DNA from: Halichondria panicea | Taxonomy: Eukaryota > Porifera > Demospongiae > Suberitida > Halichondriidae | Assembly: GCF_963675165.1 (NCBI RefSeq) | Contig: NC_087385.1 | Span: forward strand, 3,286,501-3,350,500 | Reading direction: 5' to 3' | DNA length: 64,000 nt | In this document: one piece after another, positions 1 to 64,000 of the stretch | Layout of the letters: each line of letters starts with the position of its first letter | Position numbering within the stretch: the first letter of the stretch is position 1 | Made by a program: the position numbers and the translations under genes | Notes under the pieces: generated by a model | The model's input: only the letters and a program-made list of their open reading frames with translations | Databases searched by the model: none | What the model was told of the DNA's origin: nothing

Positions 1-776
1 GGGGGTTCGACCTTGGATGTTCTTCAAGTTCTGGGAACTTATGAAGAATGTCATTCCCAGACTCAGCCATAACATGCAGCGTTGCAATATGGGTGTTGGG
101 TTGAATACCGTCAATCTTTCCACTAAGCACCCATCCAAATATAGTCTCGAAAGCTGTGGGTGTGCCTGGAGATCCAGTCCGCCGACCATGAAGATCTGCA
201 CCCAGTAGAACATCAATCTTGCCCTAGTTTTAAACTGGACAAATGTTTCCAGTTAAGGTCATGTGCTACCGGCTGTAGAGTGTGACTTTAGGAATGATAA
301 TTGCTGTGATTTCTGTCTCTCTTCCAGTACTGATAGGAGACACTTTAAAACTGGTTACAAACTGGATTGGTGTCCTGTGTTGGAGACCAGCAATTCCAGA
401 GACAGTGATATTCTGACTTGTTCGTGGAAGTCGAAGAGTTTGAGCTAAACGCTCAGAGACAAAGGACACCGAAGAGGCATTGTCCAGAAGTGCACGCGCT
501 TCTAGTGAGAAGCCATTGGGCGATGTGATCATGATCCGACATGTCATCAGAAAGAGTGTTTGACTTCAAAGGGATTGCTGTGGCCGAAATAGCTGGAGTA
601 ATCGCATCTGCATCAATGGGAGGGATGGCAGTAGATATGTGATTAGCACTCGCACTGCCAGTCTCGTTTTTGCGTTCCTCCAATTGCAATAGTGTATGGT
701 GGGATCTTTGACACTTCTTGCACCGATGAATCGATTTGCAGTTTTTGATAAAGTGACCGCTACTCAAACAATTCAT
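1..776 (-). pseudogene. BEL/Pao zinc knuckle and retropepsin remnant
   Basis: The frame from 776 begins MNCLSSGHFIKNCKSIHRC, a CCHC-like nucleic-acid-binding cluster, continued by CKKCQRSHHTLLQLEE. A second frame (547-266) is a retropepsin of the DUF1758 kind: LLDNASSVSFVSERLAQTL, where the expected D-S-G active-site triad reads D-N-A. The end of the protease, recognisable by IFGWVLSGKID, reads to the left edge. The altered active site and frame shifts mean it is inactive. Confidence 0.7.
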
Positions 777-917
777 GCATAATTTTTTCTCCTTTAGGAG
801 AGCATTTTACTATCATGGTTCATTGCCAGAGCGGATGCTTTTCGTTATTACATGAAATGCAGTTAGCACCAGACTCGTGGAAAACGTCTCGTAACAGAAC
901 TAGAGTTATCTAGCTTA

Positions 918-1313
918 CCGTATATCTTCTAATTTATCGGACACTTCTAATTACCCCGGACACTCTTTTGGGCAATTTTTGTTGTTCTAATACAACGGAC
1001 ACTCCAGTACTTTAATATTACATTTGTTCTAAATATCCGGACAATACCTTGAAAAGTTGAGTTACCATTCATTGACGGCAAGTAAGACTTAGAGTGCTGC
1101 AGTTAGATAGCTTTGAGTAGCTAGTTTTAGATAGCTAGTGCAACTATTCAGTCGTACCCTGTTAATATTAAACTTAGCTAGCTCACATGCAGTGCTTGCT
1201 TGTTCTAATTATTCCGGACACTTCACATGCTCTATAAAAATCTGTTCCAATTATACCCGGACAATTTCCAAAATAATTATTTTTTGCTGTCCGATAAATT
1301 AGAAGATATACGG
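918..1313. mobile_element. TA-flanked MITE, CCGTATAT ends
   Basis: The 396-bp element has inverted ends of about 27 bp beginning CCGTATATCTTCTAATTT. TA lies on both sides (916-917 and 1314-1315), as in a Tc1/mariner-type target duplication. It interrupts the BEL gag remnant. A diverged copy in opposite orientation is in SEH1 intron 3 (41766-42068). No transposase is present. Confidence 0.8.
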
Positions 1314-1315
1314 TA

Positions 1316-2490
1316 TTAGTCTTTTTGACTTGCTGTTGAGAACGGGACTCTGAAGCTTGAGCTCTGAGATTAATGAAGTCCAACAGGTCTTGATAATGAG
1401 GTACTTTGCGCTGGGTTTGGCTATGTTTTTGCCATTCGAAAGTGGTAGTAGCATCTAATTTCAACTCAAGCACGGATGGCCCAGGATCGTATTTCATTGA
1501 CTTCAGAGCACGGAGATGCTGCTGTGCCAAGTCGTGAAGTTTTCGTAGCTCTCTGCCGGTCCCTTCTTTCAAGGACGGTGCATCAAGGATTACCTTCACG
1601 TGTGCTTGATGAATAAACCGGGGTCTTGCATGAAGGCATTCAATTGCTACTGTATAATTCTCCCCAGACTGCGAGAATTACTACATTCGCAGAACCATTC
1701 TTTAGAGCGTGCTGAAGATAAACAAGTTTCTCAGAACATGACAGACTGGACCTTTCGTGTACTGACACAGAGAACTGCTCCCAAAACCTCCTCCAGCTTA
1801 ATATGTTTCCGTCGAACATGGGAACCTCTATTTTAGGAAGTTTTACTCCATCGTGTTCACCAGATCTCGCAACTGGTGCAACTGGCTTAATATCATCACT
1901 CAGTCTGCTAACTGTCAGTGCACATTCAAATAACAATCTCCAGACCCCTGTGATTGGTGTGGAGTTCATCCCCATAGTCTAACTCTAGTGATAGCAGGTC
2001 ACTATGAGCACTATGCAGGTTAGCCTTAGTATCATTGAGTTGTTCTCTGTACTGTTTTATCAAATGTTTGTCAGGATCCAAAGCTGATACTGATTCTTCT
2101 ATTGAACGCAGGGTTCTCTCCAAATGAGTCTCCAAATGAGGCAATTTCCTTGTGGTTATTCTAAGCTCACGTTCATCAGGATCAGTGGTAGTAGTTGATT
2201 TAATTATTTGAGACAGTTGAAGTCTCATTGTGGCTATGTCCTCCTCCGTTTGGTCTAGGACTTCTTGTTGATTTAACAGTTCCTCCTCGTCGTCCAGGAA
2301 GTGGAAGTGTAGGGTCCCCTTCTAGAGAGTCTAACTTGATAAGTGCTTGTTGTGCACGATCTCGTTTAAGAGGGGACTCGCTGTCCTCCAAATCTCGTAC
2401 TTTGGTGATTAACTTGGTCAATGATGATCGAATAACACCGCGACGTTTCCGCATGTTGGAGATTGCGCGCAAGGTTTCCTCGCGAGACAT
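1316..2490 (-). pseudogene. BEL/Pao gag remnant (DUF1759-like)
   Basis: Three frames are needed to follow this gag. The N-terminal part starts at ATG 2490 (MSREETLRAISNMRKRRG) and runs to about 2200. A second frame covers 2228-1926, a charged, probably coiled-coil segment containing ERTLRSIEESVSAL. A third (1975-1640) holds the conserved SWRRFWEQFSVSVHE and SCSEKLVYLQHAL. A fourth (1599-1316) holds the later gag region with LRKLHDLAQQHLRALKS. The last frame stops at the MITE inserted at 1313. The motifs are typical of Pao gag. The frameshifts, and a gap near 1600-1640, show it is not functional. Confidence 0.75.
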
Positions 2491-2749
2491 TGATTCGACG
2501 ATGATACGAGCGATGCTACGTGGCCACGTGTACGTTTATTGCGTTGAGACCCGGGTCTTATAATTATACTCATATAATAATACACAATAATTATCAATAG
2601 AATTCAGTTCAATAATTGTAATGCACAATAATTGTTTACGACAAACGACAATATAATTATACGATTATATCCAACCCAACCCAACCCATAGAGGGGAGAT
2701 GTTACTTGAGAGTTGCTCACAAAGTAACCGCCGAATTCCATGATTGGGG

Positions 2750-2900
2750 ATACTTGAGAACTGCTCAGGGAGTAGACACCACTTGGAGAGTTGCCCACAG
2801 AGTAGACACCACTTGGAGAGTCGCTCACAGAGTAGACACCGCTTGGAGAGTCGCTCACAGAGTAGACACCACTTGGAGAGTTGCTCAGAGAGTAGCCACC
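2750..2900. repeat. 30-bp minisatellite, about 5 units
   Basis: Five imperfect copies of a 30-bp unit (ACTTGGAGAGTYGCTCACAG followed by AGTAGACACC). Because 30 is divisible by 3, both strands show open frames with a repeated decapeptide. This is a by-product of the repeat and I do not regard it as a gene. Confidence 0.85.
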
Positions 2901-2959
2901 GAAGACAATGATTAAGGATAGACTATCCGGTTCGAAGTACCTATAGAGCTACTCTAGGA

Positions 2960-4330
2960 TTGAACAAGATTAGGCAGGCTAACAACTTTTTCAAACAGTA
3001 AAAGTGTACCATGAGGTGTGAACACTAAGTGTGATCAACAGACTAACGAATAAGACAAATACAGATATAAATTCCATACTAACCACAAACAGACACAATG
3101 CATGTTCAGACACTCAGTGATAAAAAATTTTCGTTTGCACCATCTGATCAAGCATGTGTTACTATGAATGTATGCAAAAAACTACTAAGGCTGAAAATGT
3201 GTCTGATAAACGCTAATGTCTGTAAGAACAGACAATCATCAGACACAACCTACTTGTAGGGGGATATATTGAGAGTCACATAGTAAACAAAACTCCGGAG
3301 TTGCAAAACGCCATGCAGCACCTATCAATGTCAAGCCCCACCCCTGACATACGGGCTGTATAGGGGCATTAGTAGGGCACTCACTTTCCCCGTATGGAGC
3401 GGTATCCGTGCCAGTATTGGCCGAGTTTTGGCCAGGCAGGCCGGGACAATAGGCAGGACACAATTTTTAATTTGCGCATGTGCAACTGCCATTTCCTGGG
3501 ACACAATTAAATCAAGAGAAGAGTTACTGTTTTATTCTATAAATATTAACACCAGTAACTGAGCGAGTTCCTGGGACACAATCTAGGGGACATGTACTTA
3601 ATATAAACCAGAAGAGTTGCTGATTTTTTCATTCCACCAAAGTGCTATAATTTAGAGGAGTGTTATGATGTGCAATCTACACTACCGAAAAATTCATTGA
3701 GTTATATAGCGATCTTTACCCACAAATTTTCTCAGCCGGTTCAGAAAGTTCTATAGCGATCTTTACCCACATGAATTTTAAAAGGAAATCTTCTCAGCAG
3801 GCCAAACAGTCCTGGCTCGGATTGTGTCCCAGCTGCACAACCCTGATGGTACAGCAGTGTTCTCTTTCAGACTCAACTTCGGTTTGGTCGGTTGGTCTGT
3901 CTATTGTGACCTCATGGAGCTCATCCAAAAACTTTACTGGAGGATTGTTACTGTAGCGAACTGAACAGGGATTGTGTATGGCCTTATTTATACACTTACC
4001 TTGAGCCTTGGTTTCATGTTTAAATCTGGTTACTGCTCTGGTTGCTAAGAAAAACCACCAGGAATGTCCCATGTGTGTATTATTTAGGTTGTTATTGTGT
4101 TTGAGTGTCTTCTGAGTTTGAGTGTCTTCTGAGCACTTTTGTGTAAGAGAACTCGTTACCAAGTAAATAATTTAGGGGTCAAAGGTCGCGCCCACGGCAG
4201 CTCTTTTTACACTCAAAACTCGCTCCGAGTTCCGGAAGTTGCTAATCTGGTACTGTTGATTTCAATTTGCTTCGAACGCGGTGCGTAGTAGATTACCATA
4301 CCAAAATTTGAATTTATTTTGCCGTTTTGC
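2960..4330. other. Non-coding; GGGACACAAT repeat at 3434-3500
   Basis: I see no gene here. A segment at 3434-3500 (GGCCGGGACAATAGGC, then GGACACAATTTTTAATTTGC) recurs in the same orientation at 6066-6135. The two copies flank the decayed transposon at 4.6-5.7 kb. Further copies of the short word GGGACACAAT lie at about 3500 and 3570. This could be an element border, but no clean terminal repeat was found. Confidence 0.5.
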
Positions 4331-4589
4331 TCACCAAGACTGTGACATCAGCTGAATCAGCAAGAACAGTGGCTTACACCAAAGATATTGCTGTTAGTCG
4401 TCTGGCAGAGGCTAGGCATGAATATGCCTTTCGTCTATACAAGAGATTTATTGACACTGAAAGCTCGATGAATATCATGAGCTGTATATAATGTCTCTTT
4501 TAATAGGTAACCCGGAACCCAGGGCTGTATTTAAGTGAAATTTGCTTGGCGCGTAATTGTATCTGGATCAACTGTTTGCAGGGTGTTAC

Positions 4590-5055
4590 AGAGAAATGGC
4601 TACACAAGGAAGAAAATCAGGGCGATGTGTTGAATACAGGGGTGCCTTTATGGCTGAAATCATTGACTATCCAGGTGACTTTTTTGTGTGGTTCGATGAA
4701 ACAGGCATTCGATATCAGATTCGTGGCTTACCCCCTGTTTATCACCGTTATCTCAGTTCTGAAGGTCTTATAGCACATAAAATTATGTGATAAATTTTTG
4801 CAGGGTAACCTTATTCCATGTATGCAGTCCTTTCCAGCACCTCGATCCATCTGACAACTGTTCGATTCACCATGTACATCGATTCACCAATTCACCATGT
4901 ACAATGAAGGACCTTTTACATTACCACTTTATAGTTCTGACTATAACCCATGTGAGGAGTTACATCAAGTATTACTTAAAAGACCACGACGAATTGCTCA
5001 ATCCTACATCAAGTTGTTTAGACAAGTTCTGAACTCAGCATTTTTAAGTGTCACA
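4590..5055 (+). pseudogene. IS630/Tc1-like DDE transposase remnant
   Basis: The readable piece holds EYRGAFMAEIIDYPGDFFVW, directly followed by FDETG, then RGLPPVYHRYLSSEGLIAHK. These match the central part of IS630/Tc1-type transposases; FDETG carries the first catalytic aspartate. Further right, in shifted frames, are DNCSIHHV (second catalytic D), NPCEELHQVLLK (third acidic residue region) and AFLSVT near 5040. Pieces are missing between these blocks, so the gene is dead. It converges on a decayed PB1-like gene on the other strand at 5180-5690, the same pairing as in the 8897-17352 element. Confidence 0.7.
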
Positions 5056-5179
5056 ATGTAAACAATGGATTTCACATGCAGGATATGTTTAAATTAGAGT
5101 ACAACAATTATTATAAATTACCGTGTCAAAACCCATGATATTCAGCATCAGCCATCTTCTTTCAATTTATGCCACTTGG

Positions 5180-5691
5180 TCAGCTGGTCAATACACTGTG
5201 TGCGTAATCAAATGCGTTTTCCAGGACTCGACACACTAACAGCAGGCTTCCCTTGCTTGCCGAAAAAAGGTTTGTTGGGAGGATTATCGTATGCGTCATG
5301 TCATGCTCAGGAGTTCCCTGGTGTACTTGCTTCCCAGGTTTTTCGCTTGAATTCAGTTCGTCCATCTTTTGAAGCCTCGCATCAGACAACTGGTCCATCA
5401 TCAGATGTGTCACTAGAACTTAAGGGTCTCTTTGCACGAGACAGCTTAATCCACAAATTAATCCCTTGTCTTCTGCGATGCTCTCTTTGATAGTTCTTCA
5501 TCACCTATTAGAGGAATTTGCTTCCCTTTAAAGCTGTGACCAGGTACAAAGTACCCAAGAGTGAATTCTTTACTGGCAAGGTGATCCTTTAAATCGGCCA
5601 GAAGTGCGCAAAACTGCGCAAAACATATTATCGAGTAATAAAAACTCCCATTCAACAACAGCATTGTTCCCATGAAGAGTGAAGCTTCCAC
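5180..5691 (-). pseudogene. PB1-like accessory gene remnant of IS630-type transposon
   Basis: On the - strand the frame 5691-5458 contains FTLGYFVPGHSFKGKQIPLI followed by GDEELSK. This matches the layout of the PB1-like domain in the better copy at 15516-15830 (VGYYEK, then WIVSQDDLDAMY). A further conserved piece, YDNPPNKPFF, reads in a different frame near 5265 and corresponds to ETPPDVPAITG in the other copy. Multiple frame shifts make it a pseudogene. The family assignment rests on my memory of such proteins in sponge gene models and on comparison of the two copies. Confidence 0.5.
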
Positions 5692-5699
5692 CTTACCTA

Positions 5700-6165
5700 T
5701 AATTATAATTACGCGTTATAATTATGTATTATATGCATGGATATATCCAATAACTGTGTGTGGTTGCAGGTTACTTACACTTGTCTGTTGAACATGAGAT
5801 CCAGACTGGTTGACGGTAACGATTTCGTTCCTGCCTGGACTGGATTTATGTTATGGTAGGATTTAATGGTGAATTAGATATGACCAATCTGGACGCAAAC
5901 GCCTCCAAACCACAGCTCGAGCCCACTTCAGCCATCTGTTTTCTCAAGTAGCTATAGCACGTGTTTGAGCCGGGGATGTTGCTCACCGGACGTTCCAAGT
6001 AAATTGAAATCAACAGCCATCTTTGCGTTTATTACACACACTTGATAAGAGGATTGGCCGCAAAAACCGGGCCGGGAAAATAGGCGGGACACAATTTTAA
6101 TTTGCGCATGCGCAACTGTAGCTGGGACACAATGCCAATCCTGGACGTTTCAGTGCATGACACTG
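5700..6165. other. Non-coding
   Basis: No convincing gene. The 3' part (6066-6135) is the second copy of the GGACACAATTTTAATTTGC segment described at 3434-3500. Confidence 0.5.
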
Positions 6166-6171
6166 CATATT

Positions 6172-6290
6172 GAAGGACAGTGACACTGCATTTATAAATC
6201 AATTTATTGAATTCGGGAAAACGTTGTTAATTAGTGGGCGTGCCGCTTTAAAAGGGGGCGTAGTCACTGCGCGCCGGCTCTATATAAGAT
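6172..6290. repeat. Dispersed repeat, second copy at 50165-50300
   Basis: A segment with GACACTGCATTTATAAATCA and GTGGGCGTGCCGCTTTAAAA recurs in the same orientation at 50165-50300. It flanks the outer ends of the two arms of the large inverted duplication. Confidence 0.7.
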
Positions 6291-7670
6291 GTTGACATTG
6301 AGTCCAGTCCATTGACTATCACTTGCCCACTGCCAAATTGTTTGAGAGTAAGTACCGTTACGTAGGTAGATCTGATGTCTTTGCTATAAACATTTAACCA
6401 GGTGTAAATCAATGCAGCCAGTAGCCAGCCCCACCCTCTTGTTATGCAGGGAGCCCACCCTTTTGTTATGTAGAGACCAACCCCACCCTGCAGAGAAAAC
6501 TTTGTCACAACAAACAATACTAGGTAGTTCGTACGAACCCAACGACTGGATCCACCCCTGATGTACGTATAAATCAATGTATAACTTACATGCTCTCTCG
6601 AATACATACACACATGTAGTGCAACATTTTCTAATGGCCTCTAAAAGCATTTCGTGTAGGATTGCAAATTAACCCACAAAAACTAAGTCTGTCACAATAT
6701 TCAAATTTGTATCTGGTGATCATCCCCTCGTGTTGAATTATCATTATAAGTAAGCTCAGAGGTCGGACAACACTTGAACTTTAATTCACTAATAATAATC
6801 CCAAATTGCTTTTCGTGCTTTTCGTGCTGTGTGTTGTCTCGAGGATAATGAAGTCAATGAAGTCATTCTGTTCTCTATTAATCCAATTTTATTTGCTAAA
6901 CCACACCCAAAATGTCATATCCGGCCGTAATACACTTACAAAATTACCTTGTTTGGGACAGCCAGCACTGGCCAGTAAACGAAATAGCGAGTGGCCGTAC
7001 TTCAGGGTGAGTTTTGTGTAATATTTATAGCTAGCATTCCGTGCCAAGCCGGTATATCGAGCCGGTATATCGAAGTGGCCGTACTTTAGAGAGCGAGACT
7101 CTACTGTTGTAGCCGAGTAGCTCTCTTTGTCAGAATATTTTCGTGAGACATTTTACGGGAAAAAAATCCAATAATGTTGTGCAGCAGGCTCACCTGAAAT
7201 GTCAAGTGATGTCCGACCTCTTCTGATATAAGCTCGTTACAAAGCCCCTCGAAAATGTTGCGCTATACGGTATAATATATGTCTGATAGTAACGATTACG
7301 CCCACCCTAAACATGCTGCAAAGCAGCTACAGGTGGGGTGGGCTTAATTTAAATGTGTAGATCTTAGGCTACTATTCTTAGCGGATAAGAAAACACAACA
7401 CACCACCAAAACACACCACCAATTTTCTCAATGAACATAATATTAATTGGCTGTGGATACTGAAGATTATCACGAGTCTGTGCTGCATGAGTGAGGCACG
7501 GACGAGTGATAATCATCAGTAATCTAGGGGATAATACAAATTGCTCTGCGCATGCAAAAGGATGCGTAGAAAAATGTTGACAACCCGTTTTGAACAGCGT
7601 TAGTCAGCCGCTCTGGGAGAGTCTGTCTGAGCACTGTAGTCTGACTTTTTTGGCCAGGCCGGAATCAGAT

Positions 7671-8079
7671 CATAGATGAAACGAAAGTCTACAAAGAGGC
7701 CTTGAAAACTATCTGCATTTCGCAATTTTAATTTTTGCCAGGTAACGCGCTCAAAATAAGAAAGTTGTGTTTCTTTGAGATATCATAATATCCTAAGCAA
7801 TTTATAGTACGCCTATTCTGTGGGCCACATGTAGTCACGGCCTCTTGCACAAGGCCTCAGAAAGTGCTAATGACTGACCGACATGAAAGTATGTAAGTGT
7901 CCTGGTTTAAAAATAGGTACAGATCAGAAGTGAGTCACGCTAGAATAAGCACATTTGCGAGTGGTTTATTCTCCAGTGTGTAGAAATGTAAATGTTTTTT
8001 TGGCTACCTCGCAAACCACGCCCTTAGCCCCACAGGGAAGAGTGAATTTTCGTTTCCAATCCTCTTTCCTTCATCTCTG
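7671..8079. mobile_element. GGATTGGAAACG-family element, TSD ATCAGAT
   Basis: The 409-bp element starts CATAGATGAAACG and ends GTTTCCAATCCTC then TTTCCTTCATCTCTG. It is flanked by a perfect 7-bp duplication ATCAGAT (7664-7670 and 8080-8086). It is the same insertion as 47978-48517, duplicated with the surrounding block. No coding sequence was recognised. Confidence 0.8.
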
Positions 8080-8464
8080 ATCAGATCAAGGATTGACAAA
8101 ATGAAGAACAACAAGCAGTTGGACGCATTAATTTACAGCTACCTAGCTGTGGTTACGTCGTTCGCAACCGTGGGGAAAAGGGTCATTTGAATTTGTGGTC
8201 ACCCACCAACTTGTGACCACCAACTTAGTTTGATTTGCCCCCAATGAAGACTTGGCTTAGAAGATGGGCGTGGTTACGCACAGACACACTAACCAGCCTT
8301 GCTTTTTTAATTTTTAATTTTAAATTTGTGCAGAGGTCAACAAAAAATAGCTGTAAAATGTAATCTAATACTAATCTGAGACTATAATAATTTATACAGA
8401 CAGACAGTTAATACACGAAAGAGTACGTTAGAGAGATTACTTAAAAGTTTGTAGCGAAATCCCA

Positions 8465-8700
8465 TCCACATTATTCCAGGCTGAGGTTGTATCTAAGAAA
8501 AAAGAAGACTGAAACTGATTTGTTTTGCTCACGTTGGATGTCGCGTTGTGTTATCTGGTCGGCAAAGATGACCCTTTAGGTTTATCAGAGGGGTGGTGAC
8601 CTTTATGGAAGTATTGAATTTGTCGTCCGAGCGGGAGGAGGCGTGTGGTATAAGATCACAAGAAAAAAGGAGTACAAAAAAAAGGAGTACAATGTCAATA
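8465..8700 (-). pseudogene. LINE 3' fragment, internally deleted
   Basis: This is the reverse complement of parts of 46859-47570. It retains the beginning ([14 protein letters not shown] region) and the end ([13 protein letters not shown] region) of the LINE ORF2 tail but lacks about 420 bp between them. Confidence 0.65.
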
Positions 8701-9066
8701 GTGCCAATCCCTCTCCAATATCAACAATATTGACAAGTTGATAGCATGCTCCTTTGTTGTTGTAGTAAAGGCTATACGTTGACTAGCCTCGAGACCAGGC
8801 ACATGCGCGAACTATCGTAAACTAGTTTGTTTACTAGTTTCTTTCCGTATTAACTTCTGTGAAGCTTATGCTGCGTTGTCGAGAAGTGGCCCTTTACAGT
8901 GGATTGCAGTGCACTTGCAACTCCAAAACCCAAAACAGCAAAACCACAAAATATGAATGTTGTTAATATGAAATTGTTAAACTTGTATTGGTAATGCCAC
9001 GTGGTTACTAGATCTGAATATTGATGCTTTCTTTCTAGACTCTATATAGCTAACTAACAGCTAGAT

Positions 9067-9202
9067 ATGGCCATGGATGGAGACTCTGGAATACCCTCTG
9101 AAGTAGTACAGCAGAATCACTTTGGGCATGGCCCCATGTACAGCTACAGTGGTCAAGGTTTACCTGCCCATATGATCATGAACTCCTGTCAATCACACCA
9201 AG
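9067..9202 (+). CDS. Exon 1 of transposon-borne PB1-like/SHOCT gene
   Basis: ATG at 9067 opens 45 codons (MAMDGDSGIPSEVVQQNHFG, then HGPMYSYSGQGLPAH) ending in phase 1 at CACACCAAG followed by the donor GTAATT. The next exon begins after a CAG acceptor at 15516 with two bases that complete the glycine codon, so the two exons are in phase. The exon is rich in Q, H, G and Y and looks like a disordered N-terminus. The intron originally measured about 0.9 kb and now also contains a Gypsy retrotransposon. Exon 1 is intact, whereas the downstream part is frameshifted. Confidence 0.55.
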
Positions 9203-9898
9203 GTAATTAAGCATACTGTATTTCCTGGTGTATATTAATGCATATTTCCCACCTACTACACTTTTGCCATGTAGTCTAGTGGGGTTTAACTGTCATAAAT
9301 TGGCACCTCAGGGCTACAAGGGAAAATATGGCTCATAAATTGGCACCTCAAGCATATGCAGCAAAAATAAAATTAACGGTATTTTCGATGAATGAAGATG
9401 AATGAAATGTCTTGCAAGAGAAACAAAATGTCATAAATGAAACACATAATTATAGAGTCGGGTGCAGTCTGTAAGACTAGTTCATCAAAATTCTGCTGTG
9501 TGCTTGCAGAAGGAACTGCTTTAGAGACACTCTGGGAGACTAGCTGGCTCAGGCAGACTTGCTCACTAGCACTAGTACTGCACGCACTGCACTAGGCCTG
9601 TTCAGCTTCTGTATTCAAAGAAAAAGAAGCCAGTTTAATAATAATATAGGAGTGGCTATTTTAAGCTTACCTTTGCTTGCTTACTAGCCTGGCATAGCCA
9701 AAGAGAGCTAGCTGTGTTGTTTTTTCTGGCTGGTTGAGTGCTGCAGTACTATAGGTGGAGGGAGAGGCTGACTAATTGCACAGAGAGGGGGAGTGGCTCT
9801 GTACCGGTCGCTTGGAGGGAGGGGCTGGCCGGCTGCTCATTATTCTGTCGCAAGGCTTTGAGTGTGGACTGGAGCCCTGCATGGTATGTGGTGTGGAC

Positions 9899-10044
9899 TG
9901 TAGAATTAGGGATTAGACAGGTACCAATGTAGCTTTATCAACACGAGACAACATAAGACATGCGCACAAATCATAAGGTAAAGATCACAACACTAACAAA
10001 GGATAAATACAAACAGCATACATAGTAAATACAGTTATACCACA
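9899..10044 (-). repeat. Gypsy 3' LTR
   Basis: A 146-bp terminal repeat, TGTAGAATTAGGG to TATACCACA on the + strand, identical to 15148-15293. On the element's own strand it is TGTGG...CTACA, the usual TG...CA form. Target duplication TGGAC lies immediately left. Confidence 0.93.
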
Positions 10045-10056
10045 TCTCCCCCTTAA
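10045..10056 (-). promoter_or_regulatory. Gypsy polypurine tract
   Basis: On the - strand AAGGGGGAGATG precedes the 3' LTR, the position and composition of a plus-strand primer. Confidence 0.75.
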
Positions 10057-10061
10057 GTCAC

Positions 10062-11983
10062 TCAACAACGTAAATAGTCCGGGGGACCTGGGGCTGATCC
10101 AGTTTTTGATCGAGTGTTCCGTTCAGTTGGTACAGGAGGCACATCGGTTTCATTGGTCTCAGTTTCACCTCGAAGTCGTAACTGTACTCTGTTCCTGCGA
10201 ACTTCACCTGATGGTGTATCAACTTGGTAGGAGCGTGGTTGTGTAGAGGTTGTCACAATACTCCCTGGAACCTGTCCATGTGGAGTGTCTACCCATACGG
10301 GTGTATGTTCAGGTAGCGGCATTAGTGGTCGGGCACGGTGTCGTTGGTCGTAATCACGTTTTTGTTTATGCTTGTTCTTCTCATCGGTTTCTTTAAATTC
10401 TTTGAGATATGACCACTTTGGTACGAATGTACTCTGAATTTGTGGGACATCAGTACGAATTTTTCGTCCCATAAGGAGTTCAGCTGGACTAAAACCACAA
10501 GAAGGTAGGGGGGTTGCCCTGTAGCTCAGCAGAGCCTTGCATGGGTCTGGAGAGTCCTTCAAGAGTAGTTTAGCCGTCTTGACTGACCTTTCAGCTAGAC
10601 CGTTTGACTGTGGGTGGTAAGGGCTGCTGGTGATATGGCAAAAGTTATACTTGCCTGCGAATTCCCTCATTTCTTTGCAGTTATATTGAGGGCCATTGTC
10701 GCTGATCATAATTGAAGGAATTCCATGCCGTGCGAATATAGCTTTCAGTGCTGTAATCACTCCAGATGCTGTTGTGTTCGAAAGTTTCTGTACTTCGATA
10801 AATCGAGAAAAATAGTCGACCACGATTAAGTATGTAGTCTTATCGATTTCGAACAAATCTGTCCCCACTTTCTCCCAAGGATAGCTGGGTAGTTTTGATG
10901 GCATGAGGGGCTCTCTGTGGGGAGCTGTGTTCTTTTGGCATTCTGGACAGTGTGTGACAAATGTCTCCATGGTTTTTGAGGCACCTGGCCACCATACTGA
11001 TTGGGCGACTCGCAGTCTGCAACGAACGATTCCTTGGTGGCCACTGTGGATTTTTTCCATTGTTTCTTTTCTCAACTTTTCTGGGATTACAATTCTCGAC
11101 CCATAAAGTAGCAAATGTCGGGTGTAAGTGAGTGATGACCTGACTTGATAGTACTTGCTGACTTCTCCTTTGAGTTGGTTCCTGTTGGGCCAACCTGACT
11201 TACAGAACTCAATAATCTTGGAACATGTTGGGTCCTCTGACTGTGCATGACAATATGTCTCTAGGCTGGCTTCTTCTGCAGGTAGGCTAGTAATTACGGA
11301 ATCCACTAGATTTTCGGTTTCCTTCTCTGCGTCCATGTCACTCTTTTGGGGTAGAGTATTGATGGGTGCTCGCGAAAGTGTATCAGCCAAATATAGGGAT
11401 TTTCCTGGTGAGTGGTAGATAGTGTAGTCAAATCTCATCAGTCGGATCCTGAAACGAAGTACTCGAGGTGGTAAAGTATCAAGGCTCTTCTGTCCCAGTA
11501 TTGGCACCAAGGGTTTATGGTCTGTCTCCAGTTCGAACCTTTTCCCTAGAACATATTCGGCAAACTTTTCACATGCCCATGTGAGGGCGAGGGCCTCTTT
11601 TTCGATTTGTGCATATCTAGTTTCCGTTTCGGTGAGTGCACGCGAGGCAAACGCGACCGGACGCCATTCCTTGTCGTTTTGTTGTAAGAGTACAGCACCT
11701 AAACCGTAGGCAGATGCATCGGCACTGATTTTGGTAGGCTTTTCGAGGTCGTACAAGGCCAATACTCGATTTGAAGAGATTTCTTCCTGGAGCTTTTGAA
11801 AGGCGTCATCCTGGCTTGGTGTCCATGTGTAGGGCTGTTTTGGGCTGAGGAGTTTGCGCAATGGCTGAGACAATTCTGCAATTTTGGGAGAGAATTTGTT
11901 GAGTTGGTTGACAATTCCCATGAACCTTCTCAGTTCAGTGAGGGATGCTGGAGGAGGCATTTTTCTTATGGCCTCTGTCCTTT
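10062..11983 (-). CDS. Gypsy pol C-terminal part: RT thumb, RNase H, integrase
   Basis: The frame resumes at KRTEAIRKMPPPASLTELRR just past the foldback element. RNase H shows ISADASAYGLGAVLLQ, EKEALALTWACEKF and TDHKPL. The integrase has the HHCC zinc site (HSGHQGIVRCRL ... HCPECQK) and the DDE core: GTDLFEIDKTTYLIVVDYFS, IMISDNGPQYNCKEM, and YHPQSNGLAERSVKTAK with the glutamate. A GPY-like tail follows (VWVDTPHGQVPGSIV). The catalytic residues are all present. It is separated from its N-terminal half by 1242 bp, so this copy cannot make a full polyprotein without excision of the insert. Confidence 0.92.
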
Positions 11984-11985
11984 TA

Positions 11986-13225
11986 CAGTGCAACAACCAA
12001 AGAGAGTAGATTTTTTTTTATATTATTTTTTTTCACATTTTGTGGCATATCTTCTGAAGTAAAAGTGATATGATCTATTTGAGTGCAGGTACTGAAAGTT
12101 CAATTATTGGCGCTTCCATTGGACCACCACCTGTTACATCATATGACATCATCACTATGAAATGGCTGTCTGAAGATGTGTACCTCCGAAAATATGTTAG
12201 GAATAGAAGTAGCTTATTTGTTTGAGTTAAGATCTGAAATTTATTGTGTATGTACCTGAGTATATTGCTCATCTTTTGAGCTTCAACAGAAGTCTGGGCT
12301 GCTAGTAAGTTCTGAGAAATACTGAATTTTGTTGTTTTTTGGTGGCAAATATGTTAGGAATACAACTTTCGATTTTATGCTAGTTAAGGTCTGATTTTTG
12401 AGGAGCATGTACTACAATAGCATAGAATTCATCTGTACTAACTTACAGGAGCTAGACAAGTCTTATCTTTGCTAGAGCGGCCCTTCTTGTCAAAAATGGT
12501 GATTTTGCTCTGTTTTGCTACTTTTGCTGACGTATGCAATGATATTCATTGATTTGTGACATCACAAATCATCTTGTTGTTATTTGCTACATCCAAAGGT
12601 CATGTGATGTCTACCTGCAAATACACAGTTGGTGTTGGTCATTCTGTGTCACAGGGGCGTGGTAATTGAGCTTACTACGTAGCCAAATCACCCCAAAAGT
12701 CATAAAAAGCACTGTTTTTGACAAGATGGGCCGCTCTAGCAAAGAAGAGGCTAGCCTAACTCCTGTAAGTTAGTACAGATGAAAAGTACACTATTGTAGT
12801 ACATGCTGCTCAAAAATTAGACCTTAACTAATATAAAATCGAAAGTTGTATTCCTAACATATTTGCCACCAAAAAACAACAAAATGCAGTATTTCTCAGA
12901 ACTTACTAGTAGCCCAGACTTCCGTTGAAGCTCAAAAGATGAGCAATATACTCAGGTACATGCACAACAAATTTCAGATCTTAACTCAAACAAATAAGCT
13001 ACTTCTATTCCTAACATATTTTCGGAAGTACACATCTTCAGACAGCCATTTTATACTGATGATGTCATGTGATGTAACAGGTGGTGGTCCAATGGAAGCG
13101 CCAATAGTTGAACTTTCAGTACCTGCACTAAATAGATCATATCATTTTTACTTTAGAAGATATGCCACAAAATGTAAAAAATGTGTACCAAAAAAAAAAA
13201 TCTACTCTCTTTGGTTGTTGCACTG
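11986..13225. mobile_element. 1240-bp foldback element with long TIRs, TA target
   Basis: TA lies on each side (11984-11985, 13226-13227). The outermost bases are CAGTGCAACAACCAAAGAGA at the left, mirrored at the right. The two arms are inverted copies over about 500 bp each (11986-12505 and about 12715-13225) with a unique centre of about 210 bp. TA target and CAGTG ends suggest Tc1/mariner mobilisation. It codes for no transposase. Removing it plus one TA restores the frame of the surrounding pol gene, which gives the boundaries to the base. Confidence 0.93.
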
Positions 13226-13227
13226 TA

Positions 13228-15116
13228 GGGTCAGGAGATATGCCCTCGCTATCGATGATGTGTCCTAGGTATTCGATCCTGGATTGGTGGAATTTACATT
13301 TGGCTTTGTTGAGGGTGAGCCCTTCGTTTTGTATCCGTTTAAGGACCTCGTGTAGTCTTTGGTCATGCACGTCCCTGGTGGCAGCAAATATCAGGATGTC
13401 GTCGACGTGGACAAGGACTCCTGGAATGTCAGCTAGAAGCTCGTTCATTTTCCGCTGGAAATGCTCTGGGGCACTGTTGATGCCGAAGGGTAGCTTATTG
13501 AAGCAAAATCGGCCAATTGGTGTAAGGAACGTAGTAAGGAGCCTGGACTCTTGTGACAATGGGACTTGCCAAAAACCGCTATTTGTGTCTAACTTGGTGA
13601 ACACTTTGGCCCCTGCCATTTGGGCAAGGGTGGAATCAACTTTAGGTAGTGGGTGTACTTCTCTCATCACGTTTTCATTTAATGGTTTTAGGTCGACACA
13701 TACACGGAGTTTTCCTGACGGCTTGGTAACAATGACCATTCCCGCACACCATGGTGTTGGCTCACTGACTTTAGAGATTACACCCAGTTGTTGCATTCGT
13801 TGTAGCTCCTTTTCGACTTCAGGGCGTTGTGGCAGTGCCACACGTCGTGGGACGTATATGGCAAACGGGGTGGCATCGGGTTTCAGGCGTATCGTACAGT
13901 CTGTTTTAAAAGTTCCAAGTCCTTTAAAGATCTCGGGATACTGCTGGACCACTGAATCATCTTGGATTTCTCCCACTTGTTCGAGTACTTGTAGTGCTCT
14001 AATCGCTGGGAGGCCGAGTAAGTTATTTCGGAGGTTTTCCACAACGAAAATTTTTTGAGTGCATTTTCTTTGCTGCACTTGAAGATGGACTTCTGTTTCT
14101 CCTAGCAGAGTGAGTGGTTTGCAATCTGGTCCGCAGAGTGTTTTCGTGGCTTTTTGGAGGGTAGGGGTCTGTGGCATTGATTTCCAGGTGTTTTCCGATA
14201 CTGCGGTGACTTCGGCACCTGTGTCCACCTTAAAAGTCACTGGTAGACTGTTAACTGTCACCTGGAGCTTCCATGCTTTTCCTGTTTCCCCTGTTTGTGC
14301 AGAATCTAGGTAGAACTCGTCGCTGTCGGGGTCGGGGTCTCGTACGCTCATGTTCTCTGTAATCTCGGCAACACCCTTAGAAAGGCATTGGGAGCCATAG
14401 TGTCCCTTTCGGTCACATTTGAAACATACAGCATCTCTAGCTGGACAGCGTTGAAATGAATGAGGACTTTTTCCACATCGTTGACACGTTTGTGCTTTGC
14501 TCTGTGGTTTAGTGAATCGTTTGTTCTTGGGTATGTAACGAGTTTTTACTTCTTCTAATCCAGATTGGTCACTGGCAGTGCCCTTTAGGTGGGCTGCTTG
14601 TTGTTTTACTGCTTCTCGCTGTCGCACAAGTTTCTTTGCTTTCTCCAATGTGAGGTCTGCCTCCATCTGTAGTCGCTCTGAAAGGGATTGGTCTTGAATA
14701 CCTACGACGAGGCGGTCCCGTATCATCTCATCTTTGATCGCGCCGTACTCGCAGTTGTCGGCGGCTTGGTGTAGGGAAGTAATAAAAAGTTCAATCGATT
14801 CTCCCTTTTCTTGTTGACGTCTGTTAAAACACGCTCTTTCGAAGATTACGTTCTTTCGAACCTTGAAATGGGCATCATATCTCGCGATGACGCTGTCGAA
14901 AACTTTTTTATCTTCATTGGATATTCCTGACATGTTCAGGATGTCTTCTGACGCTTCTCCCATACAGTAAAGTAGGGTACTGACCTGTCTTTCGCCTGAT
15001 TCCGTGGAAAGACCAGAGGCAATGCGATACTGTTGGAACCTTCCTTTCCAGCGACTCCATTCTTCTGGTTTATCGAAACTAAATGCATTTGGGGGTTGTA
15101 GTAAGCTTCCTGCCAT
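13228..15116 (-). CDS. Gypsy gag-protease-reverse transcriptase (N-terminal part of gag-pol)
   Basis: The frame starts at ATG 15116 (MAGSLLQPPNAFSFDKPEEW), 10 bp after the primer-binding site. The gag core spans residues 1-200. Two CCHC knuckles follow (CQRCGKSPHSFQRC and CFKCDRKGHYGSQC, about residues 214-245), then a retropepsin with VDTGAEVTAVS (about 297-307). The reverse transcriptase has VCVDLKPLNENV, FTKLDTNSGFWQVPL and LPFGINSAPEHFQRKM; the catalytic box reads HVDD rather than the common YVDD. The frame is cut by the foldback element at 13226. The last true residues are SEGISPDP; what the open frame reads beyond belongs to the inserted element. Confidence 0.92.
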
Positions 15117-15129
15117 CTTTAGAGAGGGG

Positions 15130-15147
15130 ATCCCACTTCTGACACCA
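15130..15147 (-). promoter_or_regulatory. Gypsy primer-binding site
   Basis: On the - strand TGGTGTCAGAAGTGGG follows the 5' LTR directly. It starts with TGG, complementary to a tRNA CCA end, as expected for priming of minus-strand DNA. I did not assign the tRNA. Confidence 0.75.
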
Positions 15148-15293
15148 TGTAGAATTAGGGATTAGACAGGTACCAATGTAGCTTTATCAACACGAGACAA
15201 CATAAGACATGCGCACAAATCATAAGGTAAAGATCACAACACTAACAAAGGATAAATACAAACAGCATACATAGTAAATACAGTTATACCACA
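15148..15293 (-). repeat. Gypsy 5' LTR
   Basis: Identical to the LTR at 9899-10044. It should carry the element's promoter; no clear TATA box was assigned. Target duplication TGGAC follows at 15294-15298. Confidence 0.93.
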
Positions 15294-15515
15294 TGGACGA
15301 GCTCTCTTTTTCCTAGTTGTCTTCTTGTTTAAATAGTGTTGCTATGTGGTAGCCGTGCAAGCTAATATAGCTGGATGCATTGCAACCAGTCAGCCAATCA
15401 GATGAGACATATATCAGTTAATGTACAGTGTCTCGGGGTTTATGACAGTAAACCACACCTCCCCCTCGTAGTCGGGAGGTTTACTGTATTAACTGATACT
15501 TAAACCATACTGCAG

Positions 15516-16153
15516 GAACTTCTATTGAATCATTTCGCTATATTATGCGTATAATCAACCCTAAACGAAAGAGTGATGTTATCACTCGAACTTGGCATAA
15601 TGTTTACGAAAGATTTTCCTCTTGTGGTGTGCTTAAGCAGAAGATTATGGCAACTTTTTCCCAGGAAGTGCCCGAGAGCGATGCTTTTAGTGTGGGCTAC
15701 TATGAAAAACTCAATAACTCAATAACTCAAAACGCTGGATTGTTTCTCAAGATGATCTAGATGCAATGTACCGAAGCTATGGATCTGGTCTGAAGGGCGT
15801 GTAGAGGTGGAACATTCAAAGAAACGAGATCACAGTGATGATAGCAGCGGAGAACCAAGAAATAAGCGATCAAAGAAAGAGAAGGATATTGAAGATGCAG
15901 TCTTCAGGAAAAGCACAGTGAGCTAAGGCTGTGGGCTCGTATGTATGTAAATGGAATACATGCCGATCTTGAGACTCCACCGGATGTGCCGGCTATAACT
16001 GGTCATGTTGTCAAGCGCAAAGAATCAAACCGATCACTTGCTGAAGCTCTGGCAGGAGCAGCAACAGCTGTTACCAAGATGTTAGTCCCTCCTAAGAAGT
16101 TTACGGATGGGATATCACCCTACATGCTTCTAATTGTACTAATTGTAACATGA
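15516..16153 (+). pseudogene. PB1-like accessory gene of IS630-type transposon, frameshifted
   Basis: The segment starts after TACTGCAG. Its first frame (to 15760) gives TSIESFRYIMRIINPKRKSD and later SDAFSVGYYEKLNN. A duplicated CAATAACT at 15714-15732 shifts the frame; the next frame holds RWIVSQDDLDAMYRSYGSG. A third frame holds a charged, nuclear-localisation-like stretch (SGEPRNKRSKKEKDIED). A fourth holds LRLWARMYVNGIHADLETPP and then a helix (SLAEALAGAATAVTKML). The order PB1-like fold, basic linker, RLWARM box, C-terminal helix is what I recall for a sponge protein family ending in a SHOCT-like motif. Here that motif lies next door but on the opposite strand (16169-16315). At least three frame breaks make this copy inactive. 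Confidence 0.55.
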
Positions 16154-16168
16154 ATTTGTGACAATTAA

Positions 16169-16315
16169 TTATTTTTTTGCATTTGCATTTAGACCTTTAA
16201 TGTTCCTCAAAAGCATGCTCTTTTGTTCCTGAAATTCTTCCTCTGTCAAAGTAGCATCTTCTCTAAGCTGTTGCAATGTACGTAATTGCTGTAAATACTT
16301 AAGTTGGCTTTTTAC
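16169..16315 (-). pseudogene. SHOCT-like C-terminal exon, inverted relative to its gene
   Basis: On the - strand this reads LKYLQQLRTLQQLREDATLT followed by EEEFQEQKSMLLRNIKGL and a stop (16169-16171). The pattern leucine-rich helix, LTEEEF, EQK, LL is a SHOCT-like short helical hairpin. I expect it at the C-terminus of the PB1-like protein, but that gene (15516-16153) is on the other strand. The simplest reading is a local inversion of the last exon. Confidence 0.6.
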
Positions 16316-16348
16316 ATGTATAATTTATTACTTAACTATTATAATAGA

Positions 16349-17231
16349 TCAAAATAAATATCCTGAACGCTGACAACAATCATGAGGTGTAATACTCAGA
16401 AAAGCAGACAGAATGAAGTCTTCAAGTAGCTTCGTAGCTTTGTTTGCTTTAGAGAAGGCCTCCGGGCAATACGGTGGCAGAAAATGTAATAACACCCCAA
16501 TGCTTTGGAGTTGCTTAACAACCCCATCTGTGTGACGCATTATCAAGAATGACAACACTGTGAGGATTGGAACCATTAAAAGGCCGAATGAGGAATTTAT
16601 CAATGAAATCTTCAAATATGTCAGCGTTCACATTTTCGGTTGTAATGTATGTATCTAAAAGACACAAAATTCCAATTGCTGAAAATCTCTTGCCTTCGCA
16701 CCAACAGAGAATGTACACGAGCTGGCTTTCCAACAATCGAGTACCCGTAACACCAGATACTGTTCCTTCTGTCACTTCAATAAACAAAAGCATTTCTGGC
16801 TCATACACAGAGATATCAGACAGGAACTGAGCCCTACTGGCAGCATTCTGTTGAAGTGCCACAAGACTAAGTTTTTTTCTAGAGAAATTGTTCTTCTTCA
16901 AGAATGTTGATGCATCAATTTGTGTCCCAGTTGTTTTTTGCTGTATTTCATGTAGATACATGCTAGGCTTTTCAACAATGCTATCAATGATACAAAATTC
17001 ATCATACACACTAATCTTTGACTGAGCTCCTTTCTTTTTTATAGGTTCAACATCACCTGTAGTTTCAAATCTTGTAACAATTCGACTAACTGTAGATCGA
17101 TCAATATTCAGGTTTTTAGCAATTGTTCTGATGGGTAAGCCCATGCCTATACGTTGGAAAATCATCCTCTAGCGCATATCACAAGAATAAGCAGTGGTTC
17201 TATAAGACTCAGCTGAATAACCGGTTGCCAT
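16349..17231 (-). pseudogene. IS630/Tc1-like transposase, decayed
   Basis: The gene starts at ATG 17231 (MATGYSAESYRTTAYSCDMR), is broken by a stop (TAG), and continues from 17165. The N-terminal helix-turn-helix is clear: GMGLPIRTIAKNLNIDRSTV then SRIVTRFETTGDVEP. The first catalytic motif, normally F-x-DETG, reads LLFIEVTEG and lacks the aspartate. The second, VVILDNAS, is kept. The C-terminal block reads in another frame: LLHFLPPYCPEAFSKANKAT, where residues between P and EAFSK are lost. It ends near SITPHDCCQRSGY. It is near the right end of the 8897-17352 element, reading inward, and is inactive. Confidence 0.8.
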
Positions 17232-18054
17232 TTCAAATACTGTAGTTTCTAATAGAAGTGCAATACTGAAGATAATGATATTCACAGTTGGTAATGTAAT
17301 TGTGGTTTAGCTGTTTGGCAATTCACTGTTGCAAGTGCACTGCAATCCACTGTTGGTGTTGTCTTGTCAGAAGCCAGAATAAGCTGTAACAGAAACCAAG
17401 TTCAAAACATCACGACCATTCAATCATCATAGAGGTAGATGAGAGCCTCTTCTGGTTTCAGACTAGTGTGCAAGCCTACACCATAGAGGGCCACAGCTAG
17501 CTGTAAAGCATAATACATAGAATACATAGTAGTGGGCGTGTATGGACCACGCCTATGATTAAATGGGCCTGGATTCGAGTTGACTGGACTAGGCAATCTT
17601 TTCTTTTCTTATTATGCCTCGAGGCGTAGCCGCACGAGGGATACGGTAAAGCTAGACTCGCAAGCCACTCCCTTTTCTCTGAATGGACAGGGGCGGGAGA
17701 AGAGGGACTGGTGACTCTGGGCTATAGCTAGGGTAGAGATTATTCATTGATTTTTCCACGTGATCCAAAAATTGCATTGCATTAGAATTGCGTAGCCTGC
17801 AAAAGTGATCGCGGGCTTCTTAGCTACAGTTTCAGCATGGTTTGATGCTAGTGCTAGAAAAGAAAAGATGATGGAGTAAAGGCATTCAGCTAGGATATAG
17901 TCATCTAAGACACCAGCAGAGATTAGCTGTGTTTTAGTTTTACGTGATGAGAACTGGCAGCAGTGTGTTATTGGTTGCCTAAAGCTTTTAATAACCTGTA
18001 GAGAATTGAGAGTAGTATACAAGGATCTATGATATCAAAAGGCTGGCTAGATAG

Positions 18055-18395
18055 ACCGAATTACCGGGACACAAAAAAATAATTACGGCTACGTTAAAGT
18101 CGAAGTGTCCCTTGTATTAGGGTGTCCCACAGTAATTAGAACGAATATTTCCCCATTTAAGGACGGCCGAGGCTAGCTCTGCAGTCTTTCGTGCAGCTGT
18201 GTACGCGGGTCTACAAAGGTGTCTTCAACCGTCAGTGATATATTACGGTGCCAGAGAGTAGAGAATCCAGAGATCGTTCTAATTAGATCGGGACGTGTAA
18301 AAATATTTACATTTCCTGTTGTTCCTTAATATAGAATGAAAAAAGTTACGTAAGTCCCTTAGAATAGAGTGTCCCGGTAATTTGGGTGAATACGG
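18055..18395. mobile_element. MITE with CCGTATTCACCCGAATTACC ends, left end clipped
   Basis: The right end reads GTGTCCCGGTAATTTGGGTG then AATACGG. The left end begins only at CCGAATTACCGGGACAC. A full copy with TA on both sides is at 44391-44913 in the other arm. Confidence 0.7.
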
Positions 18396-18548
18396 TACTT
18401 GTCTGCATCTGGATAATTTGCACGTGACATTAATATTTAATAGCATTTGTGATTTACATAAGCTGTAGCCCAGAGTCACCAGTTCCTTTTCTCCCGCCCC
18501 CCAATCAGAGAAAAGGGAGTGGCTTGCGAGTCTACGGTAAAGCTGACT

Positions 18549-18570
18549 GTGTGTGTGTGTGTGTGCTGAT
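18549..18570. repeat. (GT)n microsatellite
   Basis: About ten GT repeats. The mirror copy in the other arm is a (CA)n tract near 44192. Confidence 0.85.
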
Positions 18571-18738
18571 TCGTGGATTAGCAAACTAAAGCTTCTTACA
18601 TTGAAGGCTGTAGCAGTCTTTTCAGAATCGCATCATCTGTTTGCACAAACTTTCTATTCAACTTATGAGTTAGCCTTGCACTAAAGCGCAAGCTCGCTAC
18701 AAGAATCAGAAAAAGCTGCTAAAGAAGCTAGCTATTTT

Positions 18739-18967
18739 CAGTGGCTCAAATCCATTGGGCAGGCCAGAAGTCACTGAATAGCTTGAAATTTTGCCTTAAA
18801 AAAAGTCATCACTTTTCATCAGCAGTAAGCATGCGCATGTAGATGGCCCTGCCCACAGCATTCTAATAACTACGCAGTGCAGAATAGATTGACAGATCAA
18901 GCTGAGTTGGAGTTGATGAAACACAAAAGGGGGGGGGCCCGTCAGCCCCCCTCTGCCTACGCCACTG
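18739..18967. mobile_element. CAGTGGCGTAG-family element, 5-bp TSD ATTTT
   Basis: The element starts CAGTGGCTCAAATCC and ends GCCTACGCCACTG, with ATTTT at 18734-18738 and 18968-18972. It shares ends and interior with 54047-54317 and 55732-55971. CAGTGGCG ends with a 5-bp duplication suggest the hAT5 group, by inference. It has an internal deletion just inside the left end. Confidence 0.75.
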
Positions 18968-18972
18968 ATTTT

Positions 18973-19846
18973 AGTAGCCATTTATATTCTAGTGATTCCA
19001 ACTGCTGAGATTCCAACTGCAATAATTATATGAATCAAATGGGGCGTGGTCTCAGTTTGGCCTGCCTTCTCTCGATCTCAATAATCAGTAGTGCTAATAG
19101 TGCACCCTCACCCAAGACACAAGACACAGTTAGACACAGTTATTTTGAGTTTATATATCTGTTGCCCATATCATTTGTGAACTGAATTTGAACGTTGTAT
19201 AAAAAAGTTATAAGAACAGCAAAACGAAAAAAATACTCCTTTTTGTTCATCTTCTCCTCAGTTTCTTCAGTGAGGGGAACTGTAGGACAGGCAGTCGCCT
19301 TGGGTAGTGCAGAAACTGATCTATTTCCTTCGCTAGGGTGGAAGCTACGCCCTCTTTACTGAGGTGAGGTCGCCATTGTTTACCTACTGAGCATGCTCAG
19401 ACATAGCCGAAAGCATGGCCACACCCCTCTTATCTTAGCAACCACTTAAGGTCTATAGCAACAGTAGTGTTTTGCACTGTCGATTCTTACCGCTGCTTGC
19501 CGCTGCTTGCAAGTATTATAATTATGTTGAAGCTCTTCATTGCATTGATAATAAATTGTTGCATGCATAAGACCAAAAAACTTCATGAAAATTACATAAA
19601 CTGCAACAGTGTAAATAAAAATTCAGTACAGTAGCTCTTTATCATAGTAAAGGTGGATTGCCACCATTTGATCTAGCTAGCACCATAGATAAATCTATGC
19701 TGAAAAATTGTAGGTACAAACAAGTGTAAAAAAAATTGTAAAAAAAATAATGGTAGGTTGCATGTTGGATGAGCCGCTGGCAAAAGGATGTAAACAAGAT
19801 GGGTAACCCTAAAAGGAACGCCCATTAGAATAGACACAAAAGTTTA
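18973..19846. other. Non-coding
   Basis: No gene or clear repeat. It contains AT-rich stretches and one short tandem (CGCTGCTTGC twice near 19490). Confidence 0.5.
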
Positions 19847-20283
19847 CAGTGCAAAAAACATTTTCTGAAAAAATGGAGAAGAGTAGGGTTGGAAGAGCAT
19901 GTTGGGGGTTGGTATAGTCTTGCATGCTCCAACGGGTGGGGCACGATCTTTAACAGTTGGGTCCAGCACTACTTCGAGTTTTGGGTGGGCAGGGCTAGAG
20001 TCTCAAATTTAATATTAATTTTACACCATGTGTTTCGGTGCTGTAACCGTTAATTTGAAAAAGCCTCATTCAAATGCGTCATTATGTAGAAACACATGCA
20101 AGTTGATGGTGATCAAGCGTCTCAAATAAGAGGTGTAACGAGAAGTAATGCTGTCGTGCCCCACCCCCAACTAGTTGGAGCATGCAAGACTATACCAACC
20201 CTGTTTCGAACTTTTTGTTACTTCAGTGCACATGCTCTTCCAACCCTACTCTTCCCCATTTTTTCAGAAAATGTTTTTTGCGC
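19847..20283. mobile_element. Foldback MITE, CAGTGCAAAAAACATT ends
   Basis: Inverted arms of about 100 bp start CAGTGCAAAAAACATTTTCT. Inside are GAAGAGTAGGGTTGGAAGAG and TGGTATAGTCTTGCATGCTC, each mirrored on the right. TA flanks both ends. No coding capacity. Confidence 0.75.
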
Positions 20284-20462
20284 TAGCTAGCTAGCTGCGT
20301 GCATCCATATCCAGTCCTGGCGGCCCAGTTTAATTTATATTCTTCCCTCATCACACTCACCAAAATGTTTAATGCCAATTAAATGGCAACAGATTGATGT
20401 TATCTTACTACAGTACCAATCTGTCTCCGAGCGCTTAAGCTTGCCTATGTGAACACAGGACC

Positions 20463-20709
20463 TGTGGTATCCTTACGACATGGAACTAACATTAAGAAAA
20501 AGACTGTGATTCCGTAAATACTGTACTGTAAACCTGTGATTCCGTAAATTGATTCCGTAAATACTGTGTTGTGTTAGTTCTAGTGGTTTCATGTTCTTGT
20601 TTAGTCATTTCTGTACTAGTGTTCTAGAAGGTTCTTTCTAGTATTGTTTTTATATAAATAGCCTGTGTAGTTTGTATGTATCAGAGTTCTGATTTAATGA
20701 ATTATTGAA
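20463..20709 (+). repeat. Gypsy 5' LTR (247 bp)
   Basis: It matches the 3' LTR but is 47 bp longer. It has an extra GATTCCGTAAAT copy and a segment around CATGTTCTTGTTTAGTC that the 3' LTR lacks. A TATA-like TATATAAATAGCC is at about 20651. Confidence 0.8.
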
Positions 20710-20739
20710 GTTATCTCACTGGTGACGAGGATTGTGGAT

Positions 20740-23700
20740 CAAGTAGCCTACAGCCACACACTATCAAGAGTCTATCAAGACCTACCTGGATCAGGTAGAC
20801 CTCTACTTCACGGCGAATACAGATAAGCAAGTACCTATTCTCCTCAGCTCCATTGGTGCAACGACCTACAGTCTTCTATGTGACTTGCTTGCACCTGAGG
20901 CTCCCAAATCGAAGACAAAGGGAGAATGCACTATGGAAGCACTACGAACCGACACGAGCGGTGATCGCAGAACGTTCAAGTCCCTAACGAATCTTTAGCA
21001 GAATACGATGCAGCTCTACGATGCAGCTCTACGCAAGCTGGCAACACACTGCAATTTTGGGCCCGGTTCGTCCGAAGCGAAGCAATGCAAAGAAGACTAT
21101 TAGCCGAAACAGATGGAAATCGCACAGGGAATGGAAGCAGCAGAGAGCAACACCAGAGCCAGCAACCCCTCCATCAAGAGCAAAAGGAGACCGCAGCCAA
21201 ACCAACCTTGTTACCGCTGTGGAAAGTCGAATCACTCAGCAGCTGATTGCCTGCAGAGTGTCGCACCAGCCTGCCGCTCCAACCCACCCTCTCAGTTCAA
21301 GAAGACAGAGAAGAGAAGAAGACAGAGAAGAGAAGATTCAAAACTCACCTAGTGGAACCAGATGGGAACAGCTCGACCGACTCAGAAGCTGACACTTACC
21401 ACCTATACCGATTGACCGAGCCTTGCCGATCACAGTTACAGTCAAGATCGAGGATACTCCACTCACGATGGAAATCGATACCGGAGCTGCAATATCTATT
21501 ATCTCTGAGGCCACCAGAAAGGCCAAGTTCTCTAAATTCAAGCTGCGTAAGTCCAATATTTTGCTAAAGACATATGGTAACGGGTCAGATTAATGTGTGT
21601 CGGCTGGTGCTGGTGGTGGTTGCTGGAAGTGGACCAAGTCTTTTTGGACGCAATTGGCTGAAGTACCTCCAGTTGGACTGGAAATGTATTGCAACTGTCA
21701 AATCTCCCCCTGCAGGTACACTAAAGAATTTGTTACACGAATACGATTCATTGTTCAAGGATGAGTTAGGTACTGTGACCTCACACAAAGCCACTCTCAG
21801 AGTACGGCCGGATGCTAGTCCTCGGTTTTTCAAACCACGTCCTGTTCCTTATGCAACCAAAGAGGCTATTGGAGATGAATTGGACCGCATGGAGCAACAA
21901 GGTATCATCCAGAAAATACCTAGCAGTGGCTGGGCAGCACCGTTGGTCGCAGTTCCCAAGAAATACGGACGTTTTCGACTCTGTGGCGACTATAAAGTGA
22001 CTATCAACCAAGACCTTGAAGTTGATCAGCCTAAACCCGGAGACCTATTCGCAACACTAGCAAATGGCTCCCTTTTCACTAAGCTTGATTTGTCACAAGC
22101 GTATCTACAGGTCGAACTCGATAAGGACTCTACCAAATACGTGACTATCAACACCCATCAAGGGTTATACCAGTTCAGCCGACTTCCTTTTGGCGTGGCG
22201 TCAGCCCCAGCAATATTTCAAAGACTGATGGACACCGTGGAGTGCCTCACGTTATCTGCTACTTAGACGATCTGTTGATAACAGGAGTGGATGAAGAAGA
22301 CCACCTAATCTGGAGCAAGTCCTCAAACTTTTTACGGAACACGGGTTGCGATTGAAGAAGGAGAAATGTATCTTTTTGGCCAAGTCAGTAGAATATCTTG
22401 GTCATCAGATCAGCAAAGAGGGAATCCAAGCTCTTCCAAGTAAAGTTGATGCTATCGCACAGGCTCCAGAACCAAAGAATGTTCAAGAACTTCGCTCCTT
22501 CCTCGGGTTGCTGAACTACTACGGAAAGTTCATCAAGAATCTCCTTTACCCAATCAATCAACTTCTGGAAGCGAGTGAATGGACACAGGAATGTCAGGAA
22601 GCTTTCACAGAAGCAAAGAAACAACTTACGTCATCTGATGTGCTCACCCACTATGACCCGGACCTACCAATCAACATGGCTGCGGACGCGTTAGCCTACG
22701 GCATTGGAGCCCGAGGGACCAATCTGTTTTGCTTCACGCACACTAACGACAAGCGAACAAAACTATGCTGAACTCGAGAAAGAAGCACTGGCATTGAGTT
22801 TCACCAGTATTTGTATGGCAGAAAATTCACGTTAATCACTGATCACAAACCTCTGACAGCTATATTTGGCAGGAATACCGTCTCTCGTCTCCAACGTTGG
22901 GCAATTTTTCTCTCAGGTTATGACTACAATATCCAATTCAAGCCCACTCAAGCACACAGCAATGCTGATGCATTATCACGCCTCCCCTTGCCAGTACAAG
23001 ATTCGTACAAAACGGCTGACATTAATGCTATTCACACTTTCAAATCGAAGTAACATCTCAGCAGGTGCAGACGGCTACCCGACGTGACCCAACCTTAAGC
23101 AAGGTGTTAAAGTATGTCAAATCAGGATGGCCACAGAAAGTGGCACACCGGATCTACAATATCTACAACCATATTTCAACCGCCGTCTTGAAATGGCATC
23201 GAAAGTGGTTGCTTGATGTGGGGAATTCGCACAATCATTCCACAGAACCTGCATGCAAAGACCCTTCGTGCTCTCCATGAGAACCACCCTGGAATGAAGG
23301 CTATTGCCCGCAGTTACGTGTGGTTACGTGTGGTGGAGTGGACTCGATAAAGACATCCAAAACCAAGCAAAAGCATGCCTCTAAACCTGCAGTAGCACCA
23401 CTCCATCCTTGGGTTTGGCCAAAGCCCAGGTCCATTTTTGAACAAAATGTTTCTAGTCGCCCATTCCAAGTGGCCAGAAGTGATTCAGATGTCTTCCACC
23501 ACGTCTCAAAACACGATCAAGGCACTGCAAGCACTATTTGCTCGGTATGGACTACCAGAACAGATTGTTTCCGACAATGGTGCACAATTCACATCCCAAG
23601 AATTTAGCGATTTTGTCCAAGCCAATGGCATAAGACACATACGAAGTGCTCCATACGGCCAACCTGAACGATTTGTACAAACGTTCAAAAGAGCCATGAA

Positions 23701-24326
23701 AGCTGGAGAGACTGAGTTTGAAAACAAGATTGGCTCAGTTTTTACTGTCATACCGCTCAACTCCACATGCTACCACTAACGTCTCACCGAGTGAACTGTT
23801 CCTTCAAAGAAAAATACATACACGATTCGATCTCCTCAAACCAAACACAGAGGGAAAGGTATCTGACAAGCAGATGAAACAGAAACAGCAACATGACAAA
23901 TATGCTAAACCGAGGACGTTCTCTGTTGGTCAACAAGTAATGCTCAAAGATTTCCGAACAAATAGTACATGGCTTCCAGGAAGCATTGTACAACAGACAG
24001 GACCAGCATCTTACAAAGTGGAAATTGGTGATGGCAGGATACTACGTCGACATCTCGACCACATACGTGATAGAATTCATTCTTTTTCCACCACCGAGTC
24101 GTCACAAGACGATATAACAAATCCAAACGATTTCGACGATACGGCAGCTCACAACGATTTGCAAGATTTTGAAGTTTCGACCCCACCTGATGAGTCACCC
24201 TCGACTGGTGCATTAACAGCTCGACAATATCCGCAAAGAAATCGCAACAGGCCTGATCGATACGGTGGGTACACTAACATTTGGGAAATGTGGTATCCTT
24301 ACGACATGGAACTAACATTAAGATAA
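20740..24326 (+). pseudogene. Decayed Gypsy gag-pol
   Basis: Readable blocks in order: gag remnant to about 21200; CCHC knuckle CYRCGKSNHSAADC (about 21210-21250); protease MEIDTGAAISIISEATRKAK (about 21470-21530); reverse transcriptase 21574-22266 with FRLCGDYKVTINQ, FTKLDLSQAYLQVEL and LPFGVASAPAIFQRLM; after a frame shift CYLDDLL near 22256 and YLGHQISKEGI (22397); RNase H (NMAADALAYGIGA, LITDHKPL); integrase pieces NHPGMKAIARS (HHCC), VSDNGAQFTSQEF, and the tail to 24326 with PGSIVQQTGPASYKVEIGDG. At least six frame breaks. Confidence 0.85.
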
Positions 24327-24488
24327 AGACTGTGATTCCGTAAATACTGTACTGTAAACCTGTGATTCCGTAAATACTGTGTTGTGTTAGTTCTAGTGTG
24401 TTCTAGAAGGTTCTTTCTAGTATTGTTTTTGTATAAATAGCCTGTGTATTTTGTATGTATCAGAGTTCTGATTTAATGAATTATTGAA
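24289..24488 (+). repeat. Gypsy 3' LTR (200 bp)
   Basis: It starts TGTGGTATCCTTACGAC within the pol frame, so the last pol codons overlap the LTR. It ends TTATTGAA, followed by the duplication GGACC. Confidence 0.82.
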
Positions 24489-24493
24489 GGACC

Positions 24494-25144
24494 TACATGT
24501 GTAAAAGCCGGTAAGCAGTAGGAATTCAACTTCTCATCATTATGGCACCTAGGGGCTTGCCATTCATAGAAAGCTGCTTACCACAAGTATCGCACTAGCT
24601 TAGTCGTAACTCTTGGGCATGCTGCAACTGCTATATAAACTGTATTGTACTGTAAGAGCTTTATATTTTATGTGTTCAAACATCCCCAGAAAAAACTCAT
24701 GGGACAACCCTTTCATTCAGAAATTAGGTGAGAGGTATACGTACTTACGTTTATCTGCTTTTACTTTTCATATTAGAATATACAGCTGATGGACACACGA
24801 CAGAGTTTTGCTGACATTCATTTAGAGACTTTTCAAAGCATACACCATACAAAACTGGCAGTAAACGTGTACAGTGTGAGTCAGATGTTTGCAGTGTCTC
24901 ACTATCACTAATTATTTTCCATAAACCAGAGGTATAGAATACACTCTGTATCACAGAATTTGCAAAACATACCCATGTGATGTTCTGCAGCCCTCCTATG
25001 CATGGTGCCTATAGACATGATCACGAGTGCATGAATATTCATGCACTCTGATTAGTGGTTCAGGACTATTATGTGAGGGCGGCCATAACCTCAAAAGGGC
25101 TGACTCAGCAGTTGGAATCATTCCTGTGTTTAGCCGGCTCTTAA
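24494..25144. other. Non-coding
   Basis: No gene, RNA or clear repeat recognised. Confidence 0.45.
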
Positions 25145-25146
25145 TA

Positions 25147-25464
25147 CAGGGTTTTGCAGAATCTTTGAAATAGAGGGTGTAGAGCGTTCCTTATATGGAT
25201 ATCTAATCTTTACACATTGTGGTGTCATAAACACATTGTGGTGAAATGCCAAGTCTGCTTAGGAAGCAAAATTCAAAACAAAATGGCTTTTTCTTGTGAA
25301 AAAAAAGCGGCATTATTTGGGATATAAGATGAAGTTGATCCATCAACTGTTTGTAGAATAGTGCATTGTTGACATGCTGACTAAGATCTACAACTTTATG
25401 GTTGACCACAGATAACCTTATAAGGAACGCTCAACGCAAAACGCAAAGATTCTGCAAAACCCTG
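25147..25464. mobile_element. TA-flanked MITE, CAGGGTTTTGCAGAATC ends
   Basis: The 318-bp element has inverted ends CAGGGTTTTGCAGAATCTTT. TA lies at 25145-25146 and 25465-25466. The same end sequence recurs once at 55523. No coding sequence. Confidence 0.8.
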
Positions 25465-25764
25465 TAGCTGAAGCTCTCTTCTCTGAAGCTTAGAAAACAT
25501 TATTCTGAAGACTGAATAACAATATAAAGCTTTGTCAAGGTCAGATATTTTTGTGTAGGCTCTATGCTATCAAGTCTTGTTTATTATTAAAAGATCTAGG
25601 TAGACTATAGTATCATCATTAATATGGTGGATCAAGTGAAGAGTGTGAGCTAGAGAACTTGGTGCTGCCATCATCAGCTCGTCGACAATGACAATGACAC
25701 TATAACCTGTTTAATACGAGAAATTAGATCTACACGTATTTTGAATGTCTACTTCTCTGTACAG

Positions 25765-25975
25765 GAGCAATGGCTATTATCCAGCTATCCTCCTCTTGGC
25801 TATACTAACGGACAAGACTGGACAGTTAGAGGTAAGGGTTTAACCGTGTTTGGTTTCTTTTAATAATTATTGTCCTATACTTACAGGACTGGAGTATGAC
25901 CTGCTCGTTCGAGCGTTACTGGGTAGCTCAGAGGCATCAAGAGAATCTACGTTTTCTCAAGCAAAGTTTAACTGA
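25765..25975 (+). CDS. Candidate pair of 3'-terminal coding exons, unknown gene
   Basis: After a CTGTACAG acceptor, 25765-25831 reads EQWLLSSYPPLGYTNGQDWT then VR and ends in phase 1 before GTAAGG. After a CTTACAG acceptor, 25887-25975 continues in the same frame: GLEYDLLVRALLGSSEASRE then a short tail and TGA. Two clean splice sites in compatible phase are suggestive, but I recognise no domain and see no upstream exons. It could be the tail of a host gene or of a transposon gene. Confidence 0.3.
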
Positions 25976-26580
25976 GTTTATACGAGTTGGGGCCTAGAAT
26001 CAGAGAAGTCCAGCAGCCTGCTAAATCGTTTTGAAACGTAATTTGAAGGCATTCAATTATCTTGAAGTTGCCCTGGGTCACTGTAATCGTGCTGCAGCAC
26101 AACTGGCAACTCCCCAGGCCCTTGTGAAGCAGCTCCCCATGTGCATCTTTTGTGTACTCACTCTGTGCATGTACAAATTTCGATTATAAATATTTTTTCC
26201 GACCACATAAACAATGAAAATTTGACGCATGCACAGACAACTAGTACCAGGCCTAGTTGTTCGCCTAACCGTTAGCTGTGGCTTATGCCGTCTATTGCGT
26301 TGGTCTAGAAGGCAGTTTTAAGGCTCTCATCTACGTCTAGGATCATTAGTAGTATTGCATACACTTTCTACATTGTTACAATGTGCATGTACAACAGTAC
26401 GTGTATAATTATATAATACAGCTAGATTTATGGGCCCCATAGTCTCCGTATAGCAAGTGTTTGGATCTGTGTTACAGCGAAGTTGAATAAAAGCGAAAAC
26501 TCGGCCTGGGATCAAGGCTATGACTTAATTAGCCTCGATTCCAGGCCGTTTAGGCTTTGTATTAGGAGGCTATGATATAA

Positions 26581-27620
26581 GGTTACGGTAAACAGTTTGC
26601 TCATGAATGTTCATGATTTTCTTATAATGATTTTTGTGAAACTATAAAAATGCCATGAGAGAAGTTTGAAGCACATACATGATAAATATATCGTTGTATC
26701 AATCTGTACTGTATGACAAGTATCAATCTTCAAAACATCTTTCAGTGGAAGCTCTGAGCGATCATCAAGTTACTAGAAACAACACAAAACTAGTAGTCAT
26801 TTTAAACTTCCAAAAACACTTCTAGCTCTGTGTTCTTGGTGTTATATGATGCTTCTTACCATTCTGGAGGGCGGGTCGAAGCGATTTTTTGCGATTTTTT
26901 CTTTCCAGGCCAACAAACTCTCACAAAATAATAATATGTAGACTAACTCCACTTAAAATGGCGGCCAGAGCCAAGGAAAACAGCCTCTTGCACAGGGCCA
27001 GAAGTGGTAGTTTACAGCTTGTAAACTATGTTTGTACTTGCGAGTGTACATCATAGTTTACAATGTTGTTGAATTTTAGTTCATCTACAATACTTTCCTT
27101 CATAGTTTACAAAGAAAGTTGATAGTGTACAACGTTGTATACTACTGTGAATGAACTCTTTTGGCCCTGTGTTGTGAGCTTTCAGTAGCCTTTTTCAAAA
27201 TATCTCTTCGACCCTCCCTGCATAATTTTAGTGAAGCTACAGTAGACTGTACCTAAGCTTTGTATTAGTTAGACCATGTGTAAGTAGGTTTCTTAGCTGG
27301 ATAGTAAACCTGAGGGAGTGTAGTGACTTGCAGAAGCCACTAATCACTCCCGTCCCAAAGGGTTACTATCCAGCTAAGAAGCCGTACTACACATGGTCTA
27401 TCTCACTTAGAAAAATGCATTTTTGTGGGTACTTAGTTAGAGCCCTGCTAGCAGGTCACTAACTCAGATAGTGACCTGTTTCTTAGTTGGATAGACACCT
27501 CATTAGCAGTGGCCACTTCAAAGCTTGAATATGCAAATTTTTTCTAAATAGTATTCGAGTCATGAAAATTAATGACTACTGCGTTTCAGCTGGACTTCCA
27601 GCTCATTCTAGCTGGAAAAG
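26581..27620. repeat. Inverted counterpart of 36129-36761
   Basis: It starts GGTTACGGTAAACAGTTTGC and carries GGGCGGGTCGAAGCG, AAAATGGCGGCCAGAGCCAA and AGCTGGACTTCCAGCTCATT. All recur in reverse complement at 36129-36761. Extra material (about 26990-27200 and 27240-27520, with internal palindromes such as TTACTATCCAGCTAAGAA) is specific to this copy. It probably derives from one DNA transposon family. Confidence 0.65.
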
Positions 27621-27940
27621 ATCACTAGTCTGACTAGCCTCGGTCCCAGGCCGATTTTTCTTTAATAGAACGAAGTTGAAAAATACGTGGTTGCGGTCTT
27701 CTGGGAAGTATTTCCTGCTGTATACTGCCCCAGAGGCTGTTCCACTGTTAGAGGATTCATTTTTTGTTGTACCACAGAGTCAATTTGTTTTATGTATTAA
27801 AAAACCACGCCCAGATCACGCCCAAATACAATCAATACCAGGCCTAAGTGCAGTTCTTTGCTGCCTCCAAGTTCATCACCTGACTGGACTTCTGCAATTT
27901 GATTGGTCAAGACGGAATTCCGTCTTGGCACATAAAACGA

Positions 27941-28009
27941 TGACAAGAGTGCTCAGACTCATGAATCAGCCGCCGTTCTTTTGGAACCACCGTCTGAGCA
28001 CTCTTGTCA
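27941..28009. repeat. Perfect 18-bp inverted repeat around a 33-bp core
   Basis: TGACAAGAGTGCTCAGAC (27941-27958) is exactly mirrored at 27992-28009. The core (TCATGAATCAGCCGCCGTTC and following) is the reverse complement of a segment found at 28242-28278 and again just upstream of SEH1 at 34212-34248. Confidence 0.85.
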
Positions 28010-28241
28010 TGAAGTCATTTCAAAATAGAATGTTGATTGCTCACAAAACCAATGGAATGTAATTAAATCGTGATCTTACGCCCACACATATTTCCTAATT
28101 GTTATACAAATCGCCAAGCGAAGGCATCTCTCTCTACGTACTTGTGTTTTGCTATGGTGCTAAATCTGTGCCCAAGGACCCCTGCCTTGCCTTGCTTATG
28201 CTTCGTAGCAGCTTCTATGTATGAAGTGTTTACCAAAAGAA

Positions 28242-28278
28242 GTGGTTCCAAAAGAACGGCGGCTGATTCATGAGACTA
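28242..28278. repeat. 37-bp direct repeat of SEH1 upstream sequence
   Basis: GTGGTTCCAAAAGAACGGCG and the next 17 bases are identical to 34212-34248, which directly follow the right end of the 28347-34211 element. Confidence 0.9.
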
Positions 28279-28628
28279 GCCTCTGATCTGCTCCAAAAAC
28301 TCTGCCTCTGCTTAGTCTGGCCACGCCCTCCCATACTTCGTATATGCATAGATGTAGGAGAGAGGGATTGGAAACGGAAGTAGATTTCAATGTACTTCAC
28401 ATATGACCTCGATAAACATCCGCGCCTCGCTTAATGAGGGCTAATCTATTCCCCAGGAACTTCGCGGGTAACTGAGATTATTGCAAATCTAGGATTTTAT
28501 GAGTTGTCACTAGTATTCTGTCAAGTTTTCCAGTATCCAGTACAACTGTGCTTTATATATTTATATTTATATATTTATTTATTTATTTATCTAGATAGTG
28601 AATAACCCGAGGGGCCGGCAACGAGGGA

Positions 28629-28708
28629 AATCTCGTACAGCCCAACTTGAAATCAATAGAAATCAATAGAAATCAAGCATAGAAATCTGAAATCTTCTAT
28701 GAAATCAT
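28629..28708 (+). repeat. Left subterminal GAAATC array (7 copies)
   Basis: Seven GAAATC words in the same orientation at spacings of 7-22 bp. The last is joined to the CATAGATAG end of another element at 28706. They could be transposase-binding sites. Confidence 0.8.
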
Positions 28709-28740
28709 AGATAGTAGAGGAGAGGGATTGGAAACGCATA
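28706..28740. mobile_element. Single left end of a GGATTGGAAACG-family element
   Basis: CATAGATAGTAGAGGAGAGG then GATTGGAAACG starts directly after a GAAAT of the left array. A partner end is not certain. The best is the right end at 31330, whose flank CTGAAAC resembles the left flank ATGAAAT in the five middle bases. Confidence 0.55.
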
Positions 28741-29109
28741 CGTAAATGCCCGGCCCATGCGTGTCACGGTTAAATTTCTTCCTTTCCTGCCTCTGTCACT
28801 AGAAATTGACCTTTGTCCTATGATAATTTAGTATTTTAATCTTTAACAGCCAAAAGACAGGCAGGAAGGCTACTACTGACTAGCCAGAAAGAGACATGAG
28901 ACAGGCAGGAAGGCTACTAGGATCAAGTTAGGCTACTAGCTTCCATTCGTGTTTCAGAAGTTAGTATTAGAGGAGTTTTCGCCATTGTATGAAATAGTTT
29001 ACAGTGAGATCAGACACAGTGTTAATAGAAGTTCAAGAACATGTTAACTTCTCTTTTATAGATCTAGATCATAAACAATTCATTATACAAACAATTTAAC
29101 ATAATTATT

Positions 29110-29655
29110 GTATGTCTACTCGTGATGTAAAGACAGAAATAATGATGCAATTTTCTTGAACGTCCTCTTTGGTATATAGTGGTTCAGCGAACGTGCTACA
29201 GTCTGCCGATGTAAACTCTGAAGAAGCATCATCAGATGCACACAATCTGAGATTAAAAACAGTATCAGTTTGAGTACCTTGGGTCTTCCACAACTGACAC
29301 TTCCATCGTTTATTCTCTCATAACTCTTCCCCAAAAAACTTGCCGATCCATTCGTATAACTACAAATAAAGTGTACAATAGCATGTAGTAACATTAAAGG
29401 GTCACTTCTAGCATATATACATTTGCTACTTCAACACCTACACTTCCACAAAATCCCACAAGTGAAAGTCATGAGTGTGATAATAAATTTGTCAGCAAAT
29501 ACTACCATGGAGAGTCAATCACAAAGTTGCTACATTTAAAAAACACTTAACATACCACTGTACTTGTCTTCAATCTCAAACAGGCTGTACTTCTTTTTGG
29601 AGAGATAAAAAAATCCCACAATCCTCAGCCAGTCAAGGAAAGCTTAAAAAAACTC
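29110..29655 (-). pseudogene. Candidate decayed exons, unknown gene of the Ulp1/PHD element
   Basis: On the - strand, about 29650-29565 reads FLDWLRIVGFFYLSKKKYSL then FEIEDKYS before a GTATGT donor. About 29361-29275 reads YTNGSASFLGKSYERINDGS then VSCGRPK. An overlapping frame to 29105 reads RWKCQLWKTQGTQTD and beyond, with one stop upstream. The amino-acid composition looks like real protein, but the splice phases do not join without a frame shift. This could be the lost transposase of the element. I recognise no catalytic motif. Confidence 0.3.
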
Positions 29656-29842
29656 ATGAAACTCCTTTAGTAGACACTTCTAGGTTAAGGTTACAACTAT
29701 ACTAGGTACTAAGAGCATAGTACTAACTGGCATAGCCCTGTGCAATATCCCTGAGGCCAAGGCACTTCTCTGTCCTTCTAAAAAGATGCCTTGCTTCAGT
29801 ACCGCTACAGCATTGCGTGGGCGTAGGCGAGACACAGATGGG

Positions 29843-31330
29843 CATAGTACAGCGGTTTTCAGAGTTCTTGCATGTCCAATGTCTAGAGAGGAAGTCACTT
29901 GTCACGTGATATTCCCAAACATTTAAGGTTGGACAACATCACGAGAGCACAAATATTGCTGAGTCAGGCAAGTTTTTGTACGTTGAGTTTTCAATATAAA
30001 TTTTATAGACAAAATTACTTGTTACTAGTTAATCAGAGAAGTCTGAAATAGGAGTGTAGCTTTCCAGTATTATAAGGAACTATTATAAGGAACTGGTTGA
30101 AGTGGCTTGCCCCGGGCCTGACTACTCATTTTGTGTTGCTGCAAGCTGATGAGTCATACAGACAGTAGAATCTCTCTTAGCTCCAGACATCCAGTCTTGT
30201 GTTGCTAATAGTAGCTCACAAAACTATTTGAACTGCTTACAATCTCAAAGATAGCTTCAGCGGGATGCAAAAGGCTTGCAAAGGCTATTTCCAAAGGTTG
30301 ATTTTCTCCTAAATCATGTATTGGAAAAAAATCGGTTTGGAATAGGTAGAAATTCAATCTTGTTACGTAATGGTTCACGTGACAAGTACTTCCGCTCTAG
30401 ACATTGCAAATGCAAGAACTCTGAAAACCGCTGTAGAGGAAGGGGATTGGAAACGGGATCACGTGAGCTTATGCTTGCAATGTAAGGCCTCTGGGACCGT
30501 GCGCGTGGCAACCTATGACACCTTGAGGTGTGATTTTACTGGTTTTGAGGTCAAGAGAAGAAGAAGCAAATGAGAGGATACTAGGTAAGTAAATGTATGA
30601 ATAGCCCTAAAATTTGTCTTGAGGCATGGCTAGGTACAAAATGAAACATTATTACTAGCTAGAAGTCATGTTCACTCTTGGTAGCACACAAAATTTGAAG
30701 ATTTTACAACACTTAGCTTCTTCTTTTTATTTGTGGGGTAAGAACTGACATATGAATTGCATCTATTGTAAATGAATGGTTACAGTAGTAGTACATGATG
30801 TTATTTTATTGCTTCAGCTATATATTGGAAGTGGGGATATCATACTTCTTGAGTTATTGACCGATTTGTTGATTTCCACTAGCCATCTTTGCGGGGTAGC
30901 ATCTCCATAACTAAGCTGAGTTTATATTTGAGACTCGGCAATATTAAAGATCAATGTCCATATTATTGCTTCCAATCCATTAGATTTTGAAATCACTATT
31001 CATGCTCTGATTTTGTCACCGCAGTGTCGATGTGTGGCAAGAACTTGGACTGAGAAATCACTGGAAGAACATTGATAATTCATGTATAATTATGTTTAGA
31101 CCATGCTTATACCTTATATTGATTGTTCATTGTTGTCTATGCATGATCATAAGCTTGCTTTAAGCTTTTAGTTTAGCATAAACTGCCATTAGTGCACAAA
31201 AGTTTATTGCAAGCTCAGCACTTCAAGTTGCATCCATGGTCGCGGCTATAATTGAGATTGTAGCAAGGACGGTCCGTGTGAAATAGTGCTAATTGCCTGT
31301 GTTTCCAATCCCCTTCCTCTACTATCTATG
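29843..31330. mobile_element. GGATTGGAAACG-family element, left end split by a MITE
   Basis: The right end GGATTGGAAACACAGG (mirrored) to CTACTATCTATG is at 31301-31330. The interior from 30434 matches the 51725-52644 element in reverse complement. The left end appears as CATAGTA (29843-29849), then the 584-bp MITE, then TAGAGGAAGGGGATTGG. Subtracting the MITE gives about 904 bp, close to the 920 bp of the other copy. Flanks do not show a 7-bp duplication. Confidence 0.6.
29850..30433. mobile_element. TA-flanked MITE, CAGCGGTTTTCAGAG ends
   Basis: Inverted ends CAGCGGTTTTCAGAGTTCTT run inward through the CATGTCCAATGTCTAGAG region. TA lies at 29848-29849 and 30434-30435. It is inserted in the left end of the GGATTGGAAACG-family element. 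Confidence 0.75.
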
Positions 31331-31479
31331 CTGAAACTCACCCTGAAGTCCTTCAAGGTGAGCTGGTCGAGGCTTTGGTAGCCCTCGATGCCATAAAAAT
31401 GTTGTTATAATGTAGTAAACATTTGTGTAATCATAAATATGAATACTCACAGATCTCAAGCTGCTTCCACTTTAAGAAG

Positions 31480-32508
31480 ATGTCTGAAGCTCAGTCTGAA
31501 GGATTATTGCAGGTATAGCTAGCCTAAACTAGCTAGATTCCTAGCTTTGTCAAGCATACACATTTTTGTTACTTGTAGGAATCTTCATTTTCCGAAGCTG
31601 AAAAGGAGGCACAGCAATTAATGAAGGATGCTCTTCCCCCGTACATAGTAAAGTGCTTTACAACTGCAGGATTTGATACAATGCAAGTCATTTTGAAAAT
31701 GGATGTAAGTGATGAGCCGGGAAATTCGATGGAACAAATAGAACAATTTATCTCTGATGAACACCCTGACCTTTTAACTTCGATAAGCAAAAAACCATCT
31801 GGGCACAGGATTAGAATACAGCAGTTTGTTAGTGAGCTATGTGCTAAGAAACAATCACTTGGAAAGAGAGGTCACAGTGGACATAAAAATAAAGCATCAA
31901 AGAGAACAAGATTAAGTGATACATCAGATAATACTTCAGATTTTAAGGACAGTGATCAAGTTAGTATTATAGGTATCATTCGACATTGCCATTGGGCAAC
32001 ATTGGCGATTGAAGACAACGATATTAATCTGTACGATTCCGCATACTCTTCTATTAGCAAAGAGACTATGAAAACGATCGCCAACTTGGTTCAGTGCAAG
32101 AATGACTCGTTTACTGTCAACTTAATGAACATTAAAAATCAAACAGGAATCGCGGATTGTGCTCTGTACGCAATGGCAGTGGCCACCTGCTTGATTCTTA
32201 AGGATGACCCAACTACTGTTGTGTTTCACCAAGATGACCTAAGAACACACGTTTGTCAGTGCCTAGAAAAAGGCACGATAACACTGTTCCCTATGAAGAA
32301 GAAGAGGAGGCATGTTAGCCGACTGTGTAGAACAGAGACTTTATCAGTGTACTGTTACTGTCGCATGCCAGATCATGGCCAACTAATGGTACATTGCAGC
32401 CAATGTGATGACTGGTTCCATCGTCAATGCTTACAAAAGATACCTGATGATGATATAGATTTTATTTGTAACATTTGTAGTAGCTATAATTATATTGATT
32501 ATCAGTAG
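31480..32508 (+). CDS. Ulp1-like cysteine protease with C-terminal PHD finger (two exons)
   Basis: Exon 1 is 31480-31512 (MSEAQSEGLLQ) before a GTATAG donor. Exon 2 is 31579-32508 after a CTTGTAG acceptor; together 320 aa. The N-terminal third (LPPYIVKCFTTAGFDTMQVI) is an unrecognised helical region, followed by a basic linker (HKNKASKRTRL). The C48 (Ulp1/SENP-type) core shows the catalytic His in HCHWATLAI, Asp in INLYDSAYSS, the Gln/Asn region NIKNQTGIADCALYAMA and the nucleophilic Cys in it. The PHD finger has the C4HC3 order: YCYCRMPDHGQLMVHCSQCD, DWFHRQCL, FICNIC. The frame is open with all key residues. It is cargo of the 28607-32774 transposon. Likely role: removal of SUMO-like modifiers and histone-tail binding, inferred from domains only. 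Confidence 0.8.
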
Positions 32509-32525
32509 TCCATGTATACAAATGT

Positions 32526-32748
32526 TGTGTATTGAAATCTAACTGAAATCTAACTGAAATCAAAAATCTATGTGAAATCTACGCTGAAAAACCATAAATC
32601 TACCGAAATCTCTATGAAATCCAGAAATCATTGCAGAGAACAAAAGAAATCTATTGAAATCATGAAATCTTAGACGAAACCATGAAATCACTTGGAAATC
32701 AGGAAATCCAGCTGGAAATCACGAAATCATTTTGAAATCTCGTACACT
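32526..32748 (+). repeat. Right subterminal GAAATC array (about 16 copies)
   Basis: About 16 GAAATC words, again in + orientation, follow the Ulp1-PHD stop codon and end 26 bp before the right terminus. Same polarity at both ends means the arrays are not part of the inverted repeat. Confidence 0.85.
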
Positions 32749-33285
32749 AAAAACACCCGTTGCCGACCCCTCGGAATAACCATTATTCAAGCTCTATTTA
32801 CCGTTGCAACTATCTTCTTCATTGAATTTAGGTAAGTTTAATCTTGTATTGTACACATTTATCCCTTTTTCTCTGAAATGATTAATGTTTAGGTCGTATA
32901 CTTCAATATGCTTGTTGGTAAATCATGTGGTATCACCCCAAGCCAAAGAAAATTAGTCATACATCAGCTGGTAGAATTTAGTGCTAGAAAAAAGTTGAAT
33001 TAAAGAGCACCACTAAAGATCCCTTTTTTGGGAATACGCTAAGCGTTACAGAAATTTTAATTTTAGGCATACATTCCCTTATGATTGGTGATCACCCCAA
33101 GAGCATTAGTTTTGGATCAGGTGGATGTATAGCTTTTGTGTGCATGAATGTGTAGTCACCTATTTTTACCTCATAATTGTTATTGGCCCGGTAGTAGATT
33201 GTGGTGAAGGGCCTGTAGGCCCGAGATATTTAACTACTACAAATGCTGTTTCATCTATATTTTATATAGCAATACCTCGCAAGCC

Positions 33286-33423
33286 ATGAGTACGCTGAAG
33301 AAAAGAAGACAGAAGAATACCCCTCCTCTCTACACCCCTACACGTCACCGCCCTCGTAAATGTTATCGGCTGTTCCGGCTATATATACACCCTTGTATAC
33401 CTCACCAGCTTCTCTCCATCTAA
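33286..33423 (+). CDS. Small basic ORF (45 aa) inside the outer transposon
   Basis: ATG 33286 opens MSTLKKRRQKNTPPLYTPTR and continues HRPRKCYRLFRLYIHPC to a stop at 33421. The start is strongly basic. It is below normal ORF thresholds and I know no homologue. A downstream GTAAGT at 33485 might be a donor. It could be chance. Confidence 0.2.
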   Translation: MSTLKKRRQKNTPPLYTPTRHRPRKCYRLFRLYIHPCIPHQLLSI

Positions 33424-33937
33424 GACTGTCTGATTAGAGTGCTAAACTAATCATAATTATAGCTGTAATAATCATTTTTATCGTGTAAGTTTTTGTTAAT
33501 GTTGTTCGGTTTGATCCCACTCGTTTTACACTTAGAAAGCAACTAGCAGTGCTGTGGAGTGTTTTGCTGTCTCCAAGTGTATGTAATTATACTTAATGAA
33601 TTGGAAATTGAAATGTATGCTCACCAGCCTAGTATATATAGAAACTTCGTACAATTGATTCATCAAAAGTGAAAACAATTATTAAGAAAGTTACATGGTG
33701 TATTATGTATCTTGTCGTGTGAATGATCATGGTTATTGCCTCAAACTAGTGGACTTCTTGATGGTTTTCTTTTTCGTTGGCAGCAAAAGAGAAGCCTCTG
33801 ACAGTCACAAATACATTCACAATTTCAGGGAACTAAGCATCCTCTGATGATTTTATATCTACTGGGAAACAAGTATCCAATACCACTAGCTCTGCACATT
33901 CTTCTTACTATTACCATGTACCGATGCACTGTTGATT

Positions 33938-34084
33938 TAGTCTCGAATACCCGCCTCAACCTAAAAGCTTGAAGCTTTTAGGTAGTCTGGCCCCAGACCA
34001 CTCCCTTGCACGTGATCTGACATGTCCCCGGGAGGAGTCTGGCCTCGAGACTAGCTTTTAGGTTGAGGCGGGTATTCGAGACTA
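33938..34084. mobile_element. MULE-like foldback MITE, 9-bp TSD CTGTTGATT
   Basis: Inverted ends TAGTCTCGAATACCCGCCTC of about 31 bp. The 9-bp duplication CTGTTGATT lies at 33929-33937 and 34085-34093. A 9-bp duplication with long ends is typical of Mutator-like elements. Confidence 0.8.
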
Positions 34085-34211
34085 CTGTTGATTGTGTCTC
34101 TTTCCCTCTTTATGCAATGTCATTTGAGGCAAGAAAAGAAGACAAGAAAGCGAGGCGCGGATGTTTTCCGAGGCCCACTTCCGTTTCCAATCCCTCTCTC
34201 CTACATCTATG

Positions 34212-34371
34212 GTGGTTCCAAAAGAACGGCGGCTGATTCATGAGACTAATCAGAGGCTAGGCAGAGCAGTCTCTGTGTCTCGGTTTAGAGTCAAGTCAGG
34301 TGTGGAAACCACTCCCGTTCTGAGTAAAAATAATTGATTGTCTATCGGCACAGCTTTGTATCAGTTTCAGG
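34212..34371 (+). promoter_or_regulatory. Presumed SEH1 5' region, abutting a transposon end
   Basis: Only 160 bp separate the right end of the GGATTGGAAACG-family element from the SEH1 ATG. The first 37 bp (34212-34248) also occur at 28242-28278. No TATA box is obvious. Whether transcription starts here, or inside the transposon, cannot be told. Confidence 0.4.
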
Positions 34372-34482
34372 ATGTTCACAGCAAAACAGGTATCTGTGGA
34401 TCATAAAGATTTGATCCACGATGTCTCCTATGACTTCTATGGCAAGAGAATGGCAACGTGCTCTAGTGATCAAAGTGTAAAG
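34372..34482 (+). CDS. SEH1: SEH1 exon 1
   Basis: 37 codons from ATG 34372, ending [10 protein letters not shown] in phase 0 before GTCAGC. It encodes the first blade strands, including HKDLIHDV. Confidence 0.93.
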
Positions 34483-37400
34483 GTCAGCTAGCTATCTTAT
34501 TACAGCGCCACCCAATATACAAGCGCCAGGTAAATATTTTCCTGCCGCTTAAATCGAGGCTATACATCTAATTGATGCAGCTATGTATTACTTCTTTTAC
34601 GTTTTATCGCTAAGTACCACGTACCTTATTTGGGCGGAGTCCAACAAACACTGCGCTCATGGTTTGGTATCAGTTCATATAGCAGTTCTGTTCCACATTT
34701 GCGGCCCTATCAGATTGGTGGGAAACCTTACAGCTCAATTTACCTGACAAGGCGGGCTGGACTGTATTTCTCCAGAGAATGCAGAAACAGCTCCTGCTGG
34801 ATATCTAGGCTACTAGAAAAGAAGCATAATCTATCTAAGTAGCATCTATGAATGAAGCTTAAACAGTAGCATCTTTGTATTAATTTATTAATAGGACTTG
34901 TCTTTGTTTTAGTTTTGTTGTGCTACCAATAAGGACAAAACCTGTGTTATGTGTGACAGTGCCTTCTTTGGTCATCGAAAAGCTTGTAATCTTATAGCTG
35001 GTTGTACTTCTCCTTGTACTAGATGTCTAACTATTATGAAAAAGTTTATTTCTGCGACTGCCTGCACTAAATCTTGTATTACAGGCTATTTAAGGTTACG
35101 GTATACTGTTCCACCCACGCTCAAATTTGCGTGGGTGTTCAATGCAGTACACTAGTAAAATGGCTCTCATCTGGCAATGGTCACTTGGTGTCAATTCTAA
35201 GCACCAGGAAACCCCTCCTTACCGTATAGTCTGCTGTTTCTTATTATACAAATAAAGGGGCAGGGTGACTCGAAGAGTTTTTCCCAAGAGAGTAAGTTGA
35301 AACAAAGTTACGGCCATTTCTAGCTGTTTTTGTAGGCTAATATGGCGACTGTAGAGTAGTAACAAGGATATATTTTTTGCTGTAAGGTCTCTATGAACAA
35401 GATCTCTTCGAGTCGCCCTCCAGTAAGTCTTTAGGCATCAAATAGTGGTCAGAAAGACAACCTGGAAGCTATGCAGTCAACAAAACTTGACGCTAAATTT
35501 TCAGTTTTTTCTAGCTGACCTCAGACCTTTTCATTGATAATCATTGCTAGTTACAAAAATAATGTAGTGATGAGAAATAAAGAAAATAAATATCTTATGA
35601 ATTATTCATGAGCAATTAGTATACCGTAACCTTATAAGAGTTCTGAGGTCTTTCTTGAATTCCAAAACAACTAGACAATAGCATCCCAAAGAGTTAATTA
35701 TTTCTTTATGTAGCACCCTTGAGCCATGCGGTTGTCAGCCACTTGAGATTAAACAATATTCATACTCTGTCTCAAACCAGTGGAACGAAACTGCTACATG
35801 TACTGCTACACAACCCAGAGCGTAGCGTTGGTTGGACTCCGCCCAACTACACGTACCCGTGTTGCTGGAAAATCACATTACTTTTTGTGGCGCTGTATGG
35901 GTATGCAAAATTTATTAGCGCTAACTCGACATTAGAAAGAACGCCTGGTCAGGTTCCAATATAAAATTCGTGTATAATGTTCCTCAAATTTCGTCGACCG
36001 ATAATTACAGTATAGTACAGGATGTTCACTCCTGTAATAAGTCATGAATACATAATCACGTGAACCTACCATAATGAATGATACCGTGTATAGTAGTGGG
36101 TTAGTTTATTTCCGGGGTTCAAAACATTGGTTACGGTCAACCGTTTGCTCATTATTCATGAGCTAGATCTAGTGATATTTTCCAGCTAGAATGAGCTGGA
36201 AGTCCAGCTGTAACGCAGTAGTCATTTCATGGCTTGAATAGACATTTTTACTATAAAGCTTAGGTACAGTCTACTGTAGCTTCACTATATGCAGGGCGGG
36301 TCGAAGAGATATTTCGAAAAAAGGTTACTGAAAGCTCGCAAGAGGCTGTTTTCCTTGGCTCTGGCCGCCATTTTAAGTGGAGTTAGTTATAGTTGTGACA
36401 CATGTCTACATATTATTATTTTGTGAGAGTTTGTTGGCCTGGAAAGAAAAAACGCTTCGACCCGCCTTCCAGAACGGTAAGAAGCATCATATAAGAGCAA
36501 AAACACAGAGCTAGAAGTGTTTTTGGAAGTTTAAAATGACTGCTAGTTTTGTTATGTTTCTAGTAACTTGATGATCGCTCAGGGATTCCACTGGAAAATG
36601 TTTTGAAGACTGATACTTGTCATACAGGATGATACGTATAGTACACCAATATAATTATTTATCATGTGTGTGCTGCAAATTTTTATTATGGCATTTATAG
36701 TTTCACAAAAATAGTTATAATAAAATTATGTATATTCATGAGCAAACTGTTTACCGCAACCTTAAGAATCATTTTTAAGTCAGTTTGTGGGTGCGTGGTG
36801 CACTGCAGGGTCAAATCTTTGTGCGGTATTCTGCCACTAATAATCATATTCACTGCTGCTTTGGTCGTGTTGGTCATGTACATGTACCGTATAGCATTCG
36901 TGGTTGAGCACTCTCTAGTAGGCCTTGACCAATATTATTGTGCTAGTTGGTGCGGTGGAGCATTGAGCATTGTGCCAGCCTATACAATATGCCAGCCTAT
37001 AATAATAGGCAAAAATATTTTCGCGTGTATTAATTTCTGCTATTTCTGCGAATGAGAGTAAAATCGCAAAAATTAGTACTCGCAAATAATTGGCCGCCCT
37101 CTTGTTTAATGTGTCCAGATCGACATTTCACAAATATTATACCGTACTTAACCGTCGAACCGCCCATATCAAATAACTGCCCACCCCCTACTTTTGCCTG
37201 AAAGTCCTGTAGAGGCCCAGGGAGGTACGACATCCGCGTGTCTTTAACACACACATTCCGAACTTTGACCTAAGGAATGTGTGTCAAAACGTTTCCTTTG
37301 ACACACGGATGTCGTACCTCCTCTGGTAGAGGCCTATTTGCAATCGTAGACGCGCCCACTATTGCGCATGCCTATAATTGTGTAAAGGTCAACAGGATGC

Positions 37401-40400
37401 ATGATTTTTATTTGAGATAGCTAGCTAGAGATAGAGCTAGACTAATAAGAGTAGATAGAGCTAGATTGCTAGCTCAGAAACAATGACTTTAACTATATAG
37501 TTGTACAAGTTTGTTGGATCTATTCTAGAACAGACATCAAGCGTTCAAGATTACACTGTTTCCCTCTGAACACCAGATTAGAACACATGGTCTACAGCCC
37601 TATTCCTCTTGTGGCAGAGTGTCTTCTTTCTCATCATTCTTGCATACATGTATCCTTTTAAGTCTGTTATCTGTATGTACATATGTACGTGTTGTTGATC
37701 TACTGACAGTGTTAATTGAGTTAGGTGGGCGCTTGCAAGGTTCAGTGCCACATAATCAAATATCCGCCCACCCCTTGTTTAGCCTATCAAAACATAATAT
37801 TATGGGCGATTCGACGGTTAAGTATGGTACCAGCAAAATGTGCAAAACTGTAAAAACGCAAACAAATCTACGTGTGAAAATATGTCACCTTAAGGTATTA
37901 TAATAGGCAATAATTATTTTTACCAAATTTTGGTAGAAAGTATGATTTTATAGAAGCACTGTAACCTCAATAGCATGAGTAATGCTAATACTGAGTATAA
38001 TACGTATGGAAGGTGCTATAGTAGTACTACTAGATCAACTTTTTCTAAGATTTCTTTCACCAATAATATAGTTCCTTAGAAGATTATGTAAAAGCGTCTG
38101 TGATGTTGCAGTATAATGATTTTTATTGAGACTAACGGGTAATAATTAAGTACAATGCATGAGACTTGGAGACTAGACTAATAGGCAACATTTTGAGCAT
38201 AATTTTAATTGGGCAAGTCTTCTTCTCTAGTCACTTCGTGGATACTATTTTCGTTGCGGCTTGCACTGCAGTTAAAGGTAGGTCACGTGGGTAAAATATT
38301 CGTGATCAGACTGCCAACCACGAAAACCGCAAGTATTTTGTCCCCCGGAAATTACCAGCTATACGGTATGTCCTGTATACATGTGTGAACGTGACTACCG
38401 TATAGCATGTATATTTTGAGGGTATAAAATGTTTGCGGTTTTTGCTGATCAAATATGTACCGCGAACATTTATACCCATGAATTAATATCGCATGCACGC
38501 ATGTAGCCTCCTTCACAAGGCCTCAACAAGGAGGCCTGCTACTGACTGCTATATAGCGCATGCGCAAAATTATTGGACAATTTCCCCATAAAGTTTCCCA
38601 TTAAACAGAAATTAAGAGAATACCGTTAGACTAGTGATCCCTTCTAGTGGTGGCTATCTCAAGAACCGTTCACTTTCAGCCAAAAATTCTTTTACCATGT
38701 AATAGTAGACAGTTTGAAATGTCTTTGTAAAAGAACAAGACGTGTAGCATAGAAAAGATTGAAAGTGATGATTTCAAAATGCTGCTGGGCGAGGCCAGAT
38801 GAGACCCCAGATGTGATATCACAGTCAATTACCGTATTACTAGAATATTGTGCTGGTGAAAAACCTTTGCAAATGAGCCAAATCAACAGAAAATTTAACC
38901 CTTTGCGATCTAACTATTGCCTTCTGGCAAGGATCGTGTGTATATATATTTACTAGTTAAGTTTTGCTGATTTTATTGTTGCGAATTGATCGTCCATCGC
39001 AAACTTCGCAAATTAATGTTTGATGCTCGCAAAACATTCTAGTAATACGATAGTGCTTATTAAATTCCTTGCTGCTTTATAGGAAGGACTATTATATTGC
39101 AAAGCATGCAGAATAGCAAACCATTTAGTTGTAGACTGTTGAAGCTGACTGAAAATTTGTACCAGTGCACATCGTAATGTGCGTTGCTAGCTAGGATCAC
39201 ACAAAAAACAAAAACGGTTTAGCCTTTTGTTTAGAAAAACATTTGACCTATTTTTCAGCAAAATTTTCTGGTGATTAGCCTCGCTCCTGATAATGCACTG
39301 TGGTCATAATTATGACATACAGAAAGTTGTCCTCTGGAGAGAGGATAAATATACCAACTCATATTTACTGCCTCCTAATTGTTTATAGCACTCCTCATTA
39401 GTCCTTATTACTTCATTTAGCAGCAGCTTGCTCATTGAACAGCTGCGGATGATTTTCTAGTATCTAATGACTAGTTGTCCATGAGCCCTCAGACACTTGT
39501 AATACCCTCATCACATGCACAGTGCCTTTGAGCATCTAAACCCCATAGACACGTCTAATTAACTCACTTAGATATAGTGCACATGCACAAACCTTGCCCT
39601 AGAGGCTTGACTACAGTACAATTACTCGACAACGGGATAGTAGGTATACTAAGTAAATTGTAGGTATACAGTAGACTCTCGTTAATTCGGTCACCCTTGG
39701 GACATTGCAGCGGAATAGCATGGTGCACATGGTGTATTTCAGAAAATAGCCTCGGCTAAAAGAACGACCTTACCTCGAATCTAATGACGGTTCTGTCTCA
39801 AGATAATGAATCATTCTGCTCTCTATTTAAGTGTATGTTCCAAACCATACCCAAAACGTCATATCCGTCCGTTAAAATTACAACCTAGTTTGGAGCAGCC
39901 AGTACTGTCTAGTATACGGAATAGCGAGTAGCCGCATTTCAGGGTGAGTTTTATGCAGTAAACATCTAGCTAGCAATTCATGACAAACCAAATGGCCGAT
40001 ATATCGAGGTGGCCTTATTTCAGAGAGCCGGAATAGCGAGAGTCGATCTACTGTACTAACCGTTAGTATACCGTACAGCGAGAAAATTTCGCGTTTTTCG
40101 AGGGCAGACAGAAGACGTAAAAATTTAAACTGGGATAAACTCCCTCGCACCGGTATTTCACAGGCAAAGCTATTGGTGGGTGTGGTTTCCTGGCATTGAA
40201 ACGTGATTATTAGAAAATGTCTGCTGAGGGCTCTGCATGGAGCCAAATAGTGAACATTTCCACTATATACGGTACTTCCTTTGAGGCACGTTTCCCATGT
40301 ATTTCCCGTGTAGATCTGAGCATAGATTGAATAGGGAGAGGGATTGGAAACGGAAGTAGCGTCACGTGACATTTTACATTGAATTTGCAGCATGGCACCA

Positions 40401-43400
40401 GAGAGCCTTTGATGTCTTTTGTGAAGAGAGCTAGAGGTACAAAACACGCTATGAGATCTTTATGTACCTAGAATACTTCTAATAATAGCTAAGACTGTGC
40501 AACTCATCGGTGTACTCTGTCCCATAATGGTCTCAAGTGTCAGTTGGAAGTGCAAGTTTAGTACAAATGTAGTATAATCTAGCAGACAAGATTTTACCAA
40601 CGTTAGATACACAGCCTCGATTAAACCCCGGCGTAACGCGGATAATTCGAGGTAACTTCCGTTTCTAATCCCTATTCAATCTATGATCTGAGCAACTTGT
40701 GTAAGGTCCTATTAGGACATGCAAAAGTCAATTTGTAGTTTCTCAGGCTATTATAGCAAGCAGATTGAAGCTTTTGATAAATTATTAAGGATAATGATTT
40801 CAATTGAAAACACACCCCCAACTTTCTCAATAAGCGGAAGTGCATAATTAGTCATATTTTTATATTCATGACCAGAAAACCATACAAATATCTTTCTTTT
40901 ATTGCCTCTAATTTGAGGTCACGTGATATTTAAATTTTGTAAATCAGTAGCGCGAGGGCCTGAGAAACTACAAATTGACTTTGCATGGCCGTTAATAAAA
41001 TAAAACAATTACAGCTGTAATGAGATTTTTGTGAGTGGTCATGACTACTGAAAGCACGTTGGTCACTCATCATAATGTTTTATGGAGGAATGTGCATGCA
41101 CGGATAAAGAATAAAAGATATGCGGAAACTTACAGAGCTATCCTTGCTCTCCACACTCGGCTAGCCTAGTGACACTAGAAAGGAGAATGAGTCGAAGCAA
41201 TAAATGAGCCATAAACCTGATTCCTCTGTCTTGATGCAGCATGCATAGCGTTTAGCTACTACAACCCATAAATATCAGGAGATATTACACACAAGAAATA
41301 AACGCACAAGAATACAACAGGTAGATAAAAGTGCTGACTCAGCGGGTTGGATGTGTTTGAATATATATATATATATATACTGTAGATCACATAGGGGCAC
41401 GTGACCATGCGACCTCAGTTCTAACTAGAATTTGACTTGACTGCCACCATAATTATAATTATGTTTTTTCGTTCTTTCCAGCGAGACACTAGTCTCGCTG
41501 GAAAGAACGCATGTTAGTGTGCATCAAATTAAGCTTTTAATACAGGTTTTTGATCTTCATGAAGATGGTCAGTGGCAGTGCACAGCCACATGGAAGGTAG
41601 TAAATCACGTTCAACAATAATTATAAGTTAGTTGTGTAATCCCCTGCTACAGTGCCATTCAGGGTCAGTGTGGAAAGTGTCGTGGGCGCATCCTGAATTT
41701 GGCCAAGTGTTGGCCACGTGCTCCTTTGATCGCACTGTCGCTATCTGGGAAGAGCAAGGTTAGTACCGTATATGTTCTAATTTATCTGACAACAAAAAAT
41801 AATTATTTTGGAAATTGTCCTGGTATAACGTATAATTCAAACATATTTTTATAGAGCATGTGAAGTGTCCGGAATGATTAGAACAAGCATGCTGCATGCG
41901 AGCTAGATAAGTTTAATAGAACAGTGTGCGACTGAATAGTTGCACTATAGTAACTCAACTTTTCATTAATAATTATTAAAGCACCAGAGTGTCCGTTGTG
42001 TTATAACAACGAAAACTGCCCAGAAGAGTGAAGTGCTCCGATAAAATAATTAGAAGATAATTATACGGGGTGCAGCTGGCTCCTAGGAACAAGCTCTCAA
42101 CTTTCAATATATTTTACAGTTACAGAGAAAAAATCTCCACTAGCGACCTCATCTGACACTCATTGGGTAAGTAGCTCTGTTTTCAACTTGATTCATGTAT
42201 AGTTATTAATTCGTATAGGTTAAGCGGGCCAGCTTGGTGGACAGCAGAACTGAGGTCAATGATGTGAAATTTGCTCCCAGAAATTTAGGACTTCAACTGG
42301 TGAGAAATGCTGAGTTAATCTGTGTCTGAATGCTATTGTTGAAATATCAGGCTACATGCTCTACTGATGGGCAACTACGCATATATGAAGCTCCTGATGT
42401 CATGAACCTCAGCCAGTGGTCGTTAATGGTAATGTCATCTACACGGTGTTTTTCACTAGTACATGCATGTATACTTGTATGTATTACTTTCAGATTTAGT
42501 TTGAGAGCGTACACAGAGCGTACCCGCATGTTGTCAGTGTTCAGTGTAGCAGAGTGCTTTGAGCGGAATATTGCACATGTACGTTTTGACTTTAAAAAAG
42601 GTTGTCACACTTTTCTTCTGCTATTATTGTGCATGTTTCCTATTCTGATACACTGGAGCATAATAGAAGGCAAGCACACGCTGTTTCAGCCGCCTTTTCT
42701 AGGGAGAGTCCGTCTGAGCACATTAGTCCAGAGGTCATTGCACAATGGATGTTAATTGTCATTACGTCAGTATCAAATCAGAACGCATGCAAAAGGTCAA
42801 CAGCTATGAATTTTTGTTTGGCTTGCCTCCAAGAATGTTGCTAAAAGAATAAACGAGTGTTGCAAGCGTGTGCTTGATAGTGCATACTGATCGTCTTAAA
42901 TGGCCTGTAGCTGAACAGTAGCCTCGAGACCAGTCGTTCGTTATCTGAAAGAACGCCTGGTCAAGTTCTAATGTGCAACTTGTCTAGCTGAGTCAGCGTT
43001 TTATAGCATCATAATGATATTCATGGGTAATACACCTTGGGCGGACCTTGTGCGGGCAATTACCGGTCCAAGAAATTCCTGGACCATAGAACGAGTGCTA
43101 CATTAGAACTTGACCAGGCGTTCTTTCAGATAACGAACGGAGTTGAGTGATCGCTAGTTGAGTCTTCGATAGTTGACGACCTTTGACCTATGAGATGGGT
43201 GTGGTTTGTTGGTAACCGCAGCTAGCTACCTAGTCTAGCTAGCGAGACCATGTACCATAATGAGAAGCAGCTTGCAAGATCAAGAATAGCTAGCTGGCTA
43301 GCCACTGAAGTGAAGTAAGAAGAGTTTAACTATAGTGAACCTGTAGATCTATCTCACCTGGTATTCATTGTGCAACCTGTACACATCGTCATCAGTCAAA

Positions 43401-46400
43401 TCACTCGCTCTTTTGTTTATTGAATAGTTATTGAGTTGCACTCACGTACATTGTCATGAGTACTTCTTTGATTAATATTCTTCTTTGAGTAATATTCGTT
43501 CACTAACTTCACAAAACTGAACATGAAATAAACAATAGTATTTAATATGCCCAGGCCATAATTTATGGCCTGTATTTCTGTACAACTTGTCTTGTAGCCT
43601 ATATCTATATACTGTCATTGTAAAGCTTGGATCTTGCCACTTGCTGCATGTACGTACATGTACTTGCCTGCTGTACCTTAGGCCTTTAGTGCATCAAACC
43701 ACACCCATAGCCATAGGCATAGGTCAAAGGTCGTCAACTATCGAACACTCAACTAGCGAAGGCTCAACTAGCGATCACTCAACTAGCGAAGCTCAACTAG
43801 CGATCACTCAACTAGCGAAGGCTCAACTAGCGAAGCTCAACTGCAGAACACCAAGTTGAGAACACAACTGCTGAGTGACCTTCAGGGCCACCGTAGATGA
43901 TCTTTTTCAGCGACTTCTGGCCCTGCTCAATGGATTTGAGCCCTGCCCTTCCCAAAATCCTGGCTACGCCACTGAAATAGCTAGCTTCTTTAGCAGCTTT
44001 TTCTGGCCAACAAAAAGCTTGCGCTTTAGTGCAAGGCTAACTCATAAGTTGAATAGAAAGTTTGTGCGAACAGATGATGCTATGAAAGATTCTGAAGAGA
44101 CTGCTACAGCCTTCAATGTGAGTTAAACTAGCCATAACTTGAGAAAGAAGCTTTAGTTTGCTAATCCACGAATCAGTTACAGCTGGAAAAGACACACACA
44201 CACACACAGTCAGCTTTACCGTAGACTCGCAAGCCACTCCCTTTTCTCTGATTGGACGGGGGCGGGAGAAAAGGGACAGGGACTGGTGACTCTGGGCTAC
44301 AGCTTGTGTAAATCAGGAATGCTATTAAATGTCACGTGCAAATTATCCAGATGCGTCAAAAGCTAAAGACACATGCACAGAAGACAAGTACCGTATTCAC
44401 CCGAATTACCGGGACACTCTATTCTAAGGGACACTTCGGACTTACGTAAGTTTTTTCATTCTATATTAAGGAACAACAGGAAATGTAAATATTTTTACAC
44501 GTCCCGATCTAATTAGAACGAAAAGAGCATGTTAGCTCGATAGAGACTCAAAACTCTTAGAAACTCTCTGGATTCTACTTTCTGGCACCGTAATATGTCA
44601 CTGACGGTTGAAGACACCTTTGTAGACATGGAACCCGCGTACACAGCTTCTAAACTGCACGAAAGACATTTTAGCTGCAGAGCTAGCTGGAATCGAGGCC
44701 GTGTACATACCTTAAATGGGGAAATATTCGTTCTAATTACTACGGGACACCCTAATACAAGGGACACTTCGACTTTAACGTAATTTTCTCTCAAGACTCG
44801 AACCTGGTAGACCAGATTGTTGTACAACTCGGAGATGAAGATCTTGCTCTATTCCAAGGGACACTGCAAGCCGTAATTATTTTTTTGTGTCCCGGTAATT
44901 CGGGTGAATACGGTATACAGCTCTATCTAGCCAGCCTTTTGATATTATAGATCCTTGTACCAGTGTCTGTTGTGCCACAACTTGTGGAATCCTTAGCATG
45001 GAACAGCTGATGAACGTAGAAATCTTGGCAGTCCTTCTTTGAACCGAGGAGTGGCAGCGATTTAAGACAGCTTGTACAAGTCTGACTACTCTCAATTCAA
45101 CTGCTGCCCTCTGCCATTATCTGTCTTGTATTGTACAGGTTATTAAAAGCTTTAGGCAACCAATAACACACTGACTTTCGGCTGCCAGTTCTCATCACGT
45201 AAAACTAAAACACAGCTAATCTCTGCTGGTGTCTTAGATGACTATATCCTAGCTGAATGCCTGATGTCGTTATTACTCCATCATCTTCTCTTTTCTAGCA
45301 CTAGCATCCATTCTCAAACCATGCTGAAACTGTAGCTAAGAAGCCCGCGATCACTTTTGCAGGCTACGCAATTCTACTTAACCTTACGCAATTTTTGGAT
45401 CACGTGGAAAAGTCAATGAATAATCTCTACCCAAATTCTGGTAGAGACAGAAGCTATAGCCCAGAGTCACCAGTCCCTTTTCTCCCGCCCCCGTCCAATC
45501 AGAGAAAAGGGAGTGGCTTGCGAGTGTAGCTTTACCGTATCCCTCGTGCGGCTACGCCAAAGATTGCCTAGTCCAGTCAACCTATAGCCTCGAATCCAGG
45601 CCCATTTAATCATAGGCTTGGTCCATACACGCCCACTACTATGTATTATGCTTTATAGCTAGCTGTGGCCCTCTATGGTGTTGTCGAGAAGGCTTGCACA
45701 CTAGTCTGAAACCAGAAGAGGCTCTCATCTACCTCTATGATGATTTGATGGTCGTGATGTTTTGAACTTGGTTTCTGTTACAAATGGGAGCTTATTCTGG
45801 CTTCAGACAAGCCTTCTCGACAACACCATAGAGGGCCACAGCTAGCCAGCAAGTTTTCTCGACAACGCAATAGAGAGCATAAGCCACAGCTTCACAGAAG
45901 TTAATACGGAAAGAAACTAGTAAACAAACTAGTTTAGGATTTAATTTTACAAAAGTTTACTAAACTCACCCAGATTCTGGGTGACTCAGTTCGCGCATGT
46001 GCACTATCACCCATGCAATAGAGACCACTCAATGTAGTTAAGGCAGGCTACAGCAGTATTTTAAACTAAAAATGAGAAAGGTATATCCTAGTGATAGTTC
46101 ATTGTAAATTAATGAAACTTGAAAGCAATGTAGCCATACACACACACTACCTGCTGAACAGGTTTGGAGGTCACACGACATTTGGGGGTGGAGTTACAGC
46201 TCTTTAAACTTGTTTTCAAAAAGCGGAAAGCTTACAAGTGCAGCCACACCCCCCAAAATTTTTTCTCAAAAAGGTATCAATTTTACCTTTCTTGTGGTTG
46301 GTGGATATAAAGTCTACTACTTTTAGTTTAGCAGATATTCCTAATACGCATATTAATAAGGAGGGCATTAAATAGAAATGATATTCAATTCCTGATTTCA

Positions 46401-49400
46401 TCAACGAAACCCCAGTCAGCACCAGGAACATCACCATGAGTTCTTTCAGAAAAATATAATTGGGGGTGTGGCTGCACTTGTAAGCTTTCCGCTTTTTGAA
46501 AACAAGTTTAAACAGCTGTAACTCCACCCCCAAATGTCATGTGACCTCCAAACCTGTTCCGCAGGTAGTGTTTGTGTATGGCCACATTGCTTCCAAGTTT
46601 CATCAATAATTTATAACCAACTATCACAAGGATATATCATTTTCAAAATTTTAGTGCTGCCTTAACTACATTGAGCAGGCCGTATTTTAATCGGCCTGGT
46701 CTCGAGGCTAGTCAACGTATAGCTCCTTAACCCTTTACTGGTCAAATATTACAACAACAAAGGAGCATGCTATCAACTTGTCAATATTGTTGATATTGGA
46801 GAGTGTCATGAATGCGATTATCCTGCTGACTTGAAACTGGATTGGCTCTAAAGCACTATTGACATTGTACTCCTTTTTTTCTTGTGATCTTATACCACAC
46901 GCCTCCTCCCGCTCGGACGACGAATTCAATACTTCCATCAAGGTCACCACCCCTCTGATAAACCTAAAGGGTAGTAAAACCACCTACAAAGCCTTTGCCG
47001 ACCAGATAACTTCCAAACGCGACATCCAACGTGAGCACATGACAGAAGCTGCATCCACCCTACAAGAGGAAGTAACCCCTGAGCTCTCTAAAGCTATGGA
47101 CCTCGCAAGCCAACCAGGTACCTTGAGCTCACTGCCAATCAAGGAACATGGCTTAATTCTGTCTCCACAAAGGTGCCTTTGTTGATGCCATGGCCCTACG
47201 CTACGACTGAATACCCATCCAGACCCCCACACATTGTGCCTGTGGCGCCGTGTTTGTTGTGGATCATATACTCTCTTGCCCACGCAATGGGTTTCCTTCC
47301 CTGCGTTACAATGAAATAAGAGTTTTAACAGCAAGTCTTCTTAACTGAAGTATGCAATTATGTGCAAATTGAACCAGAGCTTCAGGAGATCACCACAGAG
47401 ACCATGTCCGGGAAAAGCGCAAATACCACCATAGCAACACCCAACAATTATCTGCCCAGTTTGCTAAAACAAATCAGTTTCAGTCTTCTTTTTTCTTAGA
47501 TACAACCTCAGCCTGGAATAACCTGAATTTTAATGTGGATGGGATTTTGCTACAAACTTTTAAGTAATCTCTCTAACGTACTCTTTCGTGTGTACTGTTC
47601 TCTGTCTGTATAAATATTATAGTATCAGGTCTCAGATTAGTATTAGATTACATTTTACAGCTATTTTTTGTTGACCTCTACACAAATTTGTTAATATATA
47701 AAATAAAAAAGCAAGGCATAATTGACTGGTTAGTGTGTCTGTGCGTAACCATTGACCCACGCCCATCTTCTAAGCCAAGTCTTCATTGGGGGCGGCGATC
47801 AAATCAAACTAAGTTGGTGGGTGACCACAAATTCAAATTAAAGTGATGACCCTTTTCCCCACGGTTGCGAACGACCTGTAATGGGTTAACTAGCGGCAGT
47901 ATAACCACAGCTAGGTAGCTGTAAATTAATGCGTCCAACTGCTTGTTGTTCTTCATTTTGTCAATCCTTGATCTGATCAGAGATGAAGGAAAGAGGATTG
48001 GAAACGGATGAACATTAATTCACTCTTCCCTGTGGTTCAATCGATGCATAGCACTAAGGTTGTAAGGGGCGTGGTTTGCGAGGTAGCCAAAAAAACATTT
48101 CTACACACTGTGGAGAATGAACCACTCGCAAATGTGCTTATCTAGCGCGACTCACTTCTATTTAATGATCTGTACCTATTTTTAGAAGTTATAACCAGGA
48201 CACTTACAGCAATCAAAGACACACTTTGAAGCGTATAACTTTACTTTCATGTCGGTCAGTCATTAGCTCTGACTACACTAGCCGCACTTTCTGAGGCCTT
48301 GTGCAAGAGGCCGTGACTACATGTGGCCCACAGAATAGGCGTACTATAAATTGCTTAGGATATGATATCTCAAAGAAACACAACTTTCTTATTTCGAGCG
48401 CGTTACCTTGCAAAAAATTGCGAAATGCAGATAGTTTTCGAGGCCTCTTTGTAGAATTAATGTTAAATGGTCACATGCACCACTTTCGTTTCCAATCCCT
48501 CTCTTCCTTTATCTATGATCTGATTCCGACCTGGCCAAAAAAGTCAGACTAAAGTGCTCAGACAGACTCTCCCAGGGCGGCTGACTAACGCTGTTCAAAA
48601 CGGGTTGCTGGTTGTCAACATTTTCTACGCATCCTTTTGGTTGACAAAGCAACCGCATGTTGCATATGCGCAGAGTAAATGTATTATCCCCTAGATTACT
48701 GATGATTATCACTCGTCCGTGCCTAGTAATTGTCACTCATGCAGTTACTGGCACAGACTCGTGATAATCTTCAGTATCCATAGCCAATTAATATTATGCA
48801 CTCTGTTCATTGAGAAAATTGGTGGTGTGTTTTCTTATTGCCTCATTCCGCTTGCTTTAATTAGGAATAGTAGCCTAAGATCTACACATTTAAATTAAGC
48901 CCACCCCACCTGTAGCTGCTTTGCAGCATGTTTAGGGTGGGCGTAATCTCGGTAGAATACGGTATTTGTTACTATCAGACATATAATTATACCCAGTTTA
49001 TATCAGAAGAGGTCGGACATCACTTGAATTTTCACTAACTAATGACATTTCAGGTCAAATTATAGCCTCCCCTGAAGAGAAGGCCTGCTACTGACTGCTT
49101 ACGCATGCACAACATTATTGGATTTTTTTCCCATAAAATGTCCTATAATACTGAATATATCACGAAAATATTCTGACAAAGTATTGAAAGTCATACACAG
49201 AGCTACAGTAGAGTCTCGGCTATTCCGGCTCTCTGAAGTACGGCCACCTCGATATACGGCTTGGCACGGAATGCTAGCTATAAATATTATGTTTACTGCA
49301 CAAAACTCACCCTGAAGTACGGCCACTCGCTATTCCGTTTACCGGCCAGTGCTGGCTGTCCCAAACAAGGTTTTCAATGTAATTTTGTACGTGTATTACG

Positions 49401-52400
49401 GATGTGGTTTAGCAAATAAAATTGGATTACACTTAAATAGAGAACAGAATGATTCATTATCCTTCATTATCCTCGAGACACACAGCAAAAACGACGAAAC
49501 GCAATTTGGCCTGTAATGTCATTAAAAGGTTATTATTATTGAATTAAAGTTCAAGTGTTGTCCAACCTCTGAGCTTACATTATAGTTCACTGCAACTAGC
49601 TAGTCAGTTTCACTTAGACAACAAGGTAATGATGATTCAACACGAGGGGATGATCACCAGATACAAATTTGAATATTGTGACAGGCTGGGTTAATTTGCA
49701 ATCCTACACGAAAATTACTACACGAAAATTATACTATAACGTAAAGGATTATGCAACGAAATGCTTTTAGAGGCCATTAGAAAATGTTGCACTACATGTG
49801 TGTACGGTAATTATGTATTCGAGATAGCGTGTAAGTTATAAATATGTTTTTGATTTATACGTACATCAGGGGCGGTAGTTCGTTGGGTTCGTACCAACTA
49901 CCCTTTCAGCTAGTATTGACCATTACTAGCTACCTAGCTAACTGTACTGTTGTGACAAAGTCGTACAAAGTTTTCTCTGCATAATAAAAGGGTGGGGCTG
50001 GTCTCTCTACATAACAAAAGGGTGGGGCTTGTTCTCCCTGCATAACAAGAGGGTGGGGCTGGCTACTGGCTGCATTGATTTACACCTGGTTAAGTGATAA
50101 TATTATTATAACTAGCCATGAATCCTTGACTCCTGGTTTAAGAAGAGGAATGTTTCAGGTAAGAGAGTGCATGACACTGCATATTGAACGACACTGCATT
50201 TATAAATCAATTATTAAATTTTATTGAATTCGAAGGGAAAACGTGGTTAATTAGTGGGCGTGCCGCTTTAAAAGTGGGCGTAGTCAAAAATTCGGCACTG
50301 CGCCGGGTGAACTTCTTGTCCGCGCGGACAAGATTGTACTTCCAAGTTCCAGGCCATGATTATTATATGTAATGCACACTGATTTCGTGCCCATTATTGT
50401 TCCGAAACTCTTCAACATTTTCCATGAAACTAGTGCACAATTCCCAACCCATTGAATATGCATGATCTTTTTCTGGTGCGTCAGTACCTGTTTTTATTAT
50501 TCAGTTTGCTCTGAGCTGTAAACCCGGAACCAGCTGCCTATCATGGAATCCTTCTAGGTACACATGACTGTTGTTTGTTATTATGCGTAATTATGCCCTT
50601 AACATTCACACATATTTAAATATCCTTGTCATGCAGTATGTACCTCTCTGACACACCCCAACATTATTGAATCAAAGTGAAGAATATTACTCTAGTGTCC
50701 CTATTTGTTGCAAGTGATTTCATGAGCCAAGGTGGTGCTTGCTTGCTTAGCTGCTGAAACTAGTTAGAATAATATCAAGGGCATACGTATAAAAGAAAAG
50801 CGGGCATGTAACTCCACTATCAGTACACGTAGCTAGCATAGTTCAAATGTGGGCGGAGAATGTGTGCATTTGCATGGAGTGCTAAAAATAGAAATTTCTA
50901 GTTTTAGCATTTAATGGACGTTTATCCGCCCACGCTTGAAATCTGCTCATTTGGAGTTGCATGCCCTCTCTTATTTTGATAATAATATAATATTAAATTA
51001 TTTTATATCTTTTAGCAGCAACAAATACGGTGGACAAGGTAAGAGTAGCTTTTTAGGCGCTCAAAAGATAGTACCGGTATATACACACCTTCACCTTCAC
51101 AAGGCCTCAGCAAGGACGCCTGGTACTGACTGCTTGCGCATGCGCAAAATAATTTTCACGTAGAAAATTTACCAGATATATATACAGACAAAGAATAAAA
51201 ACTCTTAAAGTCATACACAGCTAGAGACAGAGCTCTACGTTTGGTTGCAGCAGCTACTTTCTTCAATCCACTTCTGTACATTGGGACGTCATTGGTTTAC
51301 TAAGCATATACGAAACTAGGGAATAGGTGGCGCATGTGCCGATACCAGGCTCATCTTCAGTGCGGCCTGTAATCGAGGCTATGGTGCCACAAGCTGTTTA
51401 TTGGCCCTGTAGTAGATTGTGGTCAAGGGCCGCGAGATCATTATCTATCTAGCTGATTGTGGCACAAATTGCCGTGTAATAACTACTTTGTTGCCTTGAA
51501 ACCATTTTCTGCATATAGACCAGCGTAGATATGATAACAATAATTATTTGGTAGTTTTATTGTTCTGTTTTGGGTGGCTGGAATTACAATAGTAAATTAG
51601 CAACAGTATGTATGACAATCCGTTAGGTTTGTCTGTTTGTCTGTTTGTAATTTCTGGGTCTACTTACCTGGATGTCATACCACTGCGTTTATAGCATGGA
51701 TAGCCTTCACACAGTAAGTTAAACCATAGATAGTAGAGGAAGGGATTGGAAACACAGGCAATTAGCACTATTTCACACGGACCGTCCTTGCTACAACCTC
51801 AATTATAGCCGCGACCATGGATGCAACTTGAAGTGCTGAGCTTGCAATAAACTTTGTGTGCACTAATGGCAGTTTATGCTAAGCTAAAAGCTTAAAGCAA
51901 GCTTATGATCATGCATAGACAACAATGAACAATCAATATAAGGTATAAGCATGGTCTAACATAATTATACACGAATTATCATTGTTCTTCCAGTGATTTC
52001 TCGGTCCAAGTTCTTGCCACGCATCGACACTGCAGTGACAAAATCAGAGCATGAATAGTGATTTTCAAAATCTAATGGATTGGAAGCAATAATATGGACA
52101 TTGATCTTTAATATTGCTCAGTCTCGAATATAAACTCAGCTTAGTTATGGAGATGCTACCCCGCAAAGATGGCTAGTGGAAATCAACAAATCGGTCAATA
52201 ACTCAAGAAGTATGACATCCCCACTTCCAATATATAGCTGAAGCAATAAAATAACATCATGTACTAGATCTACTACTGTAACCATTCATTTACAATAGAT
52301 GCAATTCATATGTCAGTTCTTACCCCACAAATAAAAAGAAGAAGCTAAGTGTTGTAAAATCTTCAAATTTTGTGTGCTACCAAGAGTGAACATGACTTCT

Positions 52401-55400
52401 AGCTAGTAATAATGTTTCATTTTGTACCTAGCCATGCCTCAAGACAAATTTTAGGGCTATTTATACATTTACTTACCTAGTATCCTCTCATTTGCTTCTT
52501 TTCAAAAGCTTCTCTTGACCTCAAAACCAGTAAAATCACACCTCAAGGTGTCATAGGTTGCGACGCGCACGGTCCCAGATGCCTTACGTTGCAAGCATAA
52601 GCTCACGTGATCCCGTTTCCAATCCCCTTCCTCTACTATCTATGGTTAAACAATGGTAGATTTCGATGTTAGAGCTTTGTTGTCGAATAAAAAAAACTGG
52701 GAAGCTTGAACTTGCACATTGGCAGCTAGCTAGCGCGGCGAGGCACCCTCCGTAGTTACCCGAGGCGCGCATGGGCAGCCACGGGTATAGTAGTCGTTTG
52801 GTTTGTCTGTTTGTAATTTTTGGCTGCCACCACAGCACTGGCGCTTATAGCCTTCACACAATAACTAATAATGGTAGATTCCGATGATAGGGCTTTGTTG
52901 TCGAATAAAAGCGAGCAAAAACTAAGAAGCTTGAAGTTGCACGTTGGCAGCTAAAGTCTACGTACTTTGATACTTTAACTGAAATTCATATACCTTGTTA
53001 AAAAGCGCTTCTATCTATATGCTGTAGAGCTGGTAAGCTCCAACCAGCTAAAAGTTAGCATTTTCCATGTAGAAGTCCGAGGCACACTTGTCCACCACAT
53101 AAAGCATAAATGAAGCCATAATTGGCCACATAACTTCCGGGGTCAAAATCAACACAAATAGACTTTAGCTAGCTAGCTACACGCGGCCTTTATTCGAGGT
53201 ACGTATTTACAGCTGAAGTGATCCCGTACCAAAAACAGTGAAAAAGGGTCACTACAATAAAGCTAAAATTGTGACTTGGACTCCGGGATCCTACTTCAAG
53301 AGTCATACTTCTCTGAGACTCTAGGCTTCTTTGCTGTGATCCTAGACTAGGACCTAGTCCACGTGCATGCCCTGTTCTCAAATGTTTCAGTATTGCTCCT
53401 GAGTTGCTGTGCTAGACAGTCAATAGATCATACATCACTAATGCACCGTATTATATCACTCTTCTAGTTTCTTTATAATCATGTCACCAGCCGAGGGTTT
53501 GCACTTTAGTGCTCTAGTTACAGCTGAAGTGATCCCGTACCAAAAACAGTGGAAAAGGATCACTACAATAGAAAGTCTGAATTGTGACTTGGGATCCTAC
53601 TCCATCCAGGAGTCATACTTCTCTGAGACTCCAGGCTTCTTTGCTGTGATCCGTGATCCTAGACTAGGACCACTAAAACTCCGTTCTCAATGTTTCAGCA
53701 TGCCTCCAGTCTGGTTTAGTTGCTGTGATAGACACCTCAGTCATACATCACTACATGCACTGCATTTTATCACTCTTCTGGTTTCTTTATAGTCATGTCA
53801 CCAGCCGAGGGTTTGCACTTCAGTGCTCTAGTGCTTGCTGTTGTCATTGTTCATCCATAAATAGAAGGTAGCACCTGGTTTGGGAAATCGCAGGATCCAC
53901 AAGGTGAACGTGGGTGATATGTAGCCCACAATCGTGACGTAAGGTATTCTCAGACTATTGTACTGAGACACACTGGTACCAAGCTACTGTAAGTCTAGTC
54001 AGGGAACCAGCGTGGCCAGCTCTGGTGACAGCTAGTAGCTAGCTACCAGTGGCGTAGCTAGGATTTTGGGAAGGGAGGGTTCAAATCGGTTGAGCAGAGC
54101 CAGAGTATGCAAGCAAACGCTGAATAACATGACATTTTACCAGGTCATCACTTTTCCTCAGCAATCAACATGTGCATTACATGGCCCTGCCTACATTTCC
54201 ATTGAATGACATCATTAGAATATATTGACAGATCACAGTGATTCAAGCTAAGTTGGAGTTAATGGATCACAAAGGGGGGGGATCTATCCTCGTCAGCCCC
54301 CTCTGCCTATGCCACTGGCTACCTAGCTGCTAGATATGATAATGATGACTAAGCTCTTTCAAGATTGTATGGTATAGAATCTAAACACACGTCTAGACTA
54401 AGTCTATTTGTGTTGAGGTTGACTTTTAGCTGGTTGAAGCTTAGCTCTACAGCACATAATTATAGATAGAAGTGCTTTTAACAAGGAATTCATATGAAGT
54501 GTATGACCACATTATGAAGCATTTTCTATGTACAGTCAGAGATACAAAAGAAAGGGGATTGGAAACGACCGCCCACGCCCTATGTAAAAGGACTGACATC
54601 CGGTGAAGCACTCCGAATTATTGCGCTCACAAATAATTACATGGAGGACTGCGCTACGGTTTTGTATCCCTGGTTTCTAGCTCTCCTATCCACTAGAGAT
54701 CACTCAGGGCCTGGGAGATACTTGAGAGAAGTAAGCTTATACCACTGACAAGCTCTAAGTCCGTTGTCTTTACTCTGTTTCCAATTTTTTTGAGTTTAGC
54801 TTGAATTACTCTATGTCAACTTTTCTCTGTCCCTCCTATGAAGTCAAAACAGCAAAGGACATTGCTTGACTTGGTTATTATGTATCTAAGTGCTACATAG
54901 AATGGCTTCATGCTATAAATAAGCTGTACTGTTCATAAACGTTTGCAGTATAGTCCTTCAAACTGCTTTAGTATACTTTTAGACACACCACGGGCCTGTC
55001 CCTCCTACGACTTCATAGTAAAGGCTATTTCTTCTTGCATAGCATTTATTTGTCTAGTAATAGTGGCTGCGTGGCTTAGTCGACTTTTTAGAGCTAAATT
55101 CTCTTTACTTTTTAGAAAAATCAACATTAAAAATGATCAATTTCACTGTTTCTATGTACAGCACATTGTAGAGCAGTCAAGACATGCATGCTGACTATAA
55201 ATATAATCCTTTGTAGTTTTAGCCACGCCCTATAACGCGGAATGCTTCACGCAAAAATTTCGTAAAAATTTCGTTTCCAATCCCCTTTCTTTTGTATCTC
55301 TGGTACAGTAGAACCTCGCTAATCCGGACCCCTTTAATCCGAAACCTCGCAAATCCAGACAAACCGGCAAACTGAAAAAGAGGAGGAGCTGTCAGTAGAA

Positions 55401-58400
55401 TAGAGTACTGCGCATGCGCAATGTAAATTGCTTAGCTGAATCAGCAATAATTTTATTGATAAACTGCTCAAGCCACTGCAAAGAAAACGAAGAGAGAGCT
55501 CACTGTATTGGGGTTCTACTGTACAGGGTTTTGCAGAATCTTTGCAACAGCGCTGTCACACTTTGGTTCAGATGAGTAGCCTCAATCCTCAATACTATTA
55601 TGTAATGGACACTTAGGTGAGCATCATTATGCCTCGGTGCGCATGCGTAAGCGAGGTATACAGTTTGTGTGTCTGTGTGTGTGTAGACTGTTACAGCTGC
55701 TCAAGGATCAATGAAGTGCAAGTAAGAGTTTCAGTAGCGTAGGCAGAGGGGGCTGACGAGGCTAGAGCCCCCCCCCTTTTTGTACTCCTTGAATCACATG
55801 CAGTGATCTGTCGATCTATTCTGCACTAGAATGTTGTCATGCAATTGAAATGTGGGCAGGCCATCTGATGCCCATGCTTACTGCTGAGGAAAAGTGATGA
55901 CAGAAGATTCTCATTGCCTATGCTCAACTGATTTGAGCCCTGCCCTTCCCAAAATCCTGGCTACGCCACTGAGTTTCTGTAGGCTTCTAGTCATGTTTTC
56001 TTGGATTTGTATTCGTGGATTTGCAAAATAAAGTTTCGTTCTCGAGTTATGCCTCTAGAGTTGTTCTTACTTGGAATGCCTTTTCAGAAGAGTCTGTAGC
56101 AAAACTTGTTCACCGAGTGTTGCTACTCTACTTATTAGTTAGCTCTGCACTAGAATGCTAGCTATTGGTAGCTGTAAGAGTGAGAAGAGGCTCTGCTGAC
56201 TTGCAGCCATTAATTTTAGACTTGAACTTTTGGCATCGATGTTTTTAACAACAATCATTGTCGATCATTATCCACTCTTTGAGAGTTCCTGTGATTCTGG
56301 ATTCTGCATGCAGCAAAATTTAAAATGTTCGTCATGATAACTATAAGCAATGTGTGTATAAAAGCTAGCTAGTAGCTTTATGTTATATAGCTTGGCACCT
56401 ACACCGAGGCATCAGCACCCACGGTGCTTTCATTGTACGGTACCATGTATTTGTGTAATGAATGAAAGCACCGCGGGTGCTGACGCCGGGGTGCCAATAC
56501 TAAATAACCTAGCTTTTATACACACATTGATCATGATCAACATTTCTGCATGCAGAATCCAGAATCATAGAGAAACTCAAAGAGTGGGTAATGATCGACG
56601 ATGATTGTTGTTAAAACGATCGATGCCAAAAGTTCAAGTCTAAAATTAATGGCTACAAGTCTACCGAGCCTTGCGACTCTCTTCTCACTCTTGCAGCTAG
56701 CGTTTTAGTGCAGAGCTAACTACTAAGTAGAGTAGCAACACTCGGTGAACAAGTTTTGCAGCTCTGCAGCTACCAATAGCTAGCGTTCTAGTGCAGAGGT
56801 AACTGCTAAGTAGGACTCGGTGAACAAGTTTTGCTACGGACTCTTCTGAGAAGGCTGTAATATGGCATTCCAAGTAAGCAAACAAGTAAGAGAACGGTTA
56901 GCCAGGCAATTTAACCCTTTCGCAACCCGAGTCAGCATGAAAATTAGGAGGTGGAGCCAGAGGAGGTTGGCCATGCGTCATCAATCATGTGACATTCCTA
57001 AGGTCTCTGCTCACGTTACCATAGATACCGTAAAAAAATTATGGCTACTCTTGCTTTGCTGAGCTTATAACACACAGCTGTGTCTGTTGATTGGCTGGAC
57101 CAAATTAGCTAAAATAATATTATAGGGTAGAGTATAGTTTAGCAGTGCTGTATGCAGCTTGCACTATAGTGCCTGGCAAGAATCTAGTAAACACTGTATG
57201 CACGAGGGGATCGGGTTGGGTTTTATATCAAAAGAAGCCGGAGAGACACATAAAGTGTTCTTTCAGTCTCTAATGATCGTGCAACACCAGCTAGAAGTTT
57301 ACATAGAACTTATGGTCAATTTTTGTGCCAGCTCAGCAAAAAAAGTGGTGCACGTGATCGTGTCTAACCTCCTCTGAGGTGGGGCTGGACATTACTGCAC
57401 ACACATTGGCACATTGGCAGGTTATGCAAGTGAATTCTATGACTTGTGCAATTGTGTGTAAAAAGCTTGTGTAGGCAAGGGTGCAAAGACTTCTAGTGTT
57501 CTTCTTCGTCTATAGAGGTAGTTCTAGAGGTAGACTTCTACTTCTCCAACGTCAGCAGACTAAAAGGAATGGTGCAAAGACTTCTAGTGTTCTTCTTCGT
57601 CTATAGAGGTAGTTAGTTCTAGAGGTAGACTTCTACTTCTCCAACGTCAGCAGACTAAAAGGAATCCAGAATGCTGGAAATACTTATGCAAGCAGCGTGT
57701 TTCAGTGTTTAGTTAACCATGGGCATCAATTTTTATGAATACAGGGTGAGAGAAAAACAACTGTGCAATTCAGATAACACAATAATTAATTATAAGGACA
57801 TTATAATTAATTCTTAGCGGCTACAAATGTTTTGTTGTATAGCAGTGAATCCACATACAGTGCAGTAGAGCTTCTGAGTGACGTCGACAATGTGAGACAT
57901 GTTGTGTAAGCACTGTACTTACAGACATTAATATTTGCTTGTTGCTGGACGTCCTGACAATGCACTTGCTTTCTTTTTTATCAGAACTGATAATTTATAA
58001 GAACACAGTTTGTGCAGCACATAACGAAGGTAATAAGACTTACGTTACATATGAAAGTGTCCGATAATACTACGTCTTTTAGAGAAATGCTCAAGGAGTC
58101 TAATCTACTGACACACAATTTAAAACTTACTTCAATATAAATTTCAACAAAGATACAAGGGCTTAGCCTGTCCATACAGTCATAGACGACTAGCTGTTAG
58201 TGACAAGAGCAAGCTGACGTCTGGCTATCTCCTAGCTGAGCCCAGGGCTGAGACTATCTCCTCCACATGCACACGGCCACACAGAAACATGGTAGTGCTG
58301 ACTCAGCATTGAAAATTGCATTGTCTAACCGTTCTCTGGTTTGTGTAAGCAAAACTAGGCATAACTCGAGCTTTATTTTGCAAATCCATGAATTAAAATC

Positions 58401-61311
58401 CAAGAAAACATGGCTAGAAGCCTATAGAAACTCTTGCTTACTACTTATTGATCCTTGAGCAGCTATAGCAGCCTGACCACACACACAAACACGTACAGTA
58501 TCGTATATCTCGCTTGCGCATGCGCACTGAGGCATAATTATTGCTAGTATCACAGTTGACTGTGTTCTGCGTAGTATACTTACTGTAATGGATCAATACA
58601 GAGATTGTGTTCTACTTCTATTCTCACATGACTTACTCAAACCTTCCTATAATATCAATCTGCCATCTTGCTGAGCATACCTTACTGGCTCTGGCTCCCA
58701 AGACAATTTCCTCGCTTTTTTGTTGTAGAATACAGTGCATACAGTGTAACCGTATTACTACAATATTTTATGCGTGATTTAGAAGTTGCGTATGAGTGAC
58801 CCTTTGCGATCTAACTAGTGCGTTACGAGGGATCTACAGTACCAGTACTGGTGTTTGTGATTATAATATTATATTGCAAATTGATCAACACTCCAAAACT
58901 GCAAATGTTAGTTATATAGTGGAACCTCCATAAAACGGACACCATTGGGGAACATAATTATAGAGAGGTGGTCTTCCTTGAGAGGTTTCGATTGCCAGCT
59001 ATGTTTGCTCTATAAAGAGTCATTTTTTGTTGCAAATGAATTTTAAGCTTTGCCTTTTAAAAGGCTCTAGGGACAAGCTACAGCTTGTTTTTCAAAATAA
59101 TGCTATCTCAGCAATAATTTCCTGCTAATTATGGGTGTGGCTGTCTGTTCTGGGAGGTTATTTGCCATTGCCTAAGCTGATTGGGGACCAGAAAACTGCT
59201 CGTTATACGGAGTATAGAGGTGGCCGCTCCTGAGAGGTTGCTTTGCATTGAAGTTTCGATCTGGACCTGAGCTCTTGGCCATTATATAGCGTGTGGTTGC
59301 TCTTTGGAGGTGGTCGTTAATGGAGGTTCCACTGTAATACCGTATAGCGGGTAATTTTCGTGGTATAAAAAATGGTTCAACTAGAAAAACGGTGGTTTTC
59401 ATGAGTAAAAATTTCGTTTAGTCTCGTGGCTGCACTGCATTCCTACGTTCCGGTAAGCCACGCGTACGTAAAAATTTTGTGGAGGCCAGCTTGCCCATGA
59501 AAATAATGAATATTTTACCCCACGAAAATTACCCGCTATAAGGTAAGGATTGAGGGTAAACCACAGTGTACATAGGCACTTTAGCTACTGTTTCTGTAGC
59601 AGTTCCTGGCATACTTTGTCAACCACAAGAAACATAAAATTAATGAAGCCATAATTGACCACAACTTTCGAGGCCGAACTCAAAGCAAATAGACTTTCGT
59701 AGATGTAGCTAGGTATATACCTATATAGCTATATAGCTAGCTAACTAACTTGTATAAACAGCTTGCAAACTTCCAAGTCCATGTCCAGCCTAGCTTGCTG
59801 CAGGCGAAGTGTTATTAGCCATAGATCTCTACGTGGGCAGTCCAACATCTCTAGCACTGCATGCCCACGTTCATTTTTTCACCCTTCTACCCTCACGAGA
59901 CTTCCCGATACAGGCTCTCCTTTTTTCTAACTCTAGCTACCTCTATTTCTTTCTTTATTCCTCCAATTAATACCGTTATTGAACGATTACAGTATTGAAT
60001 GATTGTGATAAAGAACAGAAAAAGGAGAGCCAGAGGCAAACAAAGCCTACATGTATATGTACAGGCCACGCCCATCTAACACTAAAAGTCTACTACCAGT
60101 ATACTATACTGCTACACTAGCCTCGATCCCAGGCCACACTTCCGCAAGCAGTCGATAGCAGGCCTTCTTTTCTTTGAAGGCCAGTGAAGGAGGCTACTGC
60201 TATACTGACTCTATCCGAAAGAATATAGCTGTACAACAAACCTACAACTCTGTCTTCTTTATCTTTATTAGCTAGCTAGGTATAATTATGCACCTATCAA
60301 TGTGTTTCCCCACTGGGAATCAAGTGGGATTCATTGCATTTTCCAAGAATTAAACAATTGATCAAATAATGGGTAAAAAAAAAAGCAGGGCCTACTGCTG
60401 ACTACCTGCATGCATGCTCATACATACAACTGTATATCTCCTGCTTTCACATTCATGCATTTAATGTGTATACAACACTCCTCTACATTTGTAGTTGTGA
60501 GACGTCTATAGGTCTATAGGTATAGGTATACTACCACCGAGGTATTAATTGGCGCTTCAGTGTGTATGTAATTGTATAGTTACTAAGCTGTAGGTGTCGT
60601 CCTACTGATTCATTTTGAAATAAACTTGTTTGATTCTCCTCCTCAGGATACATCCTCCGATGATCGTAGTGGGCACCAATGACACAGGGTCCATGGCTTC
60701 TTCAAGACTCCAAATATTTGAGTACAGTGAAGATGCTAGGTGATTTTTCAATTTAACATCTATACTAATTTGTCCCCTCTCGTTTTGTGACAGAAAATGG
60801 CAGAAAATTCATAGCATTGTAGGAATTGTGTTCGATCCAGTACATGATGTAGCGTTTGCACCTAACCTTGGCAGGTATGTTATTTTCTGTGCTATTAATT
60901 ATAAAGGAGCTTCTGAACTTAAAACTCGTTAATTTTGTGTTTCCCTTTGTTACTACATGTACATGTATAAGAAAATCCATACAGTCATCAATAATGTGTA
61001 TACAAGTGCACTAAATTAATTTAGTATGTTCTTGAGACTACTCCTTCATGGTAGGTCTTATCACATGTTAGCAGTGGCATCAAAAGATGTTGACATAATT
61101 CATTTGGCTCCTTCAGGGTAAGTCTTAGTAATGCCAATTTAAAAATTTAGGTATTTTTGCAGCACTGATCCAAATGGATGTACGAAGCTTGATGTCCGCC
61201 ACCCTGCACACTTTGACCACCAAGGCGCTCAAGTTTGGAGGGTGGATTGGAATGTCACTGGCACTATTCTTGCTTCTTCTGGGGATGATGGCTGCGTGAG
61301 ACTGTGGAAAG
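34372..61311 (+). CDS. SEH1: SEH1 nucleoporin / GATOR2 WD40 protein (3' end not in window)
   Basis: Eleven exons join in phase into 304 codons plus one base: 34372-34482, 41546-41596, 41653-41758, 42120-42166, 42219-42299, 42351-42428, 50505-50557, 60647-60739, 60794-60874, 61055-61117, 61163-61311. The start [20 protein letters not shown], and later [50 protein letters not shown] and [14 protein letters not shown], align along the whole animal SEH1 sequence in order. SEH1 is a WD40 propeller that joins Nup85 in the Y complex of nuclear pores and Mios in GATOR2, the amino-acid-sensing branch of TORC1. The final blade and tail are missing. All splice sites are GT-AG. The open frame and retained motifs suggest a functional gene despite intron expansion by mobile elements. 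Confidence 0.93.
34500..35965. repeat. Inverted-repeat element in SEH1 intron 1
   Basis: Sequence around ACAGCGCCACCCAATATAC and GGGCGGAGTCCAACAAACAC (34505-34660) is mirrored, with divergence, at about 35710-35910 (GTTGGACTCCGCCCAACTAC, GTGGCGCTGTATGG). Reading frames in the arms, including a cysteine-rich one at 34949-35155, show no family similarity, so I do not call genes. Confidence 0.6.
35094..35631. mobile_element. MITE with GGTTACGGTATAC ends
   Basis: Ends GGTTACGGTATAC and mirrored GTATACCGTAACC; flanks TTTAA and TTATAA suggest a TTAA-like target. It is nested in the 34500-35965 repeat and related in its ends to 26581 and 36129-36761. Confidence 0.65.
36129..36761. mobile_element. 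GGTTACGG-ended element, inverted copy of 26581-27620
   Basis: Ends GGTTACGGTCAACCGTTTGC and GCAAACTGTTTACCGCAACC. The interior is shared in reverse complement with 26581-27620. No coding sequence. Lies in SEH1 intron 1. Confidence 0.7.
37218..37325. mobile_element. MULE-like foldback MITE, 9-bp TSD GTAGAGGCC
   Basis: Ends CAGGGAGGTACGACATCCGC and mirrored CAGAGGAGGTACGACATCC. GTAGAGGCC lies at 37209-37217 and 37326-37334. Similar end motifs (GAGGAGGTGGTACGACAC) occur at 61567 and 62845. Confidence 0.8.
37326..39668. other. SEH1 intron 1, non-coding
   Basis: No gene found. Short palindromic pieces with CCGTATAGC (38360-38420) belong to the dispersed CCGTATAGCGGGTA family also seen at 59340 and 63520. 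Confidence 0.45.
39669..40053. mobile_element. pogo/Tigger-like MITE, CAGTAGACTCTCG ends
   Basis: Ends CAGTAGACTCTCGTTAATTC and mirrored CAGTAGATCGACTCTCGC, TA on both sides. Interior resembles 49200-49350 and 7020-7110 (GAAATAGCGAGTGGCCG type). Non-autonomous. Confidence 0.65.
40321..40685. mobile_element. GGATTGGAAACG-family element, TSD ATCTGAG
   Basis: 365 bp. Ends CATAGATTGAATAGGG(AG)A and its mirror, followed by GGATTGGAAACGGAAGT. Perfect 7-bp duplication ATCTGAG at 40314-40320 and 40686-40692. No coding capacity. Confidence 0.88.
40714..40990. mobile_element. Foldback MITE, GGACATGCAAAAGTC ends
   Basis: Inverted ends of about 36 bp (GGACATGCAAAAGTCAATTT then GTAGTTTCTCAGGC) in SEH1 intron 1. 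Target duplication not resolved. Confidence 0.65.
41360..41379. repeat. (AT)n microsatellite
   Basis: About ten AT repeats in SEH1 intron 1. Confidence 0.9.
41470..41509. repeat. Perfect hairpin 36 bp upstream of SEH1 exon 2
   Basis: CGTTCTTTCCAGCGAGAC is exactly mirrored after a 4-base loop (ACTA). In RNA it would form an 18-bp stem next to the polypyrimidine/acceptor region of exon 2. It may be a minimal palindromic transposon remnant. Confidence 0.9.
41546..41596 (+). CDS. SEH1: SEH1 exon 2
   Basis: 17 codons ([17 protein letters not shown]), phase 0 at both sides, acceptor ATACAG, donor GTAGTA. A perfect hairpin sits 36 bp upstream. Confidence 0.92.
41653..41758 (+). CDS. SEH1: SEH1 exon 3
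   Basis: Starts [20 protein letters not shown] and ends in phase 1 after IWEEQ. Acceptor CTACAG, donor GTTAGT. The intron to exon 2 is 56 bp. Confidence 0.93.
41766..42068. mobile_element. CCGTATAT MITE filling SEH1 intron 3
   Basis: The reverse-orientation, diverged copy of 918-1313; it starts CCGTATATGTTCTAATTTAT and shares AATAATTATTTTGGAAATTG. It makes up most of the 361-bp intron between exons 3 and 4. Confidence 0.75.
42120..42166 (+). CDS. SEH1: SEH1 exon 4
   Basis: 47 nt, entering in phase 1 and giving [15 protein letters not shown], then GTAAGT. The variable loop is shorter than or different from the vertebrate one; the HW before the splice corresponds to the conserved HWVKR. Confidence 0.88.
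42219..42299 (+). CDS. SEH1: SEH1 exon 5
   Basis: 27 codons ([20 protein letters not shown], then RNLGLQL), phase 0, acceptor TATAG, donor GTGAGA. Confidence 0.93.
42351..42428 (+). CDS. SEH1: SEH1 exon 6
   Basis: 26 codons ([20 protein letters not shown], then SQWSLM), phase 0, donor GTAATG. The open frame continues into the intron, but the homology stops here. Confidence 0.93.
42935..43139. mobile_element. Foldback MITE, CGTTCGTTATCTGAAAG ends
   Basis: Perfect inverted ends of about 40 bp (CGTTCGTTATCTGAAAGAAC then GCCTGGTCAAGTTC). A fragment of the same ends is at 35937-35965 (GAAAGAACGCCTGGTCAGG). SEH1 intron 6. Confidence 0.75.
43140..43870. mobile_element. Foldback element with tandem CTCAACTAGCGA repeats
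   Basis: The left end (GAGTTGAGTGATCGCTAGTT, then GACGACCTTTGACC) is mirrored on the right at 43680-43770. From 43745 the right side continues as about eight tandem units of 13-15 bp (CTCAACTAGCGATCA / CTCAACTAGCGAAGG). SEH1 intron 6. Confidence 0.65.
43907..43974. mobile_element. CAGTGGCGTAG-family fragment
   Basis: Reads GGATTTGAGCCCTGCCCTTC, then CTGGCTACGCCACTG. It is the mirror of the element at 18739 at the same position of the other arm, hence one shared insertion; here only one end is kept. Confidence 0.65.
43975..45860. repeat. Right arm (part 1) of large inverted duplication
   Basis: Reverse complement of 17353-18738. It includes the full-length MITE at 44391-44913 and a 183-bp palindrome (45663-45845, ends AGCTGTGGCCCTCTATGGTG). 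It shows the empty target site of the 8897-17352 transposon. Confidence 0.8.
44391..44913. mobile_element. TA-flanked MITE, CCGTATTCACCCGAATTACC ends
   Basis: 523 bp, inverted ends CCGTATTCACCCGAATTACC then GGGACAC, TA on both sides. The other-arm copy is 18055-18395. No transposase. Confidence 0.82.
46029..46678. mobile_element. 650-bp foldback element private to right arm
   Basis: Arms of about 230 bp start CTCAATGTAGTTAAGGCAG and contain GGAGGTCACACGACATTTGG and GCGGAAAGCTTACAAGTGCA, mirrored on the right. The other arm (near 8800) lacks it. Open frames inside are arms of the palindrome, not genes. Confidence 0.75.
46859..47570 (+). pseudogene. Non-LTR (LINE) ORF2 C-terminal fragment
   Basis: Readable in three frames: [40 protein letters not shown], then [32 protein letters not shown], a C-x-C...H...C cluster of the kind found after LINE reverse transcriptases, and finally [14 protein letters not shown] near the end. 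Frame shifts and stops show it is dead. A partner with an internal deletion is at 8465-8700. Confidence 0.7.
47978..48517. mobile_element. GGATTGGAAACG-family element, TSD ATCTGAT
   Basis: 540 bp. Left end CAGAGATGAAGGAAAG then AGGATTGGAAACG; right end the mirror of CATAGATAAAGGAAGAGAGG. Perfect 7-bp duplication ATCTGAT at 47971-47977 and 48518-48524. Same insertion as 7671-8079. Confidence 0.88.
50165..50300. repeat. Dispersed repeat, copy of 6172-6290
   Basis: Contains GACACTGCATTTATAAATCA and GTGGGCGTGCCGCTTTAAAA. It lies 200 bp upstream of SEH1 exon 7. Confidence 0.7.
50505..50557 (+). CDS. SEH1: SEH1 exon 7
   Basis: 53 nt isolated between introns of 8 and 10 kb. It reads [17 protein letters not shown] plus two bases of an arginine codon. 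It fits position for position between exon 6 and exon 8 of animal SEH1 (SCK-x-x-x-SC-x-SWNPS). Acceptor TTCAG, donor GTACAC; phase 0 to phase 2. Confidence 0.85.
50560..51630. other. SEH1 intron 7 start, non-coding
   Basis: No gene. TTATTGGCCCTGTAGTAGAT (51401) recurs at 33180 (TTATTGGCCCGGTAGTAGAT) followed by the similar AAGGGCC segment: a small dispersed repeat. Confidence 0.5.
51725..52644. mobile_element. GGATTGGAAACG-family element, TSD GTTAAAC
   Basis: 920 bp. Ends CATAGATAGTAGAGGAAGGG and mirror, then GATTGGAAAC. Perfect 7-bp duplication GTTAAAC at 51718-51724 and 52645-52651. The interior matches 30434-31330 in reverse complement. A related unoccupied copy of the target region is at about 52800-52900. 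Confidence 0.9.
52652..52950. repeat. Direct duplication of the 51725-element target region
   Basis: TTTGTCTGTTTGTAATTT, ATAGCCTTCACACA and GCTTTGTTGTCGAATAAA recur at 51640-51720 plus 52652-52690 (occupied) and 52800-52895 (unoccupied). Confidence 0.75.
53210..53830. repeat. Tandem duplication, about 311-bp unit x2
   Basis: CAGCTGAAGTGATCCCGTAC, AGTCATACTTCTCTGAGACT and CATGTCACCAGCCGAGGGTT recur at a period of about 311 bp. The copies differ by small indels. Non-coding, SEH1 intron 7. Confidence 0.85.
54047..54317. mobile_element. CAGTGGCGTAG-family element, TSD GCTAC
   Basis: 271 bp. Starts CAGTGGCGTAGCTAGGATTT and ends CTCTGCCTATGCCACTG. Perfect 5-bp duplication GCTAC at 54042-54046 and 54318-54322. 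Confidence 0.82.
54537..55302. mobile_element. GGATTGGAAACG-family element with a two-exon ORF, TSD GTACAGT
   Basis: 766 bp. Ends CAGAGATACAAAAGAAAGGG then GATTGGAAACG, mirrored on the right. Perfect 7-bp duplication GTACAGT at 54530-54536 and 55303-55309. The duplicated bases are the start of a Tigger-like end (TACAGTAGAACC), so it is inserted in that element. It holds the candidate gene 54641-55194. Confidence 0.88.
54641..55194 (+). CDS. Candidate small single-pass membrane protein, two exons, inside a transposon
   Basis: Exon 1 (54641-54730) gives 30 codons, [20 protein letters not shown] then [10 protein letters not shown], ending in phase 0 before GTAAGC. Exon 2 (54949-55194) follows a TTTGCAG acceptor and reads on in phase: [20 protein letters not shown], a hydrophobic segment [20 protein letters not shown], a basic stretch ([14 protein letters not shown]) and a stop; 111 aa in all. 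The first exon also has a hydrophobic run. No family recognised. The intact frame across two exons in so small an element is notable, but it may be chance or a captured gene piece. Confidence 0.4.
55306..55521. mobile_element. pogo/Tigger-like MITE, CAGTAGAACCTCG ends
   Basis: Ends CAGTAGAACCTCGCTAATCC and mirrored CAGTAGAACCCC, TA on both sides. Its left end was the insertion site of the 54537-55302 element, so the real left border continues at 54531. Confidence 0.75.
55732..55971. mobile_element. CAGTGGCGTAG-family element, TSD AGTTT
   Basis: 240 bp. Starts CAGTAGCGTAGGCAGAGG and ends CTGGCTACGCCACTG. AGTTT lies at 55727-55731 and 55972-55976. The mirrored arm of the host foldback element (near 58430) has one AGTTT and no insert: a direct empty site. 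Confidence 0.87.
56075..56870. repeat. About 800-bp palindrome
   Basis: Arms of about 350 bp: GGAATGCCTTTTCAGAAGAG, CAAAACTTGTTCACCGAGTG, AACAACAATCATTGTCGATC and GAATGAAAGCACCG are mirrored, with differences, between 56075-56425 and 56455-56870. Non-coding; the frames here are arms of the palindrome. Confidence 0.8.
57479..57664. repeat. Tandem duplication, about 91-bp unit x2
   Basis: GGTGCAAAGACTTCTAGTGT to CAGCAGACTAAAAGGAAT occurs twice, nearly identical; the second unit has a TAGT insertion. Confidence 0.9.
58918..59334. mobile_element. pogo/Tigger-like MITE, GTGGAACCTCCAT ends
   Basis: Left AGTGGAACCTCCATAAAACG and right mirrored CAGTGGAACCTCCATTAACG, with TA at the right. Interior in reverse resembles the left (GAGAGGTGG repeats). 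Non-autonomous. Confidence 0.65.
59340..59543. mobile_element. TA-flanked MITE, CCGTATAGCGGGTAATT ends
   Basis: Inverted ends CCGTATAGCGGGTAATTTTC (right copy CCTTATAGCGGG), TA at 59338-59339 and 59544-59545. Confidence 0.75.
59700..60640. other. SEH1 intron 7 end, non-coding
   Basis: No gene. It contains short CTAGCTAG-rich and GGTATAGGTATA stretches only. Confidence 0.5.
60647..60739 (+). CDS. SEH1: SEH1 exon 8
   Basis: 93 nt, phase 2 on both sides: [20 protein letters not shown] then [10 protein letters not shown]. Acceptor CCTCAG, donor GTGATT. Confidence 0.92.
60794..60874 (+). CDS. SEH1: SEH1 exon 9
   Basis: 81 nt, phase 2 on both sides: [20 protein letters not shown] then FAPNLG. 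Acceptor GTGACAG, donor GTATGT; the preceding intron is 54 bp. Confidence 0.93.
61055..61117 (+). CDS. SEH1: SEH1 exon 10
   Basis: 63 nt, phase 2 on both sides: [20 protein letters not shown]. Acceptor GGTAG, donor GTAAGT. Confidence 0.92.
61163..61311 (+). CDS. SEH1: SEH1 exon 11
   Basis: 149 nt: [49 protein letters not shown], ending in phase 1 before GTCTGA. The next exon should begin with the strand after VRLWK, but no match was found to 64000. A possible micro-exon at 61423-61449 (reading APPQYKIP) is too short to call. Confidence 0.93.
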
Positions 61312-61399
61312 GTCTGAACGATATTCATAGTACAGTTTTCATAATTTTATTATTATGATAATTATAATTATAATTATAGAGTTCATTCTACAATTATAA

Positions 61400-62570
61400 C
61401 TAGGCTCTTGTAATGAAATAGAAGCCCCACCACAGTACAAGATACCAGGTAGGGGCAGATTTTAAGTTAAAGATGAAGTGTACTAGTTATAAAAACACTC
61501 AGATTTCTTGATTAATTTCTTGACAATTGTACCTTTTTCCACCCAAAAATTAATATGTGGACACCAGAGGAGGTGGTACGACACACGTGCCTCTATTTAG
61601 TAATGATCCTCTGCAATAACGTTGAGCGTGGGAGGATCTGTCTGTCTGTGTGTCGGTACTAGCTGTAACTGTTGCAAACTAACAGCTTCTATATGCTGCT
61701 TGCCACGTTCTCTTAGATTTTGATTCGTGGATTTGCAAACTAAAACTTCTTTCTCTAGTTTGGCTCACAGTGAAGGAGTGAAGGCTGTTGAAGTCTCTTC
61801 AGAATCTTTCGTAGCTTTTGCACAAACTTTCTATTCAACGTACACATTATAATACACATTAGAAGGTCATCGACAGGAAATGTCAATTCACAAGTAACGC
61901 ACACAATATGGCGGTAACCATGGCAACGGTGTTTTCACTGATCATTTCTATTATTCAGAAGTAAAAACATACATTGATGAACAATGAAAGGTACTTAAAA
62001 ATTATAATTAATTTTATTATGCCGTAAGAGGCAGAAAATGTTCGCAGGTACTAATTTTCGATATTCGCGTTTCAATGCCAGGAAACCCCACCCACCAATA
62101 GTTTATGTGAAATACCAATGTGTAGGAGTTCATTCCAGTGTAGGAGTTCATTCCAGTTAAATTTTTCGCGTCTTTACTTTGATTAAGGTGACATAATAAT
62201 TATTAGTTCACTTCTGCTTAGTTGTGAAATTAATGTTATTCATAGGGTTTTTGTAAATACTCGCAAGGAGATTCTTTGCATTTCTCAACTGATCTGCAAC
62301 TACACTCTCATTCGCAGAAGTAGCAGAATACCTGCCAGAGCTAGCGCAAGACTGATCTGGGAGCCTTAATTGGCACTGTCTGAATCTAGCTCTGTAGGTA
62401 CGGGTGGTTTTAGCTGTTTGTGTGGCTTTAGTCTTAGAGGAGCGGGGCTTAGAGTGTCAGCTAAATCATGACAATGTGGCTATATAGTTAGAGCAAGCTC
62501 TGCTACTTTCTGATAGTTTGAAAGTGAGTCCGCAACATATATAGCCAATTTCAGGATATAATTTATAACA
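61400..62570. other. Downstream of SEH1 exon 11, non-coding
   Basis: I searched for the last SEH1 exon(s) and saw none. 61700-61850 (GATTTGCAAACTAAAACTTC, GCACAAACTTTCTATTCAAC) is a further diverged copy of the sequence at 18580-18665 and 44045-44160. Confidence 0.5.
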
Positions 62571-62572
62571 CC

Positions 62573-62863
62573 GAAGGAGGTAGGACACGCATCACGCGTG
62601 CCTCAGTAATTATAACCACGTTTCACTGTATACAAATTGTGATTTATAGGAGAGCAGTCGAGGGGCAGGTTAGTTGCCGTCTTCCATAACACTTTACAAT
62701 AATTATTCGAAAGTGATGTGAGCTTGCTAGATTAGATAGCACAACAGTTGATAGCTACCACAGGCACCATAGCTACACTGGAAAGGTTAAAAGTCAAGAG
62801 CATACTGTAAACATTGTACGCCACACGTTCCTGGTGACGCATGTCCTGCCTCCTCTGATACTA
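62573..62863. mobile_element. MITE with GAGGAGGTAGGACACGC-like ends
   Basis: Left GAAGGAGGTAGGACACGCAT, right mirrored CAGAGGAGGCAGGACATGCG. Related to the MULE-like element at 37218 in its ends; no clear target duplication. Confidence 0.5.
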
Positions 62864-63192
62864 TGAATCTATGGCAACCTTAAACCACCTCGCCCTCGTT
62901 TTTGGTGCATGGGTTTACTGCCCTAGAATCATAAACTTTAAATAAGGTGACATATGCGTAATTGGAGAGGCTTGGGCGAAATTCATCAGGAATTCAAAGA
63001 TTTCATTTGTGCCCTTGTGTGGATCTCATTCATCCGAGTGTTTTTTTGCCAATTTTGTTCAGCAGCAGAGATACAAGTCTTGAGGCCAGCTGTGCTGTGC
63101 GTTGACCTCAATCACAAGCTCCCCCCCTATGGTTGAGGCTAACATGCACAAGAGCACTGTATCTCTGCTTCTGAGCAAAATTTGATTTGACT

Positions 63193-63215
63193 CCCCCCCC
63201 CCCCCCCCCCCCCCC
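63193..63215. repeat. (C)23 homopolymer
   Basis: A run of 23 C; its true length is probably uncertain in the assembly. Confidence 0.9.
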
Positions 63216-63269
63216 TGCAAAATAACATTTAAGCTTTCATACACTGGCTTGTAGGCTTGTAGTATAGTG

Positions 63270-63890
63270 TAGATGGATTGGAAACGGAAGGGATTCACGA
63301 GATCCTTTACAATGAAGTGTACTCTTGGACCATCATTGTATCTCTTCATAACTCCCACGAAAGCTGGGAACTTATTGTGTCCAATACATACATCTCAGAG
63401 CTACCCGCCCCCTGATGGTAGGTATCGATTGTCGTGAAGTAGCTAGAGGTACACAGAGAACTTAACAGAGAACTTAACTTGTTCATGCTTGTGTTCCTAT
63501 GATACCTAGCTATGATATACCGTATAGCGGGTATATTTTGAGGGTATAAATGTTCGTGGTTTTCGCGGAATCTGCATGTACCACGAATATTTATAACCGC
63601 GAATTTAATATCGCATGCGCATGCATGCTGCAAAACGGCACTATTCCATGAAAATTAAATCTGCAAAACCTTTCTAAAGCGTACCACCTCAAAATATACC
63701 TGCTATACGGTGATGAAAGAAAGTATGAGATGAAAGTTGATGTTTTGTAGCAGAAGAACTGCTCGTGGACCTTTTACAGACAGCAAAACAATTCTCATGG
63801 ATTATTCATGTTTAGCCCTTGTGTTACTCAATTAAAACCGCGGAGATACACGGCTTCCGTTTCCAATCCCTCTTCTTTCTAGAGCGAAAG
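63270..63890. mobile_element. Diverged GGATTGGAAACG-family pair of ends
   Basis: GTAGATGGATTGGAAACGGA (63270-63290) and mirrored CTCTTCTTTC...TTCCGTTTCCAATCC (63855-63882). The outer bases do not agree, so the borders and target duplication are unresolved. Encloses the MITE at 63520-63710. Confidence 0.45.
63520..63710. mobile_element. MITE, CCGTATAGCGGGTATATTTT ends
   Basis: Inverted ends CCGTATAGCGGGTATATTTT (right copy with CAGGTA). TA at the left. The sequence after it (63712-63811) is repeated at 63920-64000, again preceded by the same MITE end at 63893. Confidence 0.7.
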
Positions 63891-64000
63891 TTTATACCCT
63901 CAAAATATACCCGCTATACGGTGATGAAAGTTGATGTTTAGCTGAAGAACTGCTCGTGGATTTTTACAGACAGCAAAACAATTCTCGTGAATTATTCATG
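63712..64000. repeat. Direct repeat pair at window end
   Basis: GTGATGAAAGTTGATGTTT, GAAGAACTGCTCGTGGA and CAGACAGCAAAACAATTCTC occur at 63712-63811 and 63920-64000. The second copy is cut by the window edge. Confidence 0.8.

What the first reader, a model, noticed from the sequence alone, without database searches (positions are those of the whole stretch)
4590..17352. Two-gene convergent IS630/Tc1-like transposon with a PB1-like/SHOCT accessory protein, seen twice
In the 8897-17352 element a PB1-like gene (+) converges on a DDE transposase (-). At 4.6-5.7 kb the same pair occurs in mirrored layout: transposase (+), PB1-like gene (-), again convergent. Two independent decayed copies with the same architecture argue that the accessory gene is a real part of the transposon. 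IS630/Tc1 elements normally carry only a transposase; a PB1-like fold with a SHOCT-like tail suggests a self-assembling or adaptor protein. The better copy has perfect 25-bp ends and an empty site in the other duplication arm.
Basis: partly seen in the sequence, partly recalled or inferred. Interest (0 to 1): 0.82.

Follow-up and report, generated by a model that had tools for sequence, protein, structure and literature searches.

The report
Two-gene Tc1-type transposon with PB1 partner
This piece of an unnamed, probably sponge, genome carries two decayed copies of a jumping gene that, unlike its textbook relatives, brings a second protein along with its transposase; most related elements found in the same genome carry the same pair of genes facing each other, so the second protein is probably part of how these elements move.

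Summary
Copy A (8897-17352) has exact 25-bp ends, a decayed IS630/Tc1-type transposase (-), a decayed PB1-like gene (+), and an empty TA site in the other arm of an inverted duplication (45829-45830). Copy B (4253-6016) is a more decayed element of another subfamily with the mirrored layout. In the 131-Mb host genome, 66 of 78 transposase loci have an accessory-gene match within 5 kb, 64 of the 66 convergent. In one family, 5 of 5 elements defined by both ends hold both genes. Distances of the two proteins co-vary (Mantel r 0.75, 0 of 10,000 permutations). The accessory protein is modelled as a PB1 fold (pLDDT mostly above 90), a conserved WARMI...PPxxP helical segment and a C-terminal SHOCT hairpin. 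The PB1-like domain lacks the acidic OPCA loop, and the SHOCT paper's experiment did not support oligomerisation, so "self-assembling" is not supported; an adaptor or cofactor role is likelier but untested. Corrections: in copy A the SHOCT end is inverted onto the minus strand, a nested 6.2-kb insert splits the gene, and most paired copies of copy A's ends are short and MITE-like.

The parts
8897..17352 (.). Copy A: decayed two-gene IS630/Tc1-type transposon, split by a nested insert
   Evidence: exact inverted ends; sister copies of 2265 and 2232 bp
8896..8920 (+). left terminal inverted repeat (first base belongs to the TA target)
   Evidence: 176 matches with up to 3 mismatches genome-wide, reversed control 0
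17329..17353 (-). right terminal inverted repeat
9067..9202 (+). accessory gene, exon 1 (N-terminal region), donor CAAG|GTAATT
   Evidence: read by eye; homologous stretch in both sister copies
15516..16124 (+). accessory gene, exon 2 in broken frames: PB1-like domain and WARMI segment
16139..16311 (-). 3' end of the accessory gene (SHOCT hairpin), inverted in this copy relative to two sister copies
   Evidence: about 90% identical to both sister copies but in opposite orientation; minus-strand reading; accessory profile E 4.3e-10
16349..17216 (-). transposase (HTH + DDE_3), frame-shifted; main ORF 16515-17168
9245..15495 (.). insert absent from both sister copies; carries a Gypsy-type LTR element 9899-15294 with identical 147-bp LTRs
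4253..6016 (.). Copy B: decayed two-gene element of another subfamily, mirrored layout
4253..4278 (+). copy B left inverted repeat, preceded by TA
   Evidence: similar ends next to the transposase in L056, L058, L059
5991..6016 (-). copy B right inverted repeat (2 mismatches; no TA kept)
4397..5086 (+). copy B transposase relics
   Evidence: tblastn of intact relatives, E down to 2e-20
5151..5559 (-). copy B accessory relics (PB1-like piece and SHOCT region)
   Evidence: tblastn E down to 1e-12; genome search hit C9:3291648-3291794 (-), E 5e-6
45829..45830 (-). empty TA target site in the other arm of the inverted duplication

Best explanation
Copies A and B are relics of a clade of IS630/Tc1-mariner DNA transposons, mostly 2.2-2.8 kb long (1.66-3.07 kb in the 12 measured), with TA targets and inverted ends of about 25-64 bp, whose gene-bearing members mostly carry two tail-to-tail genes: a DD34E-type transposase and an accessory protein with a PB1-like domain, a conserved helical WARMI...PPxxP segment and a C-terminal SHOCT hairpin. 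SHOWN: linkage, convergence, enclosure of both genes by the ends, co-divergence of the two proteins; PREDICTED: the PB1 fold. INFERRED (about 0.45 on its own): the accessory protein is a non-catalytic cofactor that works with its own transposase, holding it to the ends or to a host factor through the basic PB1 face and the SHOCT hairpin, much as Harbinger-type elements need their second, Myb-like protein (recalled). Also inferred: short copies with the same ends are MITEs moved in trans.
Against: No function was tested. 12 of 78 transposase loci have no accessory match within 5 kb and 22 of 87 accessory loci no transposase match; one stretch holds a 300-aa transposase frame and no accessory profile hit within its 3.7 kb (L041). 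21 of 86 DDE_3 loci lack an accessory locus within 5 kb; some are long open frames, so one-gene relatives may exist here. dS between families is saturated and within-family counts are small, with one accessory comparison at w 4.2, so purifying selection on the accessory gene is only implied. Pfam's PB1 model matches 1 of 76 rows (E 0.007).
Confidence: 0.75

Rival explanations
1. The accessory protein is not needed for the reaction but protects the element: an antagonist of host silencing or a titrator of a host PB1/ubiquitin-like pathway, comparable in role (recalled) to VANC or MURB proteins of Mutator-like elements.
For: Accessory is less conserved than the transposase (22-49% against 30-60% identity among the same 12 pairs), as host-facing proteins often are; the PB1-like face is basic in the OPCA loop, which suits docking on a partner other than itself.
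Against: Co-divergence with the transposase and frequent linkage fit a direct partner as well or better; nothing here shows a host target.
Confidence: 0.25
2. The accessory protein binds the transposon ends itself and assembles a multimeric complex by PB1 and SHOCT self-association.
For: PB1 fold hits include filament-forming p62 and NBR1; ends of most families seen carry two spaced TTGCA-like words (by eye; not copy B's family nor C6:6999323); the SHOCT paper names oligomerisation and nucleic-acid binding as hypotheses (PMC3581485, passages); acidic residues do occur just after the loop (mean 3.7 in the wider region, D81 invariant).
Against: 0 of 76 members have two or more acidic residues in the OPCA loop; the SHOCT paper's experiment did not support oligomerisation.
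Confidence: 0.15
3. Chance neighbourhood: a host PB1-like gene that happened to be hit by Tc1 elements, or one captured passenger.
For: 22 of 87 accessory loci have no transposase match within 5 kb.
Against: 64 convergent pairs against about 0.55 chance neighbours expected over 78 loci (0.007 per locus); the pairing spans accessory proteins down to 22% identity; both genes lie inside the inverted ends.
Confidence: 0.02

Closest known systems
IS630 / Tc1-mariner DNA transposons (classical, one gene)
   Same: HTH + DDE_3 transposase above the NCBIfam IS630 cut-off, mostly DD34E, TA target, short inverted ends, short MITE-like derivatives
TBE and Tec elements of ciliates (Tc1/mariner with three ORFs)
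   Same: Tc1/mariner DD34E transposase plus further ORFs, one in complement in Tec (PMC7325037 section 8)
   Different: their extra ORFs are described there as a small unknown ORF and a zinc-finger protein (TBE) or a recombinase (Tec); no PB1 or SHOCT protein is named in that section; ends of about 80 or 700 bp
PIF/Harbinger, ISL2EU, Mutator MuDR (two-gene eukaryotic DNA transposons; recalled)
   Same: transposase plus a non-catalytic or auxiliary protein encoded inside the same ends
   Different: other transposase superfamilies and other accessory proteins (recalled, not compared here)
PB1 domains of aPKC, p62, NBR1, p40phox
   Different: no acidic OPCA loop; not recognised by the Pfam PB1 model at E up to 0.1 in 75 of 76 rows
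SHOCT domain (PF09851)
   Same: short C-terminal helical hairpin; 52 of 76 members match at E up to 0.1, best 1.5e-8
   Different: described mainly from bacteria, with 19 eukaryotic species in the 2013 paper; the words sponge, Amphimedon and transpos* do not occur in its main text

Membership tests
IS630/Tc1-mariner superfamily | HTH domain followed by DDE_3 catalytic domain, IS630 family profile | tested here: met
   NF033545 above curated cut-off in 6 of 6 (3 from this genome, 3 public relatives); DDE_3 above cut-off in 3 of 3; Sleeping Beauty 1.1e-6 and Mos1 8e-4 among solved structures
IS630/Tc1-mariner superfamily | DDE/D triad with Tc1-like spacing | tested here: met
   34 residues between second D and E in 13 of 17 measurable rows, 35 in 3, 36 in 1; 2 of 19 rows not measurable
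IS630/Tc1-mariner superfamily | TA target duplication and terminal inverted repeats | tested here: met
   inverted ends beginning TA in 11 of 12 stretches with strong ends, the twelfth only when extended by eye; empty TA site for copy A
IS630/Tc1-mariner superfamily | single-gene organisation (usual, not strictly defining) | tested here: not met
   66 of 78 transposase loci with second gene
PB1 domain | ubiquitin-like beta-grasp PB1 fold | tested here: met
   predicted, not solved: residues 11-100 in blocks of pLDDT 90-97; best PDB matches are PB1
PB1 domain | recognised by Pfam PF00564 | tested here: not met
   1 of 76 at E up to 0.1 (E 0.0072)
PB1 domain | type I acidic OPCA motif | tested here: not met
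   0 of 76 with two or more acidic residues in the beta3-beta4 loop, mean 0.66 acidic and 2.2 basic; acidic residues remain after the loop, D81 invariant; motif definition recalled
PB1 domain | type II lysine in beta-1 | tested here: met
   K 48 and R 7 of 57 ungapped rows; definition recalled
SHOCT domain | C-terminal match to PF09851 | tested here: met
   52 of 76 at E up to 0.1; 11 matches in the genome, 4 over the curated cut-off, all at accessory loci, 4 of 6 matched but below the cut-off
TBE/Tec ciliate elements | three ORFs incl. zinc-finger protein or recombinase; ends about 80 or 700 bp | tested here: not met
   two genes found, ends about 25-64 bp

The most novel reading that the evidence does not exclude
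A whole clade of IS630/Tc1-mariner transposons works as a two-component system: the transposase cannot act efficiently without a transposon-encoded scaffold built from a PB1-like (ubiquitin-fold) docking domain and a SHOCT hairpin, which would be a new kind of transposition cofactor in a superfamily usually held to need only its transposase.
Probability: 0.4. Interest if true: 0.78.

Novelty: new variant of a known kind. Interest (0 to 1): 0.62.

Why it matters
Tc1/mariner elements are prized as minimal, one-protein movers (recalled). A diverse clade that keeps a second gene through large divergence says that a cofactor can become close to obligatory in this superfamily, gives SHOCT a eukaryotic setting where its role can be tested, and offers an element with a separable regulatory part. 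The searches of open papers made here showed no description of it in the listings and passages seen (one search listed 15 of 241 papers); Repbase reports and most subscription journals were not searched.

Tried and rejected
Chance neighbourhood and captured host gene were rejected. The idea that SHOCT belongs to the transposase strand (copy A read alone) was rejected: two sister copies show it is an inverted accessory 3' end. An early worry that one accessory gene (L059) lies in tandem with its transposase came from a strand error in my own script and was corrected.

A transposase-only and an accessory-only locus on C1 (8745219 and 8739536) are convergent but just over 5 kb apart and were counted as unlinked. 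One search used the 100 listed of 176 end matches. One search used 95 accessory rows (longest contig over about 5 kb among the best 120) and 60 of the 120 transposase rows. A2/A3 hold 76 of the 120 accessory relatives listed.
Full report
WHAT IS IN THE WINDOW. Copy A has exact inverted ends ACAGTGGATTGCAGTGCACTTGCAA at 8896-8920 (+) and 17329-17353 (-); 100 shuffles give none. The element proper runs 8897-17352. Two sister copies elsewhere in the genome are 2265 and 2232 bp long. Copy A's left part (8895-9244) and right part (15496 on) are continuous in the sisters, so about 9245-15495 is insert. It contains an LTR element with identical 147-bp LTRs (9899-15294), itself interrupted by a foldback element with 36-bp perfect arms (11984-12019/13192-13227). 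The transposase (16515-17168, minus; a further piece within 16349-16627 in another frame) and the accessory pieces (plus) are both broken. The accessory 3' end (16139-16311) is inverted relative to both sister copies, about 90% identical, so its SHOCT peptide reads on the minus strand. The other arm of an inverted duplication (main blocks 73-84% identical) has no element at 45829-45830, where it reads CTCTA|TGGTG; copy A reads CTTTA|CAGTGG...CCACTG|TTGGTG. That is a TA target with one base lost on the right.

Copy B lies between inverted ends 4253-4278 and 5991-6016 (24 of 26 positions match). Intact relatives align to transposase relics at 4397-5086 (+) and accessory relics at 5559-5151 (-), and the ends resemble (5-6 mismatches in 26) those beside the transposase in L056, L058 and L059, each of which has TA outside.

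IS THE SECOND GENE PART OF THE TRANSPOSON? The host genome (131 Mb, unnamed) was searched with two transposases (73 and 113 matches) and four accessory proteins (32, 87, 82, 83 matches). Merged, these give 78 transposase and 87 accessory loci; 66 of 78 transposase loci have an accessory locus within 5 kb, 64 of those 66 convergent, one same-strand, one divergent; about 0.007 neighbours per locus are expected by chance. Twelve transposase loci and 22 accessory loci stand alone; copy B counts among the latter, since its transposase relics did not appear. Profiles on the 41 fetched stretches find both genes in 38, on opposite strands and convergent apart from copy A's inverted SHOCT piece, with one transposase-only and two accessory-only. 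Strong inverted ends enclose both genes in 12 of 41 stretches (16 of the 41 are joined from two or more loci, and not all of those reach both ends), of 1.66-3.07 kb; 11 begin with TA, and the twelfth can be extended by eye to TACAGA. The cleanest test is the family with ends TACAGCAGATTGCAGTTAACTTGCC: 11 matches in the genome form 5 pairs and one orphan, and 5 of 5 pairs hold both genes; one of the five has its accessory frame split. A second check: the Pfam SHOCT model hits this genome 11 times at E up to 0.01, 4 over the cut-off, 11 of 11 at accessory loci. The DDE_3 model gives 96 matches in 86 loci, 65 linked and 21 not; among the unlinked are long frames such as C16:4345041 and C1:8509955, perhaps other Tc1-type families without the gene.

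DO THE TWO GENES EVOLVE TOGETHER? Over 12 non-redundant pairs, identity distances of accessory and transposase correlate at r 0.754, with 0 of 10,000 label permutations as high; accessory identities are 22-49%, transposase 30-60%. This fits long joint inheritance. dS is mostly saturated between families, so selection is implied by open frames and conserved residues, not measured.

HOW IT MOST LIKELY WORKS. Shown: two genes inside one mobile unit with TA-flanked ends, in several families. Inferred: a cofactor acting with its own transposase. Without an acidic OPCA loop the PB1-like domain is unlikely to form the p62-type head-to-tail chain, so it more likely docks on an acidic partner, and the SHOCT hairpin provides a second contact. 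Which partner (transposase, end DNA or host protein) is open. The conserved WARMI...H...D.PP..P segment is a candidate for the transposase contact; this is a guess. Copy A's ends occur 176 times, but 18 of the 20 inward pairs among the 100 listed places are 277-1403 bp, so gene-less derivatives prevail, as in MITE families elsewhere.

KNOWN OR NEW. Tc1/mariner elements with extra ORFs are on record in ciliates (TBE, Tec; PMC7325037 section 8), but no PB1/SHOCT protein is named there. Searches for such an element in open papers showed none in what was listed or read. I file it as a new variant of a known kind: membership in IS630/Tc1-mariner is well supported, one-gene organisation is not met, and the cofactor role is a hypothesis. 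Five accessory/transposase pairs among the public relatives share an identical longest-contig length, one of 15,743 bases, which hints that the pairing goes beyond this genome; no positions could be seen, and in the longest contigs (5-6 Mb) sharing a contig means little.

Noticed in passing
9899-15294: Gypsy-type LTR retroelement, gag-pol on minus strand, 147-bp LTRs 100% identical, so a young insertion; its pol is interrupted by a nested element.
   Followed up: partly
11984-13227: Foldback element inside the LTR element: 36-bp perfect outer arms, 439-bp arms 92% complementary.
   Followed up: no
9245-9898 and 15295-15495: About 850 bp around the LTR element that is also absent from the sister copies: probably a further, older insertion into the accessory intron.
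   Followed up: no
6745-18564 against 44192-49584: Inverted duplication in blocks, main ones 73-84% identical; copy A is present in one arm only.
   Followed up: partly
266-2535: Minus-strand frames with a zinc-knuckle-like cysteine cluster and protease-like stretch: perhaps another retroelement relic (by eye).
   Followed up: no
2756-2905: 30-bp tandem repeats (four overlapping 60-bp copies) that keep frames open on both strands.
   Followed up: no
L041 (G000:C1:10826148-10829819): A 300-aa transposase frame of the same clade with no accessory profile match within its 3.7 kb: possible one-gene member or deletion.
   Followed up: no
ends in L076/L037, L089/L051, L088/L045, L084/L057, L066/L039, L063/L032 and window 8896-8920: Ends of most families for which ends were found share the design TA-C..-TTGCA-like word-spacer-TTGCA-like word, a possible bipartite binding site (by eye).
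   Followed up: no
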